A stretch of 31,953 nucleotides of DNA. It comes from a virus. A program made the position numbers and the translations under genes. Location of the stretch: IMG/VR virus record IMGVR_UViG_3300018424_000116, positions 1-31,953 of that record, one strand, 5' to 3'. A model generated the notes under the pieces. The model did not search any database. It saw only the letters and a list, made by a program, of their open reading frames with translations, and was not told the origin of the DNA. Positions 1 through 31,953 of the stretch are shown here, one piece after another. Numbering within the stretch: the first letter of the stretch is position 1; each line of letters begins with the position of its first letter.

Positions 1-930
1 ATTGTTAATGGCTTAGTAGCCCAGATAAACTTACCCTCAGGTAGAACATGGGAAGCTGAGAATGTCAGTGATGAACTCCGAGTATTTACACTTGACCAAA
101 GTAATATCTCTGTTTCAGCTATTACCTTCCTGTTAGTAGAATCTGTGACAGCCTCTGTGTTTACACAATCTGTTATAACCGGAGATGTTAGGGCCCCAGC
201 AAATTCTTTAACTCAGATAGTTTCTTCAGTCTCAGGTCTTGAATCTACAACAAACCCCTTAAGTTTTACAACAGGTAGAGATAAGGAGACAGATGAGGAA
301 TTAAGGAATAGAGCATCGCAAACAACCCAGCTTGCAGGAAGTAGTACAGTTCCAGCCAACATCTCCGCTGTTGGCAATGTGGATGGTGTGTCAGCTGTCC
401 TCTTGGTTGAGAATCTTACGGATACCGTAGATAGTGAGGGGAGACCACCCCATAGCTACGAGGTGATCGTAGAAGGAGGTGTTGAAGGCGACATTGCTAG
501 GGCAATCTTCAATGAGAAGCCTGCAGGGATTCAAACGTTTGGGGATATCACTGTTAATGTCCTTGATCAGACAGAGCCACCGAGAGCAATTAGTTTCTCT
601 AGGCCTGAAGACATTATCATAGCTACTCGTGTTACTTACGATCTATATGACGAGGAGTTATTCCCACCAACTGGTCCTGACGATATTGTTCAGGCTGTCT
701 TAAGTACAGGTAATGCTCTAGGTATCGGAGAGGATGTTATTCCTAAGAGATTCTATGGGCCTATTTACTCAGCTGTATCTGGTATAAACGAGATCACAGT
801 AGAAATGCAGGTACTGGCTTCCTCTGGAGATACACCTAACCCGGGTAATTGGTCAGAGGCTAAGATCTCTATTTCTGATTCACAAGTGTCTTCATTCAAC
901 TTAGCGGATGTTTACACAGTTCAAGTCTAA
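1..930 (+). CDS. Baseplate J-like protein (5' truncated)
   Basis: The reading frame is open from base 1 to a TAA at 928-930, so the start lies outside the window and about 309 residues remain. The visible part has the layout of the baseplate J / gp47 family: a region with GRDKETDEELRNRAS, the typical 'G.D.ETDEEL+.R' segment of these proteins, followed by a mixed alpha/beta domain and a C-terminal domain. In P2-, Mu- and T4-type phages this protein forms the wedge of the baseplate at the tip of a contractile tail. The next gene starts 10 nt downstream and encodes the partner usually found beside it. This is the main evidence for a myovirus-type tail. The family call rests on motif and gene order, not on a database search. 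Confidence 0.85.
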   Translation: MVNGLVAQINLPSGRTWEAENVSDELRVFTLDQSNISVSAITFLLVESVTASVFTQSVITGDVRAPANSLTQIVSSVSGLESTTNPLSFTTGRDKETDEELRNRASQTTQLAGSSTVPANISAVGNVDGVSAVLLVENLTDTVDSEGRPPHSYEVIVEGGVEGDIARAIFNEKPAGIQTFGDITVNVLDQTEPPRAISFSRPEDIIIATRVTYDLYDEELFPPTGPDDIVQAVLSTGNALGIGEDVIPKRFYGPIYSAVSGINEITVEMQVLASSGDTPNPGNWSEAKISISDSQVSSFNLADVYTVQV

Positions 931-939
931 GGAGGACTT

Positions 940-2204
940 ATGGCAGAACCAATTTTAAAAATTCTGTTGAGGTTGGCCTTAGTCGTGTAATAGAGCAATT
1001 CGAGGACAAGCCCAACATTGTGGGAACACTTGATGCTTTCCTACAAGAGACTCAGAAAGTTGAAGATCTAGCTTTCGAGGTAAATTCAGCTTTCGATTTG
1101 GATACAGCTATTGGTGAGCAGCTCGATGTCATCGGTAGATTGATCGGTGAAACTCGTCAGGGCAAATCTGATGAGCTTTACCGAGCGGCTATTAGAAACC
1201 GTATCGTAGCTAACAGTGCGGATGGGACAATCGACAATATAATCAGTATTGTTAAGAACTCTTTAGGCCCTTCCGTAACTTACCCTAATCTTATTAACCT
1301 ATTCCCATCTCCACATAACCCTGAAGGTTGGTATGGGGCAACCACTGATCCAGATGGGACTATCACCAACACAGCTCTATCAAATCCTAGTGGTCAGCCC
1401 TCTGTAGGTTTAGTTGAACAGACCTCTCTAACGGAGTTCTTTAGACCCCTATCGACACAGGATGCACCTATAAGTGCCCTATCCGGTGAGACATACTGCC
1501 TATCTGTAGTAGCTAGGAGTCTTAATAAAGATTCCAATCTATTATTTATATTCGAGGGAGCTACGGACAAGCAACTGAGAATAAACATAAATACTGGAAC
1601 TGTAGGGTTTATCTCCTCTGGTATTGATCATAGTTATCAAGATCTAGGTAATGGGTTCTCGTTAATCCAAGTTAGGTACACACTGACAGCTAACGAGCCA
1701 ACGTTTGTTGGCAGAGTCTCCTTACTCAATGATGATAATGGATCTAATACAAGAGCTGACGCTGGTGATCAGATTTATATGCAATCAGCCTTCTTTGGAA
1801 TATCAAATGATTTCCCTTCAAAGGTATCTGATGGCACAGACAAGCCCGTGAAACTACATGAGCACTATCCCGCAGATATCCACGTAGAGGTTCAGGATAA
1901 TGAGAGTTCAGCCCTCCATGCACTTCTATCTGAGATCTCTTCAGCGGGTGTAACAAGGACTATGACTTTCATACCTGAAGCTGGTGACCCACTAGCTCCT
2001 GTAGAGTTAGAAATCCTTAGAAGATTCCTTATCACCAACACAGGTGATCAAATAGTCACAGATGACGGGGTAGGGAATAAATCAAATTTAATCGTATCTA
2101 ATATCGTTGACTCTGTTGGGAATGTCTCAATGGGCTACCTAGCCGAGCTTGACCCTTCAGAGGGTGATGAGTACAACGTTTTAGCAGAAACTTTAAGGGT
2201 GTGA
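940..2204 (+). CDS. Baseplate/tail protein (tail protein I / DUF2612-like) needing a -1 frame change near codon 7
   Basis: AAGGAGG at 929-935 precedes ATG 940, but that frame stops at 988-990 after 16 codons. The main frame (to the stop at 2202-2204) has no start codon until GTG 1020, which lacks a good ribosome site. Family-like sequence nevertheless continues upstream of it (SRVIEQFEDKPNI). Joining the two frames at T_TTA_AAA (954-960) by a -1 step gives MAEPILKNSVEVGLSRVIEQ and about 421 residues. A missing A in the AAAAA run would have the same effect. The family signature QLDVIGRLIGETR follows. Residues of roughly 1320-1850 form an inserted beta-sandwich-like, carbohydrate-binding-type domain. 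The family domain then resumes with EHYPADIHVEV. It probably joins baseplate and fibres. Confidence 0.7.
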
Positions 2205-2216
2205 TAGATCACCCTT
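2195..2216 (+). other. Perfect 7-bp hairpin over the stop codon of the tail gene
   Basis: AAGGGTG (2195-2201) and CACCCTT (2210-2216) pair around an 8-nt loop that contains the TGA stop. A short TTTT lies at 2223-2226, not directly after the stem, so this is at best a weak terminator. It may instead be an mRNA processing or stability element between the baseplate gene and the fibre gene. No function is proven. Confidence 0.35.
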
Positions 2217-2240
2217 CCACTATTTTAAGGAGACATTCTG

Positions 2241-3902
2241 ATGGCAGATGTTGAATTACCAGACTTACCCGCCGTTGTCACAATTGCAGACTCTGATCTT
2301 CTTCATATACGGCAAGGTATAGAGGATAAAAAATCAACGGTGGCTACCCTAGAGGTCCACCTTGATACGAAATATCTAAGGCAGGATGATAACCTAGCCT
2401 CTTTAGATAATGATGCTACAGCTAGGGCTAACCTAGGTGTCCTAAGTGAGTCAGAAGGTGATGCTAAGTACTTAGAGGAACTTAACAACCTATCCGACCT
2501 AACCAACGTAACAGTTGCACGTAATAACCTTGGCCTTGGATCCCTAGCAACTCAGAATGAGGGAACTGGTGGAGCTGACTTTAGAGATAATGATGCAAAC
2601 GATGCAAGGTTCCTTCTTGAGGCTAATAACCTTAGTGACCTGACAAATACTGCAACCGCTAGGACAAACCTAGATGTATACAGTAAGTCCGAAGGTGATG
2701 CGAGGTATTTACTTGAAGCTAATAACTTGAGTGATCTTACAAATGTGGTGACTGCAAGGTCAAATCTTGGATTAGGCACAGCGGCGGTTGTTAACACAGG
2801 GACAGGAGCAAGCGATGTTCCTACAACATCTCAGGCAGATGCGAGATATTTACTAGAGTCCAATAACCTGTCTGATGTTACCAATCCAGCAACTGCTTAT
2901 AATAACATCAAGCAGCCAGCGACAACATCCTCCATTGGTGCTGTTGAGAAAGCTACACCTGAGGAGATGGCAGACGGAGCCCCTGATAAATTCCCAGATG
3001 CAGCTACCATAAATGATTTCGTAGATACAAGGGTTCGAGATTGGACGACAGTTGATATGAAGAACCCTACCCTTCATTCACAAGGTAGGATGAACTTCAT
3101 AACTGATCTAATCTCGTGGGGTTTTGTATTTTTCAATAAGGGTCAAGATGCTATTGTATTTGGCAGACTATCCTCTTCAAGTAGTGTGTTCTATTTCTGG
3201 GAGGTATCCCTAGGGACTTCTTACGACTTGTCTACTAGCACATTGACTCAGACATATCAGATACTTAACTCATCATCATCTATGGACCGTTTACTCTACA
3301 AGCCAGACGGAACTAAGTTATATGTCATGGCTCAATCATTCATCTATCAATATGACTTATCAACCCCATGGGATATATCGACTATAACAGAAAATGGTAT
3401 TGAATCTGTTGGGGTAAACGATCTAAGTGGGATGAACTTCAACGAGGATGGTACGCGTCTCTATTCAATTGGTACACAATCAGCATTAGAACAATTATCA
3501 GAATGCACACTGTCTACGCCTTGGGATATTAATACAATAGGTACTCCCACTCTGCTTAATTTAGAGTCAGGAATAGTTGGGTACACTTGTGATAATGCTG
3601 ATGACGTTACTGTGACTAATAGAGGGGGTTATCTGTATATCTACATACACGGTAAAGCTGAATTGGTAAGTTCTAGTACAAACACTGAATGGGGTGTAAC
3701 TGAGATGCAGATATTTAACCCCACCTTGAGCGGAGCTGGTTCACCTAATGAGATTATCCACACCGTACAGAGGTATAAGACAGGATCTTCGAGCCTACTG
3801 GAGACATTCGACCCCATAGCTGGATTAGCCTATGCTACGAATGGATCTTTATTTACGCTATACAGCATACTTAAACCTTATCCGTATATTATTGGGAGTT
3901 AG
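2241..3902 (+). CDS. Tail fibre protein with NNLSDLTN-type repeats and propeller-like C-terminus
   Basis: The 553-aa protein starts at ATG 2241 behind AAGGAG (2227-2232). Residues 1-40 are probably the attachment region. Residues 43-223 carry five copies of a repeat of the form YLLEANNLSDLTN..TAR.NLG, a common phage fibre shaft repeat. After a bridging segment ending near residue 270, the C-terminal half has blade-like units with DG..LY and LSTPWDI (coding near 3222, 3351 and 3507), as in beta-propeller-type surface proteins. The likely role is adsorption to the host surface. It lies between the baseplate gene and a small virion gene. The C-terminal target cannot be inferred from sequence. 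Confidence 0.85.
   Translation: MADVELPDLPAVVTIADSDLLHIRQGIEDKKSTVATLEVHLDTKYLRQDDNLASLDNDATARANLGVLSESEGDAKYLEELNNLSDLTNVTVARNNLGLGSLATQNEGTGGADFRDNDANDARFLLEANNLSDLTNTATARTNLDVYSKSEGDARYLLEANNLSDLTNVVTARSNLGLGTAAVVNTGTGASDVPTTSQADARYLLESNNLSDVTNPATAYNNIKQPATTSSIGAVEKATPEEMADGAPDKFPDAATINDFVDTRVRDWTTVDMKNPTLHSQGRMNFITDLISWGFVFFNKGQDAIVFGRLSSSSSVFYFWEVSLGTSYDLSTSTLTQTYQILNSSSSMDRLLYKPDGTKLYVMAQSFIYQYDLSTPWDISTITENGIESVGVNDLSGMNFNEDGTRLYSIGTQSALEQLSECTLSTPWDINTIGTPTLLNLESGIVGYTCDNADDVTVTNRGGYLYIYIHGKAELVSSSTNTEWGVTEMQIFNPTLSGAGSPNEIIHTVQRYKTGSSSLLETFDPIAGLAYATNGSLFTLYSILKPYPYIIGS
2367..2909 (+). repeat. Tandem coding repeats in the fibre shaft
   Basis: Five diverged units encode (F/Y)L.E.NNLSDLTN..TAR.NL, at about residues 43-68, 76-100, 122-146, 155-179 and 201-223 of the fibre protein, spaced 33-46 residues apart. 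The third and fourth are most alike at DNA level (around 2620-2680 and 2715-2775), which suggests duplication or recombination in the shaft. Confidence 0.8.
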
Positions 3903-3906
3903 ATAA

Positions 3907-4308
3907 ATGGCATTACCTCCAACATTATTACCTGAATGGGCATCACAAGATCAGGATGACCCAGTAACAGGTGCACCGAACAAGGTAGAACCAACAGCCT
4001 CTTTCAAGCTGTCAGGTGTAAATAGAAACGAAGCACTGATCAGGCCCTATCTAAACTACGAGCTAGACCTCATCTCAGACTGGATTGAATTCTTTCGGGA
4101 CTCTGACCTATCAGGAACAGAGAGTACAGTTTCCAGCCAAGCAGTGGTAACAATACCCGATCAAGGGAACACAACCTATCAAGTTCTGGTAACCCCTAAG
4201 TCCAATCTTGGAAGTGTGTGGGTAACCAATGATAGCTCAACTCAATTCACAATCAATGTCTCTTCTGGAGATGGAACTGTAGATTGGTTAGTCAAAAATA
4301 AACTATAA
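3907..4308 (+). CDS. Small virion-associated protein, fibre-region
   Basis: A 133-aa protein starting 5 nt after the fibre stop, with GGGAG 8-9 nt before its ATG. The N-terminal half contains DPVTGAPNKVEP and a segment of the form R.YLNYELDLISDWI.FF, a pattern I associate with small proteins encoded beside phage fibre genes. The C-terminal half is rich in beta-branched residues with STVSSQAVVTIPDQGNTTYQ and looks like a small beta-sandwich. No catalytic motif is visible. It probably decorates or trimerises on the fibre complex. That role is inference from position and composition. Confidence 0.5.
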   Translation: MALPPTLLPEWASQDQDDPVTGAPNKVEPTASFKLSGVNRNEALIRPYLNYELDLISDWIEFFRDSDLSGTESTVSSQAVVTIPDQGNTTYQVLVTPKSNLGSVWVTNDSSTQFTINVSSGDGTVDWLVKNKL

Positions 4309-4321
4309 GGAATACAGTGAC

Positions 4322-4672
4322 ATGGTTGACGGAGATGGCAATCAACTAGCTGAGGTATTCGTAGGGTTTCTTTCTATTCTTCTAGCCACCCTTGCTGGGT
4401 GGTTCTCTTGGGAGAAAAAGAAGACAAGGGAAACTATTGAAGATCACTCCGCTAGGATCACTAAGCTAGAGGCTGAAGCTATGACAGAGGCTAGAACTAG
4501 AGAGATGATACAGGATAATTTAGATCCTCTTAAAGAAGATATGAGGGAGTTAAAACAATACCTTAAGCAACTATCGGAAGATACCATTTACATACGCTTA
4601 GAGATTGCTAAAACTCACGGATATCAGCAAGCAAAAGAGGAACTGAATAAGATAAGAGGTCCAAATGAGTAG
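4322..4672 (+). CDS. Membrane-anchored coiled-coil protein (i-spanin or holin-like candidate)
   Basis: 116 residues with one hydrophobic segment at about 10-28 (EVFVGFLSILLATLAGWF), then KKK and a long charged heptad-rich helix (about 35-100). This topology, a short N-terminus, one membrane helix and a coiled coil outside, resembles an inner-membrane spanin. XhlA/holin-associated proteins usually have the reverse order. No outer-membrane spanin lipoprotein is adjacent, and the endolysin is 6.4 kb away. It overlaps the next fibre gene by 8 nt (ATGAG shared with the end of this gene). The function is unresolved. Confidence 0.55.
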   Translation: MVDGDGNQLAEVFVGFLSILLATLAGWFSWEKKKTRETIEDHSARITKLEAEAMTEARTREMIQDNLDPLKEDMRELKQYLKQLSEDTIYIRLEIAKTHGYQQAKEELNKIRGPNE

Positions 4673-6440
4673 ACAAATTACAGGGTCTTTAGAGTACCCT
4701 GCAGGCACTAACTTCAATGGTACTATTGAGGCTAGGCACATTGAGGGGAACACCGTAACGGTTCCTCAATCGATCAGTGAATTTACAGTTACAGATTCTT
4801 TATATGATTTTACTTTGGAGAATGGTTCCTACCAGTTCTCCATTAAGGGTATCATCTCAGAGGGCTCAACAGATGAGTCTCGTGTGAAAATTGGACTAGG
4901 TATCGTTAATGATGGTGCCCCTATTGACCTCCTTACCTTAATTGGATTGAGTGAACCTCTAAGTTCCCCTGTCGAGGATCTTATAAATGAAAGAGGCCTA
5001 CCATCTGGTTGTACAACAGGCCAGCACCTCTCTAAGACTACAGATAACGACTATGAAGTAGAGTGGGTGGATGCTCTGGATGAGGCACCTATTGATGGTC
5101 AACAATATGCCAGACAGGATGGGGACTGGACAGTTGTAACCGGAGGAGGGGGTGGAGCCTCAACCTGCGTAGAGCTGACAGATACCCCTACCGACTACGT
5201 AGGTCAAGCAGGGAAGGTTGTTAGGGTAAACACAACACCAGACGCTCTCGTGTTTGATGATTTGACCAAGTCCGATGTGGGGTTAGATCAAGTTGATAAT
5301 ACCTCAGATCTGAATAAACCTGTTTCAACAGCTACACAGGCAGCCCTAGATGGAAAAGAGGATGACCTAGGCCTACCCACGAGTGATGGACAAGTTCTCG
5401 CATCAACTACAGCTGGTGTTAGATCTTGGGTAGATATGTCCGGAGGTGGGGGCTCAGGGGTTACGTATAACTCCAACTTCAACATCTTCTACGGAGCTAT
5501 TACAGATGTGGATCCAGCTGTTAATATGGTGGTAGAGGATCAAGGGAGAATAGCTAGGACTGCAGCCTCCAGTGGAGCTGCATACGTTCACTCTAAGTAC
5601 CTGATCCCTGTAGAGACTTATTGGGAAGTCACTCACACTGTGTGGGATTCAGGGTCTATTGCATCTATGAACTTCTCCCCGGTTGTTGACGGAGTTGTTG
5701 ATTGGAGTTCAGGTATTATAGTTCAACCTCTCAATGCGAATATTAACATTAATAGGATCACAAGTGGAACTCGTGCCAGAAATAGGTCAGCATCAGTTGT
5801 AGGCTCTTTCGCTCCCTCACTATCTGCAGGGGATACCGTAAGGTACTGGATTACCCGGGATGATGCCAACACTGTCACAATCTACGCACAGAAGAACGGG
5901 ACAGGGACTATTTACTCACAGGCAGTAACTGTGACAGGTGTCGGGGATGCAAGTAATTGGACGTTATCCGTAGTTGGTTCAAGCCTCTCATCTAATCCGT
6001 TTGATGTTACGTATAATTTCGGTAAGTCACCCTTCCTTTACACACCTGAAAGTGGTAAGAGCATAACAGCCCTTAGCCCAGCAATATTGAAGGATCCTTT
6101 CCCTTTGTGGAGTGGTAGCGCCATTATATTAGCCCAGACCGTCATGGACTTTACTGTATTCAGTACTGGTAATTACAACCCGGGGACTTACATAGCTAGG
6201 ACAACACCAGCGGGCGGTGATATAACGGATGTGCCATTACAAATCTCAAGCCCTGACACAGATTTCTATGGGATTGCATTCGATAGTGAGACTGCCACTA
6301 ATGTATATGAGATTACCAACGTCCAGTGGGATAAGTCAGCCCTATCCTTCAGGGTGGAGACTAACAAGCTCAACCTTCCTACAGCCGAAGTAACTCAGAT
6401 CGTCCCAAGCTTCACGTTAATGTCTTACAAATTCGAGTGA
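4665..6440 (+). CDS. Second tail fibre protein
   Basis: The 591-aa protein is translated from an ATG overlapping the previous gene by 8 nt. Residues 1-105 form an N-terminal beta-rich domain. A linker carries two glycine hinges (GGGGGAS and SGGGGSG, coding near 5142 and 5442). Between them lies SDVGLDQVDNTSDLNKPVST with ATQAALDGKED, the widespread phage fibre shaft motif. Residues from about 265 to the end form a beta-rich tip domain without a recognised fold. A second receptor-binding fibre, or a distal part of the first, is likely. A fibre-assembly-like gene follows directly, as is usual for T4- or Mu-type fibres. Confidence 0.8.
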   Translation: MSRQITGSLEYPAGTNFNGTIEARHIEGNTVTVPQSISEFTVTDSLYDFTLENGSYQFSIKGIISEGSTDESRVKIGLGIVNDGAPIDLLTLIGLSEPLSSPVEDLINERGLPSGCTTGQHLSKTTDNDYEVEWVDALDEAPIDGQQYARQDGDWTVVTGGGGGASTCVELTDTPTDYVGQAGKVVRVNTTPDALVFDDLTKSDVGLDQVDNTSDLNKPVSTATQAALDGKEDDLGLPTSDGQVLASTTAGVRSWVDMSGGGGSGVTYNSNFNIFYGAITDVDPAVNMVVEDQGRIARTAASSGAAYVHSKYLIPVETYWEVTHTVWDSGSIASMNFSPVVDGVVDWSSGIIVQPLNANININRITSGTRARNRSASVVGSFAPSLSAGDTVRYWITRDDANTVTIYAQKNGTGTIYSQAVTVTGVGDASNWTLSVVGSSLSSNPFDVTYNFGKSPFLYTPESGKSITALSPAILKDPFPLWSGSAIILAQTVMDFTVFSTGNYNPGTYIARTTPAGGDITDVPLQISSPDTDFYGIAFDSETATNVYEITNVQWDKSALSFRVETNKLNLPTAEVTQIVPSFTLMSYKFE

Positions 6441-6444
6441 TAAA

Positions 6445-6954
6445 ATGCACATACAATATGATGTAACAACTAAAGAGATTATAGGGTATCACTACCTGAG
6501 GGCAGATATAAAAAGCATCCCTGATGACTTTGTTGAGGTCACCTCAGGTCAGGAAGATTTTGTTAAGGATAATTACCAGTATCTGACCGTTGATGATACC
6601 GACACAGCTAACAAAATGATAGTAACACCTGCAAACTTTGAAACCTATAAGGCTCAAGTTGACCTTATCAATGCAAGGATTGCAGAGGGTGAAGCGATAG
6701 TCAAATACTTAGAGGATTATCTAAATGAAAAAGCCTCTATCTATGGTTACGATAATTACCACACAGCTATGATCTACAGGGATAGTAGTATCCCTAAGTT
6801 TCAGTTAGAGGGTCAAGCTTTCTTCGATTGTGCTGACGCTAATTGGAGTTATCTAGATGCCAACAGGGATTCTTTTGAAGCCACAGGGCAACCGGACCTA
6901 GCAACTGTTATGGCTAATCACCCTAAGTTATCTGAGTTTGGCTTAACACTTTAA
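6445..6954 (+). CDS. Tail fibre assembly-like protein (DUF4376-like C-terminus)
   Basis: 169 residues, 4 nt after the fibre gene. The N-terminus (MHIQYDVTTKEIIGYHYL, then VEVTSGQ) resembles the short beta region of fibre-associated proteins. The C-terminal half has a helix, then YGYDNYHTAMIYRDSSIPKF and QLEGQAFFDCADANWSYLD. This matches the 'GYD...A..Y..S..P.F..EGQAF..W....W.Y' pattern of the DUF4376 / fibre chaperone group. It probably assists folding or trimerisation of the fibre encoded just upstream, or is a minor fibre component. The ribosome site before ATG 6445 is weak, so translation may be coupled to the upstream gene. Confidence 0.6.
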   Translation: MHIQYDVTTKEIIGYHYLRADIKSIPDDFVEVTSGQEDFVKDNYQYLTVDDTDTANKMIVTPANFETYKAQVDLINARIAEGEAIVKYLEDYLNEKASIYGYDNYHTAMIYRDSSIPKFQLEGQAFFDCADANWSYLDANRDSFEATGQPDLATVMANHPKLSEFGLTL

Positions 6955-6965
6955 TTATACCAGTA

Positions 6966-6981
6966 GGGCCCTCTTTGGCCC
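6966..6981 (+). other. Small hairpin in front of the tailspike gene
   Basis: GGGCC (6966-6970) and GGCCC (6977-6981) pair around CTCTTT in the 37-nt gap before the tailspike. The ribosome site AAGGA follows directly at 6982. No T-run follows, so this is not an intrinsic terminator. It might tune translation or mRNA stability. Confidence 0.3.
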
Positions 6982-6991
6982 AAGGACAATA

Positions 6992-9900
6992 ATGAGAATA
7001 TTTTACCATAAGACGGGGAAGTACTTAAAGTCTTTCGCGTTTGATGATGATCTTTCCGATGCACAGGAAAATCAGATCATCAGCTCTGACTATGTAGAGG
7101 TCCCTAGAGAGGTCCTTAGAGCGTACCCTCGTGATGTTATCGAAGAGTACATGGAGACGTATGATCCTCAGAGCCCTACACCAGTCCCTTCCCCAAAAAG
7201 CTCCCTATGGAGATATGGAGAGGAGATAGACAAGGCTCTAGCTGAATACTTCGAGGATGAGGATTGGAGTGTTAAAACTGGCGGTACAGACACAGGTGCT
7301 CAAATAGAGGCTAAGTTAGATAGCCATTTTGGAAGCACGGTTTGGAAGCAAGGTGGATCATCTCAAAACAATGCACCAAGCTTTGTAAGCTCAAGCCACA
7401 CAGTGGTCCAAGGGGAAGACTTAGTTGTAACCCTAGCGGCAACAGATACAGACTCCGACCCACTAACCTTCACTGTAACAGGGAGTTCTGATTTCAGTCA
7501 GAACGGGAATGTTATTACCTTCAACTCAGCAGTTGTTGGGCAACAGACCTTGAACGTAACCGTTGATGATGGTAATGGGGGAACTGACACAGGGACTGTA
7601 ACGATAACAGTTACCCAAGCCCCTACAAACAACCCTCCGGTTCTTTCAGACCAGAATATCACCGTTGTAGTAGACACCTTTAAGACTATTACTGTCGGTC
7701 CTGCTATAGATCAGGATGGCCATTCTGTTACCTACACCATTACAGGAAGTTCTGATTTCACACAAAGTGATAATAGGATAACCTTTAGCTCCTCTACCTT
7801 AGGCCAGCAAACCCTTAGTGTTACAGGCGACGATGGTAACGGAGAGACTGCCTCAGCAACTATTACAATCGATGTTGTAAATGAGACTACTGAGACCTAC
7901 CCAGTTATCGCCTCCATTCCTGAGCAATTTGTGGCTACGGATGGCACACTAACATTATCGGTTTCCTTAACCAACCCAACTACAGCAGGTGCTGTCCAGT
8001 GGTACAAAGACTTCGGTCATGACGATATTCAAGTTAATCCGACAACTGGGGCCATCACTTGGGATACAACTGGCTTAGCTGGGGAATCATTCCACGTAGG
8101 GCTACGCTGCAGTAATGATAATGGGGTTGGACGTAGAACTTTCATCGTTCACGTTGGCAAGGTTCAAGGTGATGTTCTATACGTTGGACCACTAGAAACC
8201 TACACAACTTGGATGGATGCTGAAGCAGCTCATAAAGCTGGGGATACGATCATCTTCAGGGATGGGACTTACCTAGGTACAGATAATAGGATCGGTAGGG
8301 ATAACAGTAATTCCTCCGATCAGTACCCTAAATCGGGAACCTCTGCTAAGCTGACTTGTGTAATGGCTGAGAATCCTCTAATGGCTATCTTCGATGGTGG
8401 GGATGCCGGTGTGGCATTTAACCTTTGGAGCGGTGGTAAGAATGAATCTTCGTACATCACGTTTAAAGGCCTATTTGTCCAAGGGGGAAGCACCTTAGCC
8501 ATCAACGGAGACCCTAACGATAAAGCGAACACTCGCCCTCACCACATCAAGGTGATTAATTGTGGTGGTGTTGGTGAGGATGACATTCCACTATACTCTC
8601 GCCTATGTGATTACGTTATTTTTAAGAACTGTTTTGCTTACGGAGGTGGTCGTTATAAGATCTCCATTAACGAATCCACTAAATGTATTTTCCGTAGAAA
8701 CGTAGCACGTTACGATAGATCTGACCGCAAGCCTGCAGAGGATCCTAAAGGATCCCACATCATGTACAATACGATGGATTTCCGCATGGATAACTGTATT
8801 GCTATTGATGATGTTGATAGGTTTGTGAACAACGGGTATAAAGCTGGAGCCTTTGGTACACCTGTCACAGCTACAAGTGTTACCCCTGCGGGTTCTCGTG
8901 GTATTGTTGAGAGATGTTTACACCTCAATAGTGAGCAACTACTATCTCAGTTTGACTATCAGGTGAGTAATGGTGGTGGTGCCTCCGATGTAGAATCTTA
9001 CGATGTTGTTAGTTTCGACTCTAAACCTCACGATATAGCGATCTACACATGGGGATTCAACCTATGGCAGAAATGTACATTCTCTAAGATTAGGCCTTTA
9101 CACCAAACCCAAGACTCTTTAATCAATGCCGGTGGATATAACAACTTCCGTGGATTGGTTAATTGTATCTGGGATGATACAGATCCTCTTGATACGGGTA
9201 TAGCTTACGGTGCAACCAATATAACCGTTGGTGATGTAGGCGTTCCCTACAATGGGGGCACAAGCAGGACTGTTACTAAGTATGGTATGTCTGGTGTTAA
9301 CCTAACTAACTCTGGTGACTTTGCCCTTATCAAAACAGGGTACGGAACACAACATGAGTCAGGGACCACAACCACAGCTATCGATGCAGACTTTAAGTAT
9401 GTAACTAGGTTGGAGAAATCTAACGCACTTGCTGATACCCACGCTGGTGAGGTAATGTACTTAAAAGGTAAGTCTGGAACCTTCTGGGGTGACCCGGGCT
9501 ACGATGAGGATACAGAGATCCCTATGTGGGATTTCCCATTTGAGCACTACATCCGTGAGAAGATGGAGTCATACTCTTGGTCTGGTCCTGAGTATAGCGG
9601 AAGTGATTACCTTAATAGGGTTCAAGGAGCTAATGGAACACTCTCAGGGGCTCGTGGCTTCTGTGCGGCTGGTGAGACCCTTACCTCTTATGTTTGGGGC
9701 TACAAGGGCAGCACAGTGCCCCCTATGGGTCTTGTCGGTATTAATGGTGACGCTCAGGCTACAATCCGTTGGGAATTACCTGCTGATAACCACCAAACCA
9801 ATATAACTGGGTACACAGTATACGACTACAATCCAACCACTGGTGCTATGACCAATGGTAGAGCTGTAGCGGCTGGTACAAGAGAGATCACTATTAGTAG

Positions 9901-11071
9901 TCTTATCAATGGTTTTGACCACTGGTTTGCTGTGACAGCAACTGACAGTGTAACAGGTGAAAGTAGTCTAAGCTATCCTGTCTACATTAGACCTAACGGT
10001 ACGCCTACTGTTCTACCTCAGATTGACACACACCCTCAGGGAGTTAGTGTTATCGATGGTGATCAGGTGACCTTCACAGCTTCAATCCAAGGGTATAATA
10101 GCCTACAGTGGAAGAAGGATGGTGTTGACATAGTCGGCGCTACTGGTCTTTCCTACACGTTCACAGCTGCTACAGCTGATGATGGGGCTGTTTACACTAT
10201 TGTGGCTACCAATGATGTTGGTGATCAAGCTTCTAATGGAGCTAGTCTATCTGTTAAACCTTTGGACTCAACAGCTCCAACAGTGAGCATCTCTGTAGCC
10301 TCTGATACGTTGAATATCACAGCTTCTGATAATATCTACACTGCAGCTGAGTTAACTCTTCAGCTTCTGGATGGTGGATCACCTGTAGGCTCGACCTTCT
10401 CAGGTAGTATCACATCTCTAGATCTGACAGCTCAGAGCTTACCTAATGGTACAAGAACACTGACAGTTAGTGCTACAGATCCTCAGAACAACACAGGGAC
10501 CTCTAACTCAGAGTCGTACCTTGTAGGTAGTCCTGTCTTTACTGATGACTTCACTGATTCATCAAACTGGTCAGGGTCCTTAGCAACTGCCTCAAATGAG
10601 GGTACAGTTAATGGAACTATTCGAGGGACAACTGACTGGTGGAGTTCTGATACGAAAGGGTCGGTTAAGTTTGAGATGAAGGTCATGGACCAAGCTAACG
10701 ATTATGAGGCTTACCCAAGGTTCAAGATCGGTTGCGACACCAGTGGAACCTCCCTAGGTACTATCGAGATCTTCTGCTACCCACAAACGTTCAGCAACAG
10801 CTGGGCAGACTACGTGGATAGATCAGGAACTCGTCACAGTTTAGGATCATTCAATGGCTTTGGTAACCCTAGTGGTGACACGGGTGGAACAGAGGCTTGG
10901 ATTGAGTATGAGGTATCTCTCGTAGGTACAGCATTTGCGTTCCTAGCTAATGGGGTAGAGCTTACATCGGCTACTCTTCCTGAGGATATTGGCCCATTCA
11001 GTGGAACTATGCAGATCCAACCTTTGGCGGCTGGGGATCTTATGATCCGTAACGTAACAGCTTACGCTTAA
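6992..11071 (+). CDS. Giant multidomain tailspike with beta-helix, probable depolymerase
   Basis: 1359 residues. Regions I can delimit: 1-125 an N-terminal acidic module; 126-210 and 213-295 two cadherin-like repeats (each with DxDxDPLTFTVTGSSDF- or HSVTYTITGSSDF-type strands and DDGNG); about 303-390 an Ig-like domain; about 394-900 a right-handed parallel beta-helix beginning DVLYVGPLETYTTW and GDTIIFRDGTYLG, as in pectate-lyase-like tailspikes; about 910-1003 a fibronectin type III-like domain (GYTVYDYNP, GFDHWFAVTATD); about 1004-1090 an Ig domain (LQWKKDGVDIVG, YTIVATN); about 1094-1175 another Ig-like unit; and 1176-1359 a LamG-like lectin fold. Beta-helix spikes usually bind or cleave capsular or O-antigen polysaccharide. 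Catalytic residues cannot be assigned here. Confidence 0.85.
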   Translation: MRIFYHKTGKYLKSFAFDDDLSDAQENQIISSDYVEVPREVLRAYPRDVIEEYMETYDPQSPTPVPSPKSSLWRYGEEIDKALAEYFEDEDWSVKTGGTDTGAQIEAKLDSHFGSTVWKQGGSSQNNAPSFVSSSHTVVQGEDLVVTLAATDTDSDPLTFTVTGSSDFSQNGNVITFNSAVVGQQTLNVTVDDGNGGTDTGTVTITVTQAPTNNPPVLSDQNITVVVDTFKTITVGPAIDQDGHSVTYTITGSSDFTQSDNRITFSSSTLGQQTLSVTGDDGNGETASATITIDVVNETTETYPVIASIPEQFVATDGTLTLSVSLTNPTTAGAVQWYKDFGHDDIQVNPTTGAITWDTTGLAGESFHVGLRCSNDNGVGRRTFIVHVGKVQGDVLYVGPLETYTTWMDAEAAHKAGDTIIFRDGTYLGTDNRIGRDNSNSSDQYPKSGTSAKLTCVMAENPLMAIFDGGDAGVAFNLWSGGKNESSYITFKGLFVQGGSTLAINGDPNDKANTRPHHIKVINCGGVGEDDIPLYSRLCDYVIFKNCFAYGGGRYKISINESTKCIFRRNVARYDRSDRKPAEDPKGSHIMYNTMDFRMDNCIAIDDVDRFVNNGYKAGAFGTPVTATSVTPAGSRGIVERCLHLNSEQLLSQFDYQVSNGGGASDVESYDVVSFDSKPHDIAIYTWGFNLWQKCTFSKIRPLHQTQDSLINAGGYNNFRGLVNCIWDDTDPLDTGIAYGATNITVGDVGVPYNGGTSRTVTKYGMSGVNLTNSGDFALIKTGYGTQHESGTTTTAIDADFKYVTRLEKSNALADTHAGEVMYLKGKSGTFWGDPGYDEDTEIPMWDFPFEHYIREKMESYSWSGPEYSGSDYLNRVQGANGTLSGARGFCAAGETLTSYVWGYKGSTVPPMGLVGINGDAQATIRWELPADNHQTNITGYTVYDYNPTTGAMTNGRAVAAGTREITISSLINGFDHWFAVTATDSVTGESSLSYPVYIRPNGTPTVLPQIDTHPQGVSVIDGDQVTFTASIQGYNSLQWKKDGVDIVGATGLSYTFTAATADDGAVYTIVATNDVGDQASNGASLSVKPLDSTAPTVSISVASDTLNITASDNIYTAAELTLQLLDGGSPVGSTFSGSITSLDLTAQSLPNGTRTLTVSATDPQNNTGTSNSESYLVGSPVFTDDFTDSSNWSGSLATASNEGTVNGTIRGTTDWWSSDTKGSVKFEMKVMDQANDYEAYPRFKIGCDTSGTSLGTIEIFCYPQTFSNSWADYVDRSGTRHSLGSFNGFGNPSGDTGGTEAWIEYEVSLVGTAFAFLANGVELTSATLPEDIGPFSGTMQIQPLAAGDLMIRNVTAYA

Positions 11072-11109
11072 TACTTTAAGGTGCCTCTATGGCCCCACAA
11101 GGAACTTTT

Positions 11110-11541
11110 ATGACTTATAAGTGTAAACACTTCAGTATTGAGGAGTTAGCCCCTCCTGAGCTTTGTGAGGAGCTTCATGAAGATCTAATCTGGGCTATGT
11201 TTGACGAGAATGTCCTCAAGTTTGCCGATTGGCTGAAAGGATTCTGTGGTGGGGCTTCAGTTACAGTTAATACTTGGATCTGGGGCGGCAACCTAAAACA
11301 GAGTGGATTGAGAACCAAGTCCTCAGAGTATTACTCAGAGACATCTCAACACTCTAAAGGTTGTGCTCTTGATCTCAAGGTTGAGGGCTGGACTGCAGAG
11401 GCTCTAAGACAGGCTCTCCGGAAGCATGAGGAGGAAGTTGCACCTGTTCCTTACATTACTAGTGTAGAGGATAAGGTAACATGGCTTCATGTTGATACAA
11501 AACCAACTGGTAAAGATAAACTTTATTTCTTTAACCCATAG
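11110..11541 (+). CDS. M15-family peptidase, probable endolysin
   Basis: 143 residues from ATG 11110, which has AAGGAA 7 nt upstream and gives the usual family start (Y.CKHFSIEEL). An alternative ATG at 11089 adds seven residues. The zinc-binding signature SxHxxGxAxD is present as SQHSKGCALD, and the second metal-ligand motif WxH as TWLHVD. This is the layout of peptidase M15 D-Ala-D-Ala or L-Ala-D-Glu peptidases that cleave peptidoglycan cross-bridges or stem peptides. No signal peptide is visible, so a holin is needed for release. The next gene is a holin candidate. Position at the end of the late operon fits a lysis role. Confidence 0.85.
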   Translation: MTYKCKHFSIEELAPPELCEELHEDLIWAMFDENVLKFADWLKGFCGGASVTVNTWIWGGNLKQSGLRTKSSEYYSETSQHSKGCALDLKVEGWTAEALRQALRKHEEEVAPVPYITSVEDKVTWLHVDTKPTGKDKLYFFNP

Positions 11542-11551
11542 GAGTTAAACC

Positions 11552-11830
11552 ATGGATTTAAACACTATTATTGCATTTGCTCTGAGTGAATATGTTGGAG
11601 CTACAGCTTTGACAGGTTTTATTATTGTGAAAGGGTTAGCAGCTGTTGTAGCTAATAACCTTGATACCCAGAAATGGGGTAAAACAGGAAAGATAATCGA
11701 TTGGCTAGCTTCAAGTAATAAGAAGGCTAAGTTGACAGGTTCTCCTGAGCTTGATCAGATTCTTGTTGAGAAGATCACCGAGAGCAAGCCCAAGAATGTT
11801 ATTTCAAAAGTTCTTAACTTTCTTAGCTAA
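11552..11830 (+). CDS. Small membrane protein, candidate holin
   Basis: A 92-aa protein with AGGAG 7 nt before ATG 11552. One hydrophobic stretch at about residues 15-36 (ATALTGFIIVKGLAAVVA) is followed by a basic hydrophilic region (SNKKAK) and a charged tail. It sits 10 nt after the endolysin and is the last gene of the rightward operon. Size, membrane helix, charged C-terminus and position suit a holin, but no family motif was recognised. A virion protein is the alternative. Confidence 0.5.
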   Translation: MDLNTIIAFALSEYVGATALTGFIIVKGLAAVVANNLDTQKWGKTGKIIDWLASSNKKAKLTGSPELDQILVEKITESKPKNVISKVLNFLS

Positions 11831-11847
11831 GAACTTTGGAGGGTACA

Positions 11848-11863
11848 AGCCCCTTACGGGGCT
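11848..11863. terminator. Hairpin between converging operons, possible bidirectional terminator
   Basis: AGCCCC (11848-11853), loop TTAC, GGGGCT (11858-11863) lies in the 36-nt space between the stop of the last rightward gene (11,830) and the stop of the last leftward gene (11,867). A GC-rich 6-bp stem at a convergent junction is typical of a shared terminator. There is no good T-run on either side, so efficiency as a Rho-independent terminator is doubtful. The same AGCCCC/GGGGCT stem recurs at 20,392-20,407. Confidence 0.5.
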
Positions 11864-11866
11864 CTC

Positions 11867-12331
11867 CTACTCCTTAAGTGCGCTCACTTGGTGGTCCCAG
11901 TTAAGGTAGCAGTTTTCCATCTGCTTAACATTTCGAGTAAAGGATGGATCGTTCTTGTACTTCAAGTAAGCATCATCTGATGCCAATCCTGTATCGATCC
12001 ATCTCTTATCACTACGTTCCTCACATATCACCCTTACACAATTTTTTCGTAAACCTTCAAGAGTGACATGTGTATCCTTGACAGTGATATAGCGATAGGC
12101 TTTCACGTTAAGGCCTGCCTCCCACAGGAGAGAGTTCTTCTGCTCTTGTGAAAGATCTCGCCAGACAAGACCTGTACGCTTGATGTCATGCATTGAGATG
12201 TACTTGGTAACTGTGTAGCTTAAGGCGCGCATCTTATCTTCAAGTTCATTGATCTCAGTCTCGGGGTCAAACTCAACATCGATAGTCTGCCCGAACTGGT
12301 TCTCTAACTCTTGTTCAAAATCATCAGTCAT
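11867..12331 (-). CDS. Unknown phage protein (154 aa)
   Basis: The last gene of the leftward operon. The ATG overlaps the stop of the gene upstream (ATGA at 12,331-12,328), so its translation is probably coupled. The N-terminus is very acidic (DDFEQELENQF, DPETEINELEDK). It is followed by a helical region and a C-terminal part with several aromatic residues and one WDH. No known domain, membrane segment or signal peptide is seen. Position beside glutaredoxin and RNase H genes suggests a nucleotide or DNA metabolism context only by association. Confidence 0.75.
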   Translation of the reverse strand: MTDDFEQELENQFGQTIDVEFDPETEINELEDKMRALSYTVTKYISMHDIKRTGLVWRDLSQEQKNSLLWEAGLNVKAYRYITVKDTHVTLEGLRKNCVRVICEERSDKRWIDTGLASDDAYLKYKNDPSFTRNVKQMENCYLNWDHQVSALKE

Positions 12332-12501
12332 ACTATAATCTCCACACTCTTCACTTCATCAAAGATGAATTCAAGTTCATCCTCATCTGTTATATCATCA
12401 TCCCAATAGTCATGATGTCTCATTGTTATGTTAAGATGATCTGAGATACAACCAGTAATGATATCTCTTAGTTCTTGTTTTCTTTTCTCAGTAAGCGCCA
12501 T
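12328..12501 (-). CDS. Small acidic protein (57 aa)
   Basis: Starts at ATG 12,501, sharing one base with the TAA of the upstream gene (TAATG), and ends at TGA 12,330-12,328, overlapping the next ATG. The N-terminal 15 residues are basic (ALTEKRKQELRDIITG). The C-terminal half is strongly acidic (YWDDDITDEDELEF). The tight overlaps at both ends and clean reading frame support a real gene. Function unknown. Confidence 0.65.
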   Translation of the reverse strand: MALTEKRKQELRDIITGCISDHLNITMRHHDYWDDDITDEDELEFIFDEVKSVEIIV

Positions 12502-12650
12502 TAAGCACCCCGCTTAGTTAACTCATTTAAGATCTTAACTTTGACTGCACCAGTGGCAGATTCTAAACGCTTATTTAATTCTTTGTTGCTGATCTGACTG
12601 ATAGGTTGGTTCCCACCTGCACGGCCTGCCCCACGTAATTTAACACTCAT
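12501..12650 (-). CDS. Small basic protein (49 aa)
   Basis: Starts at ATG 12,650, overlapping the stop of the glutaredoxin-like gene (TAATGAG), and ends at TAA 12,503-12,501. It has a glycine-rich basic N-terminus (KLRGAGRAGGNQPISQ) followed by a helix (SNKELNKRLESATGAVKVK). This resembles short basic phage proteins that might bind nucleic acid, but no family is recognised. The overlap pattern is the main support. Confidence 0.65.
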   Translation of the reverse strand: MSVKLRGAGRAGGNQPISQISNKELNKRLESATGAVKVKILNELTKRGA

Positions 12651-12874
12651 TACTTCTGCTCCTTAATCCATTCTTTAATACCAATTGAGCCAGTGGCCAC
12701 TACATTACCATCAACCAGTAACGCTGGGATCTGCTTAACCTGACTCATGACCTGTGCTTCATCGTCATCACTTGAGATATCAAACTCTTCAAATTCAATA
12801 CCAGCTTGTTTAAGTAGGAGTTTAGCTGGGCCACAGTTTCCACACCAAGGTGCGCTTGCTAGAATAATACTCAT
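12650..12874 (-). CDS. Glutaredoxin/thioredoxin-like protein (NrdH type)
   Basis: 74 residues beginning MSIILASAPWCGNCGPAK, with a CGNC redox motif at residues 12-15 after WC, the cis-proline region KQIPALLV and the C-terminal GSIGIKEW. The length and fold order fit a minimal glutaredoxin such as NrdH or T4 NrdC. It would reduce disulfides, often as the electron donor for ribonucleotide reductase, though no reductase gene lies in this window. The ATG overlaps the upstream stop (ATGA), and the stop overlaps the next start, so it is embedded in the coupled operon. Confidence 0.85.
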   Translation of the reverse strand: MSIILASAPWCGNCGPAKLLLKQAGIEFEEFDISSDDDEAQVMSQVKQIPALLVDGNVVATGSIGIKEWIKEQK

Positions 12875-13469
12875 AATTTCTTAATACCTCCTTCAGTTAG
12901 TTCGCCATATAGTACCAGAACCTCATCAGTCTTGTCAATACTTTTTACTGACCCATACTTCTCCGCTACACGGTCAATATGTCCTTGACTTGTTTTTATA
13001 GGACTAAACAGTTCAGGCACACCTGTTTCTACAAATCTTTTATATGACTCAGTTGCATACACATTAACTTTATCATCCTCTAGTTTAGCAATAATTTGAC
13101 AGGCGCTAATATCAAAATTACCTACTAGATCCCCAAAGCAAGTGTTACGTGTAGCTATGAAATCTGTTTCTTTATCAGGACGTTGGTAGAGAACAATTAC
13201 ATCTTCTCTCATCTCCATACCATCATAACGATCAAGGCGCTTACCTTTGGAGATAGGGAGGAACGAGGATGTATCCTCATCTCCGACAACCCTATCTAAC
13301 TTATATCCTTGGATATTCACTAAGGTCTCATTGATCAAGAAGAAATCCATATCTTTTGGATCCTTACCTGCATCCACATCTCTCAGATAACCACCTGCTA
13401 GACACCCTTGATAACCCAGATCTTAAGTCGCTCAAGGGTTTGTTTTACTCGTTTATAATCATGTTGCAT
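12871..13469 (-). CDS. Nucleotidyltransferase-like protein with a broken frame after codon 16
   Basis: ATG 13,469 overlaps the RNase H stop and gives MQHDYKRVKQTLERLK, then runs to TAG at 13,400-13,398. The -1 frame from base 13,422 continues DLGYQGCLAGGYLRDVDAGK, then DPKDMDFFLI, to a TGA at 12,871. GGYLRD...G..PKDMDFF is the nucleotidyltransferase signature of polyA-polymerase and tRNA-nucleotidyltransferase head domains, with the catalytic D.D as DMD. A single missing G (AAGGATC read as AAGATC) or a -1 shift would unite the parts into about 199 residues. No classical slippery heptamer is present. Without repair, only GTG 13,377 gives a product, which loses the GG motif. Target unknown. Confidence 0.65.
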
Positions 13470-13902
13470 TTAAAATCTGTTCCACTCCTTTGTTAGCTAA
13501 GTCATCAGCCTTCTCATTCCCAACGTCACCACTGTGGCCTTTAACCCAGTGCCAACTAATGTTGTGTTTATTGCACTCTCCCTCTAAGGCAACCCAGAGT
13601 TCTTTGTTTTTAACCGGACTTCCTGAGGCTGTTTTCCATCCCCTCTTCTTCCAGTTGTGTACCCACTCTGTAATGCCACTCTTGACATACTCTGAGTCTG
13701 TCCATAGTTCGATCTTACAAGCCCTTTTAAGGCAACGGAGAGCCTCTATAACAGCGGTAAGTTCCATCTTGTTGTTTGTGGTATCTTTTTCACCACCGAA
13801 GATCTCTTTGGTCTTACCGTTAAATTCTAGGTGGGCTCCCCACCCACCAATCTTTGTCTTACCCTTGCAAGCACCATCTGTGTAGATGGTTACAGTGCTC
13901 AC
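13459..13902 (-). CDS. rnhA: Ribonuclease HI
   Basis: 147 residues with a full set of RNase HI motifs: YTDGACKGK (first Asp), NKMELTAVIEAL (Glu), LWTDSEYV (Asp), WHWVKGHSG (His) and NEKADDLA (last Asp). The length matches bacterial RNase HI. The start is GTG 13,902, with GGAGG 7 nt upstream. It removes RNA from RNA-DNA hybrids, here most likely primers or R-loops during phage replication. Its last 11 nt overlap the start of the nucleotidyltransferase-like gene. Confidence 0.96.
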   Translation of the reverse strand: MSTVTIYTDGACKGKTKIGGWGAHLEFNGKTKEIFGGEKDTTNNKMELTAVIEALRCLKRACKIELWTDSEYVKSGITEWVHNWKKRGWKTASGSPVKNKELWVALEGECNKHNISWHWVKGHSGDVGNEKADDLANKGVEQILNAT

Positions 13903-13955
13903 TCGAAGTCCTCCGCTAAGGAGAGGTAAGTCATATGAGCTTTAAGCTCTGCACC

Positions 13956-14222
13956 TTATCTCTCAGGGGGATCTACAAACTCCAATTGATCTACAAACAT
14001 CATGTTGTAAAGACGAACTGCATTGTAAGCGGCATGGAACAATTCAAAATCATAAAGTTCCTCACAAAGAATTAAATCGAAGTAGGGAACCCACTTACCA
14101 TTACTCTTGATTCGAACAATACCTTGGGGATCAATACAATACTGATCCCGTGAGGCAATGATCTTCTTCATCATGATAGCTAAGAGGTTTGGCTTCTTGT
14201 ACAATCCAATGAAGATATCCAT
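13956..14222 (-). CDS. Unknown phage protein (88 aa)
   Basis: I place the start at ATG 14,222, just after the upstream stop, with GGAAG 7 nt before it. An in-frame start further upstream would overlap the neighbour by 65 nt. The protein MDIFIGLYKKPNLLAIMMKK continues with one aromatic-rich helix (ELYDFELFHAAYNAVRLYN). No domain is recognised. The 53-nt gap to RNase H holds only an 11-codon frame without a ribosome site. Confidence 0.7.
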   Translation of the reverse strand: MDIFIGLYKKPNLLAIMMKKIIASRDQYCIDPQGIVRIKSNGKWVPYFDLILCEELYDFELFHAAYNAVRLYNMMFVDQLEFVDPPER

Positions 14223-14223
14223 A

Positions 14224-14658
14224 TTAAAACTTCCAAGGTGTTGGTTTATCTGTCCCATTCGAGTAGATGAATGAAGCGATCTGAACATCCTCGATAAGGG
14301 ACGTTATCTCCTCCCCAAGAATGTCAGTAACCTCGTTCTCTATCGCAACGGAGGTAGCTTGATCAAGCACATACAGATGATCATAGATGTCATTATCTGC
14401 TAGGTCAAATCCTAAAAGGTAAACAACCTCCCCACTTGATCGATCAATAGCTTTATCCAGACGGAATCTCTCATCCTTAAACTCGATGTACTCGACTTCC
14501 TTTTTCTCTCCGCCGTTTAGGTCAGGAACCCCTGCATAGGTTATCTCTACTGCGTCTGGTTCGACCACCTCAGCTATTTGTTCAAGGAACTCCTCAAAGC
14601 TAGCAACTGGTGCATCGATTTCAAATATTGCTGATACGACAGCTCTTGATTCACTCAT
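14224..14658 (-). CDS. Unknown acidic protein (144 aa)
   Basis: Starts at ATG 14,658, overlapping the end of the upstream gene by 8 nt. The composition is acidic with alternating hydrophobic residues (FEEFLEQIAEVVEPDAVEI; EVEYIEFKDERFRLDKAI), consistent with a small alpha/beta protein. It has no cysteine pairs, membrane segments or known catalytic motif. It lies between the exonuclease-fusion gene block and RNase H. Confidence 0.75.
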   Translation of the reverse strand: MSESRAVVSAIFEIDAPVASFEEFLEQIAEVVEPDAVEITYAGVPDLNGGEKKEVEYIEFKDERFRLDKAIDRSSGEVVYLLGFDLADNDIYDHLYVLDQATSVAIENEVTDILGEEITSLIEDVQIASFIYSNGTDKPTPWKF

Positions 14659-15109
14659 TTAAGTTCACTCCTTCAATTTCTGCAACTCGTTTAATTGTTT
14701 TGTAGATAGCTTTAATCTCTCGTTCCATTGTGTTCCCTGCCTTATTCCTCGCTAGAGTCTTAAGGATGTGGAACAATCCACCCGTGGAATCTCTTTGAGA
14801 TAATCTCCAAGTCTTAGCAACCCGGTAAGGATCCATACGGATGTACCTTTTCTCCACCTCATCATCCTGAAGAAGGTAATCAAGGGAGTAATGGGCATCA
14901 ATCTCAATAGGTTTTGGTGCGGTTAATGGCCCTTCACCTGTCTCATTGGTGTGACTATTAAAGATCCCATTAAAAGCTTCATTAAAGTCATCAATTTCCT
15001 CAGGACTGATCAGGGATGGGTCAGGCCCGAACAGGTCCAACTGTCTACGCTCATCCCAAGGCGAGAGGAACTCATTACCTCCTGCCTTATTCTGGTCACT
15101 ATAATACAT
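14651..15109 (-). CDS. Unknown phage protein (152 aa)
   Basis: ATG 15,109 lies 8 nt after the stop of the exonuclease-like gene. The N-terminal half is acidic and low in complexity (WDERRQLDLFGPDPSLISPE), and the C-terminal 60 residues are helical and basic (GLFHILKTLARNKAGN; AIYKTIKRVAEIEG). This two-part charge layout could suit a DNA- or protein-binding accessory factor, but I recognise no family. Its end overlaps the next gene by 8 nt. Confidence 0.75.
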   Translation of the reverse strand: MYYSDQNKAGGNEFLSPWDERRQLDLFGPDPSLISPEEIDDFNEAFNGIFNSHTNETGEGPLTAPKPIEIDAHYSLDYLLQDDEVEKRYIRMDPYRVAKTWRLSQRDSTGGLFHILKTLARNKAGNTMEREIKAIYKTIKRVAEIEGVNLNE

Positions 15110-15117
15110 TCTAATAC

Positions 15118-16131
15118 CTATGATATATTCATCGTCAAACTGTCTCTCTTATCTTTCGTAAAGAGCTTCTTACGGGAACGAGATTCTGCCCCACAACTTG
15201 TGCAGCGGTATCGTTGGAACTTACTGACTGATGTATAGGCATACCCATCCTCTACAAATTCAGTACTACCGCAACGACATACCTGCTCAGGCTCATCAAA
15301 GTACAGGCTGAAATTCGGGTGTTTATTATCCCATGCAGCTAATTTGATGTATAACTCCTCTAGGGAAAGCACATCATGCTTGTTGTACTCTTCGCATTCA
15401 ACCCAAGCCTCAGGCTCATCTTTCATCATCCCTTTCCAGAGATCAAACCCTGCATATTTGTTGTGGGATAACTTCTTGAAAGTTACGTTAAGCTTATCCG
15501 TCATGTACTCAAGTTTATTACTTAGGAACCCGAAGTTTCGTTTGGCAATAACAAGGGTATCGATGTGCTTGTAACTAGATGGCGGTTGAAAACCATTAAG
15601 GATGAACCTAGCATTGATCTTCTTAATATCGAATTTGATACCGTTTTGGGTTATTACAATATCCGCCTCATTAAGTAGCTGCCACAACTCCTCAAGCATA
15701 AACTTATCATCTTGTGTGATCACGTGACCACGGAGATCATTGTAATAAACCTCCTTCTCACTGGCCCCTAACCACTTAGCAGCATAGGATAAAATGAACC
15801 ACTCATCTTTCACCATATTCAGGGAATAGTTCTGGTTAAACATCCCCCATCCCCAGAAGGTGTTAGGGGATGTCTCGATATCTAACACTAACACACGAGG
15901 AAGGTGCTTATGATCTCTCTGCACAAGACCCTTAAAGTCTCCTGCCTTACTCTGGTAGAACCCATTCTTAGATTCATACTCTGCCCACCACAACCTGTGG
16001 GTCTCTTTCCGTAGGAAATCCCCCACCGTGGATTTGCCAAGACCTAACCTCTTGGCGATTTTACGAGATTTCAGACCCTCGGCATCTAGCCGGATAATCT
16101 CTCGTTTCATATTGTCTGTGAGTTTACTCAT
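15118..16131 (-). CDS. HTH - DEDDy exonuclease - zinc ribbon fusion protein
   Basis: 337 residues in three parts. Residues 1-45 are a helix-turn-helix of the resolvase/transposase type (LKSRKIAKRLGLGKSTVGDF). Residues about 78-270 form an RNase H-fold 3'-5' exonuclease: motif I LVLDIETSPN (D.E), motif II ITQNGIKFDIKKIN and motif III YNKHDVLSLEELY, giving the YxxxD of the DEDDy class. Residues about 284-320 hold two cysteine pairs, CRCG and CTSCG, a zinc ribbon. The polymerase gene has its own proofreading domain, so this is a separate nuclease, plausibly aimed at particular sites or structures. It starts 3 nt after the dUTPase stop. The exonuclease call is firm, its target unknown. Confidence 0.85.
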   Translation of the reverse strand: MSKLTDNMKREIIRLDAEGLKSRKIAKRLGLGKSTVGDFLRKETHRLWWAEYESKNGFYQSKAGDFKGLVQRDHKHLPRVLVLDIETSPNTFWGWGMFNQNYSLNMVKDEWFILSYAAKWLGASEKEVYYNDLRGHVITQDDKFMLEELWQLLNEADIVITQNGIKFDIKKINARFILNGFQPPSSYKHIDTLVIAKRNFGFLSNKLEYMTDKLNVTFKKLSHNKYAGFDLWKGMMKDEPEAWVECEEYNKHDVLSLEELYIKLAAWDNKHPNFSLYFDEPEQVCRCGSTEFVEDGYAYTSVSKFQRYRCTSCGAESRSRKKLFTKDKRDSLTMNIS

Positions 16132-16134
16132 TCT

Positions 16135-16554
16135 TTATCCTTTTGTGCCCGTACTTCCGAATCCCCCTGACCCTCTCTCGGTGTCCGTAAGCTCCTCTAC
16201 GAGCACCAGATCAGCCTTAACGTAGGGTAGGATAACTAACTGCCCGATTCGCTCTCCTGCATCGATACGGACAGGCTCAGAGCCAATATTACGGTAGGAG
16301 AACATAAGTTCACCCCTGTAGTCTTCATCAATAATGCCAACACCGTTTGTAAGCTCAAGGGACTTCTTACGGCAGGTTGAACTTCGAGGTACTAGCATAC
16401 CAAAGTACCCTTTTGGGATAGCTACCTTGGTGCCTGTGGGGACTAGAACTTCCTGCCCCGGCTCTATAACAGTATCAACAAAGCAAGCTAGGTCCATCCC
16501 AGCTGCACCAGCAGACATATACTTAGGGGCAACCCCTTTAAATTCTACTTTCAT
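16135..16554 (-). CDS. dut: dUTP diphosphatase
   Basis: 139 residues from ATG 16,554, which has AGGAGGAG just upstream. An open frame extends further but overlaps the neighbour and lacks homology. All five trimeric dUTPase motifs are visible: AGMDLACF, PRSSTCRKK, NGVGIIDEDYRGEL, ERIGQLVI and RGSGGFGSTG. The enzyme converts dUTP to dUMP, keeping uracil out of phage DNA and feeding dTMP synthesis. It belongs to the nucleotide-metabolism part of the leftward operon. Confidence 0.97.
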   Translation of the reverse strand: MKVEFKGVAPKYMSAGAAGMDLACFVDTVIEPGQEVLVPTGTKVAIPKGYFGMLVPRSSTCRKKSLELTNGVGIIDEDYRGELMFSYRNIGSEPVRIDAGERIGQLVILPYVKADLVLVEELTDTERGSGGFGSTGTKG

Positions 16555-16562
16555 ACTCCTCC

Positions 16563-16853
16563 TCAGTCTGTGTAATACTTCCCGTGGAAGGAACCTTCGT
16601 TGGTTAGGTAGCAATAACCACCAAAACAAAGGTTCCCACGATCCATCAGGATCAGTAAATCCATATCAGTCAGTTGTTTAGCATCTTCCGAGATAACCTT
16701 ACCTTGGAAGAACCCGTGGGCGTATCCCGGGGTCTTAGTGTACTCGATATGACCACCTTTCAAGAAGTGAGCAATCTCTCCATACCTTTCTCGGATCTTC
16801 TCGTGAGTCCACACCCTTGGTGAGGCAAATGCCCACCCTCCGAAGTTAGCCAT
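16563..16853 (-). CDS. Unknown phage protein (96 aa)
   Basis: Lies 8 nt upstream of dut in the same operon. The ATG at 16,853 follows AGGAG (AAAGGAGAAAAGAT). The sequence is aromatic- and glycine-rich (NFGGWAFASPRVWTHEKI; TPGYAHGFFQGK; LCFGGYCYLTNEGSFHG) and looks like a compact soluble fold. No known domain is recognised. Confidence 0.75.
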   Translation of the reverse strand: MANFGGWAFASPRVWTHEKIRERYGEIAHFLKGGHIEYTKTPGYAHGFFQGKVISEDAKQLTDMDLLILMDRGNLCFGGYCYLTNEGSFHGKYYTD

Positions 16854-16865
16854 ATCTTTTCTCCT

Positions 16866-17078
16866 TTATTTCCGATCTCGGTTAAATGATCTCTCGCCAG
16901 CTATTTCTTTGCCAGCCCATCCACCACCTTTATAGACAACACCTATGCCGCTATCAGGGGCGAAGTACGTGTTCAATTTCCCGCCACATAGTTGGCAAGG
17001 TGGGTGATCTTCACTCATCTTCTTGGAGATCTCTTGGACCTCTCCGCAAGACTCACACTTGACGTCATAAAGAGGCAA
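16866..17078 (-). CDS. FmdB-like small zinc ribbon protein
   Basis: 70 residues from a TTG start at 17,078, supported by AGGAGG 5 nt upstream. It begins MPLYDVKCESCGEVQEISKK, followed by PPCQLCGGKL, so CxxC pairs at residues 8-11 and 28-31 form a zinc ribbon, as in FmdB/putative regulatory proteins. The C-terminal part is glycine-rich and basic. Such proteins are common in phages as presumed nucleic-acid or protein binding factors. The specific role is unknown. It overlaps the upstream gene by 14 nt. Confidence 0.75.
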   Translation of the reverse strand: MPLYDVKCESCGEVQEISKKMSEDHPPCQLCGGKLNTYFAPDSGIGVVYKGGGWAGKEIAGERSFNRDRK

Positions 17079-17316
17079 GGTGGCCTCCTAGATGGATATC
17101 TACGGTCAATGCATCCTTGTCATCGAATGCAGACTTGCCGCAAGCTGTGTATGTGCACTCATACCAAAGATCCTCCTGAGGGGCGCTGATGTGCGGCCTT
17201 AGCATCTCAGATAGTGAGTAGACATCTTTCCCCACGCAGTGGGTGACAGCTACAAATAACGTGTCGATCTGATCCTGTGTAAAGCCCTGAAGGATTTCAT
17301 TAACTTGTTGTGTCAT
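17065..17316 (-). CDS. Small protein with a C2H2-type zinc finger signature
   Basis: 83 residues from ATG 17,316. After a helical N-terminal half (NEILQGFTQDQIDTLFVAV), residues about 52-80 read ECTYTACGKSAFDDKDALTV then DIHLGGH. This gives C-x4-C-x4-F-x5-L-x4-H-x3-H, close to the classical C2H2 finger spacing with its conserved Phe and Leu. C2H2 fingers are uncommon in bacteria and phages, though known (Ros/MucR, some phage proteins). A DNA- or RNA-binding role is possible but unproven. Confidence 0.65.
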   Translation of the reverse strand: MTQQVNEILQGFTQDQIDTLFVAVTHCVGKDVYSLSEMLRPHISAPQEDLWYECTYTACGKSAFDDKDALTVDIHLGGHLASL

Positions 17317-17632
17317 TTTCTTTCCTATTAACCTTTACAATTTCATAATCTCTATCCCGCATTACCCTAGCCACAGCACAAGTAAGTCCTAGAGGATTCC
17401 TCCCTGTCTCTTGGGCACTCTTTAATTCAGCAGTGATAGACTCAACCAAAGTAGGATCCCACTCGATAGAGATATTCTCATAGTAATTCTTATCCTTCCA
17501 GCTGTGCCGGATATACAACATACCCCCATCCACGGATACATTCCCACAAATGCACTCTTGGTAGTCGTGGCGATTTGCACTGTATGGGGCATCACCACAC
17601 TTCAAGCACTTTGCTTGGTTCGATAAGATCAT
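17300..17632 (-). CDS. Zinc-ribbon-containing small protein (DUF7695-like)
   Basis: 110 residues from ATG 17,632, chosen because it overlaps the upstream stop as ATGA. A longer frame has no ribosome site. Residues about 9-35 read CLKCGDAPYSANRHDYQ and then CICGNVSVDGG, with two cysteine pairs separated by a histidine-containing segment, followed by GGMLYIRH. I associate this layout with a family of short phage/bacterial proteins of unknown function. The C-terminal half contains a helix (LVESITAELKSAQETG). Confidence 0.65.
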   Translation of the reverse strand: MILSNQAKCLKCGDAPYSANRHDYQECICGNVSVDGGMLYIRHSWKDKNYYENISIEWDPTLVESITAELKSAQETGRNPLGLTCAVARVMRDRDYEIVKVNRKENDTTS

Positions 17633-18117
17633 GATGAATAAAGACTCCATCCGTAAACAGCTAGGTACATAGCCTTCTCCTGCCACCAAGGGATGTTTAG
17701 ATGACCTTGGCGAGTTTTAAGGATCTCATAAAAGATTCGGCTCTCGGGGTAATGATCCAGCCCCATCTTGACAGCCTTATCATGGATCATACTGGCGAAA
17801 ATAAACTCTGGATCGAACTTCCCACCAATCAACCCCTGAAGTGTTTTAGGGATAGAAGCCCCATCCCATAGGAAACCCAAAGGGGTGTAAATAGTGGTTG
17901 CTCGCTTAGAACCATTCTTCTTCCAGTAGTAGGTGAGCTTAAAGTTAGCTGTTGTCTGGAATTTCCCAATATGTTTGTGGAAAACATAATGTTTATTCTC
18001 TTCCAGAGTGAACCCCTTGAAGTCCACCTTCTCCCCATTAACCCACAGGTCTTCCTGACCTGATAGGTACTTACGATTAATGTTTAACTTATTCTTAATC
18101 TTTGACCAAAGACTCAC
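17629..18117 (-). CDS. DUF1353 family protein
   Basis: 162 residues. The core YTPLGFLWDGASIPKTLQGL followed by FIFASMIHDKAVKMG and YPESRIFYEILK matches the DUF1353 family, small proteins common in phage genomes with conserved D..S.P and HD residues. Their function is not established. The HD pair resembles a metal site and the family often lies near lysis or early genes. The start ATG 18,117 overlaps the resolvase gene by 23 nt. Confidence 0.75.
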   Translation of the reverse strand: MSLWSKIKNKLNINRKYLSGQEDLWVNGEKVDFKGFTLEENKHYVFHKHIGKFQTTANFKLTYYWKKNGSKRATTIYTPLGFLWDGASIPKTLQGLIGGKFDPEFIFASMIHDKAVKMGLDHYPESRIFYEILKTRQGHLNIPWWQEKAMYLAVYGWSLYSS

Positions 18118-18706
18118 TATTTTCCTCCAACCATTGCAAACCTAAGAGAAAGGCATCGGCTAGGTCATCCTTACCAGTGCTCATATTATATCCGTCTAGG
18201 AAATCATCACCGGCTACATTCAGACAAGCTGTTACCATTAATTTCTTATCCATCTTAACCTTTTTTCCACCACTTGTAAAGCGTTGATCATCAGGTAAGT
18301 AATCCCTTGCAAATGCTTTGAGGGATGTTGGCGCGATGGTGTGCATATTTTCAAAGGTTGAAAGACCACTGTAGGAGAAATGATTCCTCATTACAAAATA
18401 GAGACCTGCTAGGTTCCTAGTAGCATCACCTACGGATCCAAAAGAAAGACCTTCGAATACGATAGGCACTTCAGTTAATTGGTGACCTACGTAATCCCTT
18501 TCATACTTAAGGAGATCCTTCTCAATACTCCTGCAGATGAAATCTATTTGCTCATCCACCGTGTCAAAGTATTCAACACCTTTTGTTTTGGTCTTAGCTG
18601 AGGAGGACCCTGTACGGATCACCCCCTTCAGTGCTACCTCACCGCCTTTCCAAAAGACATAAGCACACTTAGCTAAGCTTTGGTCTATCGATAATAGGTA
18701 ACTCAA
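18095..18706 (-). CDS. RuvC-like Holliday junction resolvase
   Basis: 203 residues with RNase H-fold resolvase motifs in order: LLSIDQSLAKCAYV (first Asp at residue 7), PIVFEGLSFGSVGDATRN (Glu) and KDDLADAFLLGL (paired acidic residues). The spacing and length fit phage RuvC-like endonucleases. The gene would resolve branched replication or recombination intermediates before packaging, the role T7 gives to gp3. It overlaps the membrane-protein gene upstream by 4 nt. Confidence 0.85.
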   Translation of the reverse strand: MSYLLSIDQSLAKCAYVFWKGGEVALKGVIRTGSSSAKTKTKGVEYFDTVDEQIDFICRSIEKDLLKYERDYVGHQLTEVPIVFEGLSFGSVGDATRNLAGLYFVMRNHFSYSGLSTFENMHTIAPTSLKAFARDYLPDDQRFTSGGKKVKMDKKLMVTACLNVAGDDFLDGYNMSTGKDDLADAFLLGLQWLEENSESLVKD

Positions 18707-19101
18707 AGTGTTAATCTCCAGTTACCAGATAATAGAAGAACCCAAAGACTGAAGATTGCACCAACTATAACTAAAGAGAGCCAGAAGTACCCGAGGAAAA
18801 CATAACTGTCAACTATCAACATAGGGATGCACACAGCTTGGACTGTTACCCTGAAGATGGTCATGATTATGCTTACCTTCTGAGGTTCTTTCTCACTCTT
18901 CAACTTCTTGATGTAATCATCGGTGGTCAGCAGGCCTACAACACTCCCTAAAGCTCCGAGGAACAGGAAGATAAACATTATAAGCTGAGCCGTCCCAGAC
19001 AGCCACTCAGGTCCACTAACTATAGACCAAGTCAGGAGCACTGCACAGAGGAAAGCCCCTATTATTGTACTACGTTGTTCTCTTGTATTACTTGAATTCA
19101 T
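18703..19101 (-). CDS. Four-helix membrane protein, unknown
   Basis: 132 residues with four predicted membrane helices at about 13-31, 38-60, 78-98 and 103-126 (for example IIGAFLCAVLLTWSIVSG and LIMFIFLFLGALGSVVGLL) and a charged cytoplasmic loop (DDYIKKLKSEKEPQK). It overlaps the exonuclease gene by 14 nt and the resolvase gene by 4 nt, so it is co-translated with replication genes. Membrane tethering of replication or a host-envelope effect are possible. No family is recognised. Confidence 0.75.
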   Translation of the reverse strand: MNSSNTREQRSTIIGAFLCAVLLTWSIVSGPEWLSGTAQLIMFIFLFLGALGSVVGLLTTDDYIKKLKSEKEPQKVSIIMTIFRVTVQAVCIPMLIVDSYVFLGYFWLSLVIVGAIFSLWVLLLSGNWRLTL

Positions 19102-20128
19102 CGAGATCGATACCTATTTTTGTTAGGAACTCTTCCATATCGAATCGTTCATTCTCTTCACGTTGCATCCACAACAGGATTGCATTCTCTTTCAGATAAT
19201 CTAACCAATTGTACTTGAGGGTCTCTCCTGTCCAAGATACCATTGGTAATTTCTCTGAACCATAGTATGAGTGATATGCCTCACAAACTCTACGGAAAAC
19301 TTCTTTTGTTGTTTGACCTTCAAGGAAGGGTAAGGCTGTTGCTTTCCCTATGCCTCTACCCTTGCGGAGACCATACTTGGTTGTTATGTCATCTGTGAAC
19401 TTAGGAAGTCCCTGAATGTTATCCACCGTATCACCGCTCAATAGCTGGGATGCAAAGCATAGTGCTCCTTCGCTTGGTGTTGTGTAGTGGATACCTCCCT
19501 TCAAATCATAAGGGTCAATACTTGGACTAATAACCATATCAATGTCATTATCGATATAAGCTAGGAGGTAGTCCCATGATCCTGACTTCTTGTACTCCTT
19601 GAAGTTCTCGTAGCCTTTAATACCAAGATAGTCATCAGCTTCCATACCAGAAACTATTGTTACCCGTTTTCCATACTTTTTAATGATTGCTTCTTTAACT
19701 TCAGCAAACATCAGTGGCTTATCTGTTCGGGTTCCCTTGTACTCAAGGATCTTAGCATACTCATGACGGTAACACTCACCACCACCTAAGACAATCTCAT
19801 AATCAACTGCTAGATCAGCACGTTTGATCTTACCGATAAAGAAATCAAAGTGCTTAACACCCTCTTCAATCGGATCGATACCATCACGTACCTTGACAAC
19901 ATCCTCATAATCGAAATCTTCAGAGGTGTAGGCCTTACCGTACTTTTCGTTGATGGCTGCTAATGCTCCACCATTCTTATTCTTCCAGTGCCCGTAGAAT
20001 TCCATACGAGACTTGTACTTCTGAGTCTTACCGCTTTGCTTGTTTGTCACAAGAACGTAAGTCTCTTGAACGTCTATGGCTGCACGTAGAACCGGAGTAT
20101 CACCATCAATTATTATCTTCTTGAACAT
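19088..20128 (-). CDS. 5'-3' exonuclease (PIN/FEN fold, T7 gp6-like)
   Basis: 346 residues. The N-terminus FKKIIIDGDTPVLRAAIDV carries the first metal-binding Asp. GMEADDYLGI and YIDNDIDMVISPSID supply the acidic cluster, and LLSGDTVDNIQGLPKF with GRGIGKATALPFL is the helix-3-turn-helix DNA-binding element. The order is that of the flap endonuclease / T7 gene 6 exonuclease group. It would remove RNA primers and degrade DNA from 5' ends, supporting replication and recombination. It overlaps the small gene upstream by 23 nt. Confidence 0.92.
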   Translation of the reverse strand: MFKKIIIDGDTPVLRAAIDVQETYVLVTNKQSGKTQKYKSRMEFYGHWKNKNGGALAAINEKYGKAYTSEDFDYEDVVKVRDGIDPIEEGVKHFDFFIGKIKRADLAVDYEIVLGGGECYRHEYAKILEYKGTRTDKPLMFAEVKEAIIKKYGKRVTIVSGMEADDYLGIKGYENFKEYKKSGSWDYLLAYIDNDIDMVISPSIDPYDLKGGIHYTTPSEGALCFASQLLSGDTVDNIQGLPKFTDDITTKYGLRKGRGIGKATALPFLEGQTTKEVFRRVCEAYHSYYGSEKLPMVSWTGETLKYNWLDYLKENAILLWMQREENERFDMEEFLTKIGIDLDEFK

Positions 20129-20375
20129 CTTCCCCCGCTAGGCCCTCCTCTAAAACCTTCAACCTTTTAGTAATTTCCTCTTGGCGCTCTAAGAGGATTA
20201 ACATCTCTGCTTCTGGGTTAGCCTTCTCTATCTCATCCTTGTACATATAGACGGCATCTTCACCGTCTGAACCTACCACAATGAAGCTGTATAGATCACC
20301 ACGTACTTCATCCTCTTCTGTCTCTATCTCAACAAGCTTCAGCTTTACGTCCAGCTCATCACCAATTAAAAACAT
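20106..20375 (-). CDS. Unknown acidic protein (89 aa)
   Basis: The start ATG 20,375 has GAGGAGG 4-5 nt upstream. An open frame extends to 20,414 but would run into the hairpin at 20,392-20,407 and lacks a ribosome site. The sequence begins MFLIGDELDVKLKLVEIETE, beta-rich, and ends in a leucine-bearing helix (EMLILLERQEEITKRLKVLE). It lies between the SSB and exonuclease genes. No family recognised. Confidence 0.75.
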   Translation of the reverse strand: MFLIGDELDVKLKLVEIETEEDEVRGDLYSFIVVGSDGEDAVYMYKDEIEKANPEAEMLILLERQEEITKRLKVLEEGLAGEDVQEDNN

Positions 20376-20391
20376 CTTACCTCCTCGTGTA

Positions 20392-20407
20392 AGCCCCCGA
20401 AGGGGCT
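20392..20407 (-). other. UUCG-capped hairpin between ssb and the next gene
   Basis: On the minus strand AGCCCC-TTCG-GGGGCT forms a 6-bp stem closed by a UUCG tetraloop, an unusually stable RNA hairpin. It lies 8 nt after the SSB stop and 17 nt before the next start. No T-run follows (TACACGAGG), so it is more likely an mRNA 3'-end stabiliser or processing signal, or a partial terminator that sets SSB expression apart from downstream genes. Confidence 0.55.
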
Positions 20408-20414
20408 CTTTCAA

Positions 20415-21137
20415 TTAAGCGAAAGGATCTTCACCATCTTGGTCTTCAGCTGCATCAGCCTCGAAAGGAACGTCATCAACTTCCTCTTGTATTTCAGACT
20501 CCTGTGGCTCAACTGGTTCATTGTCAAACTCGGTAGTGGTTTCATCTTGGATGATTTCACCCCACTCGTTTGATGTTGCCTTAGCTTTAGGCGCGTAAGG
20601 GATCAGCTCAGTGATCAGGATATTACCTAACTGGATGAAAGAACCGTAAGTGTTCTCAAGAACAGTGTAGGATAGGTGACCCTTAGAACCATTGGCTGGG
20701 ATCTTGTTCTCATCCATAGTGATGTCACGAACCTTACCATCTTCCATCTCGTAAGCTTTAGGACGGTTGCTCCAGCTGTATGGAACCATGTCACCAGCTT
20801 TAAGGCCAGCATCCGCATTGTCACGAGCTAGCTGTGCACGAGCACGTAGCTTCAGAACAAATTGTTCATCCTGCTCTGGGAATGGAGCTGGGATCTTGTA
20901 GATGCCTTCGAAATCTGGAGTATCTACTTCGCGAACCTTGTTCTTAGGGAACTTCTTCTTGAAAGCTTTAGCAGTTGCTTTATCAACGATAAAGTCTACA
21001 CCATATTCCTTCTCAGTTTTGCTTTCGTATTTGAAATCAGCGTAGTGGAGTTTGCAATAAGCGAACACACCGTTCTTGATCTTACCGTTAGCGCGTTCTT
21101 TACCTTCCGCTGCGTTGTATTCAAAATTCTTGCTCAT
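20415..21137 (-). CDS. Single-stranded DNA-binding protein (T7 gp2.5-like)
   Basis: 240 residues from ATG 21,137 with AGAGGAAAG upstream. A longer open frame begins at 21,218, which is 3-7 nt before the probable transcription start, so it cannot be the main start. The middle is a beta-rich OB-like domain (KYESKTEKEYGVDFIVDKAT; KLRARAQLARDNADAGLKAG). The last 50 residues are a long acidic tail ending QDGEDPFA, with the terminal aromatic residue typical of gp2.5. It coats single strands and recruits polymerase and helicase. It has its own strong promoter (21,221-21,248). Confidence 0.85.
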   Translation of the reverse strand: MSKNFEYNAAEGKERANGKIKNGVFAYCKLHYADFKYESKTEKEYGVDFIVDKATAKAFKKKFPKNKVREVDTPDFEGIYKIPAPFPEQDEQFVLKLRARAQLARDNADAGLKAGDMVPYSWSNRPKAYEMEDGKVRDITMDENKIPANGSKGHLSYTVLENTYGSFIQLGNILITELIPYAPKAKATSNEWGEIIQDETTTEFDNEPVEPQESEIQEEVDDVPFEADAAEDQDGEDPFA

Positions 21138-21179
21138 TATTTTACTTTCCTCTTTGGTTATGTTATAATTGATATAGAG

Positions 21180-21194
21180 GGAGGCTTTCCCTCC
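21180..21194 (-). other. Hairpin in the ssb 5' leader
   Basis: GGAGG and CCTCC pair around GAAAG on the minus strand, about 20-35 nt after the predicted transcription start and 43 nt before the ssb start codon. Pairing hides a Shine-Dalgarno-like GGAGG that follows a TTATG. It may prevent false initiation or stabilise the mRNA. Confidence 0.35.
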
Positions 21195-21220
21195 ATAACT
21201 TCTGTCAATTAAGCCCAACT

Positions 21221-21248
21221 ATTATACACACTTTCGTATGAAAGTCAA
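21221..21248 (-). promoter_or_regulatory. Sigma70-type promoter for ssb
   Basis: Minus strand: TTGACT (21,248-21,243), 16-nt spacer, TATAAT (21,226-21,221). The transcription start would be near 21,214. It lies between the polymerase stop and the SSB gene, so it gives SSB and downstream genes extra transcription. The sequence ACACTTGACTTT around the -35 box recurs at the promoter at 28,159-28,186. Confidence 0.85.
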
Positions 21249-21255
21249 GTGTTTT

Positions 21256-24051
21256 TTAGTGAGTTTCTGCTAAATTGTTACCTACATCGTAGGCTGCATT
21301 AAATGGGAGGGCCATATTATAGTGTTTGCCAGCCATCTGAAGACTCTTATCTCCTAGCTCACCAACGATACAATAGTATTTCTCCCACTTACCATTTACT
21401 TCTTTCGGGTTTGACCATCGGCGACCATCACTATAAGCTTTAGCCTCCTCTTTGGTATCAAACACCTTGGTCTCGATTAGCGATTCGTGTACCTGATATT
21501 GGTACTCATCCTCTCTGTATTCTTCTATTACTAGAAGTGTCGGACTATATCATCATCTCCTCACGGAGAGTCAGGCGCTGTTTCTCTGGGTTATTACCTC
21601 CCAGATACTTCCTGTTATTAAGCCTTATCGCTAACGCTCAGGTAGTCTCTGCACCTTCCCACTCTGGGGCTTGGCTCAGGATTGCCCTCAACTTAATGCT
21701 AGGGTTTCCCTGAATTCACCTGATTTATTTAACTGGGATCGCTCCCAGTGTCCACAATGATCTCTATGGACAAATGCTAATCTTGTAACCTTACCGTTTT
21801 TAAGTAGTCCACGTCTTGCCAACATGTCATACATAAAGCACCCAGATAACATCATGATTAAACTACCGCAACTCTGGAAGAGTGCATTAACCAAGCTGTG
21901 CTTACTACGGGTGTAGATCTTACGACCATCAATACCCCGGATGTATCGCTTATCTGTTGAAGTCCAGTACGCCTCTAGGTTATCCCTTAATTTCTTAAGG
22001 CCCATGTTCGAGTCCCAGAACGCATCAATTACTTTCTGTGCATTCCTACGAGAGATACCTAGCATCTTGGCAATCTTCTTAGCCTGTGCTCCGTAGAGAA
22101 CAGCATAAGTAATGTTCTTACCTGATGAACGTGTCACCTCCCGCCCAGCTGCTCGTGAGTACGCTTTAGCATTCTCGGTGTGGGCATCGATAGGTTCTTC
22201 ACCTTCAGCTAATCCCCAACCAAGCTTGCGAGCATAGTCCCCATTGTCATACCTAAAGGCATAACTTGCTGCTACGAACTGCTCAAGGTTAGATCCATCA
22301 TAACCTAGGATCGTGTAACCCTTCGGTGCTATGAAACAACTACGCATCTCATGACCAAGCAAGACTGATGGATCTGCCTTTGGAAGGTTAACAATTTCCC
22401 GGTGCTTATAACGGTTTGTGTTTGTCACACCACCGAAGCCCTGACCAATACGACCATCAACTGCTAGACGTGGATTGTTCAACCAACCTGTATCTTTCTT
22501 CTCATCTTTGGTCTGGATAACAGACCTACGATTACGAAGTGATAGCCACTTAACGATTGCCTTGGCCAGCTCACCATCCAACATCTCAATAGATGGGCAC
22601 AGGTCACCCTTCTCATCTTTAAACTTAGGGGTTGTGACTAGGTATCTAGCCTGACGCTTAAGCTTATCAAGGATACGATCCTCAATATCATCGCAGAAGT
22701 TTATATCCATCTCATCTGAGATCTGATCCATGTACACAGAGTTTCTAACTTCCTGTATGTAGTCCCTTAGCTTCTGTACCTGGACTTCTTTAGGATACTC
22801 TTTCTTGAATGCATCACGAGTAGCATCCTTGGTCCCCCAAATAGTAGGTCTCCATCCCTCGTGCTCAACCAAATACTCCTTGATATCTTTTTGGTTAGCA
22901 ATCTTCATTGGTACTAACCAGCTAGGCTCTACCTTGTTCTGTAGATCCTTACGTGCTTTCTCCATCTCATCATCAGGTAGTGGTTTGAATTCCACACCCT
23001 TCTTCAGGCATCCACGGATAAAGTCGGGCATCTTAGCCTCGTCAACAACACCATTATTGATGCAGTACTTACGACCATTAGCTGATAGCTCCCCGTTGTT
23101 CTTGAAAGCTGTCTTAGGTGGTGGCTTGAAGTTAAGAGCTTCGTCATCCACCTCATAGCCTAGGCGCTTAAGCCACTTCCAACCATCCGCACTAATAGAC
23201 CCATCACCTTTGAAAGGATTAGCTGGGAAGTTAGGACGTTGACTCTTAGGCATTTCCCTTGGGGGGAGCCTTGGCTCAATCTCCTTCTCGATATCCTCCA
23301 TCATTCGATCAATACGATCACGAAGTTCTACAGCGAACTCTTGATCAAATAGGATGCCATCACGGAATTGCTTCTCCATCAACCAGTCACACTTATTGTT
23401 TAGCTTAAGGGCCTCAGACCAACTACCGCCCTTAGCAGCTTTACCTGCTTCATTGAACAGGGCTGTCAGTGTTAGATCATTGATCTTAACATCCTCAATA
23501 CAACGATCAAGGTAAGTCACCAGTGGTTGATCCCTCCAGTCATGGACTGTAGGCTTCATGTTAGCTACCCGGTAACCCCATGCCATCAAGCCGTGAGGGC
23601 CTACCATATCCTTCTTACCCGTCACCGGGTTAAAGACATGGGTAGGGCAACCTCTAGGGAGAGGTCTGTCAGGCCACAACGCACGACTAACTGACAGTGT
23701 ATCGATCATCTTGATCTCATGGCCATTGATTGACTGAGGACACATATCGAAATCCTCAACCAGTTTAAGCTTCTTAAAAGCTGGTACATCGTAGCCATGT
23801 AGGTTGTGACACGCTACAGACTTAACATCAGACCAGCTCAGGAAGTCATCAAGGTGATCCAAAGGCAATACTCTGGCCTTAATATCACTGCTCTCAATGA
23901 ACAGGAGAGCTTCCTTGTATTCAGGATGGTTAGGATCTAATAAGATTACCCATTCATCCTTCTTGTATCGTTTAAAAACAATACAATGGAACTTAGTAAT
24001 ACCATCTAAGAGGTCATCACCCTCGGTATCTAGTACCCAATAACCATCCAT
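21256..24051 (-). CDS. Family A DNA polymerase (T7 gp5-like), interrupted by a group I intron
   Basis: Exon 1 is 24,051-21,766 and exon 2 is 21,510-21,256. Spliced, they give 846 residues. The ATG 24,051 has AGAGGA 7 nt upstream (an adjacent TTG is also possible). The 3'-5' exonuclease domain shows VLDTEGDD (residues 7-13), CHNLHGYDVPAF and RCIEDVKINDLT. The polymerase domain shows motif A LGYDGSNLEQFVAAS and motif B RSSGKNITYAVLYGAQAKK. Motif C is cut by the intron: exon 1 ends LAFVH and exon 2 begins DEYQYQV, restoring VHDE. Exon 2 ends in the family-typical AGKHYNMALPF...VGNNLAETH. Unspliced RNA would give a protein ending 25 residues after His with no catalytic Asp. It is the replicative polymerase, next to the helicase gene. 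Confidence 0.95.
21511..21765 (-). ncRNA. Group I self-splicing intron in the DNA polymerase gene (no internal ORF)
   Basis: 255 nt. P1: exon UGUCCAU pairs with intron GUGGACA, with the conserved U-G pair at the 5' splice site (21,766/21,765). P10: exon 2 GAUGA pairs with intron UCAUU just before the P1 strand. The intron ends in G before GATGAG. P2 is ACUGGGA-GCGA-UCCCAGU (21,749-21,732). P3 is UCAGGU (21,723-21,718) with ACCUGA (21,643-21,638). P4 is UCAGG/CCUGA within the Q-like AAUCCUGAGCC. P6a is CCC/GGG. P7 is GACUA in the R-like GUGCAGAGACUA with UAGUC in the S-like GAUAUAGUCC. Further hairpins are CUGGG..CCCAG and UCUCC-GUGA-GGAGA. P9 is CUUCUA-GUAA-UAGAAG. The core resembles phage introns such as td; subgroup IA is likely but not proven. 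Confidence 0.95.
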
Positions 24052-24063
24052 CAACTCATCCTC

Positions 24064-25836
24064 TTAGAAATCTGGTTCAAATGGCTCTGTATGCTCCTCA
24101 AACTCTGTCTGAGAGATGTTTGACCCTCCGTTATAGAATTGGGCCAGTGTCTGGCAATCGCTCTCTAGGAAGCCCTCAGGAGGCTCTAGGAAACTACCAG
24201 TATCCTCATCATAGAAAACTGGGAACTTACAGGTTCTACCGTGTTTACGGTCATCCAGTATGCTCAGGTAGCGGGTGTTCTGCTCCTTGATTGGTAACTC
24301 TGGATCTTTGTTGCCCTCGATACCACAAGTATAATAACAAGATTGCATCATAGCCCGGGATCCACGGAACTGACTGGAGAATACCTTCCCTCCCTGCTCA
24401 TGGGGTGCACCTTTCTCTGGAGCCTTCAAGTGACAGAAGCAGTAGAAGGTGAACCCTAAGTCCTTAGCCATCTTACTGATCTCATCCGAGAAGGTCTCTA
24501 ACTCGGTGTTAGCCTCTGAGGCGTTCATACCTGCAGTCAATCGTGTGATAGGATCAATAAAGATATCCTTCACCTTCTCAACCAGTACAGCATGTCGGAT
24601 AGCACCTTTCAGTTCATCCCAGTGGCATCGACCATAGTTGTTATACAAGATAACGTTAGGGCCCACATCGTCCACTGCCTGCATCAGATCACCTTGGGTG
24701 TAGAACGTAGAGCTATCTAGTATAGGGTTGCCCCAAATATCTACCTCGTTACCCTCTTGATCGATAAACAATATCTTCTCAGGGTTAGAGAAATCCTTAC
24801 GATAGAACTTACCGGCTAACTTCTTCAGGGTCTCATCAGGCTGTTCCTCGAACTTAAAGAGTGCTACCTTCTGTGGGTTACCATCTACATCCTTCTCATT
24901 GGTGATAATGAACTCACACAGTTGATCGAGGAAAGTTGACTTACCCATCTTAACACCAGCACCGATGTAATACCCCTCGCCTTCACGCCTGCCTAGGGTT
25001 TTCTTCGTCATAGTGGGCCATGGCCAAGGTCGCCCAATAGTTGGCAACTCCATAGCTTTTTCACGGATATCACTAAACTGAATGAAACCTTCAGGTGTAA
25101 ACTTCTTAGGTGACATGAATGCCCAGTATAGTTGCTCTGAACCTTCACGTTTGAACATATCACATGGATCTTGTCCCTCAGGTAAGTGTGCCACCATGAT
25201 GTCTGGCATTAGGCCATACACAGCGTGGGTTGCTTCCTGACCTTTCATGATCCCCTTCTTACGTTCCTCAGGTGTAGCACAATCGTTATCAAACCCTACG
25301 ATTGTCTCTTTGAATTTACGTAAGAACTTCTGTACATGCTTCTGACCTAGATGTCCAACAGCATTAGCCGTACCAAACCCGATAGATACTACCGTTGGGT
25401 TGGATTTAGAGTATTTATCCTTAAGAACTTGATACACAATCATGGCATCAAATTCTCCCTCCGTTATCATGATCTTTTTACCGCCTGTTGTGTTACCACA
25501 ATCTGTACCAAATAGGTCCACAGATTCCTTAGACACATTACCTATGGTGGTGAAATATCCACGATCTTTCTTATTTTTAGTAAGGTCTCTTTTCTTAAAG
25601 CCTACTGTTTTTCTTGAGCCATCTTCTTGTATTTCCGTGTATGGGAAATAGATAGCTATTGGTGTCACTCCGTCTGCACTGCTTAGTTTAGTTCGCACAC
25701 CGAAGTGTTGTGCTGTTTTGGTTGTTATCCCACGGTCAGCGAAACCTTTGATTGGATAAGTTAAAACCTCTTCTAGTGTCTCCTGAGGAGTCACTGGCTT
25801 AACCTTTTTCTGATACTCTTCCTTCACGTATCCCAA
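24064..25836 (-). CDS. T7 gp4-like replicative helicase (primase TOPRIM region present, no N-terminal zinc domain)
   Basis: 590 residues from a TTG start at 25,836, supported by AGGAG 6 nt upstream. Residues about 28-100 form the RNA-polymerase-like part of the primase (GFADRGITTKTAQHFGV). The TOPRIM motif ITEGEFDAM lies at 124-132, FDND at 182-185 and GQDPCD at 221-226. The RecA-like helicase follows with Walker A GAGVKMGKST (292-301) and Walker B IFIDPITRLT, then an arginine/glutamine region FSSQFRGSRAMMQ and an acidic tail. T7 gp4A begins with a CxxC zinc-binding domain, and none is visible here, so this looks like the shorter gp4B form. It unwinds DNA ahead of the polymerase encoded 9 nt downstream. 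Confidence 0.93.
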   Translation of the reverse strand: MGYVKEEYQKKVKPVTPQETLEEVLTYPIKGFADRGITTKTAQHFGVRTKLSSADGVTPIAIYFPYTEIQEDGSRKTVGFKKRDLTKNKKDRGYFTTIGNVSKESVDLFGTDCGNTTGGKKIMITEGEFDAMIVYQVLKDKYSKSNPTVVSIGFGTANAVGHLGQKHVQKFLRKFKETIVGFDNDCATPEERKKGIMKGQEATHAVYGLMPDIMVAHLPEGQDPCDMFKREGSEQLYWAFMSPKKFTPEGFIQFSDIREKAMELPTIGRPWPWPTMTKKTLGRREGEGYYIGAGVKMGKSTFLDQLCEFIITNEKDVDGNPQKVALFKFEEQPDETLKKLAGKFYRKDFSNPEKILFIDQEGNEVDIWGNPILDSSTFYTQGDLMQAVDDVGPNVILYNNYGRCHWDELKGAIRHAVLVEKVKDIFIDPITRLTAGMNASEANTELETFSDEISKMAKDLGFTFYCFCHLKAPEKGAPHEQGGKVFSSQFRGSRAMMQSCYYTCGIEGNKDPELPIKEQNTRYLSILDDRKHGRTCKFPVFYDEDTGSFLEPPEGFLESDCQTLAQFYNGGSNISQTEFEEHTEPFEPDF

Positions 25837-25845
25837 TACTGACTC

Positions 25846-26067
25846 CTAATGTAATATTAGTTTTGGGTTATCTTTGTTTCTCAACTCAGTGAGATTCTCA
25901 ATTAAAACATCTAATTGTTGCCTTGTCAAGGATGCTGTCGTATGTCCAGAGGGATTTAGTATTGCGATTCCTATCTCATCTAGGTAATCCCACTCAGTCT
26001 CTAGCCAGACTTCAGCATCTTGTTCAGCTTCAATGCAGATGTAATCCTGCTTATCACCATCTGTCAT
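25846..26067 (-). CDS. Unknown small protein (73 aa)
   Basis: Starts at ATG 26,067, overlapping the upstream stop (ATGA), and ends 9 nt before the helicase start. It is acidic in the N-terminal half (CIEAEQDAEVWLETEWDYL), followed by beta-strand and helix (GHTTASLTRQQLDVLIENL). No family recognised. Co-translation with the helicase block is likely. Confidence 0.7.
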   Translation of the reverse strand: MTDGDKQDYICIEAEQDAEVWLETEWDYLDEIGIAILNPSGHTTASLTRQQLDVLIENLTELRNKDNPKLILH

Positions 26068-26246
26068 TCATACCCTCTAGTCTCCTCAAGTTCTGAATCT
26101 ACGTGCTCAATCCATTCATCGAATTGTTCTTTAGTTTCAATATCTCTAGGCATCTCTACCATATTATCCTCTGATAGGATAGAGGGATCATTCACACAGT
26201 CCATAACGAATGATTCCACTGCCTCCCATTCACCCATACTGCTCAA
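26064..26246 (-). CDS. Unknown small acidic protein (60 aa)
   Basis: ATG 26,246 overlaps the upstream stop by 4 nt, and its own stop overlaps the next ATG. Very acidic and helical (EWEAVESFVMDCVNDPSILS; TKEQFDEWIEHVDSELEE). Such small acidic proteins are typical of phage early regions and some are host-enzyme inhibitors or DNA mimics, but nothing specific points to that here. Confidence 0.65.
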   Translation of the reverse strand: MSSMGEWEAVESFVMDCVNDPSILSEDNMVEMPRDIETKEQFDEWIEHVDSELEETRGYE

Positions 26247-26464
26247 ATCATCCCCGCCTCTTTTAATATCGTCATCATTTGTACTGCTGTTTGGATTTCT
26301 TTGTATGGCTCAATCCTTCCGCATAGGTCAACGTCAAAATCAGCCCAAACCAATATTTTCTTATAGGATATTCCAACCTCAACCCCTATTAGATTGGTTG
26401 ATGACAATTCCTCCCCACCATCCACAAAGATAAAGCGGTTGTCCTCGTGTCTTAGGTATTTCAT
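26243..26464 (-). CDS. Unknown small protein (73 aa)
   Basis: Starts at ATG 26,464, sharing a base with the TAA of the small gene upstream (TAATG). Contains FIFVDGGEELSSTN and VGISYKKILVWADFDVDL, alternating strands ending in a helix (IQTAVQMMTILKEAG). No family recognised; the overlap pattern and downstream ATGA support a real gene. Confidence 0.65.
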   Translation of the reverse strand: MKYLRHEDNRFIFVDGGEELSSTNLIGVEVGISYKKILVWADFDVDLCGRIEPYKEIQTAVQMMTILKEAGMI

Positions 26465-26574
26465 TAAAACTCCAACTGAGTCGATCTTACTGCTTCAAAA
26501 TTGTGGCAAGAATTGACGCGATAGTAGGTCATCATCAGCCCGTGAATAAAATGATTTTCATAAAAGCTACTCAT
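26464..26574 (-). CDS. Very small protein (36 aa)
   Basis: Minus-strand ATG 26,574 with AAGGTGG 4-5 nt upstream, running to TAA 26,466-26,464, which overlaps the next start. Begins MSSFYENHFIHGLMMTYYRV. It fills the space between the HNH gene and the following gene. Ribosome site and TAATG coupling support it; function unknown. Confidence 0.55.
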   Translation of the reverse strand: MSSFYENHFIHGLMMTYYRVNSCHNFEAVRSTQLEF

Positions 26575-26584
26575 ACACCCACCT

Positions 26585-27124
26585 TTAGATATACCATGGT
26601 TTTATATTTGACCCGTGATTCTCATGGAATCCACAGACTTCTTCTGCGAACTTTCTCAGCTCAATGGCTTTTTCTTTGTCGTGATAGTAGCCAAGATTAA
26701 GCCTCTTTCTGTCAACTGTTATTCTTGGGTTCCACATATTCATAATCTTGCAGAAATAAACACCAGTAACACCTGAGCTATTATTTTTAGCCATTCTTCT
26801 GTTTTTTGAGTTTTCTTTTTGAGTAACAACTCTAAGATTTTCAATTCTATTGTCATGCCTAATTCCATTTATGTGGTCTATTTGCCTCCCATTAACATCA
26901 ACCCCCTTAAATGCCATAGCCACCCTATGAGCCTTAAACCTCTTCCAGTTAAGTTTTAGTATGTGGTATCCAAGTTTATCAATAGAATCTGCTTTCTGGC
27001 CCTTTTTGCAACTATTCGATCTAGGCTTGGCCCAATAAAACTCACCTGTTTCCTCATCGTAATCAAAGGCTTCTCTTAACTCTTTTATTTCTTCTTCACT
27101 TATTTGTTGCTTGGTTAGTTTCAT
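26585..27124 (-). CDS. Free-standing HNH homing endonuclease with AP2-like C-terminus
   Basis: 179 residues. The N-terminal part FDYDEETGEFYWAKPRS and GYHILKLNWKRFKAHRVAMA leads to the HNH core: QIDHINGIRHDNRIENLRVV then ENSKNRR. The C-terminal 50 residues (SSGVTGVYFCKIMNMWNPRI and LNLGYYHDKEKAIELRKFA) match the AP2-like DNA-binding domain often joined to HNH_3 endonucleases. Its composition is more AT- and lysine-rich than its neighbours, consistent with a mobile insertion in the small-gene region. It may spread by cutting intron- or gene-free relatives. Its target is not known. Confidence 0.92.
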   Translation of the reverse strand: MKLTKQQISEEEIKELREAFDYDEETGEFYWAKPRSNSCKKGQKADSIDKLGYHILKLNWKRFKAHRVAMAFKGVDVNGRQIDHINGIRHDNRIENLRVVTQKENSKNRRMAKNNSSGVTGVYFCKIMNMWNPRITVDRKRLNLGYYHDKEKAIELRKFAEEVCGFHENHGSNIKPWYI

Positions 27125-27157
27125 TTGTCACGCTCCATTTTGTATAGCAGGGTAATC

Positions 27158-27430
27158 TTATTTATCATTAGGTAGCTCCGGTCTGTTATTGCGGGATTCA
27201 AATACGCCTTTTACACCTTCAAAGTGCGGGTGAAAAATACTTTTAGTAGCCGCTAGAAGCTCATTATGGTAATCATCTAGTAAATCCCACTTATCCTGCC
27301 CAAACTCTGTAATGCAGTCGTGTATGAGGTTAATGAGAACCCCGTAGTCACCGTCTTGCAACGCTTCGATTAATAGGCGCATATCATAGTTGCTACCTAC
27401 CCAGCTCTTAATATCTTCTTTCTTAATCAT
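27158..27430 (-). CDS. Unknown small protein (90 aa)
   Basis: Starts at ATG 27,430, overlapping the upstream stop by 4 nt. Helical: DIKSWVGSNYDMRLLIEALQ, then GVLINLIHDCITEFGQD and a C-terminal basic end. No recognised domain. It is the last small gene before the HNH gene, separated by 33 nt. Confidence 0.7.
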   Translation of the reverse strand: MIKKEDIKSWVGSNYDMRLLIEALQDGDYGVLINLIHDCITEFGQDKWDLLDDYHNELLAATKSIFHPHFEGVKGVFESRNNRPELPNDK

Positions 27431-27648
27431 TGGTTTAGCCCCTTGGCTTTACGTATTAATTTATAAGCTTCTTCACCATCCCTAGGCGGAATGAATGCGA
27501 TTTTGATTATTGATTCCAAAGCATTCACCAACCCCTTATTAAGCTCAACTAGCCTCTGCGCATCCTCCTGTTTTACATAATCGCCAGACGGGTCTCCCAC
27601 CATTACACCAAGACCATGAAACTCTTCATCTATCGAATATCTTTTCAT
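27427..27648 (-). CDS. Unknown small early protein (73 aa)
   Basis: I choose ATG 27,648 (MKRYSIDEEFHGLG) because the preceding GAGGATAAATGGATATGAA matches a repeated initiation element at two other positions where only this ATG exists. An ATG 6 nt earlier is possible. The sequence has DPSGDYVKQEDAQRLVELNK and a helix to the end. This pattern (short N-terminus, then 'YVK.EDA..L...N') is common in phage early proteins of unknown role. Confidence 0.7.
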   Translation of the reverse strand: MKRYSIDEEFHGLGVMVGDPSGDYVKQEDAQRLVELNKGLVNALESIIKIAFIPPRDGEEAYKLIRKAKGLNQ

Positions 27649-27654
27649 ATCCAT

Positions 27655-27849
27655 TTATCCTCTCTCTTTATGAATTACACATTGAGTATCAATAAGATAC
27701 GTAAACTTGCTTCTGTATGGGTCGACAACAGGGCACGCCAACTTAATAATCTGGCCATCCTTTGTTTCTATCTCAAAAACCGTAGTTGGGATATATTCCC
27801 CACACCCAGAAATAATCATAATCAGTATTAATGGAATTAGTTTTTTCAT
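27655..27849 (-). CDS. Small lipoprotein
   Basis: 64 residues from ATG 27,849 with AGGAGGGG upstream. KKLIPLILIMIISGCGEYIP is a classic lipoprotein signal peptide with Cys 16 as the lipidation site (ISGC). The mature part is about 49 residues with two further cysteines (LACPV, DTQCVI) that could form a disulfide in the periplasm. Small early phage lipoproteins include T5 Llp, which blocks its own receptor. A superinfection-exclusion role is an attractive but unproven inference. Confidence 0.8.
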   Translation of the reverse strand: MKKLIPLILIMIISGCGEYIPTTVFEIETKDGQIIKLACPVVDPYRSKFTYLIDTQCVIHKERG

Positions 27850-27861
27850 CTCTTTCCCCTC

Positions 27862-27903
27862 CTATGAATAAATCCATGATAAAAAGCTATGCATCGTCTT
27901 CAT
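27862..27903 (-). CDS. Possible 13-aa leader or remnant gene
   Basis: An ATG at 27,903 behind the repeated GAGGATAAATAGGT element encodes MKTMHSFLSWIYS and stops inside the ribosome site of the lipoprotein gene. The strong initiation signal suggests translation. The short length suggests a leader peptide, a decayed gene, or chance. Confidence 0.3.
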   Translation of the reverse strand: MKTMHSFLSWIYS

Positions 27904-27941
27904 ACCTATTTATCCTCAAACAGCTCTAACATTTCACTAAA

Positions 27942-28124
27942 TTAAATAGCCCATTCTTGCGGGGTCATGCAGTTCAATCTAGGAACATAAACAGCATCCC
28001 AAGTTATCATATCTATCTCTTGATCCTCATCTGAGTAGAATCGACATACACCACCCCTAGCACTCACCTTAACTCCCTTGTACCCGGTTCTTTTTCTAAT
28101 GGCTCGCTCTATTTGTCGGTTCAT
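27942..28124 (-). CDS. Unknown small protein (60 aa)
   Basis: Starts at ATG 28,124 behind GGAGGATAAATAGAT, the first gene after the promoter at 28,159-28,186. The sequence MNRQIERAIRKRTGYKGVKV then SARGGVCRFYSDEDQE and AVYVPRLNCMTPQEW resembles short conserved proteins found on phages and plasmids of enteric bacteria and Vibrio. I know of no assigned function. Confidence 0.75.
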   Translation of the reverse strand: MNRQIERAIRKRTGYKGVKVSARGGVCRFYSDEDQEIDMITWDAVYVPRLNCMTPQEWAI

Positions 28125-28158
28125 ATCTATTTATCCTCCGTTGGGACCTTTTAATAGT

Positions 28159-28186
28159 ATTATGCATACTCCAATACAAAAGTCAA
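28159..28186 (-). promoter_or_regulatory. Sigma70-type promoter for the small early genes
   Basis: Minus strand: TTGACT (28,186-28,181), 16-nt spacer, CATAAT (28,164-28,159). It lies in the 65-nt gap upstream of the 60-aa gene. The upstream flank ACACTTGACTTT is identical to that at the ssb promoter. Confidence 0.75.
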
Positions 28187-28189
28187 GTG

Positions 28190-28537
28190 TTAAATGAAAG
28201 TTTCTGTGTACATCGCTTTGCACTTACCTAGGTCATCCTCGTAGAAGTAACGCAACCGGGTATGGGCCTTACCCTTAACCACACGAATTACGTACTGGTA
28301 CTCTATAGGGGATGTATTCTCTTTGACCTTCTTGGCTCTCATCTGGAGGTCACTATTAATCTCCTTAGCTAATTTAGCTACATCCTTATTGGTCTGCCCA
28401 ATAGCTGAACACACGAGGGGTTGCTCAAGGTAGTTTGCATAGTCCTGCAACTCCATCTCTCGGAGGCTGCATGCATTAGAGTCATCAGCGAAGACGGTGA
28501 ATACGATTAAGGCTATTAAGCCAACTGTGATTTTCAT
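28190..28537 (-). CDS. Exported small protein with signal peptide
   Basis: The start ATG 28,537 has GAGGAGG 8-9 nt upstream and gives a clean signal peptide MKITVGLIALIVFTVFADDS with cleavage near NA-C at residues 22-23. An open frame extends upstream (MSKSYGKV at 28,600) but would bury the signal. The mature part of about 93 residues has three cysteines and a basic stretch (QMRAKKVKEN), then VIRVVKGKAHTRLRYFYEDD. Likely periplasmic; no family recognised. It ends 4 nt before the next promoter element. Confidence 0.65.
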   Translation of the reverse strand: MKITVGLIALIVFTVFADDSNACSLREMELQDYANYLEQPLVCSAIGQTNKDVAKLAKEINSDLQMRAKKVKENTSPIEYQYVIRVVKGKAHTRLRYFYEDDLGKCKAMYTETFI

Positions 28538-28592
28538 AGAGCTAACCTCCTCTTTCCATTGATCTTGAATGCTACCTACTTTACCGTATGAT

Positions 28593-29015
28593 TTACTCAT
28601 TGTCAAGCTCCTTAATCCGATCTTCAATAGCTGTTTGAACCCAGACACCAAAGAAATAACGTACAGCTATAAACTGCATCTCTGGGAGATTATCACTACA
28701 GAGAGAATTGCACGGTCCCAACTCAGCGTAGGATTCCTCCCAATATGTATCTGGGAAGAACTTCTCACATACCTCCTCAACAGGGTAATTAAGTGCGTAA
28801 GGTAGATTGCAAATACCCCCATACTCATCTAAGTACCACGAATCTGATGGTAGCTTCACTCCGAGATCCTTTAGAACTGACTCATAGATTGGAATTAAGA
28901 AGGGATGCTCGCTCGGTGCATCATAAAGTAGCCTGCAATACCCTCCAGCGTTGATTAGATTGTCCTTAAGCACTGAAAGCCATGCACGTAGTGTTTCTAA
29001 TTCTGTTGGCATCAT
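28593..29015 (-). CDS. Unknown early protein (140 aa)
   Basis: First gene of the leftward early operon. AGGAG is followed too closely by one ATG, so I place the start at ATG 29,015 (6 nt spacing, MMPTELETLRAWLSVLKDN). ATG 29,021 and 29,012 are alternatives. It contains GGYCRLLYDAPSEHPFLIPI and WYLDEYGGICNLPYAL, with several cysteines and aromatics, and ends in a helix. No family recognised. The predicted transcription start is about 30 nt upstream. Confidence 0.75.
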   Translation of the reverse strand: MMPTELETLRAWLSVLKDNLINAGGYCRLLYDAPSEHPFLIPIYESVLKDLGVKLPSDSWYLDEYGGICNLPYALNYPVEEVCEKFFPDTYWEESYAELGPCNSLCSDNLPEMQFIAVRYFFGVWVQTAIEDRIKELDNE

Positions 29016-29051
29016 TGGCATCTCCTGATGGTTTCCGATTAAGATGGGAGT

Positions 29052-29080
29052 ACTATACACACAAAATAATCTCCCGTCAA
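29052..29080 (-). promoter_or_regulatory. Leftward early promoter
   Basis: Minus strand: TTGACG (29,080-29,075), 17-nt spacer, TATAGT (29,057-29,052). The spacing is ideal. It drives the leftward early genes and is back to back with the rightward promoter. Confidence 0.8.
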
Positions 29081-29083
29081 GTG

Positions 29084-29112
29084 TTGACTTTAAAATAATT
29101 TGTATGTATTCT
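29084..29112 (+). promoter_or_regulatory. Rightward early promoter
   Basis: TTGACT (29,084-29,089), 17-nt spacer, TATTCT (29,107-29,112), about 45 nt before the YqeY-like gene. Its -35 box forms one arm of the palindrome GTCAA-GTG-TTGAC (29,076-29,088), whose other arm is the leftward -35 box. Confidence 0.75.
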
Positions 29113-29163
29113 GGTTGTAACTTCTAGGAGTTAATAATCAAAACAGAAGAGTGAGGTAAATAA

Positions 29164-29568
29164 ATGGAACTATTAGAACAGATTAAGAAAGACCGTATGG
29201 TTGCACGTCGTGAGAAGGACAGCGTTAAGGCTACACTTCTTACCACATTAGTGGGGGAGGCTGATAATATCCTTAAGAGTAAGCAGGCTAAGAACTACTC
29301 AACGGTAGCCCTTGTGAAGAAATTCATCAAAGGTCTGGAGGATACAGGTAATGCTAAGGGCGGTCTAAGCTTAGATGAATCTAAGGAACTAGATATCCTT
29401 AAATTGTACCTACCTAAGACCTACACCATTAGCGAATTGGAAAGCATCATCGATGGTCAGGATTTATCGAAGGGAATGGGACCTATAATGGGTTACCTTA
29501 AGAAAAACCACGGTGATCGTGTCGATATGAAGATGGCTCAAATGATAATCAAGGAGAAATTGAAATGA
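29164..29568 (+). CDS. GatB/YqeY-domain protein
   Basis: 134 residues. LLEQIKKDRMVARREKDSVK at the N-terminus and ELDILKLYLPKTYTISELES then GPIMGYLKKNHGDRVDMKMA at the C-terminus match bacterial YqeY, the free-standing form of the C-terminal domain of GatB, the tRNA-dependent amidotransferase subunit. The GatB tail contacts tRNA. The function of YqeY alone is poorly known. It is the first gene of the rightward early operon, a position often held by host-takeover functions. The next gene overlaps its stop (ATGA). Confidence 0.85.
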   Translation: MELLEQIKKDRMVARREKDSVKATLLTTLVGEADNILKSKQAKNYSTVALVKKFIKGLEDTGNAKGGLSLDESKELDILKLYLPKTYTISELESIIDGQDLSKGMGPIMGYLKKNHGDRVDMKMAQMIIKEKLK

Positions 29569-29798
29569 CAACTATTATGAATGCATCGGCTACCATGACA
29601 GTAGATGGCTTTGGAGAGGTTGAGTATACCATCTCCCCTCTGAATTCAACCGGGGTAGTATCTACAACCATGTGGTCTATCCAGATGAAGCATACCGAGT
29701 CTGGTATCTCCGTCATTAAATCCTTACAAGGGTCCCAATACCGAGCCTTGGCTCACACACTTGAAGAATTAAAAGAGAAAGTCTTGACAAATAGTTAA
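29565..29798 (+). CDS. Unknown small protein (77 aa)
   Basis: ATG 29,565 overlaps the upstream stop by 4 nt. A beta-rich sequence (TIMNASATMTVDGFGEVEYT; TMWSIQMKHTESGISVIK) is followed by a C-terminal helix (ALAHTLEELKEKVL). No family recognised. The next promoter's -35 box (29,784) lies within its last codons. Confidence 0.7.
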   Translation: MTTIMNASATMTVDGFGEVEYTISPLNSTGVVSTTMWSIQMKHTESGISVIKSLQGSQYRALAHTLEELKEKVLTNS

Positions 29799-29812
29799 AA
29801 GTATGCTATAAA
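29784..29812 (+). promoter_or_regulatory. Strong extended -10 promoter inside/after the 77-aa gene
   Basis: TTGACA (29,784-29,789), 17-nt spacer, TGC-TATAAA (-10 at 29,807-29,812), so it has a perfect -35, ideal spacing and an extended -10 TGn. The predicted start near 29,819 leaves a leader of about 190 nt before the next gene at 30,013. Confidence 0.85.
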
Positions 29813-29887
29813 GGTATAACTCTATGGTTTTCCTGATTGTTAAAGGGACTTTCAGTTCACATATTGGCAATCAATAAGCTTAATCAT

Positions 29888-29969
29888 TTAAGGGTTGACA
29901 TAAAGGTTGGTATCTACTAAACTAAATACCAACTTAAATTTTAAACAAACCTTAAGGTACAACCCTTAA
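29888..29969 (+). promoter_or_regulatory. Nested inverted repeats with an internal promoter (operator/origin candidate)
   Basis: Outer arms TTAAGGGTTG (29,888-29,897) and CAACCCTTAA (29,960-29,969) are perfect 10-bp complements. Inner arms GTTGGTAT (29,906-29,913) and ATACCAAC (29,926-29,933) are perfect 8-bp complements. A promoter-like TTGACA (29,895-29,900), 17-nt spacer and TAAACT (29,918-29,923) is embedded, and the inner repeat is centred on the -10. CCTTAAGG (29,950-29,957) is a further palindrome. The 214-nt gap 29,799-30,012 has no gene. An operator, a structured RNA leader or a replication origin could explain this. Confidence 0.6.
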
Positions 29970-30012
29970 GTACATTAATTGTTGTTTGGTGGTAATAACC
30001 ACAGGAGGAAAT

Positions 30013-30270
30013 ATGCCGTTGATTGATGAAGTTGTACATCGCTATTACCAAGTGGGGGCTGGCCAACGGTTAGGGCAGTTCTTCTTTAATACCTATATCA
30101 AGCGTGAGGATAACTCAACTAATAAGTTATTTCACGAAGGTGATTTTAACAAAGCTAGAACCCAAATAGCTAAGTTCATGGAAGACAACCAGTGGAACCA
30201 ACTACCTAAAGAACTTGTGGATTACACCCCGACAGCTACCCGTTTAAAGGAGGGACCTAATGATCAATAA
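30013..30270 (+). CDS. Unknown small protein (85 aa)
   Basis: ATG 30,013 has AGGAGG 4-5 nt upstream. An upstream in-frame ATG lacks a ribosome site. It begins MPLIDEVVHRYYQVGAGQRL, with FFFNTYIKREDNSTNKLFHE and NKARTQIAKFMEDNQWNQLP. It looks like a compact helical protein. No family recognised. The last 11 nt overlap the next gene. Confidence 0.7.
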   Translation: MPLIDEVVHRYYQVGAGQRLGQFFFNTYIKREDNSTNKLFHEGDFNKARTQIAKFMEDNQWNQLPKELVDYTPTATRLKEGPNDQ

Positions 30271-30493
30271 CTTTACAGATGATGAGCATCAACAAATAAG
30301 CACCTTCCACTCTGAACTTGAGAGGCGGGTGAAAGAGAGGTCTGAGTTTGCTCATGTGACAGGAGGCTTAGTTGACGGGCCTGTCCAAGAGTATTTATTC
30401 CAGATCTGGGAAGGAAACTCCCTAGACTGCGAGTTTAGGGTTTACAAGGATGGATATACCCGTGCTGTAACCTATGTACGGGTGTATCGATGA
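30260..30493 (+). CDS. Unknown small protein (77 aa)
   Basis: ATG 30,260 with GGAGGG upstream inside the preceding gene. An N-terminal helix (DDEHQQISTFHSELERRVKE) is followed by beta strands (EYLFQIWEGNSLDCEFRVY, YTRAVTYVRVYR). No family recognised. Confidence 0.65.
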   Translation: MINNFTDDEHQQISTFHSELERRVKERSEFAHVTGGLVDGPVQEYLFQIWEGNSLDCEFRVYKDGYTRAVTYVRVYR

Positions 30494-30507
30494 AACAAGG
30501 AGGTACT

Positions 30508-30750
30508 ATGAAGAACTCTGTGGCTCTGGCAATCTGTGTTTTCCTGCTATCTACTCTCGTGTGGATCAGTGCAAACATTTATTACAAGGAGATTTCAATT
30601 TCTGGTCGCGACATCTATAACGCCAAGCGTGTATGTGATCAAAACCGAGGAGTGAAACATATTAAACTTTTTAGTGACAAACGTGAAATTGTGTGCCATA
30701 ATGGAGCCTCTTTAATCAAAACTAAAAAGAAACCAAAAGAGGAGGATTAG
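30508..30750 (+). CDS. Small single-pass membrane or exported protein (80 aa)
   Basis: The start ATG 30,508 has AAGGAGG 5-6 nt upstream. An in-frame ATG at 30,490 is less well placed. Residues 4-25 are hydrophobic (SVALAICVFLLSTLVWISAN), forming an N-terminal anchor or signal without a clear cleavage site. The rest is basic, with two cysteines (RVCDQNRG, EIVCHNGAS) and a KTKKKPKEED tail. It lies directly before the secreted transglycosylase-like gene (stop adjacent to the next ATG). Confidence 0.65.
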   Translation: MKNSVALAICVFLLSTLVWISANIYYKEISISGRDIYNAKRVCDQNRGVKHIKLFSDKREIVCHNGASLIKTKKKPKEED

Positions 30751-31416
30751 ATGAAGTCAATCGTAGCTCTCATGCTTGCCATGGTAACAACCTTCAGCTT
30801 TGCTAAGGAAACTGAATGCCGGGTCTACACACCTGAACAGGAGAACATTCTGAAGCTGGCCTATGAGGTTGGCTACAGTGAGGACTTAGGGCTTACACTT
30901 GCAGCCATCGTAAAGCAGGAATCATTTGTTGGGCCGTATATTGTGAGGGATAATCCAAATGATTACTCAACACACGAGCGAGAGGATGGTTCGGAGTGTA
31001 AGATTCGGGGGAGCTATGGTGTAACTCATATACTCTTAACTACAGGGGCTTGGCTAGAGGGTGAGACAAACCTATGGCGCGCCAGAGATACGATTGCTAG
31101 AAAGCTAGTCACAGATGATCACTACGCTATCCAGTTGGCGCTTAAGAAGCTCAAGAGTGTTCAGAAGAAAGATCAGGCATGGCGTTCACTGGTAGCCCGA
31201 TACAATGGTGCAGGCCCCGCAGCTAGAGCTTATGCTGAGGAGATTGCAGGCCATGTCCGCGAGTTTCAGAGATGTGGCCTAGTTGGTGATGTTCTTAGCC
31301 CACCAGAGCCAGAGATCCATGTCTTCGGTGAGGACGGTGAAGAAACTATCTACTACATGGACTACTCACTATTTGATTGTCGCTATGATCGCCTCAACTA
31401 TAAGGAGTTAAGTTAA
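30751..31416 (+). CDS. Secreted lytic transglycosylase-like protein
   Basis: 221 residues with signal peptide MKSIVALMLAMVTTFSFA cleaved before KE (A-x-A type: FSFA). The mature protein shows SLT-like features: LAAIVKQESFVG (catalytic Glu in KQES), GSYGVTHILL (GxxGxxQ-like, with Thr-His in place of the usual Met/Gln) and VARYNGAGPAARAYAEEI (the Y-N-G motif). It ends in a C-terminal extension of about 50 residues with two cysteines (RCGLV, FDCRYD). It would cut glycan strands in the periplasm. It lies in the early operon with membrane proteins, far from the endolysin. A defective or regulatory version is possible. Confidence 0.8.
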   Translation: MKSIVALMLAMVTTFSFAKETECRVYTPEQENILKLAYEVGYSEDLGLTLAAIVKQESFVGPYIVRDNPNDYSTHEREDGSECKIRGSYGVTHILLTTGAWLEGETNLWRARDTIARKLVTDDHYAIQLALKKLKSVQKKDQAWRSLVARYNGAGPAARAYAEEIAGHVREFQRCGLVGDVLSPPEPEIHVFGEDGEETIYYMDYSLFDCRYDRLNYKELS

Positions 31417-31953
31417 TGATAGATTTCCTACCAGAAGTTATGACTGCCCATTCTGTTGCAGGGTTCTGCACTTGGGCGGTAATTGTAGTAGCCTTCACTT
31501 TATTATTCCATGGCGCGAATCTCCTATTAACGGGGTGGTGGCTGCTTGTTGATAAGGGACGAACAAGATTACCAGTTCTTTACCATGAGTGGCTTTACAG
31601 TAACTACCGTATCTACGATTACAGTGGTGGTAAGGTAGTAGGAACCCACTACGACTTAGAGCATAACGGTGTTAGCGGCCTACGATTCAGTGAGCAGGGT
31701 ATAGAGAGAGGCCTTAAAAGGGCTAGAGAGAAACACGGAGATCACTTGATCGCTATTCCTGTACTTGGTAGTGGGGAGGGTGCAGGTTTAGCACCCGCGA
31801 TTGTGGCCTTTCTTTCAGTGGTAGCAACCTTCTTCATATACCTTCTAACCATAATGCCTATGGTATTCCTTTCAGTTGGTATCTTTATCGCTGTAAGTAT
31901 TCTTATCTCCTATCTCCGTGATGCACAATTCTACGTAAAAGAGGTAAAAGAGA
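31416..31953 (+). CDS. Membrane protein, 3' truncated by window end
   Basis: ATG 31,416 overlaps the TAA of the upstream gene (TAATG), with AAGGAG 12 nt before it. The frame stays open to the last base (179 codons). A hydrophobic N-terminus at residues about 14-46 (TWAVIVVAFTLLFHGANLLL) is followed by a soluble part of some 80 residues (YSNYRIYDYSGGKVVGTHYD; KRAREKHGDHLIAIPVLG) and at least two further helices (about 128-170). No family recognised. It is probably an inner-membrane protein acting with the secreted neighbours. Confidence 0.75.
   Translation, partial: MIDFLPEVMTAHSVAGFCTWAVIVVAFTLLFHGANLLLTGWWLLVDKGRTRLPVLYHEWLYSNYRIYDYSGGKVVGTHYDLEHNGVSGLRFSEQGIERGLKRAREKHGDHLIAIPVLGSGEGAGLAPAIVAFLSVVATFFIYLLTIMPMVFLSVGIFIAVSILISYLRDAQFYVKEVKE

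Follow-up and report, generated by a model that had tools for sequence, protein, structure and literature searches.

The polymerase gene and the position of its intron

The window, that is, the whole stretch of 31,953 nt analysed here (IMG/VR record IMGVR_UViG_3300018424_000116), carries a family A DNA polymerase gene on its minus strand. The gene is divided into two exons by a 255-nt intron, which the first-pass annotation of the window had placed at exactly these positions:

21766–24054, minus strand: exon 1 of 763 codons, family A DNA polymerase, with the His of motif C as its last codon (Pfam, PHROG)
21511–21765, minus strand: group I intron, 255 nt, no ORF (Rfam, exact absence in 3300019277_000206, covariation)
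21256–21510, minus strand: exon 2, polymerase, 84 codons and stop, beginning Asp-Glu-Tyr (alignment with four relatives)

The insertion point lies between the His and the Asp-Glu of motif C. In-silico joining of position 21766 to position 21510 produces one open frame encoding an 847-aa polymerase (...LAFVH/DEYQYQV...), which matches Pfam DNA_pol_A (E 2.6e-16) and the DNA polymerase family PHROG 17 (E 2e-105). The residues around the junction, LAFVHDEYQY, are invariant in an alignment with four relatives. The intron contains stop codons in all three frames and no ORF; without splicing, the polymerase frame would run through 25 intron codons to a stop, and the 788-aa product would lack the Asp-Glu. 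The suggestion of the first-pass annotation that splicing could limit replication is a conjecture, although such a truncated product is indeed predicted. The start of exon 1 in the ORF list is a TTG at 24054, and the next ATG is at 24051. A gene at 15118–16131, separate from the polymerase gene, matches a PHROG of DNA polymerase exonuclease subunits.

Group I structure and covariation

The Rfam group I model RF00028 matches the intron over its full length (model positions 1–253) with 94.4 bits and an E-value of 2.5e-23 (cut-off 50), recognising the P3–P7 core with conserved P7 and P4–P6. The same search returned no second group I intron in the window, and nothing further at E<0.5 in 20000–31953. 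P2, P3, P4, P5, P6, P6a, P7, P7.1, P7.2, P8 and P9 can all be written with standard pairs, and the principal elements are as follows:

21749–21772, minus strand: P1, exon UGUCCAU with internal guide GUGGACA, U·G at the 5′ splice site (pairing, covariation)
21732–21749, minus strand: P2 hairpin, ACUGGG/CCCAGU (pairing, covariation)
21571–21723, minus strand: P3, UCAGGUG (21717–21723) with CGCCUGA (21571–21577) (pairing, covariation)
21585–21642, minus strand: P7.1/P7.2 extension between P7 and P3, vibriophage sequence type (drawn structure, sequence comparison)
21543–21647, minus strand: P7, the guanosine-binding helix, GACUA (21643–21647) with UAGUC (21543–21547) (pairing, covariation)
21522–21537, minus strand: P9 hairpin with a GUAA loop, covarying with T7-like same-site introns (pairing, covariation)

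P1 is a 7-bp helix that closes on the U·G pair, the final base of the intron is G, and a P10 of 5 bp can be drawn by eye. P3 encloses P4–P6, the 5′ strand of P7, P7.1 and P7.2. The last two are hairpins at intron nt 124–155 and 161–181, located between the 5′ strand of P7 and the 3′ strand of P3; P7.1/P7.2 is a feature of subgroup IA, and the hairpins as modelled would assign the intron to subgroup IA2.

The intron folds with a z-score of −4.3, and none of 200 shuffles folds as well. We aligned it with six other introns of this site, after removal of their endonuclease region. In this alignment 99.6% of cells are paired, a figure somewhat favoured by a structure drawn from the window intron, and 14 of 38 pairs are changed on both sides, a count free of that bias; neither value was reached in 500 shuffles. 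Covariation is present in P1–P4, P6 and P9. In P1, for example, a C-G pair is exchanged for G-C (GUCCAU with GUGGAC in the window, GUGCAU with GUGCAC in the T7-like introns), while the U-G pair is invariant in all seven same-site introns. Across 14 introns of polymerase, terminase and RNR genes, 98.2% of core-helix cells are paired, a figure favoured in the same way, and the covariation score is reached by none of 500 shuffles. Both alignments were built without structure, and P8 and the loops, where alignment is too poor, were excluded from the counts. Positions 21511–21765 are a complete group I intron. The covariance-model score, the structure and the absence of an open frame thus bear out the first-pass annotation, which had described an ORF-less group I intron splitting motif C of the polymerase; its two splice sites, placed by the U·G pair in P1, the terminal G, the 5-bp P10 and the open joined frame, are likewise supported.

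Introns at the same site in other phages

Phage polymerase introns are reported at E. coli position 881 in the T7-like coliphages PhiI and W31, and at position 674 in SPO1, SP82, Bastille and Pf-WMP3 (PMC3428280). Site 881 is the His that precedes Asp-Glu, and the window intron is inserted there, between the His881 and Asp882 codons; the agreement with PhiI and W31 is by reported site number, as their sequences lie outside our alignment. SPO1, which had been named as the precedent for an insertion in motif C, is not one, since its intron is at 674, in the fingers.

Introns of 598–647 nt occupy the identical codon boundary (CAT/GATGA) in phages K1F, CLB_P1, Bas104, Edwardsiella WAG25P1 and Klebsiella RCIP0053. 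All five have an ORF of 396–417 nt listed inside them, named HNH or homing endonuclease in K1F, CLB_P1 and Bas104 and hypothetical in WAG25P1 and RCIP0053, where the intronic translation EVDHKC.NRACCNVEHLQ is of the same kind as the HNH ORFs. The polymerase is interrupted at the same residue in two further myovirus isolates (L036 and L037). The L037 gene contains two intron-sized insertions, at 5037–5772 and 6104–6903, which break it at query residues 651 and 763.

The last 42–45 nt of the window intron are 84–93% identical to those of the T7-like same-site introns. The earlier view that this is an independent case does not hold against HNH-bearing introns at the same codon boundary with this identity over the last 45 nt; judged by sequence, the window intron is not independent of the T7-like site-881 introns.

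A possible mosaic origin

BLAST matches to the intron fall into two sets. Within nt 39–248 the matches are introns of other genes, chiefly from marine phages; at nt 211–255 they are T7-like polymerase introns. The ORF-less terminase and RNR introns of vibriophages 11895-B1, 1.187.O and 184E37.1 have the sequence type of P4–P6 and P7.1/P7.2 in common with the window intron, whereas their genes, P1, P2 and P9 are different. Specifically, nt 48–163 are 83% identical to the 11895-B1 terminase intron. The ends of the window intron are at a distance of 0.16 from the T7-like type and 0.57 from the vibriophage type, while the core is at 0.79 and 0.18, respectively. A T7-like/vibriophage/T7-like arrangement accounts for 44 of the 53 informative sites, a value that 1 of 5000 permutations reaches. 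In trees of both segments the window intron is placed between the two groups, on the branch that joins them, near the T7-like introns for the ends and near the vibriophage introns for the core. We considered these trees (100% supports) as proof of recombination and rejected them as such, as they show no topological conflict and constrained trees are equal in likelihood; the case for mosaicism consists of the distance shift and the site-pattern permutation.

An arrival independent of the T7-like introns is unlikely; in one such scenario a terminase or RNR intron of a vibriophage would have reverse-spliced into the site, its ends only converging on the T7-like type. Independent arrival would accord with the 75% identity of nt 53–190 to the 11895-B1 terminase intron, compared with at most 63% to T7-like introns, and with the placement of the intron between the groups in both segment trees, whose topology alone does not prove recombination. 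The segment from P9 to the end argues against convergence, since its sequence is mostly not dictated by the exon and yet has the 84–93% identity given above; so do both strands of P3, which are of the T7-like type, and the site pattern.

The likeness of the core to vibriophage terminase and RNR introns instead suggests, at the level of sequence, that the intron is mosaic. Tentatively, and with slightly less than even confidence, we propose a natural chimera in which the ends (P1–P3, P3′, P8 and P9) come from a T7-like site-881 intron and a contiguous P4–P7.2 core from a vibriophage intron, the endonuclease having gone with the replaced core instead of decaying, with mobility perhaps provided by a free-standing HNH protein. 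Such a swap would explain the missing endonuclease because the endonuclease of T7-like introns is located within the block that would have been replaced. Looking for further chimeras that combine both features, we went through 24 more contigs; in none did the printed 3′ flank run into the motif C exon (GATGAG), and a scan of genome contigs for the 3′ end of the intron gave no match.

Intronless counterparts and probable splicing

Three relatives were found in IMG/VR: L004 (3300023173), L002 (3300019277_000206) and L003 (3300037575). L004 carries the intron and L002 lacks exactly the 255 nt, being identical to L004 across the remaining 12.5 kb compared; over a longer overlapping block of 33 kb the two differ by 4 mismatches and 1 gap. 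There is no microhomology at the junction, and the 255-nt deletion cannot slide by one base. Apart from the window record itself, a single contig, L002, contains the exact spliced 28-mer, and a single one, L004, its unspliced counterpart. The window and L004 introns differ at a single base, 21635 (intron position 131), in the P7.1 loop. Between 16259 and 29054, the window differs from L002 at 20 bases, and at every one of them it differs from L004 as well; these differences are mostly transversions and may be strain variation or assembly errors in the window.

We take 3300019277 to be a salt-marsh metatranscriptome and 3300023173 to be its paired metagenome; a literature search for sample metadata of 3300019277 found no record. 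On this understanding, L002 is probably spliced RNA of the intron-bearing phage. Alternatively, L002 could be DNA of a coexisting phage from which the intron was precisely lost, a reading that bears on the evidence for splicing and not on the identity of the intron. We consider it improbable: the dataset is taken to be a metatranscriptome, L002 shows no other difference from L004 over the 12.5 kb, precise loss without microhomology would be unusual, and L002 has the same divergent exon flanks (see below) without the intron, so that RNA processing fits better than an ancestral empty allele. Should 3300019277 be a DNA dataset, then L002 would represent an allele free of the intron, and the case for splicing would be that of the structure alone. 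Reading L002 as spliced RNA, we infer that the intron is likely spliced in vivo. That it is a degenerate, non-splicing relic in a polymerase gene inactivated or replaced by another is very improbable: although it has no endonuclease and the incomplete genome leaves room for a second polymerase, all core helices are intact, P7 and the U·G pair are conserved, the frame is open through both exons, whose conservation extends up to the final residue, and one contig has precisely the spliced sequence.

Exon flanks and a candidate mobility gene

L003 is about 93% identical to the window and intronless. Compared with the window gene, it differs at 18 of 70 positions in the interval −30 to +40 around the site, an interval picked after inspection of the data, versus 154 of 2474 elsewhere (p 3.8e-7), and 13 of the 14 changed codons in this footprint are synonymous. 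The most divergent 70-nt stretches of the gene start 33–37 nt upstream of the site and contain 19 differences, while the best elsewhere contains 12. The divergence peak is a co-conversion-like footprint, of the kind that intron transfer leaves. Alignment with intron-free relatives has thus returned both an exact 255-nt absence, in L002, and an intronless gene with divergent flanks. In L003 the primase-helicase gene is itself split at Walker A (GVKMG/KST): a group I-like insertion carrying an HNH-like ORF lies there (3403–4109), and the window gene is uninterrupted at that place.

The intron has no homing endonuclease of its own. An HNH gene of a common phage type lies nearby:

26585–27124, minus strand: free-standing gene for an HNH endonuclease, 2.5 kb upstream of the polymerase (Pfam HNH_3, E 1e-12)

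This stretch is present in L004 and L002 and missing from the intronless L003. Its protein is 22% identical to K1F gp5.3 over 95 aa (E 0.14), showing no clear kinship. In collaborative homing, an endonuclease-free intron depends on a free-standing endonuclease (PMC3984707); by analogy, the HNH protein is a possible homing helper for the intron, which we offer as a lead only.

Proposed mechanism and comparison with known introns

Beyond the structure, site, homology, exact intronless counterpart and divergent flanks established above, we are highly confident of a reading in which this is an ORF-less group I intron at site 881 in the family A DNA polymerase gene of a marine phage akin to Vibrio phages 277E43-1 and PWH3a-P1, splicing would restore motif C, the ends of the intron are of T7-like stock and it would have entered by recombination. 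The RNA would fold round the P3/P7 core; guanosine would attack the 5′ splice site fixed by the U·G pair of P1; and exon 1 would then attack behind the terminal G, rejoining the catalytic His-Asp-Glu. At least the ends of the intron would share their stock with the HNH-bearing T7-like introns at site 881, and the recombination that brought the intron into this lineage would also have copied short exon flanks.

Both the kind of intron and the site are known, and the window intron is a new, well-supported example that leaves general knowledge of group I introns unchanged. With it, the range of the site-881 polymerase intron reaches beyond T7-like enteric phages to a large marine phage, in an endonuclease-free form. 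The intron-bearing genomes, the near-identical contig with the spliced sequence and the intronless relative with a sharp footprint make up a natural set and a tidy case for studying the loss of endonuclease genes from introns. The size of 255 nt, which had been regarded as near the lower limit, is not exceptional, as bacterial group I introns of 205–250 nt are well known and an intron of the same size, also ORF-less, occupies the same polymerase site in Vibrio phage 424E50-1 (OX241437, L116 2069–2323; Rfam 65 bits). The 424E50-1 intron is of another structural type, with extra 3′ hairpins, and 22 of 54 aligned positions are identical in the last 65 nt. The 424E50-1 polymerase gene has two ORF-less group I introns (L116 1705–2323), neither of them marked as a feature within the stretch that is annotated.

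The closest counterparts are the introns of PhiI/W31 and of K1F/Kayfunavirus, WAG25P1 and RCIP0053, which share with the window intron the insertion point, the P1/P10 logic, P9 and the 3′ end. The PhiI/W31 introns are reported as subgroup IA2 and contain an HNH ORF in P6a, absent from the window intron, in which all frames are interrupted. The T7-like introns examined here are 598–647 nt long with an endonuclease ORF in the P6 region, compared with 255 nt and no ORF in the window, and their P4–P7.2 block is of a different sequence type. In SPO1, SP82, Bastille and Pf-WMP3, too, group I introns interrupt the genes of family A polymerases, but these lie in the fingers, at 674, and carry HNH genes (PMC3428280), whereas the window intron lies in motif C.
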